In this document: piece by piece, positions 1-64,000 of the stretch | How the letters are laid out: each line of letters begins with the position of its first letter | How positions within the stretch are numbered: position 1 is the first letter of the stretch | Origin: Novosphingobium sp. ZN18A2 | GTDB taxonomy: Bacteria > Pseudomonadota > Alphaproteobacteria > Sphingomonadales > Sphingomonadaceae | DNA length: 64,000 nucleotides | Assembly (NCBI RefSeq): GCF_036784765.1 | Contig: NZ_CP136651.1 | Coordinates: 682,001 to 746,000, forward strand | Reading direction: 5' to 3' | The notes under the pieces: generated by a model | The model's database searches: none | Seen by the model: the letters and a program-made list of their open reading frames with translations, nothing else | What the model was told of the DNA's origin: nothing | Position numbers and translations under genes: made by a program

Positions 1-359
1 CCGGTCGGTTCGTCGTCGGGCGCGCGCTGGCGGATGCCGTCGTCTATCGCAAGGTCGAGCGCGCGATCGGCAAATGCGGTCAGCTCGCCCACCACGCGGG
101 ACAGCGGCAGCACGCCCGCCAGGTCACCGATGGCGACGGCAAGCGCCAGCGCCAGCCGCTCTCGCCGCAGGGCGATGCCCACGTCGTCTTCACCCTGTCC
201 CGCCCGGTGCGCCGCGCCAAGTGCATCCTCGATCCGGCCGGCAGCCAGCAATTCCTCCAGTGCGGGAAGCCGGTCGAGCGCGCCGGACAGGAACGGGGAA
301 TGCGTTCTGGCGCGGGAAAGGGCATCGGGAAAGTCGGCTTTTGGCGCAGTGCTGGTCAT
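1..359 (-). CDS. glnE: GlnE, bifunctional glutamine synthetase adenylyltransferase (5' part only)
   Basis: The minus strand reads open from an ATG at 359 to the window edge, giving the first 119 residues. The translation (MTSTAPKADFPDALSRARTH and on through HSPFLSGALDRLPALEELLA) resembles the N-terminus of alphaproteobacterial GlnE. The stretch RRERLALALAVAIGDLAG and the following FADRALDLAI match the conserved lead-in to the first nucleotidyltransferase domain. GlnE adenylylates and deadenylylates glutamine synthetase in the cytoplasm in response to PII state, setting nitrogen assimilation. It diverges from the M28 peptidase gene, leaving 157 bases for both promoters. The catalytic domains lie outside the window, so the call rests on N-terminal similarity recalled from the family. 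Confidence 0.75.
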   Translation of the reverse strand, partial: MTSTAPKADFPDALSRARTHSPFLSGALDRLPALEELLAAGRIEDALGAAHRAGQGEDDVGIALRRERLALALAVAIGDLAGVLPLSRVVGELTAFADRALDLAIDDGIRQRAPDDEPT

Positions 360-516
360 CACGGAAAATGCGATGCCCGCTCCGCCCTGCGGGATCAACC
401 CATCGCCTTGCGCGGAAAAGAAGGCTCTGCCACTGTCCGCGCATTGCCGCACCCCGTCCAGGGCGCGGGCGAACGATATCGACGGCCGGTACCGGCCGGA
501 AAAGGGGACGCAGATC

Positions 517-2268
517 ATGACTTTGAAGACAAGCGGCAGCGCGGTGCGTGCGCTGGTGCTGGCGATTGCCGGAACGGCGGCGCTGGGCGCCTGCGCAATG
601 GTCCAGGCGCCGGAAATGGCCACCGCCGCCGCGCCGGCGACACCGGCAACGCAGGCCGCAACCGTTGCGGATGCCACGGCCTATCCGCAGGTTTCCGCGC
701 CGCAGGTCGACGTGCCGCTGATGAAGGAGATGGTGAAGACGCTGGCCTCCGACGATTTCGAAGGCCGGGCGCCCAGCACCGATGCGGAACCGCGCGTGCT
801 GAACTACATCATTTCGAAGTTTCAGCAGGCCGGGCTGAAGCCGGGCAACAACGGTAGCTGGCTGCAGGACGTGCCGACGGTGGAAATCACCGGCAGCGAT
901 TTCTCGCCGATGACCGTGACCGGCGGAACCTCGCCGATGACGTTCAGCTATGGCGACCAGTACGTGGCGGCCAGCTATCGCGTCACGCCGCATACGCAGG
1001 TGAAGGACAGCGACCTGGTCTTCGTGGGGTACGGCATCGTGGCGCCCGAGCTGGGCTGGAACGATTATGCCGGGATCGACATGAAGGGGAAAACCGCGGT
1101 TATCCTCGTCAACGATCCCGATTACCGGATGAAGGACGAGAACGGGCCGTTCAAGGGCCGCCGGATGACCTATTACGGCCGCTGGACCTATAAGTTCGAG
1201 GAAGCCGCGCGCCAGGGCGCGAGCGCGGCCATCATCGTGCACGACACCTTCCCGGCAGCCTATGGCTGGAACGTCGTCAACTCCAGCTGGAGCGGCGCGC
1301 AATACTATGTCCAGTCGGATAACGACGGCATGGACCAGACGGCCGCCAACGGCTGGGTCCAGCTTCCGGTCGCCAAACGGATTTTCGCGGCGGCCGGCAA
1401 GGATTTCGATGCCCTGTCCGAAGCGGCAAAGCACAAGGGTTTCCGCGCGGTGCCGCTGGGCGAGAAGGTGAGCTTCTCGTTCGATAACGCGATCCGCAAG
1501 TCGATGTCGCACAACGTCGTCGGTATCCTGCCGGGCGCGAAGCATCCCGGCCAGTACGTGCTCTATACCGCGCACTGGGACCACCTGGGCCATTGCACGC
1601 CCGACAAGACGGGTGACGGCATCTGCAACGGCGCGGTCGACAACGCGACCGGCGTCGCGGCGCTGGCCGCGCTTGCGGAAGCGAACAGGAAGGCCGGACC
1701 GGCCGATCGCAGCCAGGTCTTCATGGCGGTGACGCTTGAGGAATCGGGCCTGCTCGGCTCCGAATGGTATGCCACCCACCCGATCTACCCGCTGGCGAAG
1801 ACCGTGGGCGGGGTGAACATGGATGCGCTGCTGCCCGCCGGCCGGGCGAAGGACTATTCCATGACCGGCGGCGACAAGTCGGACCTTACCGGATATTTCC
1901 GCCACGCCTTGCAGGCGATGGGCCTTTACGAGACGAAGGAAGACCATCCCGAGCGCGGCCATTATTACCGTTCGGACCATTTCAGCTTTGCCAAGCAGGG
2001 CGTGCCGATGTTCGACGTGGCGCGCGGAACGGACCTGTTCGATGGCGGAAACGCGGCAGGCGAAGCGGCGGCGGACGATTATGTGAACAACCGCTATCAC
2101 CAGCCCAGCGACGAATATTCGCCCGACTGGAACTGGTCCGGCATTTCCGAGGATATCGAGATGTATTACCGCCTTGGCCGGATGCTGGCGATGACGGACG
2201 ACTGGCCGAACTGGCACAAGGACGACGAATTCCGCAGCATCCGCGACAAGAGCCTGAAGAAGAACTGA
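517..2268 (+). CDS. M28-family zinc peptidase, predicted lipoprotein
   Basis: A 583-residue protein begins at ATG 517 behind a good ribosome site (AAAGGGGA at 501-508). The open frame extends further upstream, but that part overlies glnE and lacks a signal sequence. The N-terminus is a lipoprotein signal with a lipobox ending LGAC, followed by an Ala/Pro/Thr-rich linker, so it should sit on a membrane facing the periplasm. A protease-associated domain fills the middle. The M28 core shows HWDHLGHC, the metal-binding AVDNATG, the catalytic EESGLLGSEW and a later YRSDHFSFAKQGVP. Family members are zinc aminopeptidases of periplasmic peptide turnover; substrate is not deducible. The aguA gene follows after 4 bases, so the genes are probably cotranscribed. 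Confidence 0.9.
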   Translation: MTLKTSGSAVRALVLAIAGTAALGACAMVQAPEMATAAAPATPATQAATVADATAYPQVSAPQVDVPLMKEMVKTLASDDFEGRAPSTDAEPRVLNYIISKFQQAGLKPGNNGSWLQDVPTVEITGSDFSPMTVTGGTSPMTFSYGDQYVAASYRVTPHTQVKDSDLVFVGYGIVAPELGWNDYAGIDMKGKTAVILVNDPDYRMKDENGPFKGRRMTYYGRWTYKFEEAARQGASAAIIVHDTFPAAYGWNVVNSSWSGAQYYVQSDNDGMDQTAANGWVQLPVAKRIFAAAGKDFDALSEAAKHKGFRAVPLGEKVSFSFDNAIRKSMSHNVVGILPGAKHPGQYVLYTAHWDHLGHCTPDKTGDGICNGAVDNATGVAALAALAEANRKAGPADRSQVFMAVTLEESGLLGSEWYATHPIYPLAKTVGGVNMDALLPAGRAKDYSMTGGDKSDLTGYFRHALQAMGLYETKEDHPERGHYYRSDHFSFAKQGVPMFDVARGTDLFDGGNAAGEAAADDYVNNRYHQPSDEYSPDWNWSGISEDIEMYYRLGRMLAMTDDWPNWHKDDEFRSIRDKSLKKN

Positions 2269-2272
2269 GCGG

Positions 2273-3262
2273 ATGAGCGACACCGTATGGCGGATGCCGC
2301 CCGAATGGCATCCGCAGGAATGGCTGTGGATCGGTTTTCCGCACGATGCGGACGAATGGCCCGATGTCATTGCGCGCGCGCAGGAACAGATCGCCGCCTT
2401 TGCGAACGCGGTTGCCGAAAGCGGGCAGGAGGTGCGGCTGATCGTGCGCGACGCGGCCAATCGCGCACGGGCGGAACGCCTCGTTTCGGGCGCGGTGCAT
2501 CTGGAACAGCGCGTTTACGGGGACGTGTGGCTGCGCGATACCGGGCCGCTTGTCGTCCATGACGGCAAGGGCCAAACCGCCGCCCGCCTGTTCGGCTTCA
2601 ACGGCTGGGGCGGCAAATACCTGATGGCAGGGGACGAGGCGATCGGCGCCGATCTGGCCGCCAGCGCCGGACTGGAGGCGGTTCGTTGCGACTGGGTTCT
2701 GGAAGGCGGGGCGCTGGATGGAGACGGGACGGGGCTGGTCGCCACGACGGAACAGTGCCTGCTGAATCCCAACCGCAATCCCCGGCTTTCGCGCGGCGAT
2801 ATAGAACGGCGGCTGGCGCGCGACCTTGGCTATGACCGGGTGCTGTGGCTGGGCGACGGGCTGATAAACGATCACACGGACGGCCACGTCGATAACCTGG
2901 CCCGGTTCGTCGCGCCGAACCGGCTGGCCTTGCCCGTAGCCACCGGGCCGGACGATCCCAATGCGGCGATCTATGCCGATGCCGCCGCACGCGCGCGCGA
3001 TTTCGGCGTCGACGTGGTGCAGGTGCCGTCGCCCGGCCGGATCGAATGGGGCAATACGGTCCAGCCGGCCAGTTACATGAACTTCGTGGTGACGACGAAT
3101 CTTGTGGTCGTGCCCACGTTCGGCACGCCGCACGACGATGAAGGCGTGGCCGCGATCGGCGCGCTCTTTCCCGGCCGGGCGTGCATCGGATTGCCGGGCG
3201 ACGCGGTGCTGGCAGGCGGCGGCGGCTTCCATTGCGCCAGCCAGCAGATGCCGCGCGCGTGA
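2273..3262 (+). CDS. aguA: Agmatine deiminase
   Basis: A 329-residue protein of the peptidyl-arginine/agmatine deiminase family. It converts agmatine to N-carbamoylputrescine and ammonia, a step from arginine to putrescine. Visible motifs are VWLRDTGP, FGFNGWGGKY, LEGGALDGDG, the HTDGHVDN active-site segment and the C-terminal GGGGFHCASQQMPRA carrying the catalytic cysteine (the usual motif is GGGNIHCITQQ). Length fits the family, slightly short. It starts 4 bases after the M28 peptidase, and its stop codon overlaps the GTG start of the flavoprotein gene downstream. No aguB-like amidohydrolase is seen in the window. Confidence 0.9.
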   Translation: MSDTVWRMPPEWHPQEWLWIGFPHDADEWPDVIARAQEQIAAFANAVAESGQEVRLIVRDAANRARAERLVSGAVHLEQRVYGDVWLRDTGPLVVHDGKGQTAARLFGFNGWGGKYLMAGDEAIGADLAASAGLEAVRCDWVLEGGALDGDGTGLVATTEQCLLNPNRNPRLSRGDIERRLARDLGYDRVLWLGDGLINDHTDGHVDNLARFVAPNRLALPVATGPDDPNAAIYADAAARARDFGVDVVQVPSPGRIEWGNTVQPASYMNFVVTTNLVVVPTFGTPHDDEGVAAIGALFPGRACIGLPGDAVLAGGGGFHCASQQMPRA

Positions 3263-4482
3263 CCGTCGCGGATCGAACGGGATCATCGGGCGCTGCGCCA
3301 TCCCGCGAACAGGGCCGGTTCGATGCAATCGTGCTGGGGGCCGGTGCCGCCGGATTGATGTGCGCGGCGCGCGCGGGCCAGCGCGGCCGCCGTGTGCTGC
3401 TGGTCGATCACGCGCCCGAAGCGGGCAGGAAGATACTGATATCGGGCGGCGGACGCTGCAATTTCACGAATATCCACACCGCGCCCGACCGCTATCTTTC
3501 GGCCAATCCGCATTTCTGCAAGTCGGCGCTCAGCCGCTATCGTCCGGACGACTTTGTTGCCCTGGTCGAACGATACGGCATCGCCTGGCATGAAAAGACG
3601 CTGGGCCAGCTGTTCTGCGATGGCTCCGCGCGGCAGGTCGTTGCCATGCTGCTCGAAGAATGCGCACGCGGCGGGGTGACGCTGCGGCTGGGCCAGCCGG
3701 CCGACACGATCGACCATGCGGACGGCCGGTTCCGGGTGTCGATCGGCGCGGACGTGGTGGAGGCGCCCCGGCTGGTGCTTGCCACCGGCGGGCCTTCGAT
3801 CCCGAAGATGGGCGCAACCGGCTTCGCCTATGACGTGGCGCGACGCTTCGGTTTGAAGGTGGTGCAGCCGCGCCCGGCGCTGGTGCCCTTCACGTTGGGA
3901 GAGGAAGACGCGCTGTTCCGATCTCTTTCCGGGGTTTCCGCCGATGTCGAGGTGCGCTTCGGCAAAGTGCGCTTTCGGGAAGCGGCGCTGTTCACGCATC
4001 GCGGGCTGTCCGGGCCGGCGATGCTGCAGATATCGTCCTATTGGGATCACAAGGGCGCGATCCATGTCGATTTCCTGCCGGGGCGTGAGGGCGACTGGCT
4101 GGTGGCCGAAAAGGCCGCGCGTCCGCGTTCCTCGCTCCGCCGGACGCTGGCGGCGGCGCTTCCCGAGCGGCTGGCAGAGGCGCTGGCGGAGCGCATGGCG
4201 ACGGACGGCGAGCTTGGCGGGATAACCGACAAGGCGCTGCGCCACGCGGCGGCAAGGCTGGCCGCATGGCCGTTCCGGCCCACCGGCACCGAAGGGTTCG
4301 CCAAGGCGGAAGTCACCGCCGGCGGCATCGCGACGGCGGGCCTGTCCTCTCGCACGATGGAAGCGAGGGGCGTGCCCGGCCTGTTTGCCATTGGAGAGGC
4401 GGTGGACGTTACCGGATGGCTGGGCGGCTACAATTTCCAGTGGGCCTGGGCGAGCGGCGTGGCGGCGGCGGAGGCGTTGTGA
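3259..4482 (+). CDS. NAD(P)/FAD-dependent oxidoreductase, HI0933/BaiN family
   Basis: A 407-residue flavoprotein. The GTG at 3259 is chosen because it overlaps the aguA stop as GTGA (translational coupling) and puts the FAD-binding motif FDAIVLGAGAAGLMCA near residue 20. Other family marks are GRKILISGGGRCNFTN, LVLATGGPSIPKMGATG, TAGGIATAGLS and the C-terminal LFAIGEAVDVTGWLGGYNFQ. The family is widespread and loosely characterised; BaiN acts in bile-acid dehydroxylation in gut clostridia, but that role should not be carried over. It closes the M28-aguA-flavoprotein gene row. The reaction is unknown. Confidence 0.85.
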   Translation: MTVADRTGSSGAAPSREQGRFDAIVLGAGAAGLMCAARAGQRGRRVLLVDHAPEAGRKILISGGGRCNFTNIHTAPDRYLSANPHFCKSALSRYRPDDFVALVERYGIAWHEKTLGQLFCDGSARQVVAMLLEECARGGVTLRLGQPADTIDHADGRFRVSIGADVVEAPRLVLATGGPSIPKMGATGFAYDVARRFGLKVVQPRPALVPFTLGEEDALFRSLSGVSADVEVRFGKVRFREAALFTHRGLSGPAMLQISSYWDHKGAIHVDFLPGREGDWLVAEKAARPRSSLRRTLAAALPERLAEALAERMATDGELGGITDKALRHAAARLAAWPFRPTGTEGFAKAEVTAGGIATAGLSSRTMEARGVPGLFAIGEAVDVTGWLGGYNFQWAWASGVAAAEAL

Positions 4483-4553
4483 TCGAAACGCCGCCCCAAT
4501 CAGTGCACGCTGGCATTAGTCCTTCCGAAACCCGGCCCTGTTATTGCGGTTGC

Positions 4554-4904
4554 ATGAAAGAACAAACGGATCGCGCCGGACGCAGGGTTGCCCTTGTCGC
4601 AGCCCGGATGACCGTGGACGGCAAGGCCATGCCGGTCACGATTGCCAATGCCTCATCCACCGGGCTGATGGTCCGTTGCGACAGCCCGCCAGATATCGGC
4701 GCCCGCGTCGATGTGGAACGCGGCGATGCGCGGGTGAGCGGCAAGGTGGTGTGGCGGCGCGGCCGCCGCTTCGGATTCCACAGCACCGGGCCGATGGACC
4801 CTGCCGTGCTGGTTGGCGCGCAACCGCGCGACGCGCTGGACCTGCTGCTGGACAAGCAGGATCGCGTGCCGTCCCGCATCGCCTGGCCGCCGCGCCGGAA
4901 ATAG
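4554..4904 (+). CDS. PilZ-domain protein
   Basis: A 116-residue single-domain protein. The start is the ATG at 4554, 71 bases after the flavoprotein stop. It carries a DRAGRRVALVA segment with the RxxxR-type arginines and NASSTGLMVRC, matching the [D/N]xSxxG motif of PilZ domains, followed by a beta-rich VSGKVVWRRGRRFGF. PilZ domains bind cyclic di-GMP and act on motility, polysaccharide export or transcription. It sits tail-to-tail with the nucleotide-sugar epimerase, which would fit control of surface polysaccharide, but no direct link is visible. Confidence 0.75.
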   Translation: MKEQTDRAGRRVALVAARMTVDGKAMPVTIANASSTGLMVRCDSPPDIGARVDVERGDARVSGKVVWRRGRRFGFHSTGPMDPAVLVGAQPRDALDLLLDKQDRVPSRIAWPPRRK

Positions 4905-4931
4905 GCGGCGCAGGCGGTCCGTTCGGGGCCG

Positions 4932-5930
4932 TCAGGCGCCGTGGTATTCCTTGTACCAGCGGATGAAGTTCGGCACGCCCACGTCGATAGAGGTCGTGGG
5001 CTTGTATCCCAGATCGCTGCTGATCGCGTCGATATCGGCATAGGACTGGCGCACGTCGCCCGGCTGCATCGGCAGCATTTCCACCGTCGCCTTGCGGCCG
5101 ATTTCCTCTTCGAGGATGCCCACCACCTTCATCAGGTGTTCCGACTTGTGGTTGCCGATGTTGTAAAGCCGGTGCGGTTTTGTGCTGCCGCCGGCCTTTA
5201 CCGCGCCATCGTCGGGCGGCGGGTTGTCCAGACAGGCGATCACGCCGGCGATGATGTCGTCGATATAGGTGAAATCGCGGTACATATCGCCATGGTTGAA
5301 CACCGGGATCGGTTCGCCGGCCATGATCTTCTTCGTGAAGATCCACATCATCATGTCGGGCCGGCCCCACGGCCCATAGACGGTGAAAAAGCGCAGCCCC
5401 GTCAGCGGCAGGCGATAGAGATGGGCATAGGTTTCGCTCATCAGCTCGTCCGCCTTCTTGGTCGCGGCATAAAGGCTGATCGGCTGGTCGACCCGGTCCT
5501 CGACCGAGAAGGGCATCCGGGTGTTGCCGCCATAGACTGAGCTGGAACTGGCATAGACCATGTGTTCCACCCCGCGATGCCGGCCCACTTCCAGCAGGTT
5601 CAGGTGCCCGGCAAGGTTGGAATGCAGATAGGCGTGCGGGTTCTCGATCGAATAGCGAACGCCCGCCTGCGCGCCGAGGTGGACGATGCGTTCGAACGTC
5701 TCGTCCGCCAGCGCGGCGGTCAGCGCCGGATAGTCCGCAAAATCGATGCGGTGAAAGCGGAACCGGTCCTTGCCCAGCTCGCGCAAGTGGGCCAGCCGCG
5801 CTTCCTTCAGCGACACGTCGTAATAGTCGTTGACCACGTCGACACCGATCACGGTATCGCCGCGTTCGAGCAGCTTCCTGGCAAGCGAATAGCCGATGAA
5901 TCCGGCCGTGCCGGTAACAAGAACGTTCAT
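4932..5930 (-). CDS. UDP-glucuronate 4-epimerase-like NAD-dependent epimerase
   Basis: A 332-residue short-chain dehydrogenase/reductase. The start at 5930 has GGGGAAG just upstream and begins directly with MNVLVTGTAGFIG, the NAD-binding GxxGxxG. The catalytic YxxxK is in PISLYAATKKADE, and FFTVYGPWGRPDM with RDFTYIDDI is typical of UDP-GlcA 4-epimerases (LpsL type), giving UDP-GalA. It lies 32 bases downstream of the TviB-like dehydrogenase on the same strand, so the pair probably works in sequence: oxidation at C6, then epimerisation at C4. UDP-GlcNAcA as substrate (TviC role) is an alternative given that neighbour. Confidence 0.85.
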   Translation of the reverse strand: MNVLVTGTAGFIGYSLARKLLERGDTVIGVDVVNDYYDVSLKEARLAHLRELGKDRFRFHRIDFADYPALTAALADETFERIVHLGAQAGVRYSIENPHAYLHSNLAGHLNLLEVGRHRGVEHMVYASSSSVYGGNTRMPFSVEDRVDQPISLYAATKKADELMSETYAHLYRLPLTGLRFFTVYGPWGRPDMMMWIFTKKIMAGEPIPVFNHGDMYRDFTYIDDIIAGVIACLDNPPPDDGAVKAGGSTKPHRLYNIGNHKSEHLMKVVGILEEEIGRKATVEMLPMQPGDVRQSYADIDAISSDLGYKPTTSIDVGVPNFIRWYKEYHGA

Positions 5931-5962
5931 GCCGCTTCCCCTCGGGCCGAGGCCCGCAATTG

Positions 5963-7282
5963 TCAAAGCTTCCAGTCTGCAGCGCCGTTCAGCACGCCCT
6001 TCAGGTCGGCCAGCGTGCCGCCCCGGGCAACAAGGCCCGTCATCGCGTCTTCACCTCCGGCAAGGTAAACGCGGTGCGGAACGGCAAGCAGCACCAGGTC
6101 GTACTGCCTTTCAAGCGCGTGGGGGTCCAGCGCAAGGCCGTATTCGCGCTGCGCCTCGCCGCTGTCGGCATGGGGATCGTGCACCGTCACTTCGTGGCCG
6201 CGCGCGGAAAGTCCGGCAATCACGTCAGCCACTTTCGAATTGCGCAGGTCGGGCACGTTTTCCTTGAAGGTAAGGCCAAGGACCAGCGTGCTGCCCGGCT
6301 TGCCCCCGCGCTGTTCGTGCAGCGATGCGGCAACCCATTCGGCCATGCCGTCGTTCACGCCGCGTCCGGCCAGGATAACCTGCGGATCATGGCCCAGCGT
6401 CTCTGCGCGATGCGAAAGGTAATAGGGGTCGACGCCGATACAGTGCCCGCCGACAAGGCCCGGGGTGAAAGGCAGAAAGTTCCACTTGGTATTGGCCGCC
6501 GCCAGCACGTCCCACACCGATATGTCCATCTTCGAAAAGATCTGCGCGATCTCGTTCATGAAGGCGATGTTGATATCGCGCTGGGCGTTCTCGATCACCT
6601 TTGCAGCCTCTGCCGCCCGGATAGACGCAGCGCGGAAGACCCCGCCGCTGGTGATCGCGCCATAAAGGTGCGACAAGCGGTCAAGCACTTCGGGAGTCTG
6701 GCCGGACACGACCTTGGTTATGCTCTCTATGGTATGTTCGCGGTCGCCCGGATTGATGCGTTCCGGGCTGTAGCCAAGGAAGAAATCGCGCCCGCAGACC
6801 AGCCCCGAAACCTTTTCCAGGATCGGCGCGCAGATTTCCTCGGTCACGCCCGGATAAACCGTGCTTTCATAGATCACCACCGGTTCGCGGCCTTCTTCCG
6901 CCGCTGCGGGCAACATCGCGCCAACGGTGCGACTGGCCGCTTCGACAAGGCGCAGGTCCGGCTTGTTGTCCGCATCGATCGGGGTGGGAACAGTGACGAT
7001 ATAGAAGTCGCTTGGCGGGCAGACGGCGGGATCGCTGGTCACGCCCAGGCTCGACATGGAAAGCGGCTGTGCCTCGATTTCTCCCGTTCGGTCATGCCCG
7101 TCGGCAAGTTCGCCGATGCGGCGCTGGTCGATATCGAAGCCGGTAACAAAGAATTTCTTCGCCAGTGCCACGGCCAGCGGCAGGCCAACATACCCAAGGC
7201 CCACAACGGTAACGCGCGTTGTTGCCGCAAGGGGTGTCCCGCCCTCGCTGTGGTTGGGCGAAGCGGCAATTTTCGGGAACAT
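5963..7282 (-). CDS. UDP-N-acetylglucosamine/UDP-sugar 6-dehydrogenase, TviB type
   Basis: A 439-residue nucleotide-sugar dehydrogenase. It has the N-terminal NAD fold (VTVVGLGYVGLPLAVALAKKF), the central FLGYSPERINPGD and the catalytic-cysteine motif GGHCIGVDPYYL, then a C-terminal UDP-binding domain (LGLTFKENVPDLRNSK). The sequence looks more like Vi-polysaccharide TviB than WecC. ATG 7282 is used; a GTG at 7291 is also possible, and neither has a clear ribosome site. It diverges from wecB across about 110 bases and is followed by the epimerase gene. Together they should supply an acidic hexose to exopolysaccharide, capsule or LPS. Exact substrate unproven. Confidence 0.85.
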   Translation of the reverse strand: MFPKIAASPNHSEGGTPLAATTRVTVVGLGYVGLPLAVALAKKFFVTGFDIDQRRIGELADGHDRTGEIEAQPLSMSSLGVTSDPAVCPPSDFYIVTVPTPIDADNKPDLRLVEAASRTVGAMLPAAAEEGREPVVIYESTVYPGVTEEICAPILEKVSGLVCGRDFFLGYSPERINPGDREHTIESITKVVSGQTPEVLDRLSHLYGAITSGGVFRAASIRAAEAAKVIENAQRDINIAFMNEIAQIFSKMDISVWDVLAAANTKWNFLPFTPGLVGGHCIGVDPYYLSHRAETLGHDPQVILAGRGVNDGMAEWVAASLHEQRGGKPGSTLVLGLTFKENVPDLRNSKVADVIAGLSARGHEVTVHDPHADSGEAQREYGLALDPHALERQYDLVLLAVPHRVYLAGGEDAMTGLVARGGTLADLKGVLNGAADWKL

Positions 7283-7395
7283 CGCGGTCACGGTTGGACG
7301 GGCCTTTTTTTACGCGGCAGTCGCCGCATTTGCCCCTGATTAGACGCAAGCCTCTTATTTCATGGTTAACATTCAGCGTTTAAGTCCTGCACTCC

Positions 7396-8532
7396 ATGAG
7401 CAAGACCATCCTCATCGTCTTCGGCACCCGGCCGGAAGCGATCAAGCTGTTTCCGGTTGTCCACGCGCTGAAGGCTGAGGGCCGCTTTCGCGTCGTCACC
7501 TGCGTTTCTGCCCAGCATCGCGGAATGCTGGACCAGGTGCTGGAGATCGCCGAAATCGCGCCCGATCACGATCTTGACCTGATGAAGCCCGACCAGACGC
7601 TAGACGGCCTGACCGCCGCGTTGCTGACCGGGCTGGGCACGGTGATGGACGCGGAAAAGCCGGACTGGGTCATCGTGCAAGGGGATACCGCCACGGCGAT
7701 GGCGGGCGCGCTTGCCGCCTATTACCGCAAGCTGCCGGTCGCGCATGTCGAGGCGGGATTGCGCAGCCACAACATCTATCACCCCTGGCCCGAAGAGGTG
7801 AACCGCAAGATCATCGGCACGATTGCCGCGCTGCACTTCGCGCCCACCGAAACGTCGGCCGCCGCGCTGAAGGCCGAAAACGTCGATCCCGACACCATCC
7901 ACGTTACCGGCAATACCGTGATCGACGCGCTGCAATGGGTGACGAAGCGGATCGAGGGGGAGCCTGCGCTGGCATCGGGCCTTGCGGAGATAGAGGCGCG
8001 CTTTGCCGGAAAGCGGATCATCGGCGTTACCAGCCACCGGCGCGAAAACTTTGGCGGCGGGCTGGAAAGCATCGCGCGCGCGGTGCGCCGCATAGCGCAG
8101 CGCAGCGACGTGGCACTGGTTTTCCCGGTCCATCCCAACCCCAACGTGCGCAAGGTGATGGATGCCGAACTGTCCGGGCTTGGCAACGTCGCGATGATCG
8201 AGCCGCTCGATTATCCCAACTTCGCGCGGCTCATCGCCATCAGCGAGATCATGCTGACCGATTCGGGCGGCGTGCAGGAAGAAGCGCCCGCGCTGGGCAA
8301 GCCCGTGCTGGTGATGCGCGAGACGACCGAGCGGCCCGAAGGCGTCGCCGCCGGGACCGCCCGGCTGGTAGGCACCGAAGAGGATGTTATCGTTACCGAA
8401 ATCTTCACTTTGCTTGACGATAAGGCCGCCTATTCGGCCATGGCGCGCGCCCACAACCCGTTCGGGGACGGGCAGGCAGCGCGCCGCATCGTGGAGCTGC
8501 TTGGAAATGTCCGCCAATCCCAAACCCGGTGA
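7396..8532 (+). CDS. wecB: UDP-N-acetylglucosamine 2-epimerase (non-hydrolysing)
   Basis: A 378-residue protein opening with KTILIVFGTRPEAIKLFPVV, the WecB/MnaA signature. It continues with VQGDTATAMAGALAAYY, HVEAGLRSHNIYHPWPEE(V)NR, VTSHRRENFGGG and LTDSGGVQEEAPALGKPVLV, all conserved in the family. It interconverts UDP-GlcNAc and UDP-ManNAc in the cytoplasm. Its end overlaps the start of wecC by 26 bases, so the two products are probably made together to give UDP-ManNAcA. It is transcribed away from the TviB-like gene. Confidence 0.93.
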   Translation: MSKTILIVFGTRPEAIKLFPVVHALKAEGRFRVVTCVSAQHRGMLDQVLEIAEIAPDHDLDLMKPDQTLDGLTAALLTGLGTVMDAEKPDWVIVQGDTATAMAGALAAYYRKLPVAHVEAGLRSHNIYHPWPEEVNRKIIGTIAALHFAPTETSAAALKAENVDPDTIHVTGNTVIDALQWVTKRIEGEPALASGLAEIEARFAGKRIIGVTSHRRENFGGGLESIARAVRRIAQRSDVALVFPVHPNPNVRKVMDAELSGLGNVAMIEPLDYPNFARLIAISEIMLTDSGGVQEEAPALGKPVLVMRETTERPEGVAAGTARLVGTEEDVIVTEIFTLLDDKAAYSAMARAHNPFGDGQAARRIVELLGNVRQSQTR

Positions 8533-9823
8533 TGTAAAGCCTGACGTCTGCGTTGTCGGGCTCGGCTATATCGGACTGCCCACCGCGGCGATCATCGCCC
8601 GCGCCGGCTGCAAGGTTCTGGGCCTCGACGTGTCGCAAAACGTGGTCGACACGATCAATCGCGGCGAGATCCACATCGAGGAAGCCGATCTGGACGGACT
8701 GGTTCATGCGGTCGTCCAGCGCGGGTTGCTGCGCGCCGCGACGCAGATCGCACCCGCCGACGTTTTCGTGATCGCCGTGCCCACCCCGTTCGAGAAGGAC
8801 GATCACCACACGCCCGACGTTACCTATGTGATGGCCGCCGCAACCGAAGTCGCCGCCGTGCTGAAGGCCGGCGATACGGTGATCCTCGAATCGACATCGC
8901 CCGTGGGCACGACCGAGAGGATGCGCGACCTGATGGCCGGCTTGCGCCCAGACCTGAAGTTCCCCGGCAAATGCATCGGCACGCCCGACGTTTCGATTGC
9001 CTATTGTCCCGAGCGTGTGCTGCCCGGCCGCATCCTGGAAGAACTGGCCGGCAACGACCGGTCCATCGGCGGCATCACCCCGCGCTGCGCGCGCAAGGCG
9101 CTGGGGTTCTACAAGCGTTTCGTGCGCGGAACCTGCGTCACCACCGACGCGCGCTCCGCCGAAATGACCAAGCTGGTCGAAAACGCCTATCGCGACGTGA
9201 ACATCGCCTTTGCCAACGAACTTTCAATGGTCGCGGACAAGATGGGGCTGGACGTGTGGGAGGTGATCCGGCTTGCCAATCGCCACCCGCGCGTGAACAT
9301 CCTGACGCCCGGCCCAGGTGTGGGCGGCCACTGCATCGCGGTGGACCCGTGGTTCATCGTGCATGGCGCGCCCGACGATACGCCGCTGATTCGCACCGCG
9401 CGCGACGTGAACGATGGCAAGATGCACCACGTCATCGCCCGCGCGACCGAACTGGTCGAAGCCCACCCGCACGAAAAGGTCGCCTGCCTGGGCCTCGCCT
9501 TCAAGGCCAATATCGACGATTTCCGCGAAAGCCCCGCGCGCTTTGTCGCGGCGCGGCTGGCGCGCAGGTTCGGCGATCGCGTGCACATCGTTGAACCTTA
9601 CGCGGCCGACCTGCCGATCGAGTTTACCGATACCGGTGCCAGCGCGATCGATCTGGATACCGCGCTGGAAGAATGCGGCGTGCTGATCGTGCTTGTCGAT
9701 CACGACGTGTTCCGCTCCGTGCCGCTGGCCGAACGCGCGAACAAGGTTGTTTACGATACGCGCGGCATCTGGCCCGACCAGCCGGGCGGGCCGGTTGCCG
9801 CCGGACTTCGGCTCGCCAGCTGA
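8507..9823 (+). CDS. wecC: UDP-N-acetyl-D-mannosamine dehydrogenase
   Basis: A 438-residue nucleotide-sugar dehydrogenase starting at ATG 8507 inside the wecB end. It has VCVVGLGYIGLPTAAIIARAG (NAD site), VIAVPTPF, ILESTSPVGTTERMRDL, the catalytic GVGGHCIAVDPWF and ACLGLAFKANIDDFRESPA of the C-terminal domain. These match WecC rather than UDP-glucose dehydrogenase. It oxidises UDP-ManNAc to UDP-ManNAcA, used in ECA-like or other acidic polysaccharides. No glycosyltransferase, flippase or polymerase is in the window, so the end polymer is unknown. Confidence 0.92.
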   Translation: MSANPKPGDVKPDVCVVGLGYIGLPTAAIIARAGCKVLGLDVSQNVVDTINRGEIHIEEADLDGLVHAVVQRGLLRAATQIAPADVFVIAVPTPFEKDDHHTPDVTYVMAAATEVAAVLKAGDTVILESTSPVGTTERMRDLMAGLRPDLKFPGKCIGTPDVSIAYCPERVLPGRILEELAGNDRSIGGITPRCARKALGFYKRFVRGTCVTTDARSAEMTKLVENAYRDVNIAFANELSMVADKMGLDVWEVIRLANRHPRVNILTPGPGVGGHCIAVDPWFIVHGAPDDTPLIRTARDVNDGKMHHVIARATELVEAHPHEKVACLGLAFKANIDDFRESPARFVAARLARRFGDRVHIVEPYAADLPIEFTDTGASAIDLDTALEECGVLIVLVDHDVFRSVPLAERANKVVYDTRGIWPDQPGGPVAAGLRLAS

Positions 9824-9831
9824 CCGTCCGC

Positions 9832-9895
9832 GCCGGCCGGATGCTCCGGCCAGGCGTGTGCTGCAATTCCAGACCGATCCGCCCGGAAAAGGCGG
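9832..9895. terminator. Two GC-rich hairpins between convergent wecC and the M16 protease gene
   Basis: A hairpin GGCCGGA-TGC-TCCGGCC (9835-9851) and a second stem CCGCC/GGCGG (9879-9883 with 9891-9895) lie in the 81-base gap where the two genes converge. On the minus strand the second stem encloses TTTT. Bidirectional termination is likely; no classic long T-run follows. Confidence 0.45.
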
Positions 9896-9904
9896 GGCGC
9901 TACC

Positions 9905-12748
9905 TTATTTTGTCGCGGCTTCTTTCACCGCCTTCGATTCCGAAATGACCGTTTCGGGCGTCTTGCCCTTCACGAAGCGGTCGATAAAGGCCTGCACATC
10001 CGCCGCCGTTACCGCGCCGAGGCCCGCCGCCTTGCCAAGCGTCGGCTGCTTCGCGCGCGGATCGCGCATGACAATCGGCAGCATTCTGGCCCAATAGCCG
10101 TTGTTCTCAAGATCCTTGCCCGCCGCTTCGACCAGCGGGGTCTTGGCGCGTTCAAGCTCGTCCGCGGTGACCGGCTTGGTTGCCATGTCGGCCAGTTCCT
10201 CGCCCACAATCTTGTGGAACGTGGCGAAGTTTTCGTGCGGCGTTTCGATGGCGGCACCGAAATAGCCGAGCCCCGCCACGGTGAGCGCGGATTCGGCGCG
10301 AACCATCGGCGAATAGGTAAGCCCCAGCTTTTCACGCACAGAATCGATCAGCCGCGCCTGCAACACCGCCGATGCGACATCGGCGACGTAGCTCGCCCTG
10401 GGATCGGCATAATAGTCCTCGGTCGGCCAGAACTCGCCATAGAACGCCTGATCGGCGCGGCCGCCGTGGGTGAACACCCATGGGTCCGACCGGCCGGACG
10501 ACATGGTTACCTTCGCTTCGGCTGTCACCGGGCGCGGGCGGGCGGCACCGGCGGCAAAGGTCGCCTCGGTCGCCTTTATCGCTTCGTCCACGCTCACATC
10601 GCCGACCATCACCACGTCTGCCGCGCTGTTCAGCGCCTTGCCCAGCACGGTGTTGACGTCGCCCGGTCCGGTCGCGGCGATCTGCTTCGCGTCGGGAATG
10701 GTCACGAAGCGCGCGTCGTCGCCGGTGGTCACATCCTGCAAACCGCGGAAGAACACCGCACCGGCATTGGCGTCCACCTGCCCGGCGATCATCGGGCCAA
10801 TCGCCTTGGTCTTTTCCGCCAGTTCGGGGCGGAAGCCGGGATCGCGGGCATAGGCGGCAAGCAGTTGCATCTGCGCCACAAGGTCCGTCTTGCGGGTGTT
10901 GCCCTCAAGCGCGAACGAATCGGTATTGGCGGACAGCTTTGCCGAAACGACCTTGCCGCCGGTCTGCGCCCATTGCGTGATCTGGCCGTTGGAAAGTTTG
11001 CCGGTGCCACCATAGGGGAACAGGTCTGTCGCCCAAAGCGCGTGCGCCTCATCCGCGGGCACCGCCGCGCGGCCCCCGCCCAGCAGCACGCTGACGCGGA
11101 TCTTGTCCTTTTCGAACGCGGTCGGCTTTACCAGCAGGCGCGTTCCGTTGGCGAAAGTCACCAGCGTGGTGCCCAGCGCCTTGTCGCTTACCTGCGAGGA
11201 AACGGCTGCGGGCTTGCCGAAATCGGTATAGGGCCATGCGATCGCCGCCTGCGCCGCGCGCGCGGCCAGCGGGCGCTGGTATGCCTGGGTCAGCGCGGAC
11301 GCGAGCTGCGTCTCTCCCGCCGGGCCTGACTGGGCCGAGCGGAACAGCACCGGCCCCTTGCCGGCAAACGCGGTGCGCAGCGCGGCGGTCGCTTCCGCTG
11401 GAGTCACGCTGTCGAGAATCGGCGTCGCGAAGGCAAGATCCTGCGCGGGGCTGGTGTAAAGGTCGTTATCGTTCGTCACGTCCACAAGGTCGTTCGCAAT
11501 CGCTTCGTTCTTGCGCGTCGATGCGGTGTCGGCGGCGTTCTGCAACTGCGTGCGCAGGACCGTTACCGCGCGCTTCAGTTCGTCCTTGTCGATGCCTTCG
11601 GACAGCATGCGGCGCTGTTCCTCTGTCACGGCGTCGAGCGCGGGTTGCCACTTGTCGGGCGACGCGGTGATCTGGATCAGGCTGAGCGAGGCGCTGCCGA
11701 ACAGGTCGGGAATGGCGCCTGCGCCCGCGTTGACGAAGGGCGCGCCGGGCTTTGAAGACTGATCGTCCAGCCTGTTGTTGAGCGCGGTGAACGCGATCAT
11801 CCGCAGCAGCTTTTCGCGGTCCACCGCCGCGGTTTCGGCGCGGCTGTCTTCGGGGCGCACCCATGCCAGCGAAAGCTGGTCGCGCACGCCGTCCGCCACG
11901 TATTCGGCGGCCTTGTGTTCCGGATCGGGCGTGCCGAGCGGGAAGGTCACGGCCTTGGCCGCCGGTTTCCAGTCCGAAAAGCGCGCCCTGATTTCCTTTT
12001 CGACCGCCTTGGGGTCGATATTGCCGACAACGATGATTGTCGCGTTGTCGGGCCGGTAATTGGCTTCGTAGTAGGCGCGCAGCCGCTCCGGCGTGGCGGC
12101 CTTGATCGTCGCCACCGTGCCGATCGGCCAGCGTTCGACCGCGCGCGTGCCGTGCAGCGAATTGCCGAAGTTGGCCTTGACCGAACGATAGGGCGGAGTG
12201 TCGCGCAGCCGTTCTTCCGAAAGGATCACGCCGCGTTCGGCGCTCACCGCGGCGGGCGCGAGGTTCAGCCTTCCGCCGATTTCGCGGAACAGCATCAGCC
12301 CGGTGTCGAGCGCAGACTGGTCCGCCTTGGGGAAGTTGAACATATAGACGGTTTCGTCCTGCGCGGTGAAGGCGTTGGTGTCCGGCCCGAAGCGCAGCCC
12401 CTGCCGTTCCAGCATCTTCACCACTTCACCGTCGGGCACGTTGGTGCTGCCGCGAAAGGCCATGTGTTCAAGATAGTGGGCAAGGCCCTGCTGGTCGTCG
12501 CTTTCCTCTATCGATCCCGATCCGATGCGCATCCGCATGGCCACCCCGTCGCTGGGCGTGGTGTTGTGCATGATGGCATAGCGCACGCCGTTGGGCAGAG
12601 TGCCGAAGACGACATCCGGGTCCGCCTTGCGCCCGGTATAGTCCTGTGCCCAGACCCCGTCCCGCTTTTGCAGCGGCGGCGTGTCGGCAAGGCCGGGCTG
12701 CGCGATGGCGACAAGCGAAACAAGGCCGATGGCAAAGCGGATTTTCAT
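9905..12748 (-). CDS. M16 (pitrilysin/insulinase) family zinc protease, exported
   Basis: A 947-residue protein starting at ATG 12748 with a clear signal peptide (MKIRFAIGLVSLVAIAQPGLA). The inverted zinc motif HxxEH appears as HYLEH at residues 91-95. The double-length two-lobed layout (an N-terminal active pair of domains plus a C-terminal pair such as SSGRSDPWVFTHGGRADQAF) is usual for periplasmic M16 enzymes of Gram-negative bacteria. Role: degradation of peptides in the periplasm; substrate unknown. It has no cotranscribed neighbour on the minus strand. About 120 bases separate it from the end of the permease gene. Confidence 0.9.
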   Translation of the reverse strand: MKIRFAIGLVSLVAIAQPGLADTPPLQKRDGVWAQDYTGRKADPDVVFGTLPNGVRYAIMHNTTPSDGVAMRMRIGSGSIEESDDQQGLAHYLEHMAFRGSTNVPDGEVVKMLERQGLRFGPDTNAFTAQDETVYMFNFPKADQSALDTGLMLFREIGGRLNLAPAAVSAERGVILSEERLRDTPPYRSVKANFGNSLHGTRAVERWPIGTVATIKAATPERLRAYYEANYRPDNATIIVVGNIDPKAVEKEIRARFSDWKPAAKAVTFPLGTPDPEHKAAEYVADGVRDQLSLAWVRPEDSRAETAAVDREKLLRMIAFTALNNRLDDQSSKPGAPFVNAGAGAIPDLFGSASLSLIQITASPDKWQPALDAVTEEQRRMLSEGIDKDELKRAVTVLRTQLQNAADTASTRKNEAIANDLVDVTNDNDLYTSPAQDLAFATPILDSVTPAEATAALRTAFAGKGPVLFRSAQSGPAGETQLASALTQAYQRPLAARAAQAAIAWPYTDFGKPAAVSSQVSDKALGTTLVTFANGTRLLVKPTAFEKDKIRVSVLLGGGRAAVPADEAHALWATDLFPYGGTGKLSNGQITQWAQTGGKVVSAKLSANTDSFALEGNTRKTDLVAQMQLLAAYARDPGFRPELAEKTKAIGPMIAGQVDANAGAVFFRGLQDVTTGDDARFVTIPDAKQIAATGPGDVNTVLGKALNSAADVVMVGDVSVDEAIKATEATFAAGAARPRPVTAEAKVTMSSGRSDPWVFTHGGRADQAFYGEFWPTEDYYADPRASYVADVASAVLQARLIDSVREKLGLTYSPMVRAESALTVAGLGYFGAAIETPHENFATFHKIVGEELADMATKPVTADELERAKTPLVEAAGKDLENNGYWARMLPIVMRDPRAKQPTLGKAAGLGAVTAADVQAFIDRFVKGKTPETVISESKAVKEAATK

Positions 12749-12869
12749 GGATGTCCTCAGGGATTGTGCGGGGTGTGCTGCCCCGCCGGGATGGCGCGCA
12801 AAGTGGCCAGCGCCCGTGGCCAAGTCAAGCAGATGTGCCTCCGTATGGGAGCGTCCGCCGCCGTGCCCG

Positions 12870-14291
12870 TCAGCCCGCAACGGTCTTGCCGCGGCGGAAC
12901 AGGAAATAGATCGCCAGCCCGGCGATGTTCCACACGAAGAAGCGTACCTGTGTGCCGGTGGGCAGCGTCACGAACAGGGCGATGCAGCCCAGGATGGCGA
13001 CCGCGCCGACCAGCGGGGCCAGCGGCACGCGGAACGGCCGTTCGCGCGTCGGGTCCTTGCGCCGCAGGACCAGCATCGACGCGCCCACCGCCACGAAGGC
13101 GCAAAGCGTTCCGGCGTTGGCCAGCGCGGCGATTTCCGCCAGCGGAAGGAAGGCGGCAATCGCGGCCACGACAATCGCGGTCAGGATCGTCACCAGCACG
13201 GGCACGCCGCTTTTCGGGTTCACTTCGCCCAGCTTGCGCGGGAACATCCCGTCGCGTGCCATCACGAAGAAGATGCGCGTCTGGCCGAACAGGAACGCCA
13301 GGATCACCGTCGGCAACGCGATTACCGCGACCGCGCCGAACACCTTGGACGCGAAGATCTGCCCCATGGAGCGCAGAACCAGCGCCAGCGGTTCGGGCGA
13401 ATTGGCGAAGTCCGCCACAGGCACCGCGCCGATCGCGCTGGCCGCCACGGCCATGTAGATCAGCACGCAGATGACCATCGAACCGACGATGCCGATAGTC
13501 ATGTCGCGTTCGGGGTTGCGCGCTTCCTCTGCCGCGGTCGAAACCGCGTCGAAGCCGTAGAAGGCGAAGAAGATGATCGACGCGGCGGGCAGGACGCCCA
13601 GCTTTATCATCTTCGACGGATCGAACGGGTCCGCGCCTTCGGTCGGGAAAAAGCCGTGCGGGAAGAAGGGGTGGAAGTGCGCGCTGTCGAAAGCGGGCAG
13701 GGTGATCGCCACGAACATCGCCAGCGCCAGCAGCTTCAGCGCGACGAGGATCGTGTTGAGCGTGGCGGATTCGCGCGTGCCCACCATCAGCAGGCCCGCC
13801 ACCACGGCGATGATCGCCACCGCCGGCACGTTCACCACGCCGCCGGCATAGGGTCCGGCGGTCAGGGCATGCGGCAGGCCCCAGCCGTTCGCTTCCATGA
13901 AACCCGCGAAATAGCCCGACCAGCCGACCGCCACGGTGGAGCAGACCACCGAGTATTCAAGGATAAGGCTCCACCCCACGATCCAGGCGATCGTCTCGCC
14001 CACCGCCGCATAGGAATAGGTATAGGCGCTGCCGGCTTGCGGGATCATCGTGGCCAGTTCCGCATAGGCCAGTGCCGCGGCCGCGCAGACCAGCCCCGCG
14101 ATAAGGAACGAAAGGATCACGCCCGGCCCCGCCAGCGCCGCGCCCACGCCGGTCAGCGTAAGGATGCCGGTGCCCACGATCGCCCCCACGCCCAGCGCCA
14201 CCAGGTGCGGCCAGCTTAGCGTGCGCTTCAGCGTATGGGCATGGTCGTGCTGCGGTTCGATGGCCTTTGTCGGCCCCCAGATGCTGGCCAT
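12870..14291 (-). CDS. APC-superfamily amino acid permease (cationic amino acid transporter-like)
   Basis: A 473-residue, highly hydrophobic protein. The ATG at 14291 has GGGGAG just upstream; the open frame extends 48 codons further but without features. Segments such as HLVALGVGAIVGTGILTLTG and GPGVILSFLIAGLVCAAAAL are the first two helices of APC transporters, and FYGFDAVSTAAEEARNPERD is the conserved loop. About 12 membrane segments are expected. It would import amino acids across the inner membrane. The gene stands alone, with the TonB receptor gene upstream on the same strand about 350 bases away. Confidence 0.88.
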   Translation of the reverse strand: MASIWGPTKAIEPQHDHAHTLKRTLSWPHLVALGVGAIVGTGILTLTGVGAALAGPGVILSFLIAGLVCAAAALAYAELATMIPQAGSAYTYSYAAVGETIAWIVGWSLILEYSVVCSTVAVGWSGYFAGFMEANGWGLPHALTAGPYAGGVVNVPAVAIIAVVAGLLMVGTRESATLNTILVALKLLALAMFVAITLPAFDSAHFHPFFPHGFFPTEGADPFDPSKMIKLGVLPAASIIFFAFYGFDAVSTAAEEARNPERDMTIGIVGSMVICVLIYMAVAASAIGAVPVADFANSPEPLALVLRSMGQIFASKVFGAVAVIALPTVILAFLFGQTRIFFVMARDGMFPRKLGEVNPKSGVPVLVTILTAIVVAAIAAFLPLAEIAALANAGTLCAFVAVGASMLVLRRKDPTRERPFRVPLAPLVGAVAILGCIALFVTLPTGTQVRFFVWNIAGLAIYFLFRRGKTVAG

Positions 14292-14642
14292 TTGCTCCCC
14301 TTGTTCCCTGTCGGCCGCCTGCTGCCGGCCATTTTCCGGAGAAACCGCCCCGGCTAAGGTGGGGGCGGTTGCATTTGCAACGAGACATAACCCCGGCGCG
14401 TTCAAGCGCAACCCGTTGTGGCCGATTATGCCCAAGCGCCAGGATCATGGCCGGTGCCTGCCGCCCCGCAATATGAAGCGGGCCCCGGCCATAGTGCCGG
14501 AGCCCGCTCACGCCGCTGCCATGAGGGGCTGCCATGAGGGGCTGCCATGAGGGATGGCGCGGGGCCGGTGGTCCGATTCCGATATTCGCGTTGCTGCCGG
14601 TCGGGCGGCGGCGAATGCCGGAATCAATCCACCAGGCAAGGA
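14292..14642. other. Intergenic region with hairpin and 13-bp tandem repeat
   Basis: This 351-base gap holds no gene. It contains a strong hairpin at 14477-14508 (13-bp arms with one mismatch and a CATAGT loop), downstream of the TonB receptor and a plausible terminator. Next to it are three exact tandem copies of GCTGCCATGAGGG (14515-14553). The promoter of the permease gene should lie just above 14291. Confidence 0.6.
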
Positions 14643-17039
14643 TCAGAAGTTGACGCTCAGCGTCACATAGACCTGGCGCGGGTTGCCGTAATAGGCGGTA
14701 AGGATGCCTTCCTTGCCCAGCGCCGGGACCAGCGTGCCGTCGGGGTTGGTATAGAGCGCGCCCGTCACCGGGTCCGCACCCATGAAGGTATAGCCGGAGG
14801 TCTTGTACCGCTTGTCGAGCAGGTTCTTGCCGAACACGCCAAGCGACCAGTGATCGCCCGGCGCGTGATAGACCACGCTTGCGTCGAACAGCTGGTAAGC
14901 CTTCTGGTCGAGATAGGGATTGGGAATCTCGAACTGGTAGGTCTTGCTCTTGAACGACATGCCGCCCGTCACCGCCACGCGCCCGTCGCCCACGAATGTG
15001 GCGTAGGTCAGCGATGCATTGCCGGTCCATGCGGGGGTGTTCTGGATCTTGCGGTACTTGGCGACGTCGGTCGGCACGCCGCCGATATCGGTGATGTATT
15101 TCTTGTACTTCGCGTCGATATAGCCGACCGATCCGTTCAGCGTCAGCGTGCCCGCCGCGCTGTCGATCAGCTTGGCCCTGCCTTCCAGTTCGAAGCCCTT
15201 CATCTCGGCCTTGCCGGCGTTGGAAACGACGCCGCAGAAGCTGGGTACGCCCGACACAACGCAGGCCACCGAGCCGGGAATCTGGACGTCGGTATAGTCC
15301 ATGTAGAACACGTCGCCGGCCAGATAGAGCCGTCCGCCGAACATATCGGCCTTTGCGCCCACCTCGTAGCTGTTCACCTTTTCCGGACGGAAGCTGAGGA
15401 ATTTCGCCACTTCCGCATCCGACGGAATGCCGCTGGGGTTCGTGGTCGGCGCGTTCACGCCCGCACCGCGCGGATCGAACCCGCCGCCCTTGAAGCCCTG
15501 CGAATAGCTTGCGTAGATCGTGCTGTCCGGCGTGGGCTTGTAGCTGAGCGAGGCGCGCGGCGTGAACTTGGTATAGGATGCGCCGCCGCGGAAATCCGTT
15601 GAAGGCCCGCCCAGCGCCACGCCTGTCGCGCCGAACACACCGGAACTGCCCAGGATGTAGTTCTGCCGCAGGATGCGCGCGGTCCGCTTGTCCCACGTGT
15701 ACCGGCCGCCGACCGACAGGCTCAGCTGGTCGGTGAAGTCATAGGTGAAATCGGCGAAACCAGCCATCGTGTCCGTGCCGACATCGGCGTCGGTATAGGC
15801 GGTAAGCTGGGGCAGGATGGTTGGCGCGGTGGTATAGAGCCGCACGTCGAACTGGGTCAGAGCGCTGGCATTCAGGTAGTAGAAGCCGACAAGGCCGTTC
15901 AACTTGCCGAAATCGAACAGTGCCTGGAATTCCTGGCTGGTCTGGTGGTTGACGTATCGCGCGGGAACGTCGACGTCGACAGAAGGCAGTGCGTCGAAAT
16001 CGATCGGCGAAGCCGACTTGTCCTGGCGGTAGGCGGTAATCGAACGCAGCGTCAGCCAGTCGGTCGGGTGGCCTTCCATGAACAGCGAACCGCCCCAGGC
16101 CTTTACGTCCTGCTTCGGATCGTTAAGCCCGCCTTCGGTGTTGTAGACGTCTGACAGCACGGGATTGCCGCTCAACTGCGCGGGAATCAGGCGGTGGCCG
16201 CCGCGCGCGTTCGACTTGTCGTGCGTGTAGTCGCCGGAAAGCCGCGCGAAGAAGTCCGTCGCGTGGATTTCGATGGTTCCGCGTGCGGCCCAGATGTCCT
16301 TGTTGTAGTTCTCCTGCCCGGTGGTCAGGTTCGTGCCGAACCCGCCGCGCGAAAGCCGGGCAAGCGATGCGCCGACGCGGACCACGCCATCGGGCGTGAC
16401 CGGCGTGCTGACGGTCAGCACGCCATCGGCCTGGTCATAGGAACCGTATGTGGCATGGGCCGCCAGGTGCGGACGGTCGCCCAGCTTCTTCGTCACATAC
16501 TTCACCGCGCCACCCACGGTGTTGCGGCCATAGAGCGTGCCCTGCGGCCCGCGCAGCACTTCCACGCGCGCAACGTCGTATATGTCCAGCACGGCGGCTT
16601 GCGGGCGGTTCAGGTAAACATCGTCGAGATAGATGCCCACGCCCTGCTCGAAACCCGAAACCGGGTCTTGCTGGCCGATGCCGCGAATGAAGGCGGTAAG
16701 CGTGGAATTGGTGCCGCGCGACGGCTCAAGCGTCACGTTCGGGCTCTGGTCGGCCAGCGCGGTGATGTCCATCGTGCCCTGGTCGGCCAGCTGCTGGCCG
16801 GAGAACGCGCTCATCGCGATCGGCACGTCGACCAGCGTTTCCTCGCGGCGGCGCGCGGTAACGACGATGGCGCCTTCGTTCGAACTGCTGGCGTCGGCTT
16901 CGGCGCTGTTCCTGTCTGAACTGGCCGTGCCCGAACCGGCTTGCGGCCGGTCCTGCGCGAAAGCGGGTGCGCAAAGCACGGGAAAGGCGAAAAGCGCGGT
17001 CGAAGCGGCCAGGGCGGCGCGCATGGCAAAGCGGCTCAT
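14643..17039 (-). CDS. TonB-dependent receptor
   Basis: A 798-residue outer-membrane receptor with signal peptide (ending near CAPAFAQ), a TonB-box-like IVVTARRREE, a plug domain (DITALADQSPNVTLEPSRG, DDVYLNRPQAAVLDIYDV, VLRGPQGTLYGRNTVGG) and a 22-strand barrel ending in VTLSVNF with the terminal Phe. It takes up a siderophore, glycan or other ligand using TonB energy. The sphingomonad type (QDRPQ... ending in VNF) is usually catabolic rather than iron-specific, but the ligand is unknown. It is divergent from a TetR regulator, with a palindrome in the gap, which suggests local repression. Confidence 0.93.
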   Translation of the reverse strand: MSRFAMRAALAASTALFAFPVLCAPAFAQDRPQAGSGTASSDRNSAEADASSSNEGAIVVTARRREETLVDVPIAMSAFSGQQLADQGTMDITALADQSPNVTLEPSRGTNSTLTAFIRGIGQQDPVSGFEQGVGIYLDDVYLNRPQAAVLDIYDVARVEVLRGPQGTLYGRNTVGGAVKYVTKKLGDRPHLAAHATYGSYDQADGVLTVSTPVTPDGVVRVGASLARLSRGGFGTNLTTGQENYNKDIWAARGTIEIHATDFFARLSGDYTHDKSNARGGHRLIPAQLSGNPVLSDVYNTEGGLNDPKQDVKAWGGSLFMEGHPTDWLTLRSITAYRQDKSASPIDFDALPSVDVDVPARYVNHQTSQEFQALFDFGKLNGLVGFYYLNASALTQFDVRLYTTAPTILPQLTAYTDADVGTDTMAGFADFTYDFTDQLSLSVGGRYTWDKRTARILRQNYILGSSGVFGATGVALGGPSTDFRGGASYTKFTPRASLSYKPTPDSTIYASYSQGFKGGGFDPRGAGVNAPTTNPSGIPSDAEVAKFLSFRPEKVNSYEVGAKADMFGGRLYLAGDVFYMDYTDVQIPGSVACVVSGVPSFCGVVSNAGKAEMKGFELEGRAKLIDSAAGTLTLNGSVGYIDAKYKKYITDIGGVPTDVAKYRKIQNTPAWTGNASLTYATFVGDGRVAVTGGMSFKSKTYQFEIPNPYLDQKAYQLFDASVVYHAPGDHWSLGVFGKNLLDKRYKTSGYTFMGADPVTGALYTNPDGTLVPALGKEGILTAYYGNPRQVYVTLSVNF

Positions 17040-17099
17040 GAATCAGGCTCCCTCTCTCGGTCCCCGCCGTTGCGAGGGCCGTCGAAAGCCTCGATATTG

Positions 17100-17123
17100 A
17101 AAGTTGAACCACCTTTCAACTTT
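17100..17123. promoter_or_regulatory. Palindromic operator candidate between TonB receptor and TetR genes
   Basis: A perfect inverted repeat, AAAGTTGAA at 17100-17108 and TTCAACTTT at 17115-17123 with a 6-base spacer, lies 60 bases upstream of the receptor start in the divergent gap. Spacing and size suit a TetR dimer site. Binding by the neighbouring regulator is inferred from position only. Confidence 0.55.
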
Positions 17124-17205
17124 TTTGATTGTCGCGGTGTGAACTAAGCGATAGGAACGTTGCGGATCGGCAACAGGGCCGGTCGGTGGAGGGGAAGGGC
17201 ACGCG

Positions 17206-17823
17206 ATGCCGCAAGGCGCTGCTGCAGGAGCAAGTCCCGGAAAAGCGCCGCGCACCGAACGCGGCCGCGCAACCTTGCGCCGCCTGCTGGATGCCGCTGC
17301 GTCCGAATTCGGAGAGCGCGGCTTTCACGAAGCCTCGATCAGCGGCATCACCCGCCGCGCCGGAACCGCGCTGGGCAGTTTCTATACCTATTTCGATTCG
17401 AAGGACGCGATCTTCACCGCGCTGGTGCGCGACATGTCGGCACGCGTCGCGCAGACCGCCGCCGCTGCGATCGAGCCTGGCGCGACCGGGCTTGAGCGCG
17501 AGCGGCAGGCCTTTGCCGGCTTCCTTGGCTTCGCGCGCGAACACAAGGAAATCTATCGCATTATCGACGAGGCGGAGTTCGCCGATCCGGAAAGCTATCG
17601 CCAGCACTATGAAGGCACCGCCACGCGCATCGCCGCGCGGCTGGGCGAAGCGGTGGCCGCGGGCGAATTGTCTGCGGGCGACAACGATGTGCGCGCCTGG
17701 GCGATCATGGGGATGAACGTGTTCCTGGGCCTGCGCTATGGCGTGCAGGATACGTCGCGCCCGGTAGAGGAAATCGCGGCAATAGCCGAAGGCCTGCTGC
17801 GCGACGGGCTTGCGCGGCGGTAA
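17206..17823 (+). CDS. TetR/AcrR-family transcriptional regulator
   Basis: A 205-residue regulator with GGAGGGGAAGGG just upstream of ATG 17206. The N-terminal helix-turn-helix reads LLDAAASEFGERGFHEASIS, GITRRAGTALGSFYTYFDSK, typical of TetR; the C-terminal part binds a ligand and dimerises. It is divergent from the TonB receptor, with an operator candidate at 17100-17123, and is followed after 51 bases by the amidohydrolase on the same strand. It probably controls the receptor, itself, and perhaps the amidohydrolase. Confidence 0.88.
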   Translation: MPQGAAAGASPGKAPRTERGRATLRRLLDAAASEFGERGFHEASISGITRRAGTALGSFYTYFDSKDAIFTALVRDMSARVAQTAAAAIEPGATGLERERQAFAGFLGFAREHKEIYRIIDEAEFADPESYRQHYEGTATRIAARLGEAVAAGELSAGDNDVRAWAIMGMNVFLGLRYGVQDTSRPVEEIAAIAEGLLRDGLARR

Positions 17824-17874
17824 CGCGGCAAACGCGATTGCCATGCCCAGACGGCTGGCATAGCCTCCCGGCCC

Positions 17875-19965
17875 ATGTTCGTTCGTCATGCCGGGCGCCT
17901 TGCGCTTTTCGCCGCAGCTTCGCTGCTTCCGTTCACCGCCGCGCAGGCAGGGGTCGAGCATTTCTCCGTCATCACCGGCGGCAAGGTCGTCGGCCATGTC
18001 GATGCCGACACCAGCGATGGCGCGACCGTGATCGACTACGATGTGAAGGACAACGGTCGCGGACCGACGATGAAAGAGGCGCTTGTCGTCGATGCGCAGG
18101 GCCTGCCCACGGCCTGGAAGATCGACGGCGCCACCGCGTTCGGCAGCAAGGTGGCCGAACGTTTCGCGCTCGGCGGCGGGCAGGCGGTGTGGACCGACAG
18201 CGCCGGCGGCGGCAAGGCGACGGTGGCCGGGCCGAGCTTCTATATCCCCCAGAACGGCAGCCCGTGGACGCTGGGCGTGGAAGCGCGCGCGCTGCTGGCG
18301 GCGCCGGACAACACACTTCCCGCGCTGCCGGGCGGCAGGTTGAAGATCGCGAAAGGCAAGACATTCACCGTCGACGGCAAGGGCGGTCCGGTCGAAGCGA
18401 CGCAATACACGCTTTCAGGCGTGGACCTCGATCCGTCCTATATCCTGCTGGCGCCGGACAAATCGCTGTTCGCGGTGATCGATGCGAATTCGGTCGTGGT
18501 GCGCAAGGGATACGAAGGTGAGGAAGTGCGCCTGCGCGGCATCGCCGCCGACCTTTCGGCTGCACGCTATACCGACCTGCAAAAGAAATACGCCCACCGC
18601 TATGACGGGCCGGTGCGGATCACCGACGTGCGGCTGTTCGATCCGGCGGCAAAGGCGCTGACCGGGCCGGTTTCGGTCGTCGTCATGGGCAAGCGCATCG
18701 CGGCGGTGGAGCCGGCGGACAGCCCGGTGACGCCGGGAGAGACGGTGATCGACGGCGCGGGCGGAACGCTGGTTCCGGGTCTGACCGACATGCACGCGCA
18801 CCTGGGGCAGGACGATGCGATGCTCAACCTGCTGGCGGGCGTCACCACCGTGCGCGACATGGGCAACGACAACGCGGTGCTGACGAAACTGATCGCGCAG
18901 ATGGACGATGGCGAAGTGGCCGGGCCGCGCGTGGTGCGCTCTGGCTTCATCGAAGGGAAAAGCCCGTTCAACTCGAACGCGGGCATCCTTGTCGATAGCC
19001 AGGCGGCGGCGGTGAACGCGGTCGACTGGTATGGCGCGCGCGATTTCTGGCAGATCAAGATCTACAACTCGATGCATCCGGACTGGGTGCCCGCGGTGAT
19101 CGCCGAAGCGCACAAGCTGGGTATGCGCGTTGCCGGGCACGTGCCCGCCTTCACCAATGCCGATGCGATGATGGCGGCCGGTTATGATGAGATGACGCAC
19201 ATCAACCAGGTCGCGCTGGGCTGGGTTCTGAAACCGGGCGAAGACACGCGCACCCTGCTGCGCCTGACCGCGCTGAAGCGGCTCGGCCCGCTCGACCTGA
19301 ACAGCGCACCGGTGCAGAACACGATCCGGACGATGGCGACGAAGAAGATCGCCATCGATCCCACGCTGGGCATTCACGAAAACCTGCTTCTGAACCGCGA
19401 CGGAAAGGTGCCGCCCGGCGCGGTCGACTATTTCGATCATATGCCGCCCAGCGAACAGCGCGACCTGAAGCACCAGTGGATCGATACCAGCGCGCCGGGC
19501 GACGATGCGGCCTATCGCGCCGCCTATGCCAAGATCGTCGACGTGCTGAAGATCATGGAAAGGCGCGGTATCTTCATGGTGCCGGGTACCGATACCGGCG
19601 GCGCCTTCACGCTGCACCGCGAACTGGAGCTTTATACCGGGCTGGGCATGACCCCGGCGGACGTGCTGGCGCGCGATACGCTGGAAGTGCAGCGCTACAT
19701 GGGGCGCGACCAGACGCTGGGGTCGATCGCCAAGGGCAAGCTGGCGGATTTCTTCTTGGTGCCGGGCGACCCGGTGAAGGACATCAGGGCAATCAAGACC
19801 ATCGCCATGGTGGTGAAGGACGGCATGGTCTATTTCCCGAGCGAGGTTTACCCCGAATTCGGAATCACGCCGTTCACGGCGGCGCCCGCCGTCACGACGA
19901 CACCGGCGACGGCCATGGCCGCGCCGTTGCAACAGCACGGGCACGATCACGGTTACGATTATTGA
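17875..19965 (+). CDS. Exported metal-dependent amidohydrolase
   Basis: A 696-residue protein with signal peptide (LALFAAASLLPFTAAQA). Residues 30-240 form an N-terminal beta-rich domain of unclear role. The amidohydrolase domain follows: the composite start RITDVRLFDPAAKALTGPV, the metal-binding HxH in TDMHAHLGQD (residues 307-309), GHVPAFTNADAM, a MVPGTDTGG segment and the closing GSIAKGKLADFFLVPGDP. It resembles imidazolonepropionase-like amidohydrolases or prolidases acting in the periplasm. The His-rich tail (QQHGHDHGYDY) may bind metal. With the TonB receptor and TetR gene nearby it could be part of one uptake-and-hydrolysis unit. Confidence 0.85.
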   Translation: MFVRHAGRLALFAAASLLPFTAAQAGVEHFSVITGGKVVGHVDADTSDGATVIDYDVKDNGRGPTMKEALVVDAQGLPTAWKIDGATAFGSKVAERFALGGGQAVWTDSAGGGKATVAGPSFYIPQNGSPWTLGVEARALLAAPDNTLPALPGGRLKIAKGKTFTVDGKGGPVEATQYTLSGVDLDPSYILLAPDKSLFAVIDANSVVVRKGYEGEEVRLRGIAADLSAARYTDLQKKYAHRYDGPVRITDVRLFDPAAKALTGPVSVVVMGKRIAAVEPADSPVTPGETVIDGAGGTLVPGLTDMHAHLGQDDAMLNLLAGVTTVRDMGNDNAVLTKLIAQMDDGEVAGPRVVRSGFIEGKSPFNSNAGILVDSQAAAVNAVDWYGARDFWQIKIYNSMHPDWVPAVIAEAHKLGMRVAGHVPAFTNADAMMAAGYDEMTHINQVALGWVLKPGEDTRTLLRLTALKRLGPLDLNSAPVQNTIRTMATKKIAIDPTLGIHENLLLNRDGKVPPGAVDYFDHMPPSEQRDLKHQWIDTSAPGDDAAYRAAYAKIVDVLKIMERRGIFMVPGTDTGGAFTLHRELELYTGLGMTPADVLARDTLEVQRYMGRDQTLGSIAKGKLADFFLVPGDPVKDIRAIKTIAMVVKDGMVYFPSEVYPEFGITPFTAAPAVTTTPATAMAAPLQQHGHDHGYDY

Positions 19966-20004
19966 CGCTTCCGCCCGCCCCTCGACGCAGGGGTCTGGAG
20001 CGCT

Positions 20005-20274
20005 CTAGGCGGCGTGGACAAATTCCGCGCGGTCACGGCCGGAGTCAAAAACCGCCAGTTCAAGGAGGCGAAGCGCAGGAATATGCCGATATTTCCAGCT
20101 AAGCCGACGCCGAAATGGTGGTTTTTGGCCCGGCCCCGCAGAGGTTGTCGCCAGATTGGCGCCGGCGTCGTTGCTCAGGCTTGAAAGAGACTCGCTCTTC
20201 CCGCGCCTTCGCGCCTATCCTGCGCCAATCTGGCGGCAACCGTGATCCACGCGGAATTTGTCCACGCCGCCTAG
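20005..20274. repeat. 270-bp MITE-like element with 25-bp perfect terminal inverted repeats
   Basis: The ends 20005-20029 and 20250-20274 are perfect inverted repeats of 25 bases starting CTAGGCGGCGTGGACAAATT. The repeat continues imperfectly for about 10 bases more. Inside are further inverted pairs: 20144-20162 with 20222-20240 (18 of 19 matching) and a weaker one near 20044-20130. There is no transposase. The 20-base end motif recurs alone at 40064-40083 (one mismatch) and 55507-55526 (exact). The right end supplies the metW stop codon. Best read as a non-autonomous mobile or palindromic repeat family; the mobilising enzyme is unknown. Confidence 0.75.
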
Positions 20275-20891
20275 CCCTGCGATCCCTGGCGCGAGAGCAG
20301 GAACACCGCGTGTTCCGCGCGCAAGTTGGCGACGGTGGCGCTTGTTTCGGCGTCACCGTTCAGGAACCACGCCCGTTCCACGTGGATTCCGCGCTGACCG
20401 ACCAGCGCGCGGAAATCGTCGATCGTCACGTGGTGGATATTGGGTGTTTCGTACCAGGCGACGGGCAATAGGCGCGTAACCGGCATCCGCCCGCCCAGCA
20501 GCAGCGAAAGACGCACCCGCCAGTGCGCGAAATTGGGAAAGCTGACGAAGGCGCGGCGCCCGATGCGCAGCAGCTCGTCAAGCACGACGCCGGGGCGCAT
20601 CGTGGTTTGCAGCGTCTGGCTGAGGATCGCGTAATCGAACGCATCGTCGGGAAAGTCGGCCAGGTCGGTATCCGCATCGCCCTGGATCACCGACAGCCCG
20701 CGCGCCACGCAGGCCGCGACATTGCCCGCATCGATTTCCATTCCCCGCGCATCGCACCCGCGCGTATCGCGCAGCGCCGCCATCAGTTCGCCGTTGCCGC
20801 AGCCCACGTCCAGCACGCGGCTGCCTTCGGCCACGTTGCGCGCGATGATCGCCAGGTCCGGGCGAAGCGTATGGCCGGAAGCGGAAACCAT
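20271..20891 (-). CDS. metW: MetW, methionine biosynthesis methyltransferase-like protein
   Basis: A 206-residue SAM-dependent methyltransferase-fold protein. It shows SRVLDVGCGNGELMAAL (SAM motif I), GMEIDAGNVAACVARGLSVIQGDAD and ILSQTLQTTMRPGVVLDELL with FPNFAHWRVRLSLLLGGRMP, all hallmarks of MetW. MetW works with MetX in homoserine acylation. Its ATG overlaps the metX stop (TGATG), giving a metXW operon. The last codons and the TAG stop fall at the edge of the palindromic element (20271-20274), so the C-terminal residues may have been altered by that insertion. Confidence 0.92.
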   Translation of the reverse strand: MVSASGHTLRPDLAIIARNVAEGSRVLDVGCGNGELMAALRDTRGCDARGMEIDAGNVAACVARGLSVIQGDADTDLADFPDDAFDYAILSQTLQTTMRPGVVLDELLRIGRRAFVSFPNFAHWRVRLSLLLGGRMPVTRLLPVAWYETPNIHHVTIDDFRALVGQRGIHVERAWFLNGDAETSATVANLRAEHAVFLLSRQGSQG

Positions 20892-21997
20892 CAGCCCAGG
20901 AACCCCGTCACCACCGCGTCCAGCGCGGGCACGTCCAGCAGGAAGGAATCGTGGCCGAACGGCGCGGACAGTTCCACGAAGCTGACCGGCGCCCCCGCGG
21001 CATTAAGCGCCTTGGCGATCTCTCGCGAATCGCTGGTGGGATAGAGCCAGTCGGTATCGAAGCTGATCAGGCAAAAGCGCGCTTTCGACTGCGCGAAAGC
21101 GTCGGCCAGCCGCCCGCCATGCTCCTCGGCAAGATCGAAGTAATCCATCGCGCGCGTGATATAGAGATACGAGTTCGCATCGAACCGGTCGGTGAAGGAA
21201 AGCCCCTGGTAACGCAGATAGCTTTCCACCTGAAAGTCCGCGTCGAAGCCGAACGTCTTGGCCGACCGGTCCTGCAACCGGCGGCCGAATTTCTCCGTCA
21301 GCCCCTCTTCGGACAGATAGGTGATGTGCGCGGCCATGCGTGCCACGGCGAGGCCTTTATCCGGGCTTTGCCCGGTGCCGTAGTAGTCGCCGCCCTGCCA
21401 TGCCGGATCGGCCATGATCGCCTGCCGGCCGACTTCGTGGAACGCGATGTTCTGGGCCGAATGGCGCGCGGTGGAGGCGATCACCAGCGCGGCGCGCGCG
21501 CGGTCCGGCCAGTTGGCGGCAAGGCTCAAGGCCTGCATCCCGCCCATCGATCCGCCGACGACGGCATGAAGCTGGCCGATTTCCAGCACGTCGAGCAGGG
21601 CCACCAGCCCGCGCACCATGTCGCGGATGGTGATGACCGGAAAGCGCATGGCATGGGGCGCGCCGTCCGCGGCAAGGCTGGCCGGGCCGGACGATCCCAT
21701 GCAACTGCCGATCACGTTGGCGCAGATCACGAAATAGCGATCCGTGTCGATCGGCTTGCCGGGGCCGACCATGCGCACCCACCAGCCGGGCTTGCCGGTA
21801 ATCGGGTGCGGGCTGGCCACGAACTGGTCGCCGGTCAGCGCATGGCACAGCAGGATGGCGTTGGATTTATCGGCGTTGAGCGTGCCGTAAGTCTCGTAAG
21901 CGATCTCAACGCGGTCGAGCGTCTGCCCGCTGTCCAGCGGCAGCGGATCGGGCAGCGTGATGCGCTGCGAAGCGTCGAGGGCGGCGGTGTCGGCCAT
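20891..21997 (-). CDS. metX: Homoserine O-acyltransferase
   Basis: A 368-residue alpha/beta hydrolase starting at ATG 21997. The nucleophile elbow is [13 protein letters not shown], preceded by [13 protein letters not shown]-like [13 protein letters not shown]; later [19 protein letters not shown] and the histidine in FGHDSFLL complete the catalytic triad. It activates homoserine by O-acylation (acetyl- or succinyl-CoA) for methionine synthesis. It is coupled to metW. No clear ribosome site precedes the start. The gap to hisC is only 103 bases. Confidence 0.92.
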
Positions 21998-22100
21998 GGG
22001 AGGCGGGGATTGGGGGCAAAGCGTGCCCCGTGTCAATCGCCATGCGCGGCGCGCCTCCGCGCTTTCCCTTGGCGGTGCAAGCGGCTAAGGGCCGCGCACT

Positions 22101-23216
22101 ATGCCCGAAAGCCTTGAACCGACCGCCCCGCAGCCAAAGGACTGGATCAGGGCCATCCACGCCTATGTTCCCGGCAAATCGTCCGGCGCCGACGGCAGGC
22201 CGCTGGTCAAGCTTTCCGCGAACGAGAACCCGCTGGGCACCAGCGCGGCGGCGCTGGCGGCAAGGGCGCAGGCGGGCGAACCGTCGCGTTATCCCGACCC
22301 GGACAGCACCGCCCTTCGCGATGCGCTGGGCCGGAAACACGGCATCGATCCGGCGCGCATCGTCATGGGAACGGGGTCCGACGAACTGCTGAACCTGGCC
22401 GCACAGGCCTATGCCGGTCCGGGCGACGAAGTGCTTTTCGCGCAATACAGCTTTTCGGTCTATGACATCGCGGCGCGGCGCTGCGGGGCGACTCCGGTCG
22501 TCGCGCCCGATGCCGATTTCGGCACCGATGTGGATGCGCTTCTGGCACTGGTGGGGGACCGGACGCGGGTGGTGTTCGTCGCCAATCCCAACAATCCGAC
22601 CGGGAGCTTCCTTCCCGCAAGCGAAATCGCGCGGCTGCACGCCGGTCTGCCCTCGCACGTGCTGCTGGTGCTGGACCAGGCCTATGCCGAATACCTTGAG
22701 GCAGAGGACGACGACGGCGGGCTGGCGCTGGCCGCGCGGGCGAAAAACGTGCTGGTCACGCGCACCTTTTCCAAGATCTTCGGTCTTGCCGGGGAAAGGA
22801 TCGGCTGGGCCACGGGCGATGCCGCGCTGGTCGGCATGCTGAACCGCATTCGCGGCCCGTTCAACGTTTCGGTCTGCGGGCAGGCGGCCGCGCTGGCAGC
22901 GCTTGGCGACGCGGACTTCGTGGACCGTTCGCGCGAAATGAACTTCGCGCTGCGCGAACGCTTTGCCGCGAAGATGGCGGCGCTGGGCAATCACGGCATT
23001 CGCCCGCTGCCCAGCAAGGCCAACTTCGTGCTGGTGCTGTTCGAAGGCGCGCTTTCGGCAGAGGCGGCCTATAACGGACTGATGGAGCGCGGCTATATCG
23101 TGCGCTGGCTGCCGGGGCAGGGCCTGCCGCACGGGCTGCGGGTGACGGTGGGCACGTCCGAACAGATGGACGAGATCGCCGCCGCGATCCGCGACATGGC
23201 GGAAGACCTGCGATGA
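22101..23216 (+). CDS. hisC: Histidinol-phosphate / aromatic aminotransferase
   Basis: A 371-residue fold-type I PLP enzyme. It shows [59 protein letters not shown], the PLP lysine in [15 protein letters not shown] and [13 protein letters not shown]. These are HisC signatures. It ends overlapping tyrA by 4 bases, so an added role in aromatic amino-acid transamination (phenylpyruvate or prephenate) is likely, as in other alphaproteobacteria with hisC-tyrA pairs. It faces metX divergently. Confidence 0.9.
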
Positions 23217-24139
23217 GCGCGCCTTTCGCCCACGTCGCGGTGATCGGATTCGGCCTGCTCGGTTCGTCGATCGCGCGTTCGGTGCATGAAGCGATGCCCG
23301 GCGTCGCGCTGTCCGGCTGGGACGCCGACCCGGCGGTGCGCGACCGCGCGCGCGCAATCGGCCTTGCGCCATCGATTCCCGACGAAGCCGCCGATGCGGT
23401 GCGCGGCGCGGACCTTGTGATCCTCTGCGTGCCGGTGGGTGCGATGGGGGACGCGGCGCGGAGCATCGCGCCCGGCCTCGATCCCGATGCGCTGGTCAGC
23501 GATGTCGGTTCGTGCAAGGCCAGCGTGGCAAAGGCGCTGGCGGAGGCGTTGCCGGGCCAGCCGGTGATCCCCGCGCACCCGGTTGCGGGAACGGAGAATT
23601 CCGGCCCGGACGCGGGTTTTGCCAGCCTGTTCCGCAACCGCTGGTGCATCGTCACGCCGCCCGAAGAAGCCGATGTTGCTCTTGTCGAAAGGCTTGCCGC
23701 GTTCTGGGAAGCGCTGGGCGCGCGCGTCGAAACGATGAATGCAGAGCATCACGATCTGGTGCTCGCCGTGACCAGCCACCTGCCGCACCTGATCGCCTAT
23801 ACCATCGTCGGCACGGCATCGGACCTTGAGGACGTGACCGAGAGCGAGGTCATCAAGTATTCGGCCGGCGGTTTCCGCGATTTCACGCGCATCGCCGCTT
23901 CGGACCCGACGATGTGGCGGGATGTGTTCCTTTCCAACAAGGACGCGGTGCTGGAAATGCTCCAGCGGTTCAGTGAAGACCTGACCGCGCTGCAACGCGC
24001 GATCCGCTGGGGAGACGGGGATGCGCTGTTCGACCTGTTCACCAAGACCCGCGCGATCCGCCGTTCCATCATCGAGGAAGGCCAGGACGATGCGCGACCC
24101 GATTTCGGGCGCAGCGATCACAACGGGAAATCTGCCTAG
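23213..24139 (+). CDS. tyrA: Prephenate/cyclohexadienyl dehydrogenase
   Basis: A 308-residue protein with an N-terminal Rossmann motif ([16 protein letters not shown]), [21 protein letters not shown], the substrate-binding [19 protein letters not shown] and [15 protein letters not shown], then a helical C-terminal domain with [21 protein letters not shown]. It oxidatively decarboxylates prephenate or arogenate on the way to tyrosine. It starts within the hisC end (ATGA), so the pair is translationally coupled. No ACT domain is present. Confidence 0.9.
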
Positions 24140-24148
24140 GCCCTGACC

Positions 24149-24688
24149 CTAGACGACTTCCAGCGGGCGGTGCGGCCCGTCGGGCAGCTCTACCGTAATC
24201 GCGTCGCCGGGCCTTACCGCGCCGCCCGATAGCACGACGCTCATCACGCCGGTCTTGCGCAGCAGCGTGCCGTCGCTGCGCTTCTCGATCGTTTCGGCAA
24301 GCAGGCCCGCCTGAAATTCGTCGATCTGCCTGCACGGGTTCCTCAGCCCCGTTACTTCCACGATCGCTTCTTGCCCAAGCCGAAGGCGCGTGCCTTGCGG
24401 AAGCGAAAGGAGGTCGATCCCGCGCGTGGTCACGTTTTCTCCCAGCTGGCCGGGCTTCACGGCAAACCCGCGCCCGGCCAGTTCGTCGAAAAGTTCCGCA
24501 TGGATCAGGTGGACCTGGCGCAGGTTCGGAAAATCGGGGTCTTTCGCCTTGCGCGAAAGGTGCTGCACCGTTTTGCCAAGGTGCGCATCGCCTTCCACGC
24601 CCAGCCCTTCAAGCAAGTGAATCTCGGCCGCGCCGGGCTTTGAAAAGCGGTGTCCGGCATCGCGGGAAACGGCTTCGACCCTGGGCAT
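24149..24688 (-). CDS. MOSC-domain protein
   Basis: A 179-residue protein. The segments GVEGDAHLGKTVQH, NLRQVHLIHAELF, GQLGENVTTRGIDLLSLPQGTRLRLG, TGLRNPCRQIDEFQ (with the conserved cysteine) and RTGVMSVVLSGG-like KTGVMSVVLSGGAVRPGD identify a MOSC domain, a molybdenum-cofactor-linked sulfur carrier fold. Specific role unknown. Its ATG at 24688 overlaps the plsC stop (TGATG), making it the last gene of the ftsE-ftsX-ydcF-plsC chain. Confidence 0.88.
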   Translation of the reverse strand: MPRVEAVSRDAGHRFSKPGAAEIHLLEGLGVEGDAHLGKTVQHLSRKAKDPDFPNLRQVHLIHAELFDELAGRGFAVKPGQLGENVTTRGIDLLSLPQGTRLRLGQEAIVEVTGLRNPCRQIDEFQAGLLAETIEKRSDGTLLRKTGVMSVVLSGGAVRPGDAITVELPDGPHRPLEVV

Positions 24689-25383
24689 CACGCGTTCTCC
24701 TCAGGCATGTTCAGCGCGTTGATCGCGGTGCGCACACGCTCTTCTATCTCGGCGCGCGGCAGGCCGGGAGGAATCGGCTCGCCAAAGCGGTAGCGGATCG
24801 TGCCCGGCCGCTTCCACCGGCGATGGTAATACGGCCCGCTGTCCACCGCCACCGGCACCACCGGAAGGCCCAGCAGCTTGTATAGCCCGGCAAAGCCGGA
24901 TTGCATCGCGCGCTGCGTGCCATGCGGCACGCGCGTGCCTTCGGGAAAGATGACCAGCGGCCGCCCCGCTTCGGTAAGGCGGCGCGCCTCTGCCAGCATC
25001 GTGCGCAACGCCCTGGCGCCGGCCTCGCGGTCCACCGCCACGATGCCATAGCGGCGCGCGGCGATGCCCCACAGCGGAATGTCCATCAGTTCCTTCTTGG
25101 CGAAGACCACGGGGTTGTCGAACAGCACCGAGGTATCGATCGCTTCGAAGAAGGATTCGTGCCGGATTGCATAGAGCACGCCGCCGGGGCGGCCGGTCGG
25201 CCCGGCATCGACATGGATGCCGACCGTGGCCGAAAGACAGGCGCGGTGGAACCGGCCCCACATCCTCACCGCGGCGCGGAACTGACGGTCCGACACGAAC
25301 ATCGCGGCGGCGGCATAGATTACAAGGCCCACGCTGCCGCCATAGAACGCGACATAGAAGGCAAGGCTGCGCAGGATGGCCAT
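24688..25383 (-). CDS. plsC: 1-acyl-sn-glycerol-3-phosphate acyltransferase
   Basis: A 231-residue membrane-associated acyltransferase with an N-terminal membrane segment (ILRSLAFYVAFYGGSVGLVIYAAAAM broken here as two halves). The catalytic motif is HX4E rather than HX4D (RHESFFEAID), seen in other alphaproteobacterial members, and FPEGTR is the acceptor-binding motif. It acylates lysophosphatidic acid to phosphatidic acid. Its start overlaps the upstream DUF218 gene stop, and its stop overlaps the MOSC start, so it is translated in a coupled chain. Confidence 0.88.
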   Translation of the reverse strand: MAILRSLAFYVAFYGGSVGLVIYAAAAMFVSDRQFRAAVRMWGRFHRACLSATVGIHVDAGPTGRPGGVLYAIRHESFFEAIDTSVLFDNPVVFAKKELMDIPLWGIAARRYGIVAVDREAGARALRTMLAEARRLTEAGRPLVIFPEGTRVPHGTQRAMQSGFAGLYKLLGLPVVPVAVDSGPYYHRRWKRPGTIRYRFGEPIPPGLPRAEIEERVRTAINALNMPEENA

Positions 25384-25931
25384 CACCACCCGAACCAGCG
25401 GCTGACCTGCCGCGCCAGCAGCTTGTTGTATTCAAGGAACAGCGTGCGCAGCGATGGCCTTGAAACCACGGCATCGGTAACGATGGTGGTCCCGTCGGGC
25501 ACCCTGGCGGCAAGGTCGGCGCGGGCACGGCGCATATGCCAGTCGGTCGTCACCAGGCGGACCGACCGGAACTTGTTGGCTTCGATCCAGTGCGACGCCT
25601 CCATCGCGTTCGACCGCGTATCAACCGATTGATAGCCCAGCGTGATGCAGCAGGCCATCGTGCGGGCGCCCACGCCGTATTCCACCGCGAATTCGCGCGG
25701 GCGCACTTCCTTGTCCACGCCTGCGACAAGCATCTTCTTCGCCCAGCCCTTTTGCAGCACTTCCAGGCCGCGCTGGATGCGTCCGCCGCTGCCGGTGGGG
25801 ACAACGATGCCGTCGGTGTGCTGGCTGCCCGCGGGCTTTGGCAGGGCGACGGCGAAATAGACGAAACCCAGCACCCAGAAGAGCACCATCGACGCCGCGA
25901 TGCGCCGGAATATGCCGCGCCCGCCGCTCAC
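25383..25931 (-). CDS. YdcF/ElyC-like DUF218 protein
   Basis: A 182-residue protein starting at a GTG (25931) that overlaps the ftsX stop as GTGA. One N-terminal membrane segment (IAASMVLFWVLGFVYFAVAL) precedes a DUF218 fold: DGIVVPTGSGGRIQRGLEVL, KKMLVAGVDKEV, DTRSNAMEASHWI and LVTTDWHMRRARADL. DUF218 proteins such as ElyC act in envelope and peptidoglycan precursor homeostasis; the exact reaction is unsettled. Its place between ftsX and plsC supports an envelope role. Confidence 0.85.
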   Translation of the reverse strand: MSGGRGIFRRIAASMVLFWVLGFVYFAVALPKPAGSQHTDGIVVPTGSGGRIQRGLEVLQKGWAKKMLVAGVDKEVRPREFAVEYGVGARTMACCITLGYQSVDTRSNAMEASHWIEANKFRSVRLVTTDWHMRRARADLAARVPDGTTIVTDAVVSRPSLRTLFLEYNKLLARQVSRWFGW

Positions 25932-26854
25932 AGGATCTTGCGCAATGCGCCCATCACGGTGAACCGCGCGGTAAGCACGGCCAGAACGATCCCGGCCACC
26001 GGGACAAGCGCGATCAGCCCCCAGTCGAGCCAGCCCAGCGCGCCGGACATGACCATACCCGATCCCAGCGCGGCGAACTGGCGACCCAGGAAAAGGATCG
26101 CGGCAAGGCCCAGCATCAGCCCTGCGATCCCGCCGGCCGCCGCGTCGATCGCCATGCTGCGCTGGACCACGCGCGCGATCTGCGCATCGGTTCCGCCCAG
26201 CATATGCACGATCTCTATCGTCCCGCGGTTGGTGCCCAGCGCGTTTCGAGATGCCAGCAGAACCGCCGCGCCGGTGGCAATGGCCAGCAGGGCGATCAGC
26301 CCGCCGGCCAGCCATTGCAGCGCATGGACCGCGTTGAACACGGGGACGAGCCAGCTCGACTGCGCATCGACGCGGGCCGATGGCGCCGCGGCGGCCAGCT
26401 TGCCCTTCAGGTCGGCCACCCGCCCGCGGCTCGCTTCGCCCGAAAGGCGCACGTCGATCAGCGAGGGGATGGGCAGGGCTTCCACGTCGTCTCCCACGCG
26501 GGCGCCCAGCCATGGCTCCACCAGTTTGTCCAGCTCTTCCTGCGGGACGACCCGGACGGACGCCACGCCGCTGTCCGCGCGCAACACGCCCAGCGCGGCG
26601 CGCGTCTGCCGGTCGCGTTCCGCCGGCGCGGCGTTGACGATCTGCACCGTCACGCCGCCTTCCAGGTCCGCCCTTGCCGCCGCCGCCGCGTTGCGCAGCG
26701 ACAGGCTGCTGGCCGCGGCAACCACCGTCAGCGCAACCATGATCGCCATGACCCAGGGCATCGGTCCGGAAAGGCGTGCCTGGGGAAGCAGGCGCCTGTC
26801 GCTCTTGCCGCCGCGTTCGCGCCAGCGTGCGCCAAGGTTGGAAAGCGCGTTCAT
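25928..26854 (-). CDS. ftsX: Cell division protein FtsX
   Basis: A 308-residue inner-membrane protein. One membrane segment near residue 33 (PMPWVMAIMVALTVVAAASS), a periplasmic domain up to about 190, then three more membrane segments including the VHALQWLAGGLIALLAIATG helix. The cytoplasmic loop GTIEIVHMLGGTDAQIARVV is the typical FtsX coupling region. FtsEX drives periplasmic amidase activity at the septum. The gene overlaps ftsE (ATGA) and ydcF (GTGA). Confidence 0.9.
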   Translation of the reverse strand: MNALSNLGARWRERGGKSDRRLLPQARLSGPMPWVMAIMVALTVVAAASSLSLRNAAAAARADLEGGVTVQIVNAAPAERDRQTRAALGVLRADSGVASVRVVPQEELDKLVEPWLGARVGDDVEALPIPSLIDVRLSGEASRGRVADLKGKLAAAAPSARVDAQSSWLVPVFNAVHALQWLAGGLIALLAIATGAAVLLASRNALGTNRGTIEIVHMLGGTDAQIARVVQRSMAIDAAAGGIAGLMLGLAAILFLGRQFAALGSGMVMSGALGWLDWGLIALVPVAGIVLAVLTARFTVMGALRKIL

Positions 26855-27612
26855 TGCCCGATGATTCCGGGGACGGGACCGGGAACGGGCCGCGCCCTTT
26901 GCCGCTTGGGCGGATAGCGCAGCGCGCCGGTGGGATCGGACAGACGCCCCTTGTCGAGCCGCATGATCAGCGATTCGGGCATCTGGCGGATCAGGTGGAC
27001 GTCGTGCGTGGCAACCACGACCGTCGTGCCCAGCCGGTTCAGTGCTTCGAACAGCCGCATCAGCTTTATCGCCATGTCGGGATCGACGTTGCCGGTCGGC
27101 TCGTCCGCCACCAGCATGTCTGGCCGGCCGATCACCGCGCGGGCAATGGCCACGCGCTGCTGCTCTCCGCCCGAAAGCGTCGCCGGGCGCGCGTGCTGGC
27201 GGTCGGCCAGGCCCACCCAGTCGAGCATATCGGTCACCGGTCCGGTAATCTCGCGCTCGGGCACACCGGCCACGCGCAGCGGCAGCGCCACGTTATCGTA
27301 GGCGGAAAGGTGCTGGACCAGCCGGAAGTCCTGGAACACGACGCCAAGACGGCGGCGAAAGCCGGGCAGGCGTTCACGCGGAAGGGTGATCGCATCGGTG
27401 CCGAACATCCGGATCAACCCGCGCGACGGGCGCTGCGCCAGGTAGAGCAGCTTCAGCAGGCTGGTCTTTCCCGCGCCGCTGGCGCCGGTCAGGAAATAGA
27501 AGCTGCCGGGGAACAGCGTAAACGAAATGTCGGTCAGCACTTCCTTTCCCGTGCCGTAACGCAGCCCGACATTGTCGAACTGGACGATCTCTGCATCGGC
27601 GGCTTGGTTCAT
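26851..27612 (-). CDS. ftsE: Cell division ATP-binding protein FtsE
   Basis: A 253-residue ABC ATPase starting at ATG 27612. Walker A is TGASGAGKTSLLKLLY, the signature is TLSGGEQQRVAIARAVIG, Walker B is MLVADEPTGNVD and the H-loop is ATHDVHLIRQMP. Together with FtsX it forms the septal ABC complex. The last ~25 residues are a basic Pro/Arg extension (YPPKRQRARPVPGPVPG). It heads a five-gene overlapping chain and diverges from the zinc-ribbon gene across 162 bases. Confidence 0.93.
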   Translation of the reverse strand: MNQAADAEIVQFDNVGLRYGTGKEVLTDISFTLFPGSFYFLTGASGAGKTSLLKLLYLAQRPSRGLIRMFGTDAITLPRERLPGFRRRLGVVFQDFRLVQHLSAYDNVALPLRVAGVPEREITGPVTDMLDWVGLADRQHARPATLSGGEQQRVAIARAVIGRPDMLVADEPTGNVDPDMAIKLMRLFEALNRLGTTVVVATHDVHLIRQMPESLIMRLDKGRLSDPTGALRYPPKRQRARPVPGPVPGIIGQ

Positions 27613-27774
27613 GGCAGGCGTTGACGATCCACAGGTTCGCGGCACGGTGCGCGGGCTTCTTTGTAAGGCAACGGGCCTATACGCGGCAATCGATGTGGAA
27701 AAAAGGGCGTGGGAACGCGCAAGAGTGCGTTACGCTATTGTTTCGTGCGTAAACTGCGTGCTTTACCGTAAACC

Positions 27775-28713
27775 ATGATCATCGCGTGCCCTGCCTGTTC
27801 AACGCGCTATGTCGTGCCCGACACCGCGATTGGCGTGGAAGGGCGCACCGTGCGTTGCGCCAAGTGCCGGCATAGCTGGTTCCAGGCCGGCGCCGCGGCC
27901 GATGCCGTTCACGCGGCGTCAGAGGCGGAACCTGTGCCGCCGCCTGCGCCTCCTCCTCCGCCACCACCTCCCCCCCCTGTGCAGGAAGCACCCGAGACGC
28001 CCGCACCATCGGTTGCCGAACCACCGCCGCCGCCCGCGCCGTCGGTTGCGGTGGGGCAGGCTGCACCGCCAATCCGCACGACGGTCCGCTATGTCGACGA
28101 TTCGATCGACGAAAGCGAAGAGGCCCAGCTGTCTTCGTCTCCGCTACCTTCATCCGCGCTTCCGGCGGACCGTTCCGCTCCGGAAGCGGCGGCGGCCACG
28201 GTCAGCCGCCCAAGGGAAGAGGCATCGCAAGCGGAAGGGGACGAGCTTCCTTCGCGCTTCGATCACCAGCCGCCGTTCAAGCCGCGCCGCAACAAGGCGA
28301 AACTGTGGACCATCGGCGGTATCGTTTTCGCGGTCCTGGTGATCGTGCCCGTGGGCGCGGCCGCCTATTTCGGCCTTCCCGACTGGGCGCCGGTTACCCG
28401 CCCCGTGTTCGCGCCGGCCCAGCCCGACCTTTCGCTGTCGTTCCCGCGCAACAAGCAGGACAGGCGCACATTGCCCAACGGAACCGAATATTTTGGCGCC
28501 AGCGGCACGGTGACGAACGTGGGCAAGGCCGTGGCGCGCGTTCCCGCCCTGCTGATCGTGATGCGCGACGGTTCGGGCAAGATCGTCTATCGCTGCGACG
28601 TGGCGGCGCCTGACAAGGCGCTTTCACCGGGCGAAAGCGTGAATATCAACCAGGCCTGTCTCGACGTGCCGAAAGCCGCGAAGAAGGTGGAGATCGGCTG
28701 GAAGCCCAGTTAG
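27775..28713 (+). CDS. MJ0042-type zinc-ribbon membrane protein
   Basis: A 312-residue protein. The first 37 residues are an MJ0042-family zinc finger ([12 protein letters not shown] ... [11 protein letters not shown]), followed by a Pro-rich, low-complexity linker (residues about 55-170). A single membrane helix comes next ([21 protein letters not shown]), then a C-terminal DUF3426-like domain ([27 protein letters not shown]). It is common in alphaproteobacteria beside ftsEX; function is unknown, with a possible role in envelope regulation inferred from the neighbourhood. Confidence 0.85.
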
Positions 28714-28850
28714 GGCAGCGGGAACTCAGCCCATGCGGGCCGGACTTCGCTTGATGGCGGGCAATCGCGCAACTGCCGCTTCGCGCGCTGGCGATTGGTT
28801 GTTGCGCACCCCGAACCCCTTTGCTAAGGGCGCGCTCCTACCCAGCCCGG

Positions 28851-28868
28851 GGGCCGTTCGGCCCCCGT
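28851..28868. terminator. GC-rich hairpin upstream of tRNA-Leu
   Basis: GGGGGCC-GTTC-GGCCCCC forms a perfect 7-bp stem ending 7 bases before the tRNA and followed by GTCGATTTT. It could end transcription from the zinc-ribbon gene. A role in tRNA transcription cannot be excluded. Confidence 0.45.
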
Positions 28869-28875
28869 CGATTTT

Positions 28876-28962
28876 GCGGTCGTGGCGGAACTGGTAGACG
28901 CGCAACGTTGAGGTCGTTGTGGGCGAAAGCCCGTGGAAGTTCGAGTCTTCTCGACCGCACCA
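28876..28962 (+). tRNA. tRNA-Leu (anticodon GAG)
   Basis: An 87-base cloverleaf with encoded CCA. The acceptor stem GCGGTCG pairs with CGACCGC (28952-28958), the anticodon stem CAACG/CGTTG encloses loop TTGAGGT (anticodon GAG, reads CUC/CUU), there is a long class II variable arm (GGGCGAAAGCCC) and the T-arm contains GTTCGAGTC. Its 3' end begins the left border of the genomic island. Confidence 0.93.
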
Positions 28963-28999
28963 ATCAGTCCATAAATGAACCTGATTTTCGCCTTCGGGC
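28956..28999. repeat. Left attachment-site candidate (attL) of the island
   Basis: It starts in the last three acceptor-stem bases of tRNA-Leu (28956-28958) with CGCACCAATCA (28956-28966), continues with 7 unmatched bases and ends with a 26-base block starting AATGAACCTGATTTTCGCCT (from 28974) that is identical to 58128-58153. The recombinase gene ends 178 bases further on. Confidence 0.7.
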
Positions 29000-29177
29000 A
29001 CCGGCTTCGTGCGAAGTCGCGCAGTTCTGCGGGCTTTGGGCTGCCGATTGTTGAACGGTGCAGACAGAGACTGACCCCAGAGCCGGCGAACCGGCAAGAA
29101 ATTGGCCGGATTCTCTGTTTCAAAGAACCCGGCTTCACCTCTAGAAAATGTAATTTGAGAGCCTGCTGAGAAGCCGC

Positions 29178-30815
29178 TCAGTTTACGTAACCAAGCATTC
29201 GTTCCTGGTCGGCCCATTCGACCGGAATGTCAGAACGCAGGAGCGCCTTGCGCGTAAGGGATGCTGGCTGGGTGCCTGTGACAATGGACTCGACGATCCT
29301 GGGGCAAAGCCAGCTGATGCGCAGCAGCTTCGCCATCTGCGTTCGGCAGCGGCCTTTCTGCTTTGCGAGCTGGTTGATCGACTGTCCCGGTGAAGCCAGA
29401 ACCAACTTCTGAACCTCGAACGCATCGGCGAGCAGGCGGATCAGTTTCGGGTCGGGTCGCGTCCCGTCGGGCGATGCATCGATCCTGAGCTTTGCCTCGC
29501 GGAACGGCTTGCGGGCGGGGAGCGGAATACGCCAGCGCAAGGTGTCAGTTGCGTCGAGGCCAAGTACATCGGGTTGCAGCTGGACATCGATTCGGTCGTT
29601 GCCGATGCGCATCGAGGCGATCAGTGATCGCACCGTATCGTCGCGAGAGGATTTTGTGCCGAGCTGGACCGCCAGCAGGTGCGCTTTGGCGAACAGGGTG
29701 CGAAGGCCACTCGCCTCATCGATTGTAGTAATCCTGCGCAGCGCATGCTCGTCATCCAGCAGGGCCGTAAGGTGATCAACCACGTGCATCTCGAGTGCAC
29801 TGCGCCGGAAGCGGGTCGATGGCGGATCTGCAGGGCGAGCAAGATCCTTTCGGGTCTCATAGTAGCTGTAGCGTCGGGTGCCCTTCGATCCATACGTCGG
29901 AACCATTGGCCTGCTCTCGGGGTCAGTCAGAAATCCCCGCAGCATGGCATGCTGCGGATTATTGGTTGGCCGCCTGCGCGGCGGAGCCTTCTCGGCAAGG
30001 CGCATTTGCACGCGTTCCCACAGGTCTTCGTCGACGATCGCCTCGTGCTCGCCGGGATACACCTTGCCCTTGTGCACAATCATGCCGCGGTAGACGGGGT
30101 TCTTGAGGAGGTATAACAAACTCCCGCGGCGGAACGGAATGCCGCCGCGATGCGGCCCGCTGACACGGTGCTGGATCTTGGTGACGATGCCTTCGTCCTC
30201 CAGCTGGGCGAACAGCTGGTTGGCTGATGTGGAGTCGACGTAGCGCCGCATGATAATGCGGACCCGTTCTGCCTCTTCGGCCACCGGCACCAGCTTGCGA
30301 TCGATGACCTGGTAGCCCAGCGGCACGGGCCCGCCCATCCACAGTCCCTTCTTCTTCGAGGCGGCGATCTTGTCGCGAATGCGCTCGCCGGTGACCTCGC
30401 GCTCGAACTGGGCGAAGGACAGGAGGACGTTGAGTGTGAGGCGTCCCATGCTGGTCGTGGTGTTGAACGCCTGCGTCACCGAGACGAAGCTGGCTTCCTG
30501 TGCATCGAGCCGCTCGACGATCTTGGCAAAATCGGAAAGTGCACGGGTCAGCCGATCGACCTTGTAGACGACGATGACATCGACGAGGCCCGCATCGACA
30601 TCGGCGAGCAGCGTCTTCAATCCCGGTCGTTCCATGTTGCCGCCCGAGAAGCCGCCGTCGTCGTAGCGATCGGGAACCAGTGTCCAGCCTTCGTGGCGCT
30701 GGCTCAGTATGTAGGCTTCGCACGCCTCGCGCTGGGCATCGAGGCTGTTGAACTCCTGCTCGAGCCCGTCCTCGGTCGACTTGCGGGTATAGACCGCGCA
30801 GCGCAGCGTCTTCAT
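29178..30815 (-). CDS. Large serine recombinase (site-specific integrase)
   Basis: A 545-residue recombinase. The N-terminal resolvase catalytic domain has YTRKS with catalytic Ser13, DDGGFSGGNMERPGLKTLL, DVIVVYKVDRLTRALSDFA and SFAQFEREVTGERIRDKI. A recombinase domain follows (GPVPLGYQVIDRKLV ... LLYLLKNPVYRGMIVHKGK), then a zinc-ribbon-like and C-terminal DNA-binding region with an HTH-like AKQKGRCRTQMAKLLRISWL. It should catalyse integration or excision of the island beside attL. Its start overlaps the DUF2924 stop (ATGA), so it is coupled to the two small genes before it. Confidence 0.92.
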   Translation of the reverse strand: MKTLRCAVYTRKSTEDGLEQEFNSLDAQREACEAYILSQRHEGWTLVPDRYDDGGFSGGNMERPGLKTLLADVDAGLVDVIVVYKVDRLTRALSDFAKIVERLDAQEASFVSVTQAFNTTTSMGRLTLNVLLSFAQFEREVTGERIRDKIAASKKKGLWMGGPVPLGYQVIDRKLVPVAEEAERVRIIMRRYVDSTSANQLFAQLEDEGIVTKIQHRVSGPHRGGIPFRRGSLLYLLKNPVYRGMIVHKGKVYPGEHEAIVDEDLWERVQMRLAEKAPPRRRPTNNPQHAMLRGFLTDPESRPMVPTYGSKGTRRYSYYETRKDLARPADPPSTRFRRSALEMHVVDHLTALLDDEHALRRITTIDEASGLRTLFAKAHLLAVQLGTKSSRDDTVRSLIASMRIGNDRIDVQLQPDVLGLDATDTLRWRIPLPARKPFREAKLRIDASPDGTRPDPKLIRLLADAFEVQKLVLASPGQSINQLAKQKGRCRTQMAKLLRISWLCPRIVESIVTGTQPASLTRKALLRSDIPVEWADQERMLGYVN

Positions 30816-31234
30816 CCCGACAGACCGAAGAAGCGTGGACCGTTCCAGTGGCCGCCGGTGATGGCCCGTGCAACAGCGGTCAGCGACTTCCAGTGCTTCC
30901 CGTTGTACTCGAACCCGTCATCCAGCACGACCACGGTGTGACCGACCCCATGCCAGTCGCGCACGAGCCGTGTCCCTGGAGTGAGCTTGCGGGGAAGGGG
31001 AGCCTTGTTCGCCGCGTCATCATCTGATGACGCGACGCGTCGCAGAAGTGAACGTGTCGAGCGGTTCAGCCCGCCGAGGCGCTGCTCCTGCAGCTTGTAG
31101 CCGAGACCAAGCCGCAGCAGGTCGGGTGACACGGCCGGAGCAGGCGCGCCATAGCGGCGCACCCACTCCGCCCTCAGCGCATCAGGCGACAGGTCTGCCA
31201 GTCGGGCGAGCGTGAGATAGGCTCTTCTTGCCAT
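30812..31234 (-). CDS. DUF2924 protein
   Basis: A 140-residue protein starting at ATG 31234, overlapping the DUF3489 stop (TGATG). It carries LADLSPDALRAEWVRRYG and LLRLGLGYKLQEQRLGGL in the first half, and the C-terminal beta-rich LTPGTRLVRDWHGVGHTVVV, FEYNGKHWKSLTAVARAITG of DUF2924. That last part looks like a small DNA-binding or structural module. The family recurs between DUF3489 and serine recombinase genes, so a role as recombination directionality or accessory factor is a fair guess, not demonstrated here. Confidence 0.85.
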   Translation of the reverse strand: MARRAYLTLARLADLSPDALRAEWVRRYGAPAPAVSPDLLRLGLGYKLQEQRLGGLNRSTRSLLRRVASSDDDAANKAPLPRKLTPGTRLVRDWHGVGHTVVVLDDGFEYNGKHWKSLTAVARAITGGHWNGPRFFGLSG

Positions 31235-31596
31235 CAGGCTGCACTGCCTTCTGTTGGCGTGCTCTGCTTGTCCTGCACCATCCTGTAGATGGACGTGCCG
31301 TCCTCGTGCTTCTCGCGCTTGATGGTCTTTCCCTTCTTGCGCAGGCCGGTGAGGAAGGCACGGCAGGTGTGGGGCAGCCAGCCGGTTGCCTCGCACATGG
31401 CGTCGAGTGTCGTGCCGCCCGTATGTGCGAGCAGGGCCTCGACCGATGCAGCCTTGGTCTGCGGCCTGGCTGACGGCTCAGAGGTGGCTGTAGAGGACTG
31501 CGGCGCGCTTGCCTGGTTGGTCGCTGCTCCTTCGGGTTCACGGGCCATGCGGCGCGGGCGGCGGCTTACGGGCTTGGTCTTCGTGGTATCGGACAT
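31234..31596 (-). CDS. DUF3489 protein
   Basis: A 120-residue protein starting at ATG 31596 with GGAGAA upstream. The first 50 residues are low-complexity and basic (SRRPRRMAREPEG and Ser/Thr/Ala-rich). The rest is a winged-helix-like domain: KAASVEALLAHTGGTTLDAM, CEATGWLPHTCRAFLTGLRK, KGKTIKREKHEDGTSIYRM. That pattern (HTGGxTLxxMxxATGWxxHxxRxxLxG) is DUF3489, likely DNA-binding. It leads a three-gene coupled row with DUF2924 and the recombinase. Confidence 0.85.
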   Translation of the reverse strand: MSDTTKTKPVSRRPRRMAREPEGAATNQASAPQSSTATSEPSARPQTKAASVEALLAHTGGTTLDAMCEATGWLPHTCRAFLTGLRKKGKTIKREKHEDGTSIYRMVQDKQSTPTEGSAA

Positions 31597-31828
31597 AGGG
31601 TGGTTCTCCGTTCCGGGAGCAGCACCATGCTGCTCCCACCACCCGAAGCCCCGCCGGTTGCGCCGGTCAGGGCGGCGGCCCGTCATCCGGACCGCGATTC
31701 ATGTCCATGACCAATGCTCAGGTCCGCGACGAAGTCCAATGGAATGTCCGCTTGGTCGGACACTCCGGAACGGCAGGTTAGGAGCCTTGGTGGCGGAAAG
31801 CTGTCACTAGATCCCGCGTTCGCGCTAA

Positions 31829-32236
31829 TCAGCCGCGCCGGAAGAACCTGGCTACTCGTTCAATCCAGTCACCGATCCTTTGTGCCCAAGATGTCTGTTG
31901 ATAGGGTTTGAGATCATTGCGGCGAACTGCCTCGATCTCGGATTGCGAAAAGCTTCGGGCCCAGTGAACCCTGCCTTCAGTCAGAACGTAGTGGGATCTG
32001 CAGTCTAGATTCCAGTTCCCCACTGAGGGGTGCAGGGATGGTCGATCGTCGGTGCCAGTTAGGTCCCATTCGATGTCGTTCAGGGGGGTCATGACACGTT
32101 GGCCACATCCGCACGCGCAGAGGTGATGGGCTCGTGTTCCCTTCTGGTTGACGTAAAGCGTGCCGACTTCGAGGCGCTCGGGAATCGGACCGCGCGACAC
32201 CACGAAGGTTTCGATACGACGAGAGGGTTCATTCAC
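31829..32236 (-). CDS. DUF6527 protein of the ubiquitin-like operon
   Basis: A 135-residue protein. The GTG at 32236 is chosen because it overlaps the E1 gene end (GTGAATGA); no better start exists. The core has HHLCACGCGQRVMTPL (Cys40, 42, 44), RPSLHPSVGNWNLDCRSHYV (Cys79, His82) and LTEGRVHWA, which match what I know of DUF6527. The cysteines and histidine could form a zinc site. The family occurs with multiubiquitin and ThiF genes, and I recall it being linked to bacterial ubiquitin-like (Bub) operons as a candidate peptidase acting on the conjugate. That role is recall plus context, not shown by this sequence. Confidence 0.8.
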   Translation of the reverse strand: MNEPSRRIETFVVSRGPIPERLEVGTLYVNQKGTRAHHLCACGCGQRVMTPLNDIEWDLTGTDDRPSLHPSVGNWNLDCRSHYVLTEGRVHWARSFSQSEIEAVRRNDLKPYQQTSWAQRIGDWIERVARFFRRG

Positions 32237-33413
32237 GGTCGAGCTGCATGGTGGAGATGGTGAGCGTGGCCTGGGAGGTGGAATGCCCACCAGCGTAATA
32301 GCCCCGATACTTCTTGTACATGAGTACGGCCATAGCCGCGTTTAGGGCGTTTAGCTCTACCGTCTGGATGTTCTTCTGGTACTCGTCGGGAATGTCGATC
32401 AGATTGTCGCCGATCACCTCGGCAATCACGTCGGCAGAACTAGCCGTGTCGAGAAGAGTCGTATCCACCATGCCTGTGAGGCCCGGATTGCCGTGGTGCA
32501 GTCCCATACCGACAATCACAACTGGGATTTCGTGCGCGAGGAGTAGTTTGGCGATCTCTCGGCGGGCGGCGATCTTGTCGACGGCGAGGAATGCGAAGGT
32601 CACGCCATCAAGAAGATCCCACGACCTGCCATCAAGCTTTTCCTCGATCGCCTTCGTACCCTTATGCCAGTTGGCATAGCGCTGCTCGATCACTCGAACT
32701 TTCGGCTGCCCGAGTTCTTCGCGATGGGTCGCACCAGGGATGCGGAACGCATTGTGGATATCGAACGCGTCGAAATCGTAAAGGCGGATCGCTTTGACCC
32801 GCGTCTTTGAAATCAGATCAAAGATGTACGATCCAGTTCCACCAGCGCCAATGATCGCGACTGTGTCTTCGGCAAGGAGCCTGTCTAGCTCACTGAGGTT
32901 CGCGCGAGCCGAGTTCATATCATCAAACGGGAACGGGCAATCCTCGTCAACCTGTCCGATGTCAGCGAAGGGTGCCACCTTGAACCGGGGATGCTTCGCC
33001 TCGGCAGGTCCGGAGACATAGAAAGCATACTCCGTGAACTTCTCTTCGAGGCTAACATATTCGCGCTTGGCCCCGTCATCGCCTAGCGGCTTCCACGACC
33101 AGTAGAACGACGAGGACTTGCCATCAAAAAGCGGAACCACGCTCGCCCCATTTCCGCTGAACAGGATACGCCCCTCATGATCGTAGGGTTGGTCGCCGAT
33201 GAAATACATTTGGTGGTTCATCGGCTGGGTACGCGCTTGACCATCTGCGTCCTGGTTAATGGTATCGACCATCAGCCCGGTACGCGGTTCGCCAGAAGCG
33301 TCGAGATATGGAACTGGCATGACCAGGTAAGGACCGCGTCGGTAGAGCGCGAACCCCGCATCAAGCAGCCGTTGGATGCTGCCATCCTCTGACGAAGGTA
33401 ACTTCTGCATCAT
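32229..33413 (-). CDS. E1-like ThiF-family adenylyltransferase
   Basis: A 394-residue protein with AAGAAGG six bases before the start. Residues 1-160 are an N-terminal domain unlike ThiF (probably DUF6791). Residues 183-390 are a ThiF/E1 adenylation fold: VAIIGAGGTGSYIFDLI (nucleotide loop at 189-195), LYDFDAFDIHNAFR with the conserved Asp/Asn/Arg, QPKVRV lysine and FLAVDKIAARREI. It should activate the ubiquitin-like protein encoded 17 bases upstream by C-terminal adenylation. Oddities: the only cysteine is Cys159 in EDCPFP, just before the adenylation domain; there is no CxxC zinc pair and no separate E2 gene nearby. Single-copy operon member, coupled to DUF6527. Confidence 0.88.
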   Translation of the reverse strand: MMQKLPSSEDGSIQRLLDAGFALYRRGPYLVMPVPYLDASGEPRTGLMVDTINQDADGQARTQPMNHQMYFIGDQPYDHEGRILFSGNGASVVPLFDGKSSSFYWSWKPLGDDGAKREYVSLEEKFTEYAFYVSGPAEAKHPRFKVAPFADIGQVDEDCPFPFDDMNSARANLSELDRLLAEDTVAIIGAGGTGSYIFDLISKTRVKAIRLYDFDAFDIHNAFRIPGATHREELGQPKVRVIEQRYANWHKGTKAIEEKLDGRSWDLLDGVTFAFLAVDKIAARREIAKLLLAHEIPVVIVGMGLHHGNPGLTGMVDTTLLDTASSADVIAEVIGDNLIDIPDEYQKNIQTVELNALNAAMAVLMYKKYRGYYAGGHSTSQATLTISTMQLDRE

Positions 33414-33430
33414 CCCGTACCTTCTTGATG

Positions 33431-33700
33431 TCAGGACTGGCCAGTGCCGGTCACGGTGAAATCCATGCCTTCGACAACCTCGATCGAACCGCCCGGCTTG
33501 AGCTTGGCTGACGCGTTGCCGTGGCCGCGGTCGTATGAGATGCGGTACCCGTCTGCCGGGTTGGCGCCGACACCGAAAGCCAGCTTCACCAGTTCGTCGA
33601 ACGAGATTTTGCCCTTGGGAACGGTATGGGTCGTGTCATTGACTTCGATGTCGACAGTCTTTGCCGCCTTGCCGTCCGCTCCAGAGTTGTGATCGTTCAT
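33431..33700 (-). CDS. Ubiquitin-like protein (single multiubiquitin-family domain)
   Basis: An 89-residue beta-grasp candidate with AAGGAAAAAGGAA right before the ATG. After a short polar lead, residues 15-85 read TVDIEVNDTTHTVPKGKISF, DELVKLAFGVGANPADGYRI, then SYDRGHGN and KLKPGGSIEVVEGMDFTVTG, the pattern of the multiubiquitin family (PF14452) in a single copy. The C-terminus is TGTGQS: a Gly followed by two extra residues, so maturation by a peptidase would be needed if the Gly is conjugated. It sits between the DUF2188 gene and the E1 gene, whose start follows after 17 bases. Confidence 0.82.
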   Translation of the reverse strand: MNDHNSGADGKAAKTVDIEVNDTTHTVPKGKISFDELVKLAFGVGANPADGYRISYDRGHGNASAKLKPGGSIEVVEGMDFTVTGTGQS

Positions 33701-33739
33701 TTCCTTTTTCCTTTTCTAATCGGTGTGGTGTGGAATAGG

Positions 33740-33967
33740 TCACCCCTTCGGAGGAAAGGGATCGTTGCCGTAGGAATTCGAGTCGCGGATCCGACCATCG
33801 GGCCGATGGATCACGACTTCACCAGCGCCGCGAATCGCACGACCGCGAGCGGCATCGATCGCGCCTGATTGGGTCGTATGGGTGCTGGCCACCCGGCTGG
33901 CACCTTCGCGACGGGTCGCCCACGCACCGTTGTGGGGCACGACATGGATGCGCTTGCCATTGCTCAT
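33740..33967 (-). CDS. DUF2188 protein, first gene of the ubiquitin-like operon
   Basis: A 75-residue protein. ATG 33967 is preferred over the longer frame because AGAGG lies upstream and the domain starts at once: KRIHVVPHNGAWATRREGAS, TQSGAIDAARGRAIRGAGEV and VIHRPDGRIRDSNSYGNDPF, a clear DUF2188. Function unknown; the fold is small and often found in stress or phage-linked contexts. It is separated from the ubiquitin-like gene by 39 bases and leads the operon, next to the operator region at 34021-34112. Confidence 0.8.
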   Translation of the reverse strand: MSNGKRIHVVPHNGAWATRREGASRVASTHTTQSGAIDAARGRAIRGAGEVVIHRPDGRIRDSNSYGNDPFPPKG

Positions 33968-34020
33968 TGCTTCAACCTCTTTAAGGCGGGCTTGACCCGC
34001 TACAGTTCGTATGTCTATGT

Positions 34021-34112
34021 TGACGAACACGTCATTTTCTGTCACGGCGATCAACGATGACGCCTCAGCAGGCATTTGACGAAATCGTCATTAACTATAT
34101 ACGGAATCGTCA
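34021..34112. promoter_or_regulatory. Divergent promoter with TGACGA-type operators
   Basis: Three related 14-base sites lie in the gap between DUF2188 and the XRE gene: TGACGAACACGTCA (34021-34034), TGACGAAATCGTCA (34077-34090, perfect palindrome with AA centre) and a degenerate copy at 34099-34112 ending TCGTCA on the XRE start codon. For the XRE gene, TTGACG (34076-34081) and TATACG (34098-34103) are spaced 16, placing the transcript start near 34110 and suggesting a leaderless message. The first site lies 54 bases upstream of DUF2188, where a minus-strand promoter would be. Repressor binding at all three is inferred. Confidence 0.65.
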
Positions 34113-34426
34113 TGAACGAGTCAAGCTCGGAAACCGTGTTTGGCACGCGGCTCAAGGAAGCGCGCGAAAGGCAGGGGCTTAGCCAAGCCCAATTAGCGGA
34201 TCGCGCCGAGATGCAGCCATCCGCGATCGCTCACTTCGAGGCGAATCGTCGTAAACCCTCATTCGAAAATGTGCGCCGCCTGGCGACAGCACTCGGCGTA
34301 TCGTCTGATTACCTATTGGGTGTGCAAGCGACGGTCGCCTTCCGGAACGAGGACAAGCTCACCGCAGGCGACAGGGACTATATCCAAGGTCTGATCGACC
34401 GGTTAGCAGGAGCAGGTAAGCCCTGA
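34112..34426 (+). CDS. XRE-family helix-turn-helix repressor
   Basis: A 104-residue regulator. ATG 34112 is chosen over the longer frame because the HTH begins soon after: FGTRLKEARERQGLSQAQLA, DRAEMQPSAIAHFEANRRKP, SFENVRRLATALGVSSDYLL, a textbook XRE/Cro-CI domain. No ribosome site is seen, consistent with a leaderless transcript. The C-terminal ~35 residues are a short tail. It is followed 1 base later by the ImmA/IrrE protease gene. Such repressor-protease pairs (ImmR/ImmA, CapH/CapP, DdrO/IrrE) release target genes on DNA damage. The likely target is the divergent ubiquitin-like operon. Confidence 0.9.
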   Translation: MNESSSETVFGTRLKEARERQGLSQAQLADRAEMQPSAIAHFEANRRKPSFENVRRLATALGVSSDYLLGVQATVAFRNEDKLTAGDRDYIQGLIDRLAGAGKP

Positions 34427-34427
34427 G

Positions 34428-35315
34428 ATGCCGGGACAGTTCCGACTTCTGATGGCGACCCAAACCGGCCAGAAGCGGGCGCGGGATGATGGCTACAATG
34501 CCTTTCCCGTCGACCCCTTCGCGATCGCAGCGAAGCATGACCTACATGTCGAGCAGAAACCGGCCGGGATGCCGGGCGTGTCCGGCGCCCTCATCTTTGC
34601 AGATCCTAAGCCGATCATTATTTATTCCGCCGAACTTGAGAATGAGGGGTTCGAGCGATTCAGCGTGGCCCATGAATTGGGTCATTATTTCCTGCCCGAC
34701 CATCCTGACGAGATACTGAAGGCTGGGGGGCAGCATTTTTCGCGGGCCGGATTTTCGGAAGGGTCCAGCTCGATCGAACTCGAAGCGGACCATTTCGCTG
34801 CCGGGCTGCTGATGCCAGGCGATCTGGTGCGCAGAAATCTCGACCAGCATCAGGTAGGTCTCGAAGGCATCTGCCGACTGGCCGAGGACGCCCGCGTCTC
34901 CCTCACCGCCGCCGCGATCCGGGCGGCTGAATGCGCCTCCTTTCCCCTCTGTATTATCGTCAGCAGCGGCGCGGAGGTTCGTTACGCCTTTCCCTCTCGC
35001 GCCTTCAAAGCACTCGGCAAACGCATCTTTCTCAGGAAGGGTGAGCCTCTGCCCTCCGGCGTGACGGCGTCCTTCAACTCGCGCCCCGAGAATGTGATGG
35101 CTGCCCGTCGTGTGACGGGCGAATCTGACCTCATGGATTGGTTCGATACCGACCGCCGCGTGCACCTCGACGAAGATGTGATAGGGCTTGGTCGATACGG
35201 ATTCACTCTCACCGTTCTGTCGTCGGAGGCCCTCCTCGAACCCGATGATGAAGATGAAGATGACGAGGAAGCGATGAATGATAGCTGGACGCCACGTTTC
35301 GCTTATGGACGCTGA
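34428..35315 (+). CDS. ImmA/IrrE-family metalloprotease
   Basis: A 295-residue protein, start 1 base after the XRE stop with AGGAGCAGG upstream. The zinc motif HExxH is AHELGHYF (residues 82-86), the third ligand is in IELEADHFAAGLLMP (about Glu119). A C-terminal domain of about 150 residues has a GAF-like or sensor character (FPLCIIVSSGAEVRYAFPS) and a very acidic tail (EPDDEDEDDEEA). It is expected to cleave the neighbouring XRE repressor when activated, for example by ssDNA, as CapP does. The C-terminal sensor ligand is unknown. Confidence 0.88.
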   Translation: MPGQFRLLMATQTGQKRARDDGYNAFPVDPFAIAAKHDLHVEQKPAGMPGVSGALIFADPKPIIIYSAELENEGFERFSVAHELGHYFLPDHPDEILKAGGQHFSRAGFSEGSSSIELEADHFAAGLLMPGDLVRRNLDQHQVGLEGICRLAEDARVSLTAAAIRAAECASFPLCIIVSSGAEVRYAFPSRAFKALGKRIFLRKGEPLPSGVTASFNSRPENVMAARRVTGESDLMDWFDTDRRVHLDEDVIGLGRYGFTLTVLSSEALLEPDDEDEDDEEAMNDSWTPRFAYGR

Positions 35316-35429
35316 TTCAGTAGTCGCTGCGGCGGACGCTGTTGACAAAACGCACAACAGTATCATGTTGTTTGCGCGACCGGCAGCGCAGCGGCGTAGC
35401 CGTGCCAGATCCCTAGGGCGCCGGTCGCG
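35316..35429. terminator. Convergent intergenic gap with inverted repeats
   Basis: CTGTTG/CAACAG and a wider pair CGCGACCGGC/GCCGGTCGCG lie between the convergent protease and DUF3800 genes. They may end transcription from both sides; no T-run is evident. Confidence 0.3.
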
Positions 35430-36146
35430 TCATCTATACCATCGCGCCTCCTGCGGCCAATCTTTGTACTTCGTGGGACCTAGTGATCCGCTCGCACTAA
35501 TCACCTCGGCAACTGCCTTTCGCCATCCGGAACTGTTGTCCCCCCACATGAATTGGCTTGCGTAGAGATGCACATCGGCAAGCTGGATCATCCTGCTATG
35601 ATGTGACTTCGCGAAGTGGACGGTGTCTATGAGATTGGCGATGCCTTTGCCTCTAGCCCAACGCGTACTGCCTCGTCGGAACTCCGATAGGTTAGCCACG
35701 GAGGTGCCGATTGCGGGTTCGTCGTAGTCTCCGAACAACATACCGAGCGAGGATTTCGCGCGAAGCAACTCGTCCGACTTTTCAACGAAAAACATGAACG
35801 CGATATCTGCAGGTGAGTCGCTCGAATGGGTAATGTTCGCGGGGTTTACCTTCACGCGGATAAGCATAACTTCCTCTCGCGCGATAATCGTGAGAAGCTC
35901 CTTGAGCAGCTCAAGCCGTTCGCCAAAATCCCGCCCCTTGAAATTGCCCTTCCCTCGGCAAAGCTCGATCCCGTGGATCTCCGTCTCTTTACTCAACACC
36001 GCCGAGCCGAATGCACGTTCCGCGATCGCGCTGATCTGAGCTTCGATCTCAGGCACCAGCTCATGCGAGACGCACACGCCTCCTAGCCAGTAGGAAGGCT
36101 GCTCGGGTGGAGAGTGCTTCACTTCGTCGTAGTAGATTAGGTGCAC
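35430..36146 (-). CDS. DUF3800 protein
   Basis: A 238-residue protein beginning MHLIYYDEVKHSPPEQPSYW, where the early acidic residues are typical of DUF3800 (a predicted RNase H-like fold). Later marks are KETEIHGIELCRGKGNF, a MLFGDYDE segment and the C-terminal SRMIQLADVHLYASQFM. DUF3800 proteins are frequent in mobile and defence-rich regions; a nuclease activity has been proposed from the fold, but I know of no reaction assigned. It converges on the ImmA gene. Its base composition looks less GC-rich than the chromosome, fitting acquisition. Confidence 0.75.
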   Translation of the reverse strand: MHLIYYDEVKHSPPEQPSYWLGGVCVSHELVPEIEAQISAIAERAFGSAVLSKETEIHGIELCRGKGNFKGRDFGERLELLKELLTIIAREEVMLIRVKVNPANITHSSDSPADIAFMFFVEKSDELLRAKSSLGMLFGDYDEPAIGTSVANLSEFRRGSTRWARGKGIANLIDTVHFAKSHHSRMIQLADVHLYASQFMWGDNSSGWRKAVAEVISASGSLGPTKYKDWPQEARWYR

Positions 36147-36400
36147 ATTTCAGCTCCCGATTATAAAGCTCCTTACCTCCAAAGCCTTGTGGGGTAGCGG
36201 AATTATCGCACCTGGTAGTCATCTGACCGTCTGGATATTCGGCGTTTGTGAAACTATCACTGGAGAGGTCAGGCTTGCCCGACAATACAAATCCGCGTTT
36301 TGGGCCGATAATCCAAAGCCTTGAGCGAGATGAACGGACGGCCGCTACCAGGAAGCCGATTTGGTCGACCGAACGGCGGGTTTTCAGGCGTGAGCAGCCT
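36147..36400. other. Intergenic region upstream of DUF3800
   Basis: About 250 bases without a convincing gene. It should hold the DUF3800 promoter. The short frames here are not supported by any recognisable motif. Confidence 0.5.
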
Positions 36401-36434
36401 TTGGCCTCCCAAAATTACAAATAACATTCCATGT
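36401..36434 (+). repeat. 34-bp repeat, copy A, at a truncated IS3 transposase
   Basis: It matches 39743-39776 at 30 of 34 positions in the same orientation. The core is CCCAAAATTACAAATAACAT. Each copy ends exactly where a broken transposase reading frame begins. Identity of the parent element is unknown. Confidence 0.7.
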
Positions 36435-36723
36435 CCGCGGTGTACCGTGCCACCCGCAAACCCAGGGCAAGATCGAACGCTGGCACCAGACCCTGAAGAA
36501 CCGCATCCTGCTGACAAACTACTTCCTGCCCGGAGACCTGGAGGCCCAGATCGAGGCGTTAGTCGAGCACTACAACCACCTGCGGTGCCACGAGAGCCTC
36601 GATAACGTGACACCCGCCGACGCCTACTTCGGCAGAGCGCCAGCCATCATCAAACAGCGTGAAAGGATCAAAGGACAGACCATCGAGCATCGGCGCTTGC
36701 TTCACCGCAAGCTCGCCGCTTAA
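36433..36723 (+). pseudogene. IS3-family transposase, C-terminal remnant
   Basis: About 97 codons to a TAA at 36721-36723. The translation HPQTQGKIERWHQTLKNRIL, then LPGDLEAQIEALVEHYNHLR, CHESLDNVTPADAYFGRAP and LLHRKLAA is the end of the DDE integrase domain of an IS3-type OrfB, including the catalytic Glu region (QGKIERWHQTLKN). The N-terminal two thirds are missing: the frame is cut at the 34-bp repeat. The sequence after the stop (to about 36770) looks like the IS right end. Non-functional. Confidence 0.85.
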
Positions 36724-36845
36724 CATCAACCCCAAGACGAGGCCCGCAATTCGCTAATCTACACCGCGAGTTGTGCCGAATGTTCTGACGACGGACAAAG
36801 TGGCCAAGCCGATTTATCAGGCTGCTGTGTTCGCTCGACGAATGG

Positions 36846-38627
36846 CTATTGGCTGGGTGCCGACCTTTGTTCCCCAGTGTGGTCACCTTCCTCTTCGATC
36901 TTGCGGACAGGGGGATCAAAGCACAAATCGTCGCGCACCTGATCAATGATGGACCGTGCGACGTCGTCGGGAATGCCAAGGCCAAACAAGAGGGACTCCG
37001 AAAGCTGAAGGCTGGCCTCGGTCGTTTCAGGTATGGCGTCATATGCTCCGAATTGCTTCATTTTTCGGGCGTGGGCGGGGTCACGCGCGCGCGCGTAAAT
37101 CGGGATGTGTGGCCATGATCGGTGAACGGCGGAAACGATATGTTCTGCGGCGTTCCGCTGGTCCATGGTCGTAATAAATGCCGCAGCCTTGCTGATCCCG
37201 ATGTGCCGCAACAATTCCGGATTGCTTGCATCACCATAATAGATTGGCAGTCCTCGGCCCTTTTCGGACGCGACAAGAATGGGGTCGGAGTCAATCGCGA
37301 CATAGCGGATGCGCTGGCCTTCAAGGATCTTGCCGATTATTCGTCCAACGCGGCCAAAGCCGCCAATCACGATTGTGTCCGATGCAACGTCCTCGGGCGC
37401 GGCATTCTGGGTTTCGTTCTCCGTTACCGCGATGGCATTGCCCGTTATCCGGCCAAGCCACGCGAGCCCCGGTGTGACCAGCATTGTCAGGACGACAACG
37501 GAAATCAGGAATTGCGACATATCGATTGCGATTGCGCCCACGCTTGATGCAGCGCTCACTGCAACCAATGCGAATTCTCCGCCTTCACCCAGCAGGATCC
37601 CGACTTCAGTGGCTACACTCCAGGGGTGACCGAAAGCTCGTGCAAGGATTACAAGGATGACGGCCTTGCCGACGATCAGGGCAATCGCCGCGAGCGCAAT
37701 CGCGCCTAGATCGTTCCATATCTCCATCAAATCGATCCTCATGCCGACCGATATGAAGAACAGCGCCAGCAAGAGCCCCTTGAACGGTTCGATGTCGCTG
37801 TTCACTTGGTGGCGATATTCTGTTCCGGAGAACAGCAGTCCTGCCAGAAATGCTCCAAGTGCCATGGACAGACCCGCTTCGGCTGTCAGTGCAGACGTTC
37901 CGAGAATGAACAGCAGCACCGCAGCCATGAACATTTCCCGGCTGCCGCTGCTTCCAGCGAACCTGAGTACGGGACGAACAACTAAACGGCCGATCAGGAA
38001 TATCGCTGCGACGGTGAGCAATGCCTCACCGATGGATAGTACGATCGCAGACCAAAATGATCCTTCGATCCTGGATCCAAGGACGCCAACATAGAGAAGG
38101 ATCGGCACAACTGCGAGATCCTGCATCAGCAAAATGCCGAACGCTGTCCTGCCTGCGTTTGACGCGAGGCGCAGTTGTTCCGACAATAGTTGCACCACGA
38201 TAGCCGTCGAAGACAGGGCAAGGCACAATCCGAAGAGAATGGCGGTCTTTGTGTCTGTGCCAAGGACGCTTGCGGCAAGCCCGATCGCAAGTGCGCCAAA
38301 AAGAATTTGGGCCGAGCCAAGACCGAACACCGTTCGTCTCATACCCCAGAGCTGGGCAACAGACATTTCAAGCCCGATGCTGAACAGGAGAAAAGTGACG
38401 CCTAGTTCTCCAATGGTCTGAATGCCTTGGAGATCTGAAACCACGAAATGGCCGATCGCCGGAACCTGCTCCTCAAGCTGCCCGAGGCCGTACGGGCCGA
38501 TCAACAAACCAATGCACAGGAATCCCAGCACAGGACTGATTTTCAGTCGTCGCACAATCGGCATGACCAGGCCGGCTGCAGCCAGGAACAGAATGATTTC
38601 CCGCAGGAATGGCAATTGGGTGTGCAT
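36846..38627 (-). CDS. KefB/KefC-type monovalent cation:proton antiporter
   Basis: A 593-residue CPA2 protein starting at ATG 38627 (a GTG at 38660 is possible). The first ~390 residues are membrane helices, with LGFLCIGLLIGPYGLGQL, LLFSIGLEMSVAQLW, SSTAIVVQLLSEQ and ALGAFLAGLLFSGTEYRH. A cytoplasmic TrkA-N/RCK domain follows: IVIGGFGRVGRIIGKILEGQ and YYGDASNPELLRHIGISKA. Such transporters exchange K+ or Na+ for H+ and are gated by nucleotides or glutathione adducts. It lies downstream of a universal stress protein gene on the same strand; the pair forms a stress cargo between the 34-bp repeats. Confidence 0.9.
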   Translation of the reverse strand: MHTQLPFLREIILFLAAAGLVMPIVRRLKISPVLGFLCIGLLIGPYGLGQLEEQVPAIGHFVVSDLQGIQTIGELGVTFLLFSIGLEMSVAQLWGMRRTVFGLGSAQILFGALAIGLAASVLGTDTKTAILFGLCLALSSTAIVVQLLSEQLRLASNAGRTAFGILLMQDLAVVPILLYVGVLGSRIEGSFWSAIVLSIGEALLTVAAIFLIGRLVVRPVLRFAGSSGSREMFMAAVLLFILGTSALTAEAGLSMALGAFLAGLLFSGTEYRHQVNSDIEPFKGLLLALFFISVGMRIDLMEIWNDLGAIALAAIALIVGKAVILVILARAFGHPWSVATEVGILLGEGGEFALVAVSAASSVGAIAIDMSQFLISVVVLTMLVTPGLAWLGRITGNAIAVTENETQNAAPEDVASDTIVIGGFGRVGRIIGKILEGQRIRYVAIDSDPILVASEKGRGLPIYYGDASNPELLRHIGISKAAAFITTMDQRNAAEHIVSAVHRSWPHIPIYARARDPAHARKMKQFGAYDAIPETTEASLQLSESLLFGLGIPDDVARSIIDQVRDDLCFDPPVRKIEEEGDHTGEQRSAPSQ

Positions 38628-38723
38628 GCATGGCCCCGCGCTAGTCTTTCCGAAACCCACTGTTCGGTTGAAATGCTAAGCCGGCAGTCTATTTTCTGTC
38701 TGCATCAAATGCCTTGGAAGGCA

Positions 38724-39548
38724 CTAGCGTTTGCGTACCATTAGCGTATCCATTGGCAGCGACGCGAGTAGGTCAGAAGCCATACTTCCTATTGTGGCAT
38801 GGGCGACCCAGCCACGGCCATGAGTTCCGAGAACAACAAGATCAGGTTCAATTTCGTTGGTTGCCTTGCCGATTTCTGTGCGCGTGTCGCCATACACAAG
38901 CATCGGTTGAATTCGCGCTCGCAGGCTGCGGTCGATGTCAGGATGCGCGAGGAATGTATCCAATTCACCCTGGGCCTTCCTTTGCCAGCTATCATGTTCC
39001 TCCGGTGCCACGTTCCAGCCCTCGTAGGACACATGGAATGCGTGAACCACATGGATTTCGGTTTGCGGGAAGATTTGTGCTGCCGTTATCAGGGCGGCGC
39101 GCGAACAGTCGGAAAAGTCCGTTGCCAGCAGAATGCGGCGATAAGGAGCGTGCGGCCTTCGTTTCACGACGAGAACCGGCACAGACGCATAGCGGACAAT
39201 GTGATCAACGGCTGTGCCCAGAATGAAATCGTTGATCCCATTCCATCGGCTTACGCCGCAGATCAGGAGGTCGCTGCCAATTGCGTCTGTCGTCCTCGCT
39301 ATCGCCTTGGGCGCCGATCCGTATGCGATAGTGATTTCTGCAGGATCGCCTCCGAGGTCTTCAACAATCAACTTGCGTGCAGTAGCCTCTCTGGCTTCAT
39401 GACCAACGGATTGAACGGCTTCGGCAACATGCAGAATATTTAGTTTCGCGCCGCATTCACGCGCTAGCGCCTTTGCTCGGTCGAACGCCCGGTCGCAACG
39501 TGCACTCAAGTCCGTAGCCATGACGATAGAACGCAATATTGATCCCAT
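38724..39548 (-). CDS. Universal stress protein, tandem UspA domains
   Basis: A 274-residue protein starting at ATG 39548. Two Usp domains are visible: SIVMATDLSARCDRAFDRAK with a DLLICGVSRWNGINDFILGT end, and RILLATDFSDCSRAALITAA with DLVVLGTHGRGWVAHATIGS and ASLPMDTLMVRKR. The second has the GxxG-(9)-G[S/T] nucleotide-binding pattern. Tandem Usps bind ATP and support stress survival. It precedes kefB by 96 bases on the same strand, so coexpression is likely. Confidence 0.9.
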   Translation of the reverse strand: MGSILRSIVMATDLSARCDRAFDRAKALARECGAKLNILHVAEAVQSVGHEAREATARKLIVEDLGGDPAEITIAYGSAPKAIARTTDAIGSDLLICGVSRWNGINDFILGTAVDHIVRYASVPVLVVKRRPHAPYRRILLATDFSDCSRAALITAAQIFPQTEIHVVHAFHVSYEGWNVAPEEHDSWQRKAQGELDTFLAHPDIDRSLRARIQPMLVYGDTRTEIGKATNEIEPDLVVLGTHGRGWVAHATIGSMASDLLASLPMDTLMVRKR

Positions 39549-39742
39549 TTCCAAGCCCTTGGTTAGTAGCGTGATCGGAGTGAACTTAGTTGATTATGAA
39601 GTTTTGCCTCTTATCAAGGCAAGTAACATATTGTTGTTCTCTATCGGACCAAACGCACCTGATTGACGAGTGAGGCGGTGAGGGTAGGGCGGTTCAGCCT
39701 TCAAGGGATCACGAACAACCACTTTGTTGACGGGAAAACCTC
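39549..39742. other. Intergenic region, usp promoter side
   Basis: AT-richer than the chromosome, about 190 bases, no gene. The promoter for usp-kefB should be here. A GCCTC... stem (TTGCCTCTTATCAAGGCAA, 39603-39621) forms a small hairpin. Confidence 0.4.
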
Positions 39743-39776
39743 TGGGCTTCCCAAAATTACACATAACATCCCATGT
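39743..39776 (+). repeat. 34-bp repeat, copy B, at a truncated IS481 transposase
   Basis: Direct copy of 36401-36434 with 4 mismatches. It runs straight into the remnant of an IS481-type transposase. The two copies bound a 3.4-kb segment with kefB and usp. Confidence 0.7.
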
Positions 39777-39885
39777 TGATCTTGAAGAGCGCCTCGATGA
39801 ATGGGAGCAATTCTATAACTTACATCGACCGCACGGCGCATTCAAAAGCAAAAAGCCTCAAGAGGCACTGCGAGAACGGCTATAA
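39775..39885 (+). pseudogene. IS481-family transposase, C-terminal remnant
   Basis: Thirty-six codons then TAA: VDLEERLDEWEQFYNLHRPH, GAFKSKKPQEALRERL. This is the conserved tail of IS481/IS3-like integrase transposases (EEx-W-x-YN-xxRPHxA). The remainder of the gene is missing; the break coincides with the end of the 34-bp repeat. Confidence 0.8.
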
Positions 39886-40825
39886 AATTGTCCACAGTGT
39901 CGCGCCGGTCAGCCGATGCTAAAGCCGCTCTCGCATTTGCCTGAAACAAAGACCACTCTCGGCGAGCCGATCTGAGCTCTTGAACATCGGCTCTGCAGGC
40001 GTGTCCGGAATGGCTGGTTTTGGATTAAGAAGGTGCGATAGCAGACGTTGAGCCTCGCTAGCGAATTTGTCCACGCGGCCTAGCGCATTCATTTGTACGA
40101 ATGGGCAATCGGGCGCCCATTGTTCAACAATTAAACGGCCCTGCTCAGTCCCTCGCCGGGCCTGCCCATTCAATTGGATATCGAACAGCCTGGACGCGCA
40201 GATAACGCTCCGGACATTTGGACGACAGCGTAACTGGGCCGCGCATCTTGAAGAACGCTGCGAGGAACTGGGGGTGCCGTTCATTGCATATATGAAACCC
40301 TGGCCTGCCTTGCCGCTGGAAGATTTGGGCATCGAATTGACCAACTGCCAGCTGCAGCCGATTGGGAAGTCACGCAGGCGCGCCGGGCGCTGATTTGCCT
40401 CAAGTTCACCGATGCGCTGATCTTCCTCCGTCATTCGAAACACCTCCCGCCCAAACCGGGCCATCATAAAGGTGCCTTGCTAGTCACGGCATGGCTACAA
40501 TCGGCAGCTTGCCTTTTGAGCGTCCGGTGCATGCTCACTCCGTCTGTCGCTGCCTCGGCTTTGAGACTTTGCAACAAGTCATTCGGAACGCGCTATTCTG
40601 CCGCAGTTAGATCACCCCTATTCGAGCCCTTCGCCATTGCGGCCATTGAGATTTGGCTGCACAAAAAGGGAATGGCAAAGCCAATACCGACGCAATCTGG
40701 CCTCCATCCTAGACCCAAGGGCGCCACCAACGATCATCTCCAAACGCGGGACTATTCACCTCTCGCCATTGAAAAATCCGCGCTATGCTGTGTCGTAAGC
40801 GCATGCCGCCAAGTGGGCCGTCACC
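39886..40825. other. Gene-poor stretch, about 940 bases
   Basis: Open frames exist on both strands (for example 40067-40393 on plus and 39919-40467 on minus), but neither gives a motif I recognise and they overlap each other, so no gene is called. It contains one copy of the palindromic-element end motif at 40064-40083 (19 of 20 bases match). Likely a decayed insertion zone. Confidence 0.5.
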
Positions 40826-41926
40826 ATGCATTTTGACATACAGCTTCGCTTCCAGCCCTCGCCCGCATTCATTGGCATTCTCGCCGAAATGAACGAGCAG
40901 TTCGCGGACTGGACCGATGGTTCATACGATTGGGCCAACCAGACCGAGGATTTTCTCTCGCCGCCTACGCCACTGCCGAAGTTCGACGAGGCCATTCTAC
41001 AGACACCGCTAAGCAAGCGCGCAGTGAATGATACCTTGCAGATCGCGATCGCCCTTCTTTCGGGCAACTACCCAGTGGTTCGCGATTACCTGAAGGAGAC
41101 GCGCTTCGCGTTCGTCATAGGATATCCGCGAAGCGGAGGCAGCTACCTGACGAAGGAATTGCTGCGCACGGTAGGTTTGGATCACACGCGGGTTTCCGAG
41201 GCGCTGGCACACGACGGTTTCCCCGATCTGCGCGAGACGTGGTATGATTGGAATGGCGATCGCCCATATTACCACCTGCAGGAGGCGATATTCCAAGTCG
41301 CCGAATTTCTCGTACTCGCCAACCTGTATTATCAGCGCAACACAGACCGCCGAAGCGACGGATTCTGGCTGGCACCGAAGAAGATGCACAAGATCGTATT
41401 CTGGGCCAGCAGCTTCAAGATGTTGTTGGGCCAAGGTCGTGCCGATTACCTAGTCACCTTGCGACACCCGGTACCGGCGTGCATCTCCATTTACGAGAAA
41501 TGTGGGGGTCTTCCAGCCGATGGCCGCTTTCCTGTCAGTGCGCCACGCAGCGCCATAGAGCGATGGATTATCAACGACCTGATGCACCTAGGCTATACCG
41601 CGCAGCAGCTGTCGGTCATGAGCTATTTCGAGGTGGTCCTGGTAGGCTGGGCCCAGTTTCACCTTCGCATGGCGACATCGGGCTTGTTTCTCGGCGATCG
41701 CAAGGAGATCAGGTTGGTACCCTATGGAAAGGACTGCTTGGAACAGGTGGTGACCGACTACCGCGGTCGGTTCGCCAATGCCAATTTTGCGCCAGAACCT
41801 GTGCTGATCCACACCAAGTCAATCGAACACCCCGATTGGCGGGCGCGGGGCGATGAAGCCGTAGAGACGGTTCGGCACGCATGGTCCATGCTTGGATTGC
41901 CATTCCCTGAACTGACCGGAGATTGA
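40826..41926 (+). CDS. Sulfotransferase-like protein upstream of the two-partner secretion genes
   Basis: A 366-residue protein. The motif VIGYPRSGGSYLTKELL (near residue 98) resembles the 5'-phosphosulfate-binding loop of PAPS sulfotransferases, and VTLRHPVPACISIYEK the 3'-phosphate site (RHP...S). No signal peptide is seen, so it should act in the cytoplasm. It is 136 bases upstream of the TpsB gene on the same strand. A role in sulfating the adhesin or a glycan on it is an inference from position; the acceptor is not known. The N-terminal 90 residues match nothing I can name. Confidence 0.7.
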   Translation: MHFDIQLRFQPSPAFIGILAEMNEQFADWTDGSYDWANQTEDFLSPPTPLPKFDEAILQTPLSKRAVNDTLQIAIALLSGNYPVVRDYLKETRFAFVIGYPRSGGSYLTKELLRTVGLDHTRVSEALAHDGFPDLRETWYDWNGDRPYYHLQEAIFQVAEFLVLANLYYQRNTDRRSDGFWLAPKKMHKIVFWASSFKMLLGQGRADYLVTLRHPVPACISIYEKCGGLPADGRFPVSAPRSAIERWIINDLMHLGYTAQQLSVMSYFEVVLVGWAQFHLRMATSGLFLGDRKEIRLVPYGKDCLEQVVTDYRGRFANANFAPEPVLIHTKSIEHPDWRARGDEAVETVRHAWSMLGLPFPELTGD

Positions 41927-42062
41927 TCCGGAATTCGCCTGTCCAATGTGGCGGGGCATTCAACTGAATGTGTAAGTGAGGCACGCAAGTCACGAAAAAT
42001 AGACGTTCCTTTGCAAGGCGATTTCTGCGTGCCTATAGGCTTGCATATCGCAACAGAAACAG

Positions 42063-43745
42063 ATGGCGAGGGCTATGCCAACGATAAGGGTAATGGGGCG
42101 AGCGCTCGTGGTTGGGGGAATTTTGCTAGGGGCCAGCACTGGCCTGCGTGCTCAGACTGCGCCGAGCCCGGGGACGATCCTGAAGCAAAGCACTCCGCCG
42201 CCGCCTTTGCCGACGGCGCCAGACAGCGTCCTCAAACTGCCCGGGCCTTCGCAGCAGTCGGCAGATGATTCCACACCTATTCCGGTTACGCACATCGAAT
42301 TAACCGGCAATAGCCTTATCTCCAGCAACCAACTGAAGCCGCTGGTCCAGGGCCTGGAAGGGCGCACCGTCACCCTTGGTGCGCTTCAGCTGGCCGCTCA
42401 ACGCATCACGGCACTGTATCAGGAGCGAGGTTATCCGCTGGCGCATGCCTTTGTTCCAGCGCAGACCATAACCAAGGGGGTGGTCCGTATCGAGGTGGTG
42501 GAGCCACACTATGATCGCATCGACATAGACGACCATAGCCGGCTCAGAATGAGCCAGGCCAAGAGCACATTGGGATTGAGTGCGGGTTCGGCCATTGCGC
42601 AAGGCGGGCTGGAACGCGGTCTGCTACTGCTCAATAGAACGCCCGGTATTCGTGTGGCCGGCACCTTGGTGCCAGGTGCGCAACCTGCGACCAGTACCTT
42701 GCAAGTCAGGATCGACAATACGCCACTGCTGCACGCGGCTTTTTACTCGGACAATTATGGCAACGATTCGACCGGACGCGCGCGTATTGGCGGCAGCCTC
42801 AGCCTGGACAACCCCTTAGGCCATGGCGCCCAGCTGACGCTTAATGCGCTGACCAGCACAAACGGGTTGCTGCATTCGTATGGATTCAGCGTCACCTCGC
42901 CAGACCTGTCGAACGGTCTGCGTGCAGGCGCTTACGGTTCGCACACCGATTATCGTCTCGGTGGTGACTTCGCCGCGCTGGAAATGAGCGGTCGTGTCAG
43001 GCAGGTCGGTGCCGATCTCGACTATCCATTGCTGATGGCACCCGGGCGGTTGATTGGGCTACGCTTGGACGCACTGCATAATGACTTCGCGCAGCGCAGC
43101 GGTGTGCTGGCAACTGACAGCCGCTGGCATATCAATCTGCTGAGGTTGAGTCTTAATGGTGCCTTCGCCGATTCCGGCGGCGGTCTGACTTCGGGCGGAC
43201 TTAGCATCAGCCGCGGCGTACTGGGTCTGGACAGTGCCGATGCACGCAACGCCAACAACACCGGGATAGGTGCGCCGGGCGAATTTTGGGTCGGACAGCT
43301 GTTGCTGCAACGCGATCAGACACTGCCGCTGGGCTGGAACCTTACAGTACGCTTCAGCGGGCAACTGGCCTCGCGCTCACTGGACGGTAGCGAGCAATTC
43401 TATCTCGGCGGCCCCTATGCAGTGATGAGTGCGCCGGCCAACAATGGAGGTGGCGACGACGGTGTTCTGCTGGACGCGCGCATTATGCACCCGATCCCCG
43501 GAATCCACACCGGAAGGCTGCAAGGGGGGGGGATGATCCAGTCGGGCAAGGTCTGGCGGCGCTCCAATGCCGGCACGGCTGGCGACGATCAGCACCTGAC
43601 CGGTGCCGGTCTGATTGTGGACTATCAATGGCAGCGCACGGTCAACGCTAGCCTGGCCTGGTCACATCCGATTTGGGAATCCCGCTCTGGAAACGGCGGC
43701 AATCCGCGCAATGAACTGTGGGCCCGGCTCACGGTCAACTTCTGA
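42063..43745 (+). CDS. TpsB two-partner secretion pore (ShlB/FhaC/HecB family)
   Basis: A 560-residue outer-membrane protein. The signal peptide is MGRALVVGGILLGASTGLRAQ (a start at 42075 is also possible), followed by a Pro-rich plug-like stretch and a POTRA domain (VTHIELTGNSLISSNQLKPL, ITALYQERGYPLAHAFVP, GVVRIEVVEPHYDRI). The barrel ends in ELWARLTVNF with terminal Phe. It exports the adhesin encoded 19 bases downstream by recognising its TPS domain. Gene order sulfotransferase-tpsB-tpsA suggests one operon. Confidence 0.92.
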   Translation: MARAMPTIRVMGRALVVGGILLGASTGLRAQTAPSPGTILKQSTPPPPLPTAPDSVLKLPGPSQQSADDSTPIPVTHIELTGNSLISSNQLKPLVQGLEGRTVTLGALQLAAQRITALYQERGYPLAHAFVPAQTITKGVVRIEVVEPHYDRIDIDDHSRLRMSQAKSTLGLSAGSAIAQGGLERGLLLLNRTPGIRVAGTLVPGAQPATSTLQVRIDNTPLLHAAFYSDNYGNDSTGRARIGGSLSLDNPLGHGAQLTLNALTSTNGLLHSYGFSVTSPDLSNGLRAGAYGSHTDYRLGGDFAALEMSGRVRQVGADLDYPLLMAPGRLIGLRLDALHNDFAQRSGVLATDSRWHINLLRLSLNGAFADSGGGLTSGGLSISRGVLGLDSADARNANNTGIGAPGEFWVGQLLLQRDQTLPLGWNLTVRFSGQLASRSLDGSEQFYLGGPYAVMSAPANNGGGDDGVLLDARIMHPIPGIHTGRLQGGGMIQSGKVWRRSNAGTAGDDQHLTGAGLIVDYQWQRTVNASLAWSHPIWESRSGNGGNPRNELWARLTVNF

Positions 43746-43764
43746 ACGCCACGGGGGAGTTCAC

Positions 43765-46700
43765 ATGAACCATAGGCACCAACCGACCCGCAATCGATTC
43801 AGTGACGCTGTGATCCGGGCAACCGAGGTCAGCCGCAACAGGGGCTACATCAACGCGCGTCGCTTCAGATTGAACCGGATTCGGCTGGCGCCGCTCGGCG
43901 CATTGGTACTGGGGGTCATTCCTAGCGTTGCACATGCGGCCCCCGCAACTGGCACGATTCAGTCAGTCGCGGTGTCCCCTAACTCCACGTCAGTCGGCAT
44001 CCAGGGTGCTGTTTCCCCGCCAGTGATGCCGCTGCCAACCGGTGCGAACGTGGTCAGCGGCCAGGCCACTGTAAATCAAACCGGCGGCACTCTGACGGTC
44101 GACCAAGCCAGCCAGAACGCGATTATCAACTGGCAATCCTTCAACATAGGAAGCGACAACACCGTCATATTCAATCAGCCGAACATCACTTCGGTCGCAT
44201 TGAACAGAGTGCTGGGAAGCGATCCGAGCGCGATCTTTGGCCACCTGAATGCCAATGGACAGGTGTTTCTGGTCAACCCGAACGGCGTCTATTTCGCTCC
44301 GGGCGCCCAGATTGACGTTGGCGGCATTGTCGCTTCGACATTGGACATAACCGACCAGGATTTCCTGTCTGGCAAATACCATTTCGCCGGTCACAGCACG
44401 GCAGGCGTGCGAAACGATGGCAGTATCCGTGCCGCCAATGGCGGCTATGTTGCCTTCATCGGCAAGAGTGTCAGCAACAATGGTTCGATTGCCACGCCCG
44501 AAGGCACAACTGCGCTGGGCGCAGGCGGCAGCGTCGACCTGACGCTGGCGAACAACTCGCTGCTCACCTTCAAGGTCAGCAGCAGCGCGCTGAATACACT
44601 GGCGCAGAACGGCGGCGTGATCGCAGCCAATGGCGGCACGGTAATCCTCAGTGCCCAGGCCAAGGATGCATTGCTGCAGACGGTGGTGAACAACACCGGG
44701 CAGATCCAAGCGCAGACGGTGGCCAGCCACAATGGCACCATCGAGCTGCTGGGTGGCGACAGCGGCACGGTGCAGGTGGCCGGCACCTTGGATGCCACCG
44801 CGCCCAATGGGGGCAATGGCGGCTTCATCGAGACCTCAGGCGCGCACCTCAAGGTCGCAGATGGTACCACGATCACCACTAAGGCTGTCAGAGGCGACAA
44901 TGGCCGATGGCTGATCGATCCCGCCGACTTCACCATCGCCCCTACGGGCGGCGACATCACCGGCGCGGCGCTCTCTGCGGCGCTGGCCAGTACCAGCGTC
45001 ACCATCCAGACCAGCATCACCACGACCACCGGCAGCTTCGTCAACTGCACCGGCATCAACTGCGGCACCGGAAACAATGCCGGCTACAACGATATCATCG
45101 TCAACGATACGGTGAGTTGGAGCGCCAACACGCTCACGCTGAACGCCTACCGCAACATCGTCATCAACACGGCAATGAACGCCTCCGGCACGGCCAAGCT
45201 GGCGCTGCTGTATGGCCAAGGCTCAATCAACGGCGTGATCGGCGGCGTTACCTCTGACTACATCGTCAACGCGCCGATTAATCTGGAAGCCGGACCGAAC
45301 TTGTCAACCAGGCTCGGCACCGGCGGCAGCGCGGTCACCTGGACCGTCATTACCAGCCTGGGCTTGGCTGGCGATGCCAGCACCACGCCGGGCACGATGA
45401 CACTGCAAGGTGTGACGGCCAGCAGCCTGACCGGAAACTACGCGCTGGGCGCCAATATCGACGCCTCGCCCACGGCCAATTGGAACCCCGACGGATTTGG
45501 CGGTTATTACGGTTTCGACCCCATTGGAGACGGCAATGGCGGTGCCACCTTTACCGGCCGGTTCGATGGGCTGGGCCACACCGTCAGCAACCTGACTACG
45601 GTCGCCCGCTACGCATTCGCGGCAAGCCTATTCGGCTATACGAGCAACAGCGCGATCCGCAACATCGGCATGTTGAACGCCAACGTCACCGGCATCCGCT
45701 ATGCCGGCGGATTGGTCGGCTACGCCATCGGCGGCAGCATCGATAACGTGTATGCCTCCGGCACGGTCAAAACGACATCGACCAATGACACTGTCGGCGG
45801 ACTGGTTGGCGTCAACAGTGGCACCATCAGCAACGCCTACGCCACCGGCAGCGTCAGCGGCAGTACCAATGTCGGCGGGCTGGCCGGTCGGAACAGCGGC
45901 ACCATCAACAACGCCTATGCTACCGGCAACGTCAGTGGCGTCTCCGAGGTCGGCGGTCTGGTCGGATTCAATCTGGGTTCTGGCAGTAAGATCACCAACG
46001 CCTACGCTATCGGCGACGTGACCGGCACCGGCATCCGTATCGGCGGACTGGTGGGATTCAGCACCAACGGTGCGATCAGCAACGCCTATGCCACCGGCAA
46101 TGTCAGCGGCGGGTCCACGGTCGGTGGGTTGCTCGGGCTTGCCTACAACGGCACGGTGAACAACGTCTACGCCACTGGAGCTGTCAGCGGCAGCAGCACG
46201 GTCGGCGGTCTGGCTGGAAGCAACAGCGGCAGCACGATCACCAACGGCTACTGGGACATCACGACCACCGGCAAGGGCACAAACGCTGGCTACGGCGCTC
46301 TTTCCGGTACGGTGACGGGCGGCGGCGGGCTGACCACAGCGCAGTTGACCGCGGCCCTGCCCTCGGGCTTCACCTCCAGCAACTGGGCCAACGCCGGCAA
46401 CCAGACCACGCCGTACCTGCTGACCAATACCAGCTTCCAGACCGTCAGCGGCGCAGTTCTGCTGGGCACTGACACCAGTGCCTCACCGACGCAATACCGG
46501 GTGATCACCAACGTCACCCAGTTGCAGAACATCAACAGCACCGGGGTGAACCTCGACTACGTGCTGGGCAACAGCATCGGCGCCTCGGCCACCGCCGGCT
46601 GGAACGGCGGCGCGGGCTTCACGCCGATTGGCACGGCCTCCACCTCCTTTACCGGCAGCCTGGAAGGTCTGGGCTACACCATCAGAAGTCTGTACATTCA

Positions 46701-49700
46701 CCAATCCGGCTCCGGCAATGACGGCTTCGGCCTGTTTGGAACTATCGGCAGCGCTGGCGCGGTGAGCAACCTGGGTCTGGTCGGCGGCAGCATCACCGGC
46801 AAGTCCTATACCGGGGCACTGGTCGGCAACAACGCCGGCACCATCAGCAATGTTTACTCCACGGCCAGCATCAACGGCCAGGTCGGCACGAATGTCGGCG
46901 GACTCGCCGGCTATAACGCCGGCACCATCAGCAACGCCTACACCTCCAGCATCATCAGCAACGGCGGCACCAACACCGGCGGACTGGTCGGCTATAACGC
47001 CGGCACCATCAGCAACGCCTATACGACCGGCAACGTCACCGGCCTGAGTTCCAGGACCGGCGGACTGGTCGGATTAAACACCGGCACCATCGGCAACGCT
47101 TACGCCACCGGCAATGTCCAGGGCGACACCAATGCCGGCGGACTGGTCGGCGGTAACATCGGCACCATCAGCAACGCCTACGCCACCGGCGACGTCACCG
47201 CCAACTACGACGCGGCGGGCGGACTGATCGGGATCAATAGCTCGGGCTCGGTCATTAACGTCTATGCCACCGGCAAGGTCAGCCTAAACTCGAGTTACTC
47301 CGGTACAAAGCTCGGCGGGGTGCTCGGCGTCAGCTATGGCGGTAGCTACTCGAGCGTCTACTGGGACACCACCACCAGTGGCACCACCAACAGTGGTGGT
47401 GCCGGCAACGGCCTGACCACCGCGCAGCTGGCCTCTGCCCTGCCCTCGGGCTTCAGCAGCAGCTTGTGGGCCAACGCCGGCGGCCAGACCACGCCGTACC
47501 TGCTGGGCAACACCGACTTCGAAAGTTACAGCGGCTCGGTGATCTTGGGTACAGATACCAGCGCTACGCCAACGCTGTACAAAGTGATCACCCGCCTCAC
47601 CCAGCTTCAAAACATCAACAGCACCGGGGTGAACCTCGACTACGTGCTGGGCAATAACATCGACGCCTCGCCCACCGGCAGCTGGAACGGTGGCGCAGGC
47701 TTCGAGCCCATTGGCAGCAATGGCAACGCTTTCAGCGGCGTATTCGATGGCCTGAGCTTCGCCGTCAGCGACCTTACCATCAACCGGCCGTCCACCAATT
47801 TTGTGGGGCTGTTCGGTAGGGTGGGAAGCGGTGGCGTGGTGCGCAATATCGGTATCATCGGAGGCAGCATCACCGGCAAGGGTTACGTGGGCGGTCTGGT
47901 GGGCAGTAACATTGGTGGTTCAGTCAGCAATGCCTATGCGACTGGCCCGGTCAGCGGTACCTCACCCGTGGGTGGGCTGGTCGGATATTCCAGCGGATCG
48001 ATCAGCAACGCCTATGCCAGCGGTAGCGTCAGCGGCACCGATGGTCTCGGTGGACTGGTCGGCGTGAACGTTGGAGTCATCACCGACACCTACGCCACCG
48101 GAAGCGTCCGCGTCAGCGGCAGCGCCCTCGCATATGGCATCGGTGGCCTGGTTGGAGCGAACAGCACCAACGGTCAGATTATCAATGCCTATGCCAGTGG
48201 CAGCGTCACCGGCAACGGCAGCCTCGGCGGGTTGGTTGGAGCCAACTTCAATGGCAGCGTCACTAATGGGTATTGGGACACCACCACCGGTCTCACCTCT
48301 GGTTTTGGCAACAGCAACGGAACCGTCACTGGCGGCGGCGGCCTGACCACGGCACAGCTGGCCGCAACTTTGCCCACTGGCTTCGCCTCAAGCGACTGGG
48401 CCAACGCCGACAACCAGACCACACCATACCTGCTTGCCAACACCAGTTTCAATACGATCAGCGGATCGGTATTCTTGGGTACTGACACCAGCGCGACACC
48501 GACTCAGTACAAGGTGATCACGAGCGTCACCCAGCTTCAGAACATCAACAGCACGGGCCTTGGCCTCGACTACGTATTGGGCAACAGCATCGACGCCTCG
48601 GCCACCGCCGGCTGGAACAACGGCGCGGGCTTTGTGCCGTTCGGCAACAACTACTTCACCAACGCGTTTACCGGCGTCTTCGACGGCTTGGGTTTCACCG
48701 TCAGCAACCTTACCGTCAATCGGCCGTCCGCCAGCTATGTGGGTTTGTTCGGCGTGGTCGGCAGCGGCGGCGTAGTACGCAACATCGGCGTCATCGGCGG
48801 AAGTTTTACCGGCTCCTACTCTGTAGGCGCTCTAGTCGGCGCCAACCTAGGCACTATCTCTGACGCATACGCGACCAGCGGCGTCACCGGCAATGCCCTC
48901 GTCGGCGGCTTGGTCGGCCTGAACACCAATGGGGCGATCATCAACGCCTATGCCACCGGCAATGTCACCGGCTCCGGCGCCAACCAAGAAGACCTCGGCG
49001 GTCTGGTCGGCTACAACTCGAATGGCTCGATCAGTAACGCCTACGCCACCGGCAACGTCACCGGCAAGTGGCAGATCGGCGGCTTGGTCGGGCTGAGCTC
49101 CAATAGCTCCACGATCAGCGATGTCTATGCTCTCGGCAATGTCAGCGGCACCAATGAGGTCGGTGGATTGGTCGGCTCCAATACAGCGGACTCCACCATC
49201 ACCAACGCCTATGCCACCGGCAGCGTCAGCGGCACCAATAAGGTCGGCGCGCTGGTCGGGATGAACTCGAACGGAGCGGTCATCACCAACGGTTACTGGG
49301 ATACCAGTACGGGGCTCGGCACTGGGATTGGTAGCAGCAACGGCGGCGCCGTAACCGGGGGCGGCGGCTTGACCAGCACGCAAATGATGCAGCAGGCAAG
49401 CTTCACCGGATTCGACTTCAGCTCTCCGGTGTGGGTGAACTACAGTGGCCACACCGCACCACTGCTCAACGTGTTCCTCATCCCGCTCACGATCACTGCC
49501 GACAACCAGGGCCAGACATACAACGGCGGCACTTTCGGGCTGCTCAACCCGAGCTATTCGGTGGCAGGCGCGGATACGTCAGGACACCTGTTCGGTCTAG
49601 GTGACGCGTACAATGGCGCAGTCAATGTCGGCAGCTATAGCCCGGATCTGTGGTCGGATCAGCAAGGCTATCGTATTGCTTACGTGGGCGGCGCCCTCTC

Positions 49701-51291
49701 CATCACCGCCAAGACCCTCAGCCTCACCGGCCTCGCCGCCAACAACAAGGTCTACGACGGCACGACCGATGCCACCGTCAGTGGCTTCGGCAGCCTTGCA
49801 GGCATCGTCGGCAGCGACAACGTCGGCCTCGATACCACAGCAACCAGCGCCAGCTTCGCCGACGCCAACGCCGGCACCGGCAAGACCGTCACCGTCACCG
49901 GCCTCGCTCTCACGGGCACTGCCGCCGGAAACTATACTCTGTCCTCGGCCGGCACGACGACAGCCGACATCACCGCCAAGACCCTCAGCCTCACCGGCCT
50001 CACCGCCAACAACAAGGTCTACGACGGCACGACCGATGCCACCGTCAGTGGCTTCGGCAGCCTTGCAGGCATCGTCGGCAGTGACAACGTCGGCCTCGAT
50101 ACCACAGCAACCAGCGCCAGCTTCGCCGACGCCAATGCCGGCACCGGCAAGACCGTCACCGTCACCGGCCTCGCTCTCACGGGCACTGCCGCCGGAAACT
50201 ATACTCTGTCCTCGGCCGGCACGACGACAGCCGACATCACCGCCAAGACCCTCAGCCTCACCGGCCTCACCGCCAACAACAAGGTCTACGACGGCACGAC
50301 CGATGCCACCGTCAGTGGCTTCGGCAGCCTTGCAGGCATCGTCGGCAGTGACAACGTCGGCCTCGATACCACAGCAACCAGCGCCAGCTTCGCCGACGCC
50401 AATGCCGGCACCGGCAAGACCGTCACCGTCACCGGCCTCGCTCTCACGGGCACTGCCGCCGGAAACTATACTCTGTCCTCGGCCGGCGCGACGACAGCCG
50501 ACATCACCGCCAAAACCCTCAGCCTCACCGGCCTCACCGCCAACAACAAGGTCTACGACGGCACGACCGATGCCACCGTCAGTGGCTTCGGCAGCCTTGC
50601 AGGCATCGTCGGCAGTGACAACGTCGGCCTCGATACCACAGCAACCAGCGCCAGCTTCGCCGACGCCAATGCCGGCACCGGCAAGACCGTCACCGTCACC
50701 GGCCTCGCTCTCACGGGCACTGCCGCCGGAAACTATACTCTGTCCTCGGCCGGCACGACGACAGCCGACATCACCGCCAAGACCCTGAGCGTCAGTCTGC
50801 TCGGCAATCCCACGAAGACGTATGATGGCACTACAGATGCGACGCTGAGCACTTCCAACTTCCTGCTCACAGGTTTCGTCGATGGACAGGGCGCAAGCGT
50901 CACCCAGACGGATGGAAGTTATGCCAGTTCCCAGATTGGCGTCGGCCTCGCCGTCACCGCCAACCTCACGATCGGCGACTACAGTGCCGACGCTGGCACA
51001 CTACTAAGCAACTATGTGCTGCCCGTCACAGCCAGCGGAACGGGCAGCATCTTACCGTCGCCAAATGGAACTGCGGGCAACGCGAGCGCGAATGCCGGGC
51101 AAAATGCCACCTGGGGGTACATTGGACAGGACGGATGGCGATTGAAACTGGACCCGCGCCTGCAATGGCTACTGGCATCGTCATTGAAGTCGAGCGCGGT
51201 ACAACTGTCCATCAACGCTGGCACAATGGACACGCCGCCATGCTCCATAGATGCTTTCACGGCCCTCTCCAGTGCATGTCGCAAATATTGA
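43765..51291 (+). CDS. Filamentous haemagglutinin-type TpsA adhesin
   Basis: A 2508-residue exoprotein starting at ATG 43765 with GGGGGAG upstream. A long signal region (basic NARRFRLNRIRLAPLG then LGALVLGVIPSVAHA) precedes the TPS secretion domain (GANVVSGQATVNQTGGTLTV, NWQSFNIGSDNTVIFNQP, VFLVNPNGVYFAPGAQIDVG). Then come about 25 GLUG motifs (GGLVG ... ISNAYATG) arranged in repeated ~1-kb blocks, an MBG_2-like segment and four near-identical 89-residue YDG/MBG units (49711-50778). The C-terminus has a cysteine pair, PPCSIDAFTALSSACRKY, reminiscent of HMW1 tethering to its TpsB. It probably mediates adhesion or aggregation. Base composition is unlike the chromosome flanks. Confidence 0.93.
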   Translation: MNHRHQPTRNRFSDAVIRATEVSRNRGYINARRFRLNRIRLAPLGALVLGVIPSVAHAAPATGTIQSVAVSPNSTSVGIQGAVSPPVMPLPTGANVVSGQATVNQTGGTLTVDQASQNAIINWQSFNIGSDNTVIFNQPNITSVALNRVLGSDPSAIFGHLNANGQVFLVNPNGVYFAPGAQIDVGGIVASTLDITDQDFLSGKYHFAGHSTAGVRNDGSIRAANGGYVAFIGKSVSNNGSIATPEGTTALGAGGSVDLTLANNSLLTFKVSSSALNTLAQNGGVIAANGGTVILSAQAKDALLQTVVNNTGQIQAQTVASHNGTIELLGGDSGTVQVAGTLDATAPNGGNGGFIETSGAHLKVADGTTITTKAVRGDNGRWLIDPADFTIAPTGGDITGAALSAALASTSVTIQTSITTTTGSFVNCTGINCGTGNNAGYNDIIVNDTVSWSANTLTLNAYRNIVINTAMNASGTAKLALLYGQGSINGVIGGVTSDYIVNAPINLEAGPNLSTRLGTGGSAVTWTVITSLGLAGDASTTPGTMTLQGVTASSLTGNYALGANIDASPTANWNPDGFGGYYGFDPIGDGNGGATFTGRFDGLGHTVSNLTTVARYAFAASLFGYTSNSAIRNIGMLNANVTGIRYAGGLVGYAIGGSIDNVYASGTVKTTSTNDTVGGLVGVNSGTISNAYATGSVSGSTNVGGLAGRNSGTINNAYATGNVSGVSEVGGLVGFNLGSGSKITNAYAIGDVTGTGIRIGGLVGFSTNGAISNAYATGNVSGGSTVGGLLGLAYNGTVNNVYATGAVSGSSTVGGLAGSNSGSTITNGYWDITTTGKGTNAGYGALSGTVTGGGGLTTAQLTAALPSGFTSSNWANAGNQTTPYLLTNTSFQTVSGAVLLGTDTSASPTQYRVITNVTQLQNINSTGVNLDYVLGNSIGASATAGWNGGAGFTPIGTASTSFTGSLEGLGYTIRSLYIHQSGSGNDGFGLFGTIGSAGAVSNLGLVGGSITGKSYTGALVGNNAGTISNVYSTASINGQVGTNVGGLAGYNAGTISNAYTSSIISNGGTNTGGLVGYNAGTISNAYTTGNVTGLSSRTGGLVGLNTGTIGNAYATGNVQGDTNAGGLVGGNIGTISNAYATGDVTANYDAAGGLIGINSSGSVINVYATGKVSLNSSYSGTKLGGVLGVSYGGSYSSVYWDTTTSGTTNSGGAGNGLTTAQLASALPSGFSSSLWANAGGQTTPYLLGNTDFESYSGSVILGTDTSATPTLYKVITRLTQLQNINSTGVNLDYVLGNNIDASPTGSWNGGAGFEPIGSNGNAFSGVFDGLSFAVSDLTINRPSTNFVGLFGRVGSGGVVRNIGIIGGSITGKGYVGGLVGSNIGGSVSNAYATGPVSGTSPVGGLVGYSSGSISNAYASGSVSGTDGLGGLVGVNVGVITDTYATGSVRVSGSALAYGIGGLVGANSTNGQIINAYASGSVTGNGSLGGLVGANFNGSVTNGYWDTTTGLTSGFGNSNGTVTGGGGLTTAQLAATLPTGFASSDWANADNQTTPYLLANTSFNTISGSVFLGTDTSATPTQYKVITSVTQLQNINSTGLGLDYVLGNSIDASATAGWNNGAGFVPFGNNYFTNAFTGVFDGLGFTVSNLTVNRPSASYVGLFGVVGSGGVVRNIGVIGGSFTGSYSVGALVGANLGTISDAYATSGVTGNALVGGLVGLNTNGAIINAYATGNVTGSGANQEDLGGLVGYNSNGSISNAYATGNVTGKWQIGGLVGLSSNSSTISDVYALGNVSGTNEVGGLVGSNTADSTITNAYATGSVSGTNKVGALVGMNSNGAVITNGYWDTSTGLGTGIGSSNGGAVTGGGGLTSTQMMQQASFTGFDFSSPVWVNYSGHTAPLLNVFLIPLTITADNQGQTYNGGTFGLLNPSYSVAGADTSGHLFGLGDAYNGAVNVGSYSPDLWSDQQGYRIAYVGGALSITAKTLSLTGLAANNKVYDGTTDATVSGFGSLAGIVGSDNVGLDTTATSASFADANAGTGKTVTVTGLALTGTAAGNYTLSSAGTTTADITAKTLSLTGLTANNKVYDGTTDATVSGFGSLAGIVGSDNVGLDTTATSASFADANAGTGKTVTVTGLALTGTAAGNYTLSSAGTTTADITAKTLSLTGLTANNKVYDGTTDATVSGFGSLAGIVGSDNVGLDTTATSASFADANAGTGKTVTVTGLALTGTAAGNYTLSSAGATTADITAKTLSLTGLTANNKVYDGTTDATVSGFGSLAGIVGSDNVGLDTTATSASFADANAGTGKTVTVTGLALTGTAAGNYTLSSAGTTTADITAKTLSVSLLGNPTKTYDGTTDATLSTSNFLLTGFVDGQGASVTQTDGSYASSQIGVGLAVTANLTIGDYSADAGTLLSNYVLPVTASGTGSILPSPNGTAGNASANAGQNATWGYIGQDGWRLKLDPRLQWLLASSLKSSAVQLSINAGTMDTPPCSIDAFTALSSACRKY
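45670..49370 (+). repeat. GLUG-repeat blocks within the adhesin gene
   Basis: Three spacer segments encoding a similar text (TPYLL-NT-F followed by LGTDTSA-PT and VTQLQNINSTG) begin near 46400, 47480 and 48410, dividing the GLUG motifs into blocks of about 1 kb. The blocks are diverged in detail, so they are older than the YDG units downstream. Confidence 0.75.
49711..50778 (+). repeat. Four near-identical 267-bp YDG/MBG repeats in the adhesin gene
   Basis: Units begin at 49711, 49978, 50245 and 50512; a diverged fifth starts at 50779. Each encodes 89 residues starting KTLSLTGL and containing NNKVYDGTTDATVSGFGSLA. Only a few base differences separate the units, which points to recent expansion or gene conversion. 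Confidence 0.93.
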
Positions 51292-51741
51292 GAGCAGGAA
51301 TCGCCGACAAAGCGGACGTCAGGGTGCCCTTAGCGACTTGCGATAGAGTGGAATTTGAATGTTGCTCGCTTTCGGATGAGGCTATCTGGTCACAATGGAC
51401 AAAAGATACTCCGAAAGCTTCAATCAAGCATTGGCGAACGAGCCAGATGTAGAAGCGCTCTGGAAAGCCGTCGGCATCCTTCAGACCCACCCCGCCTTGG
51501 TGATCTGCCCCCAAGATTAGGGCTAAGCGCTACTCAAATCGGAAATTGCGACCCGAAGGAGAATTCACACTTGCTAATACTCCGATCTCCCTTGCAAAAC
51601 GTCACGTGAATATTTGTTAATGTTCGCTGGGCACCGCGATTCAAAGGTGATCCGATTGGCTGCGATGCGTCAACTGTCATGTCCGCTTTCGGGGCTGAGC
51701 TACCAAGCAGGAAGCGACCCGATTGCGAGCGTTTGCGCGGC
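51292..51741. other. Region after the adhesin gene
   Basis: A 450-base stretch without a clear gene. A 41-residue plus-strand frame at 51395-51520 (MDKRYSESFNQALANEPDVE, ending LVICPQD) has a coherent composition and could be a small or truncated gene, but no ribosome site or family is recognised. Confidence 0.4.
51395..51520 (+). CDS. Possible small hypothetical protein
   Basis: A 41-residue frame, MDKRYSESFNQALANEPDVE continuing EALWKAVGILQTHPALVICP. It looks helical and protein-like, but no upstream ribosome site is evident and it may be a leftover of a larger gene. Low certainty. Confidence 0.25.
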   Translation: MDKRYSESFNQALANEPDVEALWKAVGILQTHPALVICPQD

Positions 51742-52130
51742 TCACGCATCTTGCACGGACGGAAGATTCTTCACCCTTATCGCGACGAAGTAGCCGATCG
51801 AGTTCAAGATCATGTGCGCCACAATCAGCCACCACAGGCTATGCGTCAGCGCAAATCCGATCGCGAAGGCCAGCCCGATCACTCCCGTACGCAAGATACC
51901 TGATGGTCCTTGATAAGCGTGAGCCAAGCCGAAGGCGACTGACGCGATTGTGGCAGCACCCCACACTCCGAGGAGGGGCGCAAGCGCCCAGAACAGATAG
52001 CCCCGGAACAGCAACTCTTCGGTGAAACTTCCGATGATGATGACGAGAGGAAAGAGCACGAACTGCGCATTGGTTCGAGGAGCGATACGCATCCTCTCCA
52101 GCTTTTCTCGCTGTCAAGCGAACCGAGGAT
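51742..52130 (-). pseudogene. CPBP intramembrane protease, C-terminal half (interrupted by IS21)
   Basis: Translation from 52092 gives 116 residues with all CPBP motifs: GSFTEELLFRGYLFWAL (EExxR), VAFGLAHAYQG (FxxxH) and VAHMILNSIGYF (HxxxN). The N-terminal membrane segments that should precede them are missing here and are found at 54316-54662 on the other side of the IS21 element, in the same orientation. Family members are CAAX-like proteases or immunity/abortive proteins. The gene is therefore split; the fragment could still be read from ATG 52092 but lacks its promoter. Confidence 0.78.
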
Positions 52131-52166
52131 TTGACCCCTTGGGCGAACTGAAGAACTGACCCCCTG

Positions 52167-52970
52167 TCATTGCGGTGCGGTTGCGGTGTTGTCGAGCGCA
52201 GATCCGGCCTTCTGCAGAAGGCCGGATCTGCGCTTTTCGCGAAGTCGGTAGCTGTCCCCGCGGATGGTGATCACGGTGGAGTGGTGGAGCAGGCGATCCA
52301 GGATCGCGGTTGCGACGACCGGATCGCCGAACACGCTGCCCCATTCGCCGACCGAACGGTTTGAGGTGATCAGGATCGATCCCTTCTCGTAACGGCGCGA
52401 TACCAGCTGGAAGAACAGGTGAGCCGCGTCGGCTTCGAACGGCAAGTAGCCGAGTTCATCAATGATCAGCAGTTTCGGCCGGCTCAGCAACGTGAGTTGC
52501 TTATCGAGATTCCCGTCCATGTGGGCTTTGGCCAGAAGGGCCACGAGCGTTGCTGCCGTGACGAACTGGACCGAGTAGTTCTGCCGGATCGCCTCACGTC
52601 CCAGCGCCACCGCCAAGTGCGTTTTCCCCGTCCCGGGCGGCCCCAGGAACAGCGTCGTGTCACCGTGTGCGATCCAGCGGCACGTCGCCAGTTCCCGGAT
52701 TTGCCCTGGATCCAGCGAAGGCTGCGCATCGAACTCGAAGCCGTCGAGTTCGCGCACGAAGGGGAACTGGGCGATCTTGCTCGCCATGGAGATCCGCCGT
52801 TCATCGCGCCGAGCGATTTCGCGTCCGACCAGGAACGCGAGCGCTTCGCGCAAGGTCATGTCCGAGCGTGCGGCTTCGTCGAGCAGCGTATCCAGCTGAT
52901 CGCGGATTGCGGTCAGCTTCAGCCGGTCCAGCATGGCGATGAGGGTCTCGTGATCGACTGCCATCACCAT
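52167..52970 (-). CDS. istB: IS21 helper ATPase IstB
   Basis: A 267-residue AAA+ protein. It has TLFLGPPGTGKTHLAVALGR (Walker A), KLLIIDELGYLPFEADAAHL (Walker B), ILITSNRSVGEW and VATAILDRLLHHSTVITIRG (sensor and C-terminal motifs), typical IstB/DnaC-like. It regulates target choice of the IS21 transposase. ATG 52970 is used; ATG 52964, which overlaps the istA stop, is equally possible. The last residues after KRRSGLLQK run into the IS end. Confidence 0.93.
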   Translation of the reverse strand: MVMAVDHETLIAMLDRLKLTAIRDQLDTLLDEAARSDMTLREALAFLVGREIARRDERRISMASKIAQFPFVRELDGFEFDAQPSLDPGQIRELATCRWIAHGDTTLFLGPPGTGKTHLAVALGREAIRQNYSVQFVTAATLVALLAKAHMDGNLDKQLTLLSRPKLLIIDELGYLPFEADAAHLFFQLVSRRYEKGSILITSNRSVGEWGSVFGDPVVATAILDRLLHHSTVITIRGDSYRLREKRRSGLLQKAGSALDNTATAPQ

Positions 52971-54247
52971 GCCCCTCCCGCAACCGCTTCGTATTCGGCG
53001 AGCGGCCGCAACAGCGCGGGCGGCGCAGCCGGCGGCATTGTCGCGCGCCCGGGCGCGGCACCGACGAGCCCAGCCAGATGCGCCCGTTCGATAACCCGCT
53101 GCCGGCGACCCTCGCATTGGGCATGATCGGCCACGACCTCGCCGGCATGACGGACGATGACGCGACCGCCCAGAACCACGACCTGAACCGTCTCGCCGAC
53201 GAGACGCCACGGGACCGAGTAGCTGTTGGTGTCGAGGTCGATCGCGCAGTCGGAGCGCACCTTGCGGGCCAGGTCGCGCAGCTGGCCGAACGGTGCGCGT
53301 CCGCTGAGCGGACGCAGGGCATTCGCCTCATCGGCAAAGCGCACGATTGGCAGTTCGCCAGTGGTGCCGTGAACGCGCATGTCGGCAACCTCCCGGTTCC
53401 ATTGATCCAGGTGGGCAACGAACGCGCCCCAGCTCGCGAAGCGGCGGCCTGCGATGGCATTGCGCTTCACATAGCCGACGCCGCGTTCATCCTTGCCCTT
53501 CGTTCGGGCTCGATACGGAGCGCACGCCCTTGGACTGAAGCCCCAGTAGCGCGCGAAGGCATGGAGCCGGGTATTGAACCGAACCTCGCGGGTCGCTGCA
53601 TCATGATGGTCGACCAGGGCTCGCGCATTGTCGAACAAGACCTCGGTCGGCACGCCGCCGAACCGCAGGAACGTGCCCTCCATCCCTTCGAACCAGTCCG
53701 CCTGCCGCTCCCGGAGCGAAGGCCGGATATGCATCCGCCGCGAGTAACCCAGCGTCGCCACGAACAGGTGGATCTTGACCCGCTCATCGCCGATCCAGAC
53801 CCTGGTGTCGCCGAAGTCGATCTGCAGCTGATGCCCAGGGCGAGTCTCGAAGCGCACCGTCGCCTTCTTGTGCGCCCTCAATTCGCGCCGCCAGGGCTGG
53901 ACCCGCAGCTCGACAGAACGCAGCCCGATCACGATCCCGTGCTCGCTCGCCAACTCCTGGCGGATAACATCGGCATTCCCGTTGTGCCGGAAGAACCGTT
54001 CGCGAAGCCAGTCATCCAAGCCGTCAAAGGCCGACTTGCGCGGTGCCTTGGCAAACGGCACGACGCCCCCGGCGCGAAGGTAGCGGCGCACCGTGTTGCG
54101 CGCGCAGCCAAATTCCTTCGACAGCCGCTTGGCTCCCCAGCCAAGTTCATGCAACCGCACCATCGCGGCCACCTCGTCCGGTTGAAGCATCTCTTCTCCC
54201 TGCACAGCAATCGCCTGTGCCGGGATTTCTGATGTCCCTATCGTCAT
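52964..54247 (-). CDS. istA: IS21 transposase IstA
   Basis: A 427-residue DDE transposase. An HTH at the N-terminus (EMLQPDEVAAMVRLHELGWG, AKRLSKEFGCARNTVRRYLR) is followed by the catalytic domain: GHQLQIDFGDTRVWIG (first Asp), PTEVLFDNARALVDHHD (second Asp) and RTKGKDERGVGYVKRNAI (Glu). A C-terminal SH3-like part has LDTNSYSVPWRLVGETVQVV. It cuts and joins IS ends with IstB. The pair appears intact, so the element may be active. Confidence 0.93.
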   Translation of the reverse strand: MTIGTSEIPAQAIAVQGEEMLQPDEVAAMVRLHELGWGAKRLSKEFGCARNTVRRYLRAGGVVPFAKAPRKSAFDGLDDWLRERFFRHNGNADVIRQELASEHGIVIGLRSVELRVQPWRRELRAHKKATVRFETRPGHQLQIDFGDTRVWIGDERVKIHLFVATLGYSRRMHIRPSLRERQADWFEGMEGTFLRFGGVPTEVLFDNARALVDHHDAATREVRFNTRLHAFARYWGFSPRACAPYRARTKGKDERGVGYVKRNAIAGRRFASWGAFVAHLDQWNREVADMRVHGTTGELPIVRFADEANALRPLSGRAPFGQLRDLARKVRSDCAIDLDTNSYSVPWRLVGETVQVVVLGGRVIVRHAGEVVADHAQCEGRRQRVIERAHLAGLVGAAPGRATMPPAAPPALLRPLAEYEAVAGGAW

Positions 54248-54315
54248 CTGTCCCTCCTCTTGTCGAACCCAGAGGGGGTCAGTTCTCAGATTCGGAAGGG
54301 GGGCAGTTTCTCACT

Positions 54316-54662
54316 TCGCCTGACACTCGCAGGAGCCGAAGCTTGTCAGGTGACATCTCCTGAAACAGGAGGATGTAGGCGCAGAGGGCTACCAGGAGCA
54401 CATCCAGCACGAGACCCAACTGCCCGAGAACACCGATCTGGAGGCCCAGTGCAAGGTACGATCGACTGAACCAATACCATGACACAAGTATGAGCGATGA
54501 GATCAAGATGCCCTTTACGATGATCTTCCAGTACCGGCGCAGCAATCCGGCCTCGTCCAAGGGCGCCCGATCAAACTGGCGGCCAACGAAGAAGGAAGAA
54601 ACCGGCCATACAACGAACACCATCATGGTGAGCAACAGGTCGATCAGGTTGTAGTGCGGCAT
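54316..54662 (-). pseudogene. CPBP intramembrane protease, N-terminal half (interrupted by IS21)
   Basis: From ATG 54662 the frame encodes three to four membrane segments: LIDLLLTMMVFVVWPVSSFF, IIVKGILISSLILVSWYWFS and IGVLGQLGLVLDVLLVALCA, ending PDKLRLLRVSGEV before it enters IS21 sequence and stops at 54279. This is the typical N-terminal layout of CPBP proteases; the active-site half lies at 51742-52130. It diverges from a TetR gene with a palindrome between, so its expression was probably controlled by that regulator. Confidence 0.75.
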
Positions 54663-54686
54663 GGGTGACCCTTGTGGGCAGCGACA

Positions 54687-54710
54687 TAATGTAACTGCAT
54701 ATTTACATTA
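54687..54710. promoter_or_regulatory. Palindromic operator candidate for the TetR gene
   Basis: TAATGTAA at 54687-54694 and TTACATTA at 54703-54710 form perfect inverted arms with an 8-base spacer, midway between the divergent CPBP and TetR starts. Size and place suit autoregulation by the TetR protein and control of the protease gene. Confidence 0.65.
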
Positions 54711-54737
54711 ATCCCCAGTCAAGTCTACAAGCACGGC

Positions 54738-55382
54738 ATGTCGCACGGACCCAACCAGCCCATTGCACGCCAGCACCGCAGCAAGGTCACGCATGATCTT
54801 TTGTGCGACGCGGCCGAGGAAGCCCTGCGCGAGGGCGGGCTTGCGCTGTGCACCATTCAAGAGGTCGCCAGGAGGGCTGGCCGGTCGGGGGCGAGTGTCT
54901 ACCGCCGGTTCGGCGACAAGGACCGGATGATCATTGCCGTGATCGAGCGCTATCTCGAACGCATGCTCTCCGCCAACGAGGTTGGCTTCAAGGCTCTGGC
55001 TGAACAATACCCCCGCCTCGAAGAGAGGCTGAAGGTTCTGGTCGAGGGCGCGGTCGCGAGCCAGCGCCGCGATGCACGGCTGGTGCGCGCCTTCAGGGAC
55101 GCGGCAGCCCGCTCCTCCAACGACGCGCTGACCGCTGCGATGGTCTGGATGCGCGACGCGGTGCTCGACCTGGCAAGGCGGGCGCTGCGCGACTGCTCGT
55201 CTGAAATCGCGCGCCAGGACAAGGAGCAGGCCATCACGTTCGCAGTAGACATGCTCATGGGCGCTTTGGAGGTCCTGACCAACAACGACGCCCCTTCATT
55301 GAGTGACGGGGCGTATCAATCCGAGCTCTACGACATGCTGTATGGCTACCTCTCCTCGCCCGCGATCGACGCACGGTCCTGA
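54738..55382 (+). CDS. TetR/AcrR-family regulator
   Basis: A 214-residue protein with the TetR HTH: VTHDLLCDAAEEALREGGLA, CTIQEVARRAGRSGASVYRR, FGDKDRMIIAVIERY. The remainder is an all-helical ligand domain. It diverges from the split CPBP protease gene with an operator candidate at 54687-54710. Since the target gene is broken by IS21, the regulator may now only control itself or distant genes. Confidence 0.88.
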   Translation: MSHGPNQPIARQHRSKVTHDLLCDAAEEALREGGLALCTIQEVARRAGRSGASVYRRFGDKDRMIIAVIERYLERMLSANEVGFKALAEQYPRLEERLKVLVEGAVASQRRDARLVRAFRDAAARSSNDALTAAMVWMRDAVLDLARRALRDCSSEIARQDKEQAITFAVDMLMGALEVLTNNDAPSLSDGAYQSELYDMLYGYLSSPAIDARS

Positions 55383-55506
55383 CGCCACGTGTCGCGCTAA
55401 CCGCATGGCCGAAAACATGTTGCCTTGCGGGTGTCCTCTTGCCCGACTTTCCTGCCGTTCGGCGGCCAGAGTGACCCCGCCGAAAGTGGTCGGCCGTTCA
55501 AGTTGA

Positions 55507-55526
55507 AATTTGTCCACGCCGCCTAG
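55507..55526 (+). repeat. Solo copy of the palindromic-element end motif
   Basis: Twenty bases identical to the right end of the 270-bp element at 20005-20274. It lies 3 bases from the stop codon of the DUF5681 gene. No partner copy is nearby, so this is a lone end or a target-like site. Confidence 0.7.
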
Positions 55527-55529
55527 AAC

Positions 55530-56324
55530 CTATTCCAGATACGCGTCCTTCAGCTTCCGGTTTCGGTGCAAATCCCCGAGTGCCGTCCCGGGGCGCGATG
55601 CACCTTCCCTGTACGACCTGTTCTCGAGCTTCACCTTGTAGCGCTCGGAGACGACATCGTTGATGATGTCGAACATACGCTGCTCCCAGTGCCAGTCGTC
55701 GAGATAGCGCGCCTTCATTTGCGCACTGCGCGATCGCCGGTACTTCTCGGCGAAGTAGTTTACCTCCTCCTGCGCCTCGGCGCGCCGCTCGAGCGCTTCA
55801 TCGAGGCGCTGCTTCTGCTCTTTGGTCTGCGGCCCCGTGATCTTCACCTCCCCGCTATCCGGGTCGAGGATGATGTCATCCGGGTGAGGTACGGGAGACG
55901 GTTCAGGTGAACCACGCTCCCGGGCGCGCTTGATGACCTCGTCCCATCCGATCTTGTAGTCGAGCGCCTTGCCGAACAGTTCCATGCGTGAGTGATAGTG
56001 CTGCTCCTCCATATCGGCGACCATCCGGGTCAGCTGTTTCTGGGCGAGGCGATTGCCCTTCAGCGCCGCGATGCCCATCGCCCGGAACACCGCCTGGATC
56101 GTTGGAAGTTCGATCGCGGTATCGCCTTCGCGGATGGCTACAGGGCGATAGGCTTCCATCCGGAGGAACTCCTCGGCAGCCTTCTTGCCGTAACCGGTAT
56201 CGACCGCCTTGCCCTTCGCGCCTTTTGGCCGTCCCGCGGGATTGCCGGACTGCCCCTTCCGGAACCTGTGCTGGACCGGTGGCTTGCCATAACCGACGAT
56301 GTACTTGCCGGGTTCGCCTCCCAT
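55530..56324 (-). CDS. DUF5681 protein
   Basis: A 264-residue protein starting at ATG 56324, overlapping the methyltransferase stop (TGATG). The N-terminus GYGKPPVQHRFRKGQSGNPA with GRPKGAKGK is the DUF5681 signature (an AT-hook-like, DNA-associated motif). The rest is charged and largely helical (QTKEQKQRLDEALERRAEAQ). DUF5681 genes occur beside phage terminase or methyltransferase genes; role unknown. It forms a coupled pair with the ParB-domain methyltransferase. Confidence 0.82.
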   Translation of the reverse strand: MGGEPGKYIVGYGKPPVQHRFRKGQSGNPAGRPKGAKGKAVDTGYGKKAAEEFLRMEAYRPVAIREGDTAIELPTIQAVFRAMGIAALKGNRLAQKQLTRMVADMEEQHYHSRMELFGKALDYKIGWDEVIKRARERGSPEPSPVPHPDDIILDPDSGEVKITGPQTKEQKQRLDEALERRAEAQEEVNYFAEKYRRSRSAQMKARYLDDWHWEQRMFDIINDVVSERYKVKLENRSYREGASRPGTALGDLHRNRKLKDAYLE

Positions 56325-57670
56325 CACGCAGCCTCCTCGGAGATGTCACTCTCGGCAGGATCGATACCCGGCCGCGCCTCACTGACCTCCTCGAACGTCC
56401 GGTTGTTTCCGACGAGCGCTGCCTGTTTGCCGGTGCGGGCCTCCCAGCGCCGGATGATCGTGTCGCAGTAGAGCGGGTCGTATTCGACAAGCCGTGCAAG
56501 GCGCCCGGTCTTCTCGGCCGCGATCAGCGTCGAGCCCGATCCCCCGAACCCGTCGAGGACGATTTCGCCGCGGCGTGAGCAGTCGCGGATCGCATCGGCG
56601 ATAAGTGCGACCGGCTTGACCGTCGGGTGCATGGCGAGCTCATCCGAGCGGGTGGCGCCGATCGAGCTGATCCCGGCATAGTCCCAGACGTTGGTACGAT
56701 AGCGTCCGGTCTCGCCCAGGCCGAAGCTGTTGGTATGCTCAGCGGTCCCCTGCTTGAATACGAAGATCAGCTCGTGCTTGGAGCGATAGAACGCACCCAT
56801 GCCGCCATTGGTCTTGTTCCACACGACGAGGTTCTTGAACTCCGTGAATGCTGCCTCGCCAGCAGCAAGCAGCTCTCCCATGTGCCGCCAGTCCATGCAC
56901 ACGAAGGCGATCGCCCCGTCGCGCATGACCCGGCTCATGTTGGTGAGCGTCTGCTCGAGAAAGCCGGTGAACTCGTTCCGGCTCATCTCCCCCGAGGCAA
57001 AGGCGAACTCGCGATGCTTCACAGAACCGAGCCCGCAGACGTTGCCGTCGATCGCAACGTTATAGGGCGGATCGGTGAACACGAGGTCGGCTTTATCGCC
57101 ATCCATCAACCGGTCGAGATCCACCGCACTGCGCGTGTCGCCGCACAGGAGGCGATGACGACCCAACTGCCAGATGTCGCCGGGCCTGGAGACCGGCGTG
57201 CCCGAAATAACCGGAACGGCGTCCTCGGGGCCCGCAGGTCCATCGGGACTGGCTTCACTCGCCTCGTCGAGCACCAGGTCGATCTCGGCAAGGCTGAACC
57301 CGGTCACTTCGACATCGAACTCGAGGTCGACCAGCGCCTGCAGTTCGATCGCCAGGATCTCGCGGTCCCACCCTGCATTGAGCGCGAGCTTGTTGTCGGC
57401 AAGCACGTAGGCGCGGCGTTCGGCCTCGCCGAGGTGAGACAGGGCCAGCGTCGGCACTGTCTTCATCCCCAGCAGCCTGGCCGCTTCGACCCGGCCGTGG
57501 CCGGCGACGATCTCACCTTCATCGGAGACCAGCACCGGGTTGGTGAAGCCGAAGCGCTCGATCGACGCCGCGATCTGCTTTACCTGTTTTCTGGAATGGG
57601 TCCGCGCGTTGCGCGCGTAAGGCCGAAGTGACGCGATGTCGCGTTCGACCAGTTGGGTCGTTGTACTCAT
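56324..57670 (-). CDS. ParB-domain DNA methyltransferase
   Basis: A 448-residue fusion. Residues 1-130 are a ParB/Srx-like nuclease-fold domain (DIASLRPYARNARTHSRKQV, EIVAGHGRVEAARLLG). Residues 165-440 are a beta-class DNA methyltransferase: LVFTDPPYNVAIDG (DPPY at 200-203) precedes the SAM site VLDGFGGSGSTLIAAEKTGR, and HPTVKPVALI is present. It probably methylates adenine N6 or cytosine N4. No restriction enzyme is nearby, so it acts as an orphan enzyme, perhaps guarding the element. It is the last gene before the right island border. Confidence 0.9.
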   Translation of the reverse strand: MSTTTQLVERDIASLRPYARNARTHSRKQVKQIAASIERFGFTNPVLVSDEGEIVAGHGRVEAARLLGMKTVPTLALSHLGEAERRAYVLADNKLALNAGWDREILAIELQALVDLEFDVEVTGFSLAEIDLVLDEASEASPDGPAGPEDAVPVISGTPVSRPGDIWQLGRHRLLCGDTRSAVDLDRLMDGDKADLVFTDPPYNVAIDGNVCGLGSVKHREFAFASGEMSRNEFTGFLEQTLTNMSRVMRDGAIAFVCMDWRHMGELLAAGEAAFTEFKNLVVWNKTNGGMGAFYRSKHELIFVFKQGTAEHTNSFGLGETGRYRTNVWDYAGISSIGATRSDELAMHPTVKPVALIADAIRDCSRRGEIVLDGFGGSGSTLIAAEKTGRLARLVEYDPLYCDTIIRRWEARTGKQAALVGNNRTFEEVSEARPGIDPAESDISEEAA

Positions 57671-57865
57671 GTTCGTCTCCCGTCTGCCCCAAGGCGATGG
57701 TCACGCAATTGTAGCGGATGGCGCGAGTGAATGAAAGATCAAAACAGGAACAAATGTCGCTCGACAGGCACGCTTTGCCGCAAATCTGGCCTTGCTACGG
57801 GTGTTTACGGGCGGAGAGGCTTCTGAATGAGCGTGCAGGCCGGCCAGGTCATTTCCTGCATCCTA

Positions 57866-58073
57866 TTCCCTATCGCGAAACCCTGTTCCCGGTGCCGGGC
57901 TTCCCTGTTCGGCGCTCGGCAATTCCCTGATACGGTTCGGCGATTTCCCTGTTATGCCCGTAGGGAATTTTGCTCGGCGAGCCGCGGTTTCCTGCGGGTT
58001 CTGAGGTCAATCCGAGCAGCCTGAACCCCTGAAAACCAGCGATTTCCCTGTAAATTCCCTGTTATGCAGGGAA
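57866..58073. repeat. Cluster of TTCCCT motifs next to the right island end
   Basis: TTCCCT occurs at 57866, 57901, 57923, 57945, 58044 and 58055, with inverse copies AGGGAA at 57962-57967 and 58068-58073. The last forms the perfect palindrome TTCCCTGTTATGCAGGGAA (58055-58073); TTCCCTGTTATG is also at 57945. The whole 57671-58109 stretch has no gene. The cluster may hold protein-binding sites for recombination or replication of the island; function unknown. Confidence 0.65.
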
Positions 58074-58109
58074 ATCGGACAAGAGCCTGCCTCGCTTCGC
58101 ACTGCGTCG

Positions 58110-58153
58110 CGCACCAATCATCTTCAGAATGAACCTGATTTTCGCCTTCGGGC
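58110..58153. repeat. Right attachment-site candidate (attR) of the island
   Basis: CGCACCAATCA (58110-58120), 7 bases differing from attL, then 26 bases (58128-58153) identical to 28974-28999. Beyond it the sequence returns to ordinary chromosomal genes. Confidence 0.7.
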
Positions 58154-58268
58154 GCTGCCCTGTGACTGGCGCGGGGCGGTTGTGGCGGTATATCGGGAAG
58201 GGTGCTTCGGGCGGGTTCTCGCCTTGCCCTGCTGGCCCTGACTGCATGACGGACAGAATACCGCGCCT

Positions 58269-59510
58269 GTGCAAACCGCATTGTTCATCGTTGCCGCATT
58301 CCTGACGCTCGCCGCGGCGGCGGGCTGGCTGAACCAGAGGTTCTTCCGGATGCCGGCAAGCCTGGCCATGCTGATGGCGGGGCTGGTCTGTGCGCTGCTT
58401 CTGGGGCTGGCCGATCGCTTCTGGCCCGAAAATGCCGCTTTCAACTGGATCGGATCGGCCGTGACCGAAGTCGATTTCAGCGGCGCGCTGCTCGATTTCC
58501 TTCTGGCGTTCGTGCTGTTTTCCGGTGGGCTCGGCATCGACAGCGGTCTGTTCCGCAGCAAGTGGCGCAGCGCCGCGGCGCTGGCCGGGCTGGGCACGGT
58601 GCTGTCGGTCGTTGCGATCTATGCGGGCATCGTGCTGCTGGCGGCGGCAACGGGCATGGATGTGCCGCCCGCCTGGGCGCTGGTATTCGCCGCACTGGTG
58701 GCGCCGACCGACGCGGTGGCGGTCCAGTCGGTGGACGCGAACGCGATTTCCAAGGAAGCGCGCGTGGTTCTCCAGGGCGAAGCCTTGTTCAACGATGGCG
58801 TCGGGATCGTGCTTTATGGCAGCGCGCTGGCGGCGGCGATGTCGAACGCGCCGATTCATCCCGGTGAAGCAGGGCTGGATATGCTGCGCGAAAGCGTCCT
58901 GGGTCTTCTGGTCGGCTATATGGGCGGCTGGCTGGCGGTGCGGATATTGCGCAATGTCGACGATCTTTTCACCGACGTCCTCATCACCATGGCGACAGCC
59001 GCCGCGGTATTCGCCATCAGCCTTGCGATCGGTGCCAGCGGGCCGATCGCGGCGGCGCTCGCCGGGGTGATGGTCGGCGGTATCAGCACCCGCCACGCGC
59101 TGACGAAGGACGACAAGCGCTATATGCGCGGCTTCTGGCGCGTGATCGACGGGCTGCTCAATGCGTTCATCTTCCTGCTGCTAGGCCTGGAGGCGATTTC
59201 GATCGATGCCTGGGGCAAGGTCTGGTTCATCGCCCTCGCGGCCGCGTTCATCGCCCTGTTCGCGCGCGGGCTGGCGGTGTCGCTGACCGGGCTGGTGCTG
59301 CGCGGGACGCCGATCGGATCGAATTTTCGCAGCCTTCCGGTGCTCGTCTGGGGCGGTGCACGGGGGGCGGTGTCGGTCGCGCTTGCGCTGGCGATTCCCG
59401 AATCCCCCTATCGCCAGACCATCCTTGCCTGCGCGTTCGCCGCCGTGCTGGTTTCGATGTTCATCCAGTTGCCCACGCTATCGCGCGTGGCGGACTGGGC
59501 GCGCAGATAG
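58269..59510 (+). CDS. CPA1-family Na+/H+ antiporter
   Basis: A 413-residue membrane protein starting at GTG 58269. About 12 helices are expected; key segments are VLFSGGLGIDSGLF, VFAALVAPTDAVAVQSVDAN (ion-binding Asp region), LQGEALFNDGVGIVLYGSAL and VLVWGGARGAVSVALALAIP, all typical of NhaP-like antiporters. It exchanges Na+ or K+ for H+ at the inner membrane. It is the first chromosomal gene after the island; it converges on the PQQ dehydrogenase. Confidence 0.92.
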   Translation: MQTALFIVAAFLTLAAAAGWLNQRFFRMPASLAMLMAGLVCALLLGLADRFWPENAAFNWIGSAVTEVDFSGALLDFLLAFVLFSGGLGIDSGLFRSKWRSAAALAGLGTVLSVVAIYAGIVLLAAATGMDVPPAWALVFAALVAPTDAVAVQSVDANAISKEARVVLQGEALFNDGVGIVLYGSALAAAMSNAPIHPGEAGLDMLRESVLGLLVGYMGGWLAVRILRNVDDLFTDVLITMATAAAVFAISLAIGASGPIAAALAGVMVGGISTRHALTKDDKRYMRGFWRVIDGLLNAFIFLLLGLEAISIDAWGKVWFIALAAAFIALFARGLAVSLTGLVLRGTPIGSNFRSLPVLVWGGARGAVSVALALAIPESPYRQTILACAFAAVLVSMFIQLPTLSRVADWARR

Positions 59511-59527
59511 GCGGAAAACGACCGGCG

Positions 59528-59544
59528 GCGGCTTTGCAAGCCGC
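59528..59544. terminator. Hairpin between convergent nhaP-like and PQQ dehydrogenase genes
   Basis: GCGGCTT-TGC-AAGCCGC is a perfect 7-bp stem in the 60-base convergent gap, a likely bidirectional terminator without a T-run. Confidence 0.5.
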
Positions 59545-59570
59545 GTCACGGCCGGAACGGGAGCGTGCGC

Positions 59571-61670
59571 CTATTTGCCGTGGGTGATGTCCTCCACCAC
59601 ATAGGCCGACACATCGGCGATGCCCTGGTCGGAGATCACACCCTTGAATCCCGGCATCGACTGGCCGCCGTTGGTCACTTGCCGCAGCACGGTTGCCCGA
59701 TCCTTCGCCGAAGCGATCGAGGCAAGGTTGGGGCCGCCGTTGCCGCCAAGGCCGGTCATGCCGTGACAGGCGGAGCAGTCGTCCGCGAACACCTGCTTGC
59801 CCGCCGCGGCGTTGCCTTGCATCGTGGGAACGGGAGCCGCCGTCTTTTCCCCGGCGTGCGCGATGGCGTGCCCGCCATTGCCCGGCGCCACTTCGTCCAG
59901 CTTTCCGTCCAGCGAGAAGAGCCAGAGGTTGTCGCCGTGCGCCGTTCCGGCGAGCGCATTTCCGCCCGCATAGAAGGCAACGTATTCCTTGCCCTTGTGC
60001 CTGAAGATCGTGGGGACGTTATTGGCGCCCGCACCGGTCTGGAACTTCCACAGCAGCTTGCCGGTGGTCGTTTCATAGGCCTGCAATTCGCCGGTATTGC
60101 GGCCGACGAACACCACGTTGCCCGCCGTAACGGCCGATCCCGAATAGCATGAGCTGGGGAAGTCCTTTTTCCAGGCCACCTTCCCGGTGCCGATATCGAA
60201 GGCCGCGAACCAGCCGGCGCTGTGGAAGCCGTTGCCCGTCGCCCCGGTGGAGCCCGTGGCCAGTCCGTTGGCGCCATCCGGCCCCTTTTTCGGCTGGTCT
60301 TCGGTTTCGGAGGTCAGACCCGCGACACTGTTCTGCCCGCATACGAACAGCAGGTTGCTTGCCGGGTCATAGCTTGACGGCGGCCAGTTGATGCCGCCGG
60401 CGGCCCCCGGCGCCACGACCACCATGTCTTTCCAGAACGGCGTGAAGATATCCTTGGCGACGGCGGCGCTCTTCACCTTTGCCACCTTCTCCACCCTGGC
60501 GACCTGTTCGGGCGTGGGCACGTGGCTGGCAAGCGAAGGCCACGAAGGGATCGGTTGCGTTGGCGCGGTTTTCTGCCTTGCGTCCTGCGGCACGGCGGTT
60601 TCGGTGATCGGGCGGATCGGCTTGCCGTTGGTGCGATCGAGCAGATAGACCCATCCGGTCTTCGCCGCTTCGGCGATGCCCTTCACCGGCTTGCCGTCGA
60701 TCGTGGTATCGAACAGCACCGTCGGGCTGGGCGCGTCATAGTCCCAGATATCGTGGTGCACCAACTGGTAGTGCCAGCGCAGCTTCCCCGTCTTCAGGTC
60801 AAGCGCGACGATGGAAGATGTATAGAGGTTGTCGCCCGCGCGCGTCGAACCGTCATAGTCCGGTCCTGCGTTGCCGGTGGAGAAATAGAGCAGGCCGAGG
60901 TCGGTATCCACTGACGGCGTCTGCCAGACAGATCCGCCCCCGCGTTTCCACGCATCGCTGTCCTGCGGCCAGGTTTCATAGCCGGCCTCTCCGGGGCCGG
61001 GAACCGTATAGAATCGCCAGACCTCTTTCCCGGTCTTCGCATCGAAGGCCATCACGCGGCCGCGAATGCCGTATTCGCCGCCCGCGGTTCCGATAATGAC
61101 CTTGCCGTCAACGTAAAGCGGCGCGGCGGTGAGTGAATAGCCGTCTTGCCATTTGACCGGCTGGACCGACCATACGACCTTGCCCGTCTTCTGGTCTAGC
61201 GCGACGAGCTTTCCGTCAAGCTGGCCGATAAAGACCTTGCCCGGACCCAGCGCCACGCCACGGCTGAGCCAGCCGCAACAGATCGTCGAAATCTGCTGGT
61301 CGATGCCGGAATCGTACTTCCACAGTATTTTCCCGGTTTCCACGCTTACAGCGAAAACATCGTCTTCGCCGGTGGGGACGTAAAGGACGCCGTCGTATTC
61401 AAGCGGCTGCCCTTCTGCCGAATACTTGGAGGAAACGCCGGACCCGCCCAGATGCGTCAGCCATACGCCCTTGAGCTTGCCGACGTTTGCCGAATTGATT
61501 TCATCGAGCGGCGAATAGCGCTGGTTGTTCAACGATCCGCCGTTGGTGATCCAGTTGTCGCCGGGGGGCTGGCTGAGGGTCCGGTCGGAAAATGATGGCG
61601 AACAGGCGGTGGCCAACAGGGCGCTACCGACGACAGTAGCGGTCAGGTAAAACCTCCGATATGGATGCAT
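59571..61670 (-). CDS. PQQ-dependent quinohemoprotein alcohol dehydrogenase, lipoprotein
   Basis: A 699-residue protein. ATG 61670 gives a lipoprotein signal (TATVVGSALLATACSPS); the longer frame upstream has none. An eight-bladed PQQ propeller follows, with the vicinal cysteines STICCGWLSRG that form the disulfide over PQQ, DIWDYDAPSPTVLF, and repeated W-motifs. A C-terminal cytochrome c domain has CSACHGMTGLGG with the distal Met in QSMPGFKG. It oxidises alcohols (or similar) in the periplasm and passes electrons to the respiratory chain. Substrate and partners are not deducible. It diverges from xdhC across 290 bases. Confidence 0.92.
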   Translation of the reverse strand: MHPYRRFYLTATVVGSALLATACSPSFSDRTLSQPPGDNWITNGGSLNNQRYSPLDEINSANVGKLKGVWLTHLGGSGVSSKYSAEGQPLEYDGVLYVPTGEDDVFAVSVETGKILWKYDSGIDQQISTICCGWLSRGVALGPGKVFIGQLDGKLVALDQKTGKVVWSVQPVKWQDGYSLTAAPLYVDGKVIIGTAGGEYGIRGRVMAFDAKTGKEVWRFYTVPGPGEAGYETWPQDSDAWKRGGGSVWQTPSVDTDLGLLYFSTGNAGPDYDGSTRAGDNLYTSSIVALDLKTGKLRWHYQLVHHDIWDYDAPSPTVLFDTTIDGKPVKGIAEAAKTGWVYLLDRTNGKPIRPITETAVPQDARQKTAPTQPIPSWPSLASHVPTPEQVARVEKVAKVKSAAVAKDIFTPFWKDMVVVAPGAAGGINWPPSSYDPASNLLFVCGQNSVAGLTSETEDQPKKGPDGANGLATGSTGATGNGFHSAGWFAAFDIGTGKVAWKKDFPSSCYSGSAVTAGNVVFVGRNTGELQAYETTTGKLLWKFQTGAGANNVPTIFRHKGKEYVAFYAGGNALAGTAHGDNLWLFSLDGKLDEVAPGNGGHAIAHAGEKTAAPVPTMQGNAAAGKQVFADDCSACHGMTGLGGNGGPNLASIASAKDRATVLRQVTNGGQSMPGFKGVISDQGIADVSAYVVEDITHGK

Positions 61671-61960
61671 TAATTGTGTCCCCTGTTCGAACGAAGTACG
61701 AAGTTTTTCGCCTTTTAACTTGTTCGTAAAGTCGCCGTTCCCGATTTTTTTGCATCCGGATTGCCGGAAGTTCTGCCCGTGACACGCGCGGTGATGCGGA
61801 TTGCGAACGGGCGGAGGTTGCGCGATATCCCGCCCGGCGCGCGGAATCCTGCGATGCCGATGCCACCAGCGCCCGCTCGGCGCGCATTGCCTGACTTTCC
61901 CAGGTGCGATAGTCATTTGCCCGATCAAGGACGTGACGATCGCGGCAGCCGGGGCGGCGG

Positions 61961-63007
61961 ATGGACAATCGCAGTATATTTTCCTTTCTCGACCGCGCGC
62001 TTGGCGATGGTCGCCGCGTCGCGCTTGTCACGCTTGTTTCCGCAACGGGTTCCTCCACCCGCGCGCCCGGCGCGCACATGGCGGTGTGCGAGGACGGCAG
62101 CTTTGCAGGTTCGCTTTCGGGCGGTTGCATAGAACGCGCGGTGGTGGGCGAGGCGCTGTCCGCGATCCGCGAGGGCGCGCCGCGCATCACGCGCTTCGGG
62201 CAGGGATCGAGGTATATCGATATCCGCTTGCCCTGCGGGGGCGGGGTGGACCTTCATTTCCAGCCGCTGGCGGCCGGGCAGGCACCGGGCAGCGCGCTGG
62301 TGCACAATGCGATCTCCGCACTGGATGGCAGGCACCCTTTCGCGCTGGAGTTCGGCCCGGAAGCGGATGCGCCACGCTTTGTGAATCGCTGGTGCGAGAC
62401 GCGCTTCGATCCGGCGACGGGTATCGCGGCGGTCGGGCACTGGCCGCAGGTTCGCCTGATGATCGCTGGCCACGGCGCGGGGGTGGACCGGCTGGCCCGT
62501 CAGGGACGGACCTGGGGCGCGGAAATCGCCGTCGCCACGCCGGACCGCGAACTGGCCGCGCAGCTCGATGCCGACGGGTTCGATACGCGCGTGTTGCGCG
62601 GGCCGCGCGATACTGGCGCCATTGAAAGCGATCCGTGGACCGCGCAGGTCTTCCTGTTCCACGACCATGACTGGGAACCGGCGCTGATAGCGCACGCCTT
62701 GCGCCAACCGCATTTCTTCATCGGCGCGATGGGCAGCAGGGCGGCCCACGTTACGCGGTGCCGGGCGCTGCGCGCGCTGGGCGCAAGCGAAGCGGCGCTG
62801 GCCGGGATTTCCGCGCCGGTCGGCCTGTTCCATTCGGTGCGCGATCCCGAAACGCTGGCGCTTTCGATCCTTGCCGAAGTGGCAGAGCGCCACCGTTCCA
62901 CCGATTTCGCCACCATGCCCGGCACCGGTCAGGCGGCACCAACGTTCCAGAAAGCAGGACAGGACAATGATCCAGACCACGATCAACGGCCAGCCAAGGC
63001 AAATTGA
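61961..63007 (+). CDS. XdhC-family molybdenum hydroxylase maturation protein
   Basis: A 348-residue protein. It has the XdhC N-terminal domain ([37 protein letters not shown] with the conserved Cys) and the C-terminal Rossmann-like part ([33 protein letters not shown]). XdhC inserts the sulfurated Mo cofactor into xanthine-dehydrogenase-like enzymes. Its end overlaps the start of the Fe-S subunit gene by 41 bases; it heads a maturation-plus-enzyme operon. Confidence 0.9.
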
Positions 63008-63473
63008 CGTCGATCCGGCGACGCCGATCCTGTGGGTCGTGCGCGAACAGCTTGGGCTGACGGGCACGAAGTTCGGGTGCGGCATCGCCCAGTGCGGCGC
63101 CTGCACCGTGCACCTTGACGGGCAGCCGGTCCGTTCGTGCTCCACGCCGGTTTCCGAAGCGGACGGCAAGGCGATCACCACGATAGAAGGGCTGGCCGGG
63201 CCGGATGGCGCGCCGCACCCGCTGCAACAGGCATGGATCGAAGCGCAGGTGCCGCAGTGCGGCTATTGCCAGTCGGGCCAGTTGATGAGCGCGGCCGCGC
63301 TGCTGCGCGATACGCCGCGGCCCAGCGACGACCAGATCGTTTCGGCGATGAAGGGCAATATCTGCCGGTGCGGCACGTATGGCCGCATCCGCAAGGCGAT
63401 AAGGCTGGCGGCGGGGATCGAGGCGGCACCGTCCGCAAGGCCCGCTGCCGAAACCGCCGGCGCGGAGGGCTGA
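62967..63473 (+). CDS. [2Fe-2S] subunit of a molybdenum hydroxylase (IorA/CoxS type)
   Basis: A 168-residue protein starting at ATG 62967 with AGGACAGGACA upstream. It holds two [2Fe-2S] clusters: a plant ferredoxin-type site ([20 protein letters not shown], then SCSTP) and the alpha-helical second site ([28 protein letters not shown]). It carries electrons from the Mo subunit to cytochromes. The next gene encodes that Mo subunit 3 bases later. Confidence 0.93.
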
Positions 63474-63476
63474 GCC

Positions 63477-64000
63477 ATGAACAAGTGGACAAGGCGCGGC
63501 TTTATCGGCGCGGGCGTGGTCGCGGGCGGGGCGTTGGTGGTCGGCGTTGCGGTGCGGCCGGGCAATCCGGTGGGCAAGCTGCGCGGCGACGTGGCGAACG
63601 GGCCGGGCGAACAGTTGATCAACGCCTGGGTAAAGGTCAACGCGGACAACACGGTTACCGCGATCGTCCCCCATTGCGAGATGGGGCAGGGCGCGCACAC
63701 CACGCTGGCGCAGATGCTGGCGGACGAAATGGATGCCGACTGGGCGAAAGTGGGCGTGATGCAGGCGCCGGCGGACGGGTTCTATGTCGCGCCGGACATG
63801 GTGCGCGCATTCATGTTTCCCGGCACGATCGACGCGCCGGACTGGCTTGAGCCGACATACAACGGCGCGTTCACGCAAATTTCGCGGCTGGCCGATGCGC
63901 TGATCACCGGCGGCAGTTCGTCTGTTCGCGCGACGGGTCAGCACACCATGCGCATTGCCGGTGCGGCGGCGCGGCACATGCTGATCGGCGCGGCGGCGGA
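63477..64000 (+). CDS. Molybdopterin-binding subunit, IorB-like (5' part only)
   Basis: The first ~174 residues of a large subunit. A twin-arginine signal (NKWTRRGFIGAGVVAGGALV) indicates Tat export. Then INAWVKVNADNTVTAIVPHC, EMGQGAHTTLAQMLADEMDA and SSSVRATGQHTMRIAGAAAR are typical of the xanthine dehydrogenase/isoquinoline 1-oxidoreductase beta-subunit family. With the small Fe-S subunit it oxidises an aldehyde or N-heterocycle in the periplasm. The gene runs off the window, so length and active site are not seen. Confidence 0.88.
   Translation, partial: MNKWTRRGFIGAGVVAGGALVVGVAVRPGNPVGKLRGDVANGPGEQLINAWVKVNADNTVTAIVPHCEMGQGAHTTLAQMLADEMDADWAKVGVMQAPADGFYVAPDMVRAFMFPGTIDAPDWLEPTYNGAFTQISRLADALITGGSSSVRATGQHTMRIAGAAARHMLIGAAA

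What the first reader, a model, noticed from the sequence alone, without database searches (positions are those of the whole stretch)
31829..35315. Ubiquitin-like conjugation operon under a repressor-protease switch
A minus-strand row DUF2188 - ubiquitin-like protein - E1-like ThiF - DUF6527 faces an XRE repressor plus ImmA/IrrE protease across 145 bases. Seen: the beta-grasp-type small protein, GAGGTGS loop in the E1, CxCxC and CRSH in DUF6527, HELGH in the protease. Known: XRE plus ImmA-type proteases control phage lysogeny, ICEs, the DNA-damage response (DdrO/IrrE) and CBASS (CapH/CapP); bacterial ubiquitin-like pathways act in anti-phage defence. Inferred: this is a damage- or phage-inducible ubiquitin-like defence system on an island. 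The minimal gene set with a DUF2188 leader appears uncommon.
Basis: partly seen in the sequence, partly recalled or inferred. Interest (0 to 1): 0.9.

Follow-up and report, generated by a model that had tools for sequence, protein, structure and literature searches.

The report
Damage-inducible ubiquitin-like operon, E2-less branch
A mobile bacterial gene island carries a ubiquitin-like tagging operon of a known but little-studied kind behind a DNA-damage switch, and the small gene at its head (DUF2188) turns out to sit at the head of several unrelated immune operons that use the same switch.

Summary
The window holds a tight minus-strand operon, DUF2188 > single ubiquitin-like protein (Multi_ubiq) > E1-like enzyme (DUF6791-ThiF) > DUF6527. 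It faces a CapH-type repressor and a CapP-type protease across 144 bp with two matching inverted repeats. The set is not unique. It belongs to operon class 6e of Iyer 2006 and is related to the recently crystallised Bub (bacterial ubiquitination-like) pathway, whose operons are often controlled by CapW or CapH+CapP. About 5% of family genomes and over 100 plasmids carry this E1 type.

It differs from characterised Bub. There is no recognisable E2, DUF6791 replaces the JAB peptidase, the E1 has no conserved cysteine but an invariant tyrosine, and the ubiquitin-like protein ends in a strictly conserved serine (28 of 29), not glycine.

The unexpected result concerns DUF2188. It is the first gene of CapHP-controlled operons with unrelated payloads: both Bub branches, Pycsar, CBASS and the MBL/E1-E2-JAB system, and once no detectable payload. 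So it tracks the damage switch, not the ubiquitin-like genes.

The locus lies at a tRNA-Leu integration hotspot. Anti-phage activity, conjugation and damage induction are inferred, not shown.

The parts
33740..33967 (-). DUF2188 protein, 75 aa, first gene of the operon
   Evidence: PF09954 5.7e-23; PADLOC PDC-S16 6.1e-31
33431..33700 (-). Single-domain ubiquitin-like protein, 89 aa, ends VTGTGQS; C-terminal Ser conserved in relatives
   Evidence: PF14452 9.8e-9; alignment A3; last residue Ser in 28 of 29
32229..33413 (-). E1-like enzyme, 394 aa: DUF6791 domain (about 13-165) plus ThiF/E1 domain (about 175-394), invariant Tyr345, no conserved Cys
   Evidence: PF20590, PF00899; alignment A1; AF2 model pLDDT 85, best PDB matches Citrobacter BubCD, 9eav E 5.7e-14
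31829..32236 (-). DUF6527 protein (BubE-like), 135 aa from GTG 32236, overlapping the E1 stop; CxCGC, PS and CxSHY motifs
   Evidence: PF20137 9.1e-24; invariant C58 C60 G61 C62 P88 S89 C97 H100 Y101 in the 153-aa numbering
34112..34426 (+). CapH-type XRE repressor, 104 aa
   Evidence: HTH_3 5.6e-17; PADLOC capH 8.4e-25
34428..35315 (+). CapP-type ImmA/IrrE (M78) protease, HELGH motif, 295 aa
   Evidence: M78 5.8e-13; PADLOC capP 2e-62; PDB CapP 7t5t 7.7e-14
34021..34034 (.). Operator-like inverted repeat TGACGAACACGTCA
34077..34090 (.). Operator-like inverted repeat TGACGAAATCGTCA, same half-site
   Evidence: Two same-half-site inverted repeats arise in 8 of 5000 Markov sequences
28876..28962 (+). 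tRNA-Leu(GAG); synteny with same-genus genomes stops at its 3' end
29178..31686 (-). Serine recombinase, DUF2924 and DUF3489 genes next to the tRNA; likely the mobile-element end
   Evidence: Resolvase 2.1e-37, DUF2924 1.9e-43, DUF3489 2e-18

Best explanation
A Bub-related (operon class 6e) ubiquitin-like protein activation operon of the DUF6791 branch, held off by a CapH repressor and switched on when CapP cuts CapH after DNA damage, in which DUF2188 is the switch-associated first gene. Proposed order of events: CapH sits on the two inverted repeats and blocks both promoters (inferred). ssDNA from damage or phage replication activates CapP, which cleaves CapH (shown for other CapHP, inferred here). 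DUF2188, Ubl, E1 and DUF6527 are then co-expressed. The E1 adenylates the ready-made C-terminal serine of the Ubl, so no JAB trimming is needed, and may pass it to its own Tyr345 as an oxyester and from there to targets, with DUF6791 taking the place of an E2 as docking domain (inferred). DUF6527, with its conserved Ser-His pair, acts as a processing or removing enzyme (inferred).
For: Domain calls for all six proteins. The closest solved relatives of the E1 model are Citrobacter BubCD, and a Citrobacter plasmid homologue encodes Multi_ubiq+E2_E, JAB+ThiF and DUF6527 in that order. Class 6e in Iyer 2006 describes this set, including a subset with an uncharacterised N-terminal domain in place of JAB (PMC1779556). 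Bub operons are often under CapW or CapH+CapP (PMC13373217). CapP here matches solved CapP. Two same-half-site inverted repeats lie in the 144-bp gap. In all DUF6791-type E1s Tyr345 is invariant and no Cys is; PDB titles use BubCD Y370F, and the homologue has an invariant Tyr just before the same helix. Ubl C-terminus ends in Ser in 28 of 29, whereas JAB-type Ubls end in Gly or short tails after Gly.
Against: No expression, cleavage, conjugation or phage data. Own genome has no Prok-E2_E. DUF6791 does not match E2 or JAB profiles or any PDB sequence. The Y345-Y370 equivalence is positional: profile alignment puts Y345 on a different, non-invariant tyrosine. The DUF6527 model has no PDB match. 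The two E1 branches are separated by very long branches, so mechanism may not carry over.
Confidence: 0.68

Rival explanations
1. The E1-like enzyme modifies the C-terminus of the Ubl (adenylation, as MccB and PaaA do with peptides) and makes a signal or a small product, without attaching it to proteins.
For: No E2, no E1 cysteine, C-terminal Ser instead of Gly; profile and fold searches also find MccB and PaaA.
Against: Ubl, E1 and DUF6527 are shared with the Bub operon, where BubA, BubB and BubCD have been crystallised together (titles), and the best fold matches are BubCD.
Confidence: 0.2
2. DUF6791 is a diverged E2/RWD-like domain, so the protein is an E2-E1 fusion and conjugation follows the ordinary E1-E2 order.
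For: Predicted order of elements is helix, four strands, long loop, helix, as in the E2 fold; Prok-E2_E and DUF6791 share a short N-terminal pattern.
Against: Profile comparison with Prok-E2_E is not significant (probability 2% or less); no conserved Cys, Ser or RWSRH motif in DUF6791.
Confidence: 0.35
3. The operon serves a general DNA-damage or stress response and not anti-phage defence.
For: PMC13373217 states that Bub operons have not been shown to protect against phage and may mediate stress responses.
Against: The same CapHP-DUF2188 head precedes Pycsar and CBASS, which are phage-defence systems; the locus sits at a mobile hotspot.
Confidence: 0.35
4. DUF2188 is a subunit specific to the ubiquitin-like system.
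For: Adjacent to the Ubl gene in both Bub branches.
Against: DUF2188 is also first gene of CapHP operons with Pycsar, CBASS and MBL/E1-E2-JAB payloads and once without a detectable payload.
Confidence: 0.05

Closest known systems
Operon class 6e (Iyer, Burroughs and Aravind 2006, PMC1779556)
   Same: Ubl repeats, E1-like enzyme, metal-motif protein; the paper notes a subset with an uncharacterised N-terminal domain in place of JAB
   Different: Ours has one Ubl domain, no E2-like domain, and adds DUF2188 and CapHP, which the passage read does not mention
Bub pathway, Citrobacter BubA/BubB/BubCD (PDB 9ea4, 9ea5, 9ea8, 9eae, 9eav)
   Same: Multi_ubiq Ubl, ThiF-type E1, DUF6527 as last gene; tyrosine near the crossover helix
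   Different: [quoted passage not shown] E1s form two clades with long stems
CapH/CapP switch (7t5t CapP)
   Same: XRE repressor plus M78 protease divergent from an immune-type operon
   Different: Cleavage site and operator not tested here
CapK/CapS followed by YegP (PMC13373217)
   Same: A small protein gene placed directly behind a damage-responsive switch, with or without an immune payload
   Different: YegP is DUF1508; profile comparison gave no homology to DUF2188
Bil (BilABCD)
   Same: Bacterial Ubl conjugation with E1
   Different: Bil has E2 and JAB, and BilD has a catalytic Cys (PMC11354881); none of these here

Membership tests
Operon class 6e | Multi_ubiq-type Ubl gene next to an E1-like gene | tested here: met
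Operon class 6e | JAB or the alternative N-terminal domain fused to the E1 | tested here: met
   DUF6791 at the E1 N-terminus; alternative domain described in PMC1779556. That DUF6791 is that domain is inferred
Operon class 6e | Protein with the Cys/His metal-type signature | tested here: met
   DUF6527 CxCGC and CxxH invariant; spacing and order differ slightly from the printed signature
Bub pathway (as crystallised) | E1 related to BubD | tested here: met
   Profile-profile 99.6%, E 1e-23; Foldseek top hits
Bub pathway (as crystallised) | E2-like BubB (Prok-E2_E) | tested here: not met
   Absent from the locus and from the whole genome
Bub pathway (as crystallised) | BubC JAB domain on the E1 | tested here: not met
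   DUF6791 instead; no profile similarity to JAB
Bub pathway (as crystallised) | DUF6527 as last gene | tested here: met
Bub pathway (as crystallised) | Catalytic Tyr (Y370 in Citrobacter) | tested here: inconclusive
   Invariant Tyr345 just before the same helix, but alignments do not superpose the two; the catalytic role of Y370 is read from PDB titles
CapH/CapP switch | Repressor and protease of the CapH and CapP families, divergent from the operon | tested here: met
CapH/CapP switch | ssDNA-triggered cleavage and operator binding | not testable with these tools
   Only operator-like repeats shown
Bil system | E1 with catalytic Cys domain plus E2 and JAB | tested here: not met
Anti-phage defence system | Reduces phage infection | not testable with these tools
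   No data; published Bub operons not shown to do so

The most novel reading that the evidence does not exclude
DUF2188 is a general component of damage-inducible bacterial immune operons: a small protein made first when CapHP (or CapW) switches on, whatever the payload, acting for instance as a sensor, brake or helper shared by CBASS, Pycsar, MBL/E1-E2-JAB and Bub operons. Alongside it, the DUF6791 branch is an E2-less ubiquitin-like pathway that uses a Ubl with a ready-made C-terminal serine.
Probability: 0.5. Interest if true: 0.65.

Novelty: new variant of a known kind. Interest (0 to 1): 0.5.

Why it matters
If right, the DUF6791 branch is a natural simplified ubiquitin-like pathway (no E2, no trimming peptidase, no E1 cysteine), which would make the minimal chemistry of ubiquitin-type tagging testable in a four-gene operon. 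The repeated position of DUF2188 behind one damage switch, in front of unrelated immune systems, points to a shared component of inducible bacterial immunity that I found described in no paper of the library searched (PADLOC lists it only as a single-gene candidate).

Tried and rejected
DUF6791 as E2 or JAB by profile comparison: no significant match; by PDB sequence search: none; by Pfam at E up to 10: only DUF6791 itself. DUF6527 fold against PDB: no match below E 0.001. DUF2188 as a relative of YegP/DUF1508: not supported. A direct repeat of the tRNA 3' end as right island border: none in the window, so the right border is not defined. Phage carriage: no E1 relative in the phage collection; three clear relatives in IMG/VR contigs not examined further. 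Promoter and terminator scans were no better than shuffles. The key Bub, Bil and CapHP papers are not held in the library, so what Bub papers say beyond the EMBO J 2026 text rests on PDB titles or memory and is marked so.
Full report
What is there. The window region 31829-35315 holds a minus-strand operon, DUF2188 (33740-33967), a single-domain ubiquitin-like protein (33431-33700), an E1-like enzyme (32229-33413) and DUF6527 (31829-32236), facing a CapH-type repressor (34112-34426) and a CapP-type protease (34428-35315) across 144 bp. Gaps inside the operon are 39 and 17 nt, and the DUF6527 GTG at 32236 overlaps the E1 stop codon, so the four genes are probably co-translated. Pfam, PADLOC and PDB searches support every family call.

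Relatives. The DUF6791-ThiF enzyme was found in 22 of 401 genomes sampled from the family and 8 of 399 from the phylum and on 115 plasmid records, none above 60% identity to ours. In 28 fetched loci the Ubl and E1 genes are always adjacent, and DUF6527 follows in most. Regulators vary: divergent CapH/CapP pairs, a fused repressor-protease (L050), WYL/CapW (Acidiphilium plasmid), or a protein of about 1130 aa with M78, UvrD helicase and PD-(D/E)XK nuclease domains directly upstream. The nearest relative of our E1 is 81% identical, in Tsuneonella rigui; the next is 41%, so recent transfer is likely.

What family. Iyer et al. 2006 (PMC1779556) described operon class 6e: Ubl repeats, an E1 usually fused to JAB but in a subset to an uncharacterised N-terminal domain, an inactive E2-like domain, and a Cys/His-motif protein. 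A homologue of the crystallised Citrobacter Bub operon has exactly Multi_ubiq+Prok-E2_E, JAB+ThiF and DUF6527. The AF2 model of our E1 (mean pLDDT 85) finds Citrobacter BubCD as best PDB matches (E 5.7e-14). Our locus is therefore class 6e and Bub-related, but not a full member of the crystallised Bub type: the E2 is missing from the locus and from the whole genome, and DUF6791 replaces JAB. A tree of E1 domains separates the JAB type and the DUF6791 type fully (100/100 support on each side of a very long stem). I could not learn whether the published set of 544 Bub operons includes the DUF6791 branch.

Chemistry. Across 28 DUF6791-type E1s no cysteine is conserved, while the nucleotide-site residues and Tyr345 are invariant. 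PDB titles include BubCD Y370F in complex with BubB and BubA, and JAB-type E1s have an invariant Tyr just upstream of the corresponding helix. I infer that Tyr345 plays the same part, but the profile alignment does not superpose the two residues, so this is open. From memory, not checked, the Bub paper reports oxyester rather than thioester intermediates. The Ubl ends in Ser in 28 of 29 relatives, with Thr at the fourth-last position in 26 of 29, and the stop codon follows at once. JAB-type Ubls end in Gly or in short tails after Gly, and the crystallised Citrobacter fragment BubA(155-229) would end at Gly229 in the C. braakii homologue. A ready-made C-terminus would explain why the JAB peptidase can be absent; this is inference. 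DUF6527 keeps an invariant Ser89 and His100 plus four cysteines (numbering from the GTG at 32290), and the Citrobacter homologue keeps them too. Its model (pLDDT 88) has no PDB relative. DUF6791 matched no E2, JAB or PDB sequence; its predicted element order resembles the E2 fold, which is a lead only.

Switch. CapP is matched at 7.7e-14 to the solved CapP and 2e-62 to the PADLOC model. Published work states that ssDNA activates CapP, which cleaves CapH, and that 219 of 544 Bub operons have CapW or CapH+CapP (PMC13373217). The 144-bp gap carries TGACGAACACGTCA (34021-34034) and TGACGAAATCGTCA (34077-34090). Two inverted repeats with one half-site arise in 8 of 5000 Markov sequences. Some relatives also carry repeated palindromes of their own in this gap (L042, L057).

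DUF2188. Of the 30 best DUF2188 loci in the family, 23 have a CapH and/or CapP gene within the fetched flanks, 18 of them both. Of the 30 best capP loci from 331 genomes, 13 have DUF2188 nearby, in most cases as the first gene across the divergent promoter. With about one or two CapP-like genes per genome and DUF2188 in 70 of 401 genomes, I estimate chance adjacency well below 1%. Some loci are near copies of each other, so independent events are fewer than the counts. The payloads behind it differ: DUF6791-type Bub (window, L036, L049, Sagittula plasmid L199), JAB/E2-type Bub (L145, L146, Rhizobium plasmid L111), Pycsar (L133; L134 and L135 have the same 525/240-aa pair by length and layout), CBASS (L128 with TRIP13, L130, L131, L140, Mesorhizobium plasmid L202), MBL-type E1-E2-JAB with patatin (L129; Ruegeria plasmid L200 by annotation), one with unassigned genes (L132), and one with no evident payload (L195). 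In Synechocystis B12 a DUF2188 reading frame lies between a WYL gene and a JAB/E2-type Bub operon. DUF2188 therefore goes with the damage switch. This parallels the report that CapK/CapS is followed by YegP in 57 cases, although DUF2188 and DUF1508 show no detectable homology. Not all DUF2188 genes fit: Klebsiella plasmid copies lie elsewhere, and 7 of the 30 family loci show no CapHP.

Island. Same-genus genomes share the left flank up to the 3' end of tRNA-Leu at 28962 and then differ; one has the same type of recombinase-DUF2924-DUF3489 set a few kb further on. G+C drops from about 0.66 to 0.54-0.60 across 31-42 kb. The right border was not found.

Verdict. A new variant of a known kind. 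The part I consider new is the DUF2188 pattern and the combination of no E2, no JAB, no E1 cysteine and a serine-ended Ubl in the DUF6791 branch.

Noticed in passing
L033, L034, L037, L054, L055, also L032 (split); UvrD gene in L114: A protein of about 1130 aa with M78 (ImmA/IrrE) peptidase, UvrD helicase and PD-(D/E)XK nuclease domains lies directly upstream of the Ubl-E1-DUF6527 genes in the same direction (domains checked in L034 and L032), possibly an alternative sensor or effector.
   Followed up: partly
L128, L129, L130, L131, L133-L135, L140, L200, L202: CapH-CapP-DUF2188 heads operons for CBASS, Pycsar and MBL/E1-E2-JAB systems.
   Followed up: partly
L132:381-2685: CapHP-DUF2188 followed by two proteins (460 and 312 aa) with no Pfam or PADLOC match: a candidate unknown immune payload.
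   Followed up: no
L195: DUF2188 behind CapHP with no payload evident (a convergent amidohydrolase gene follows).
   Followed up: no
window 42063-51291: Two-partner secretion pair: ShlB-type transporter and a 2558-aa TPS-domain exoprotein with YDG and GLUG repeats.
   Followed up: no
window 35430-36146: DUF3800 gene convergent with capP; not conserved next to the operon in the relatives fetched.
   Followed up: partly
L126:6965-8637: A same-genus genome carries the same recombinase-DUF2924-DUF3489 set near the same tRNA-Leu, marking an integration hotspot.
   Followed up: partly
L049:7811-8311, L056:7989-8450: Ubl proteins with an extra N-terminal region that Multi_ubiq does not match.
   Followed up: no
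L198 (Klebsiella pneumoniae plasmid): DUF2188 on Klebsiella plasmids lies near a DUF2384/RES toxin-antitoxin-like pair and iron-uptake genes, not near CapHP.
   Followed up: no
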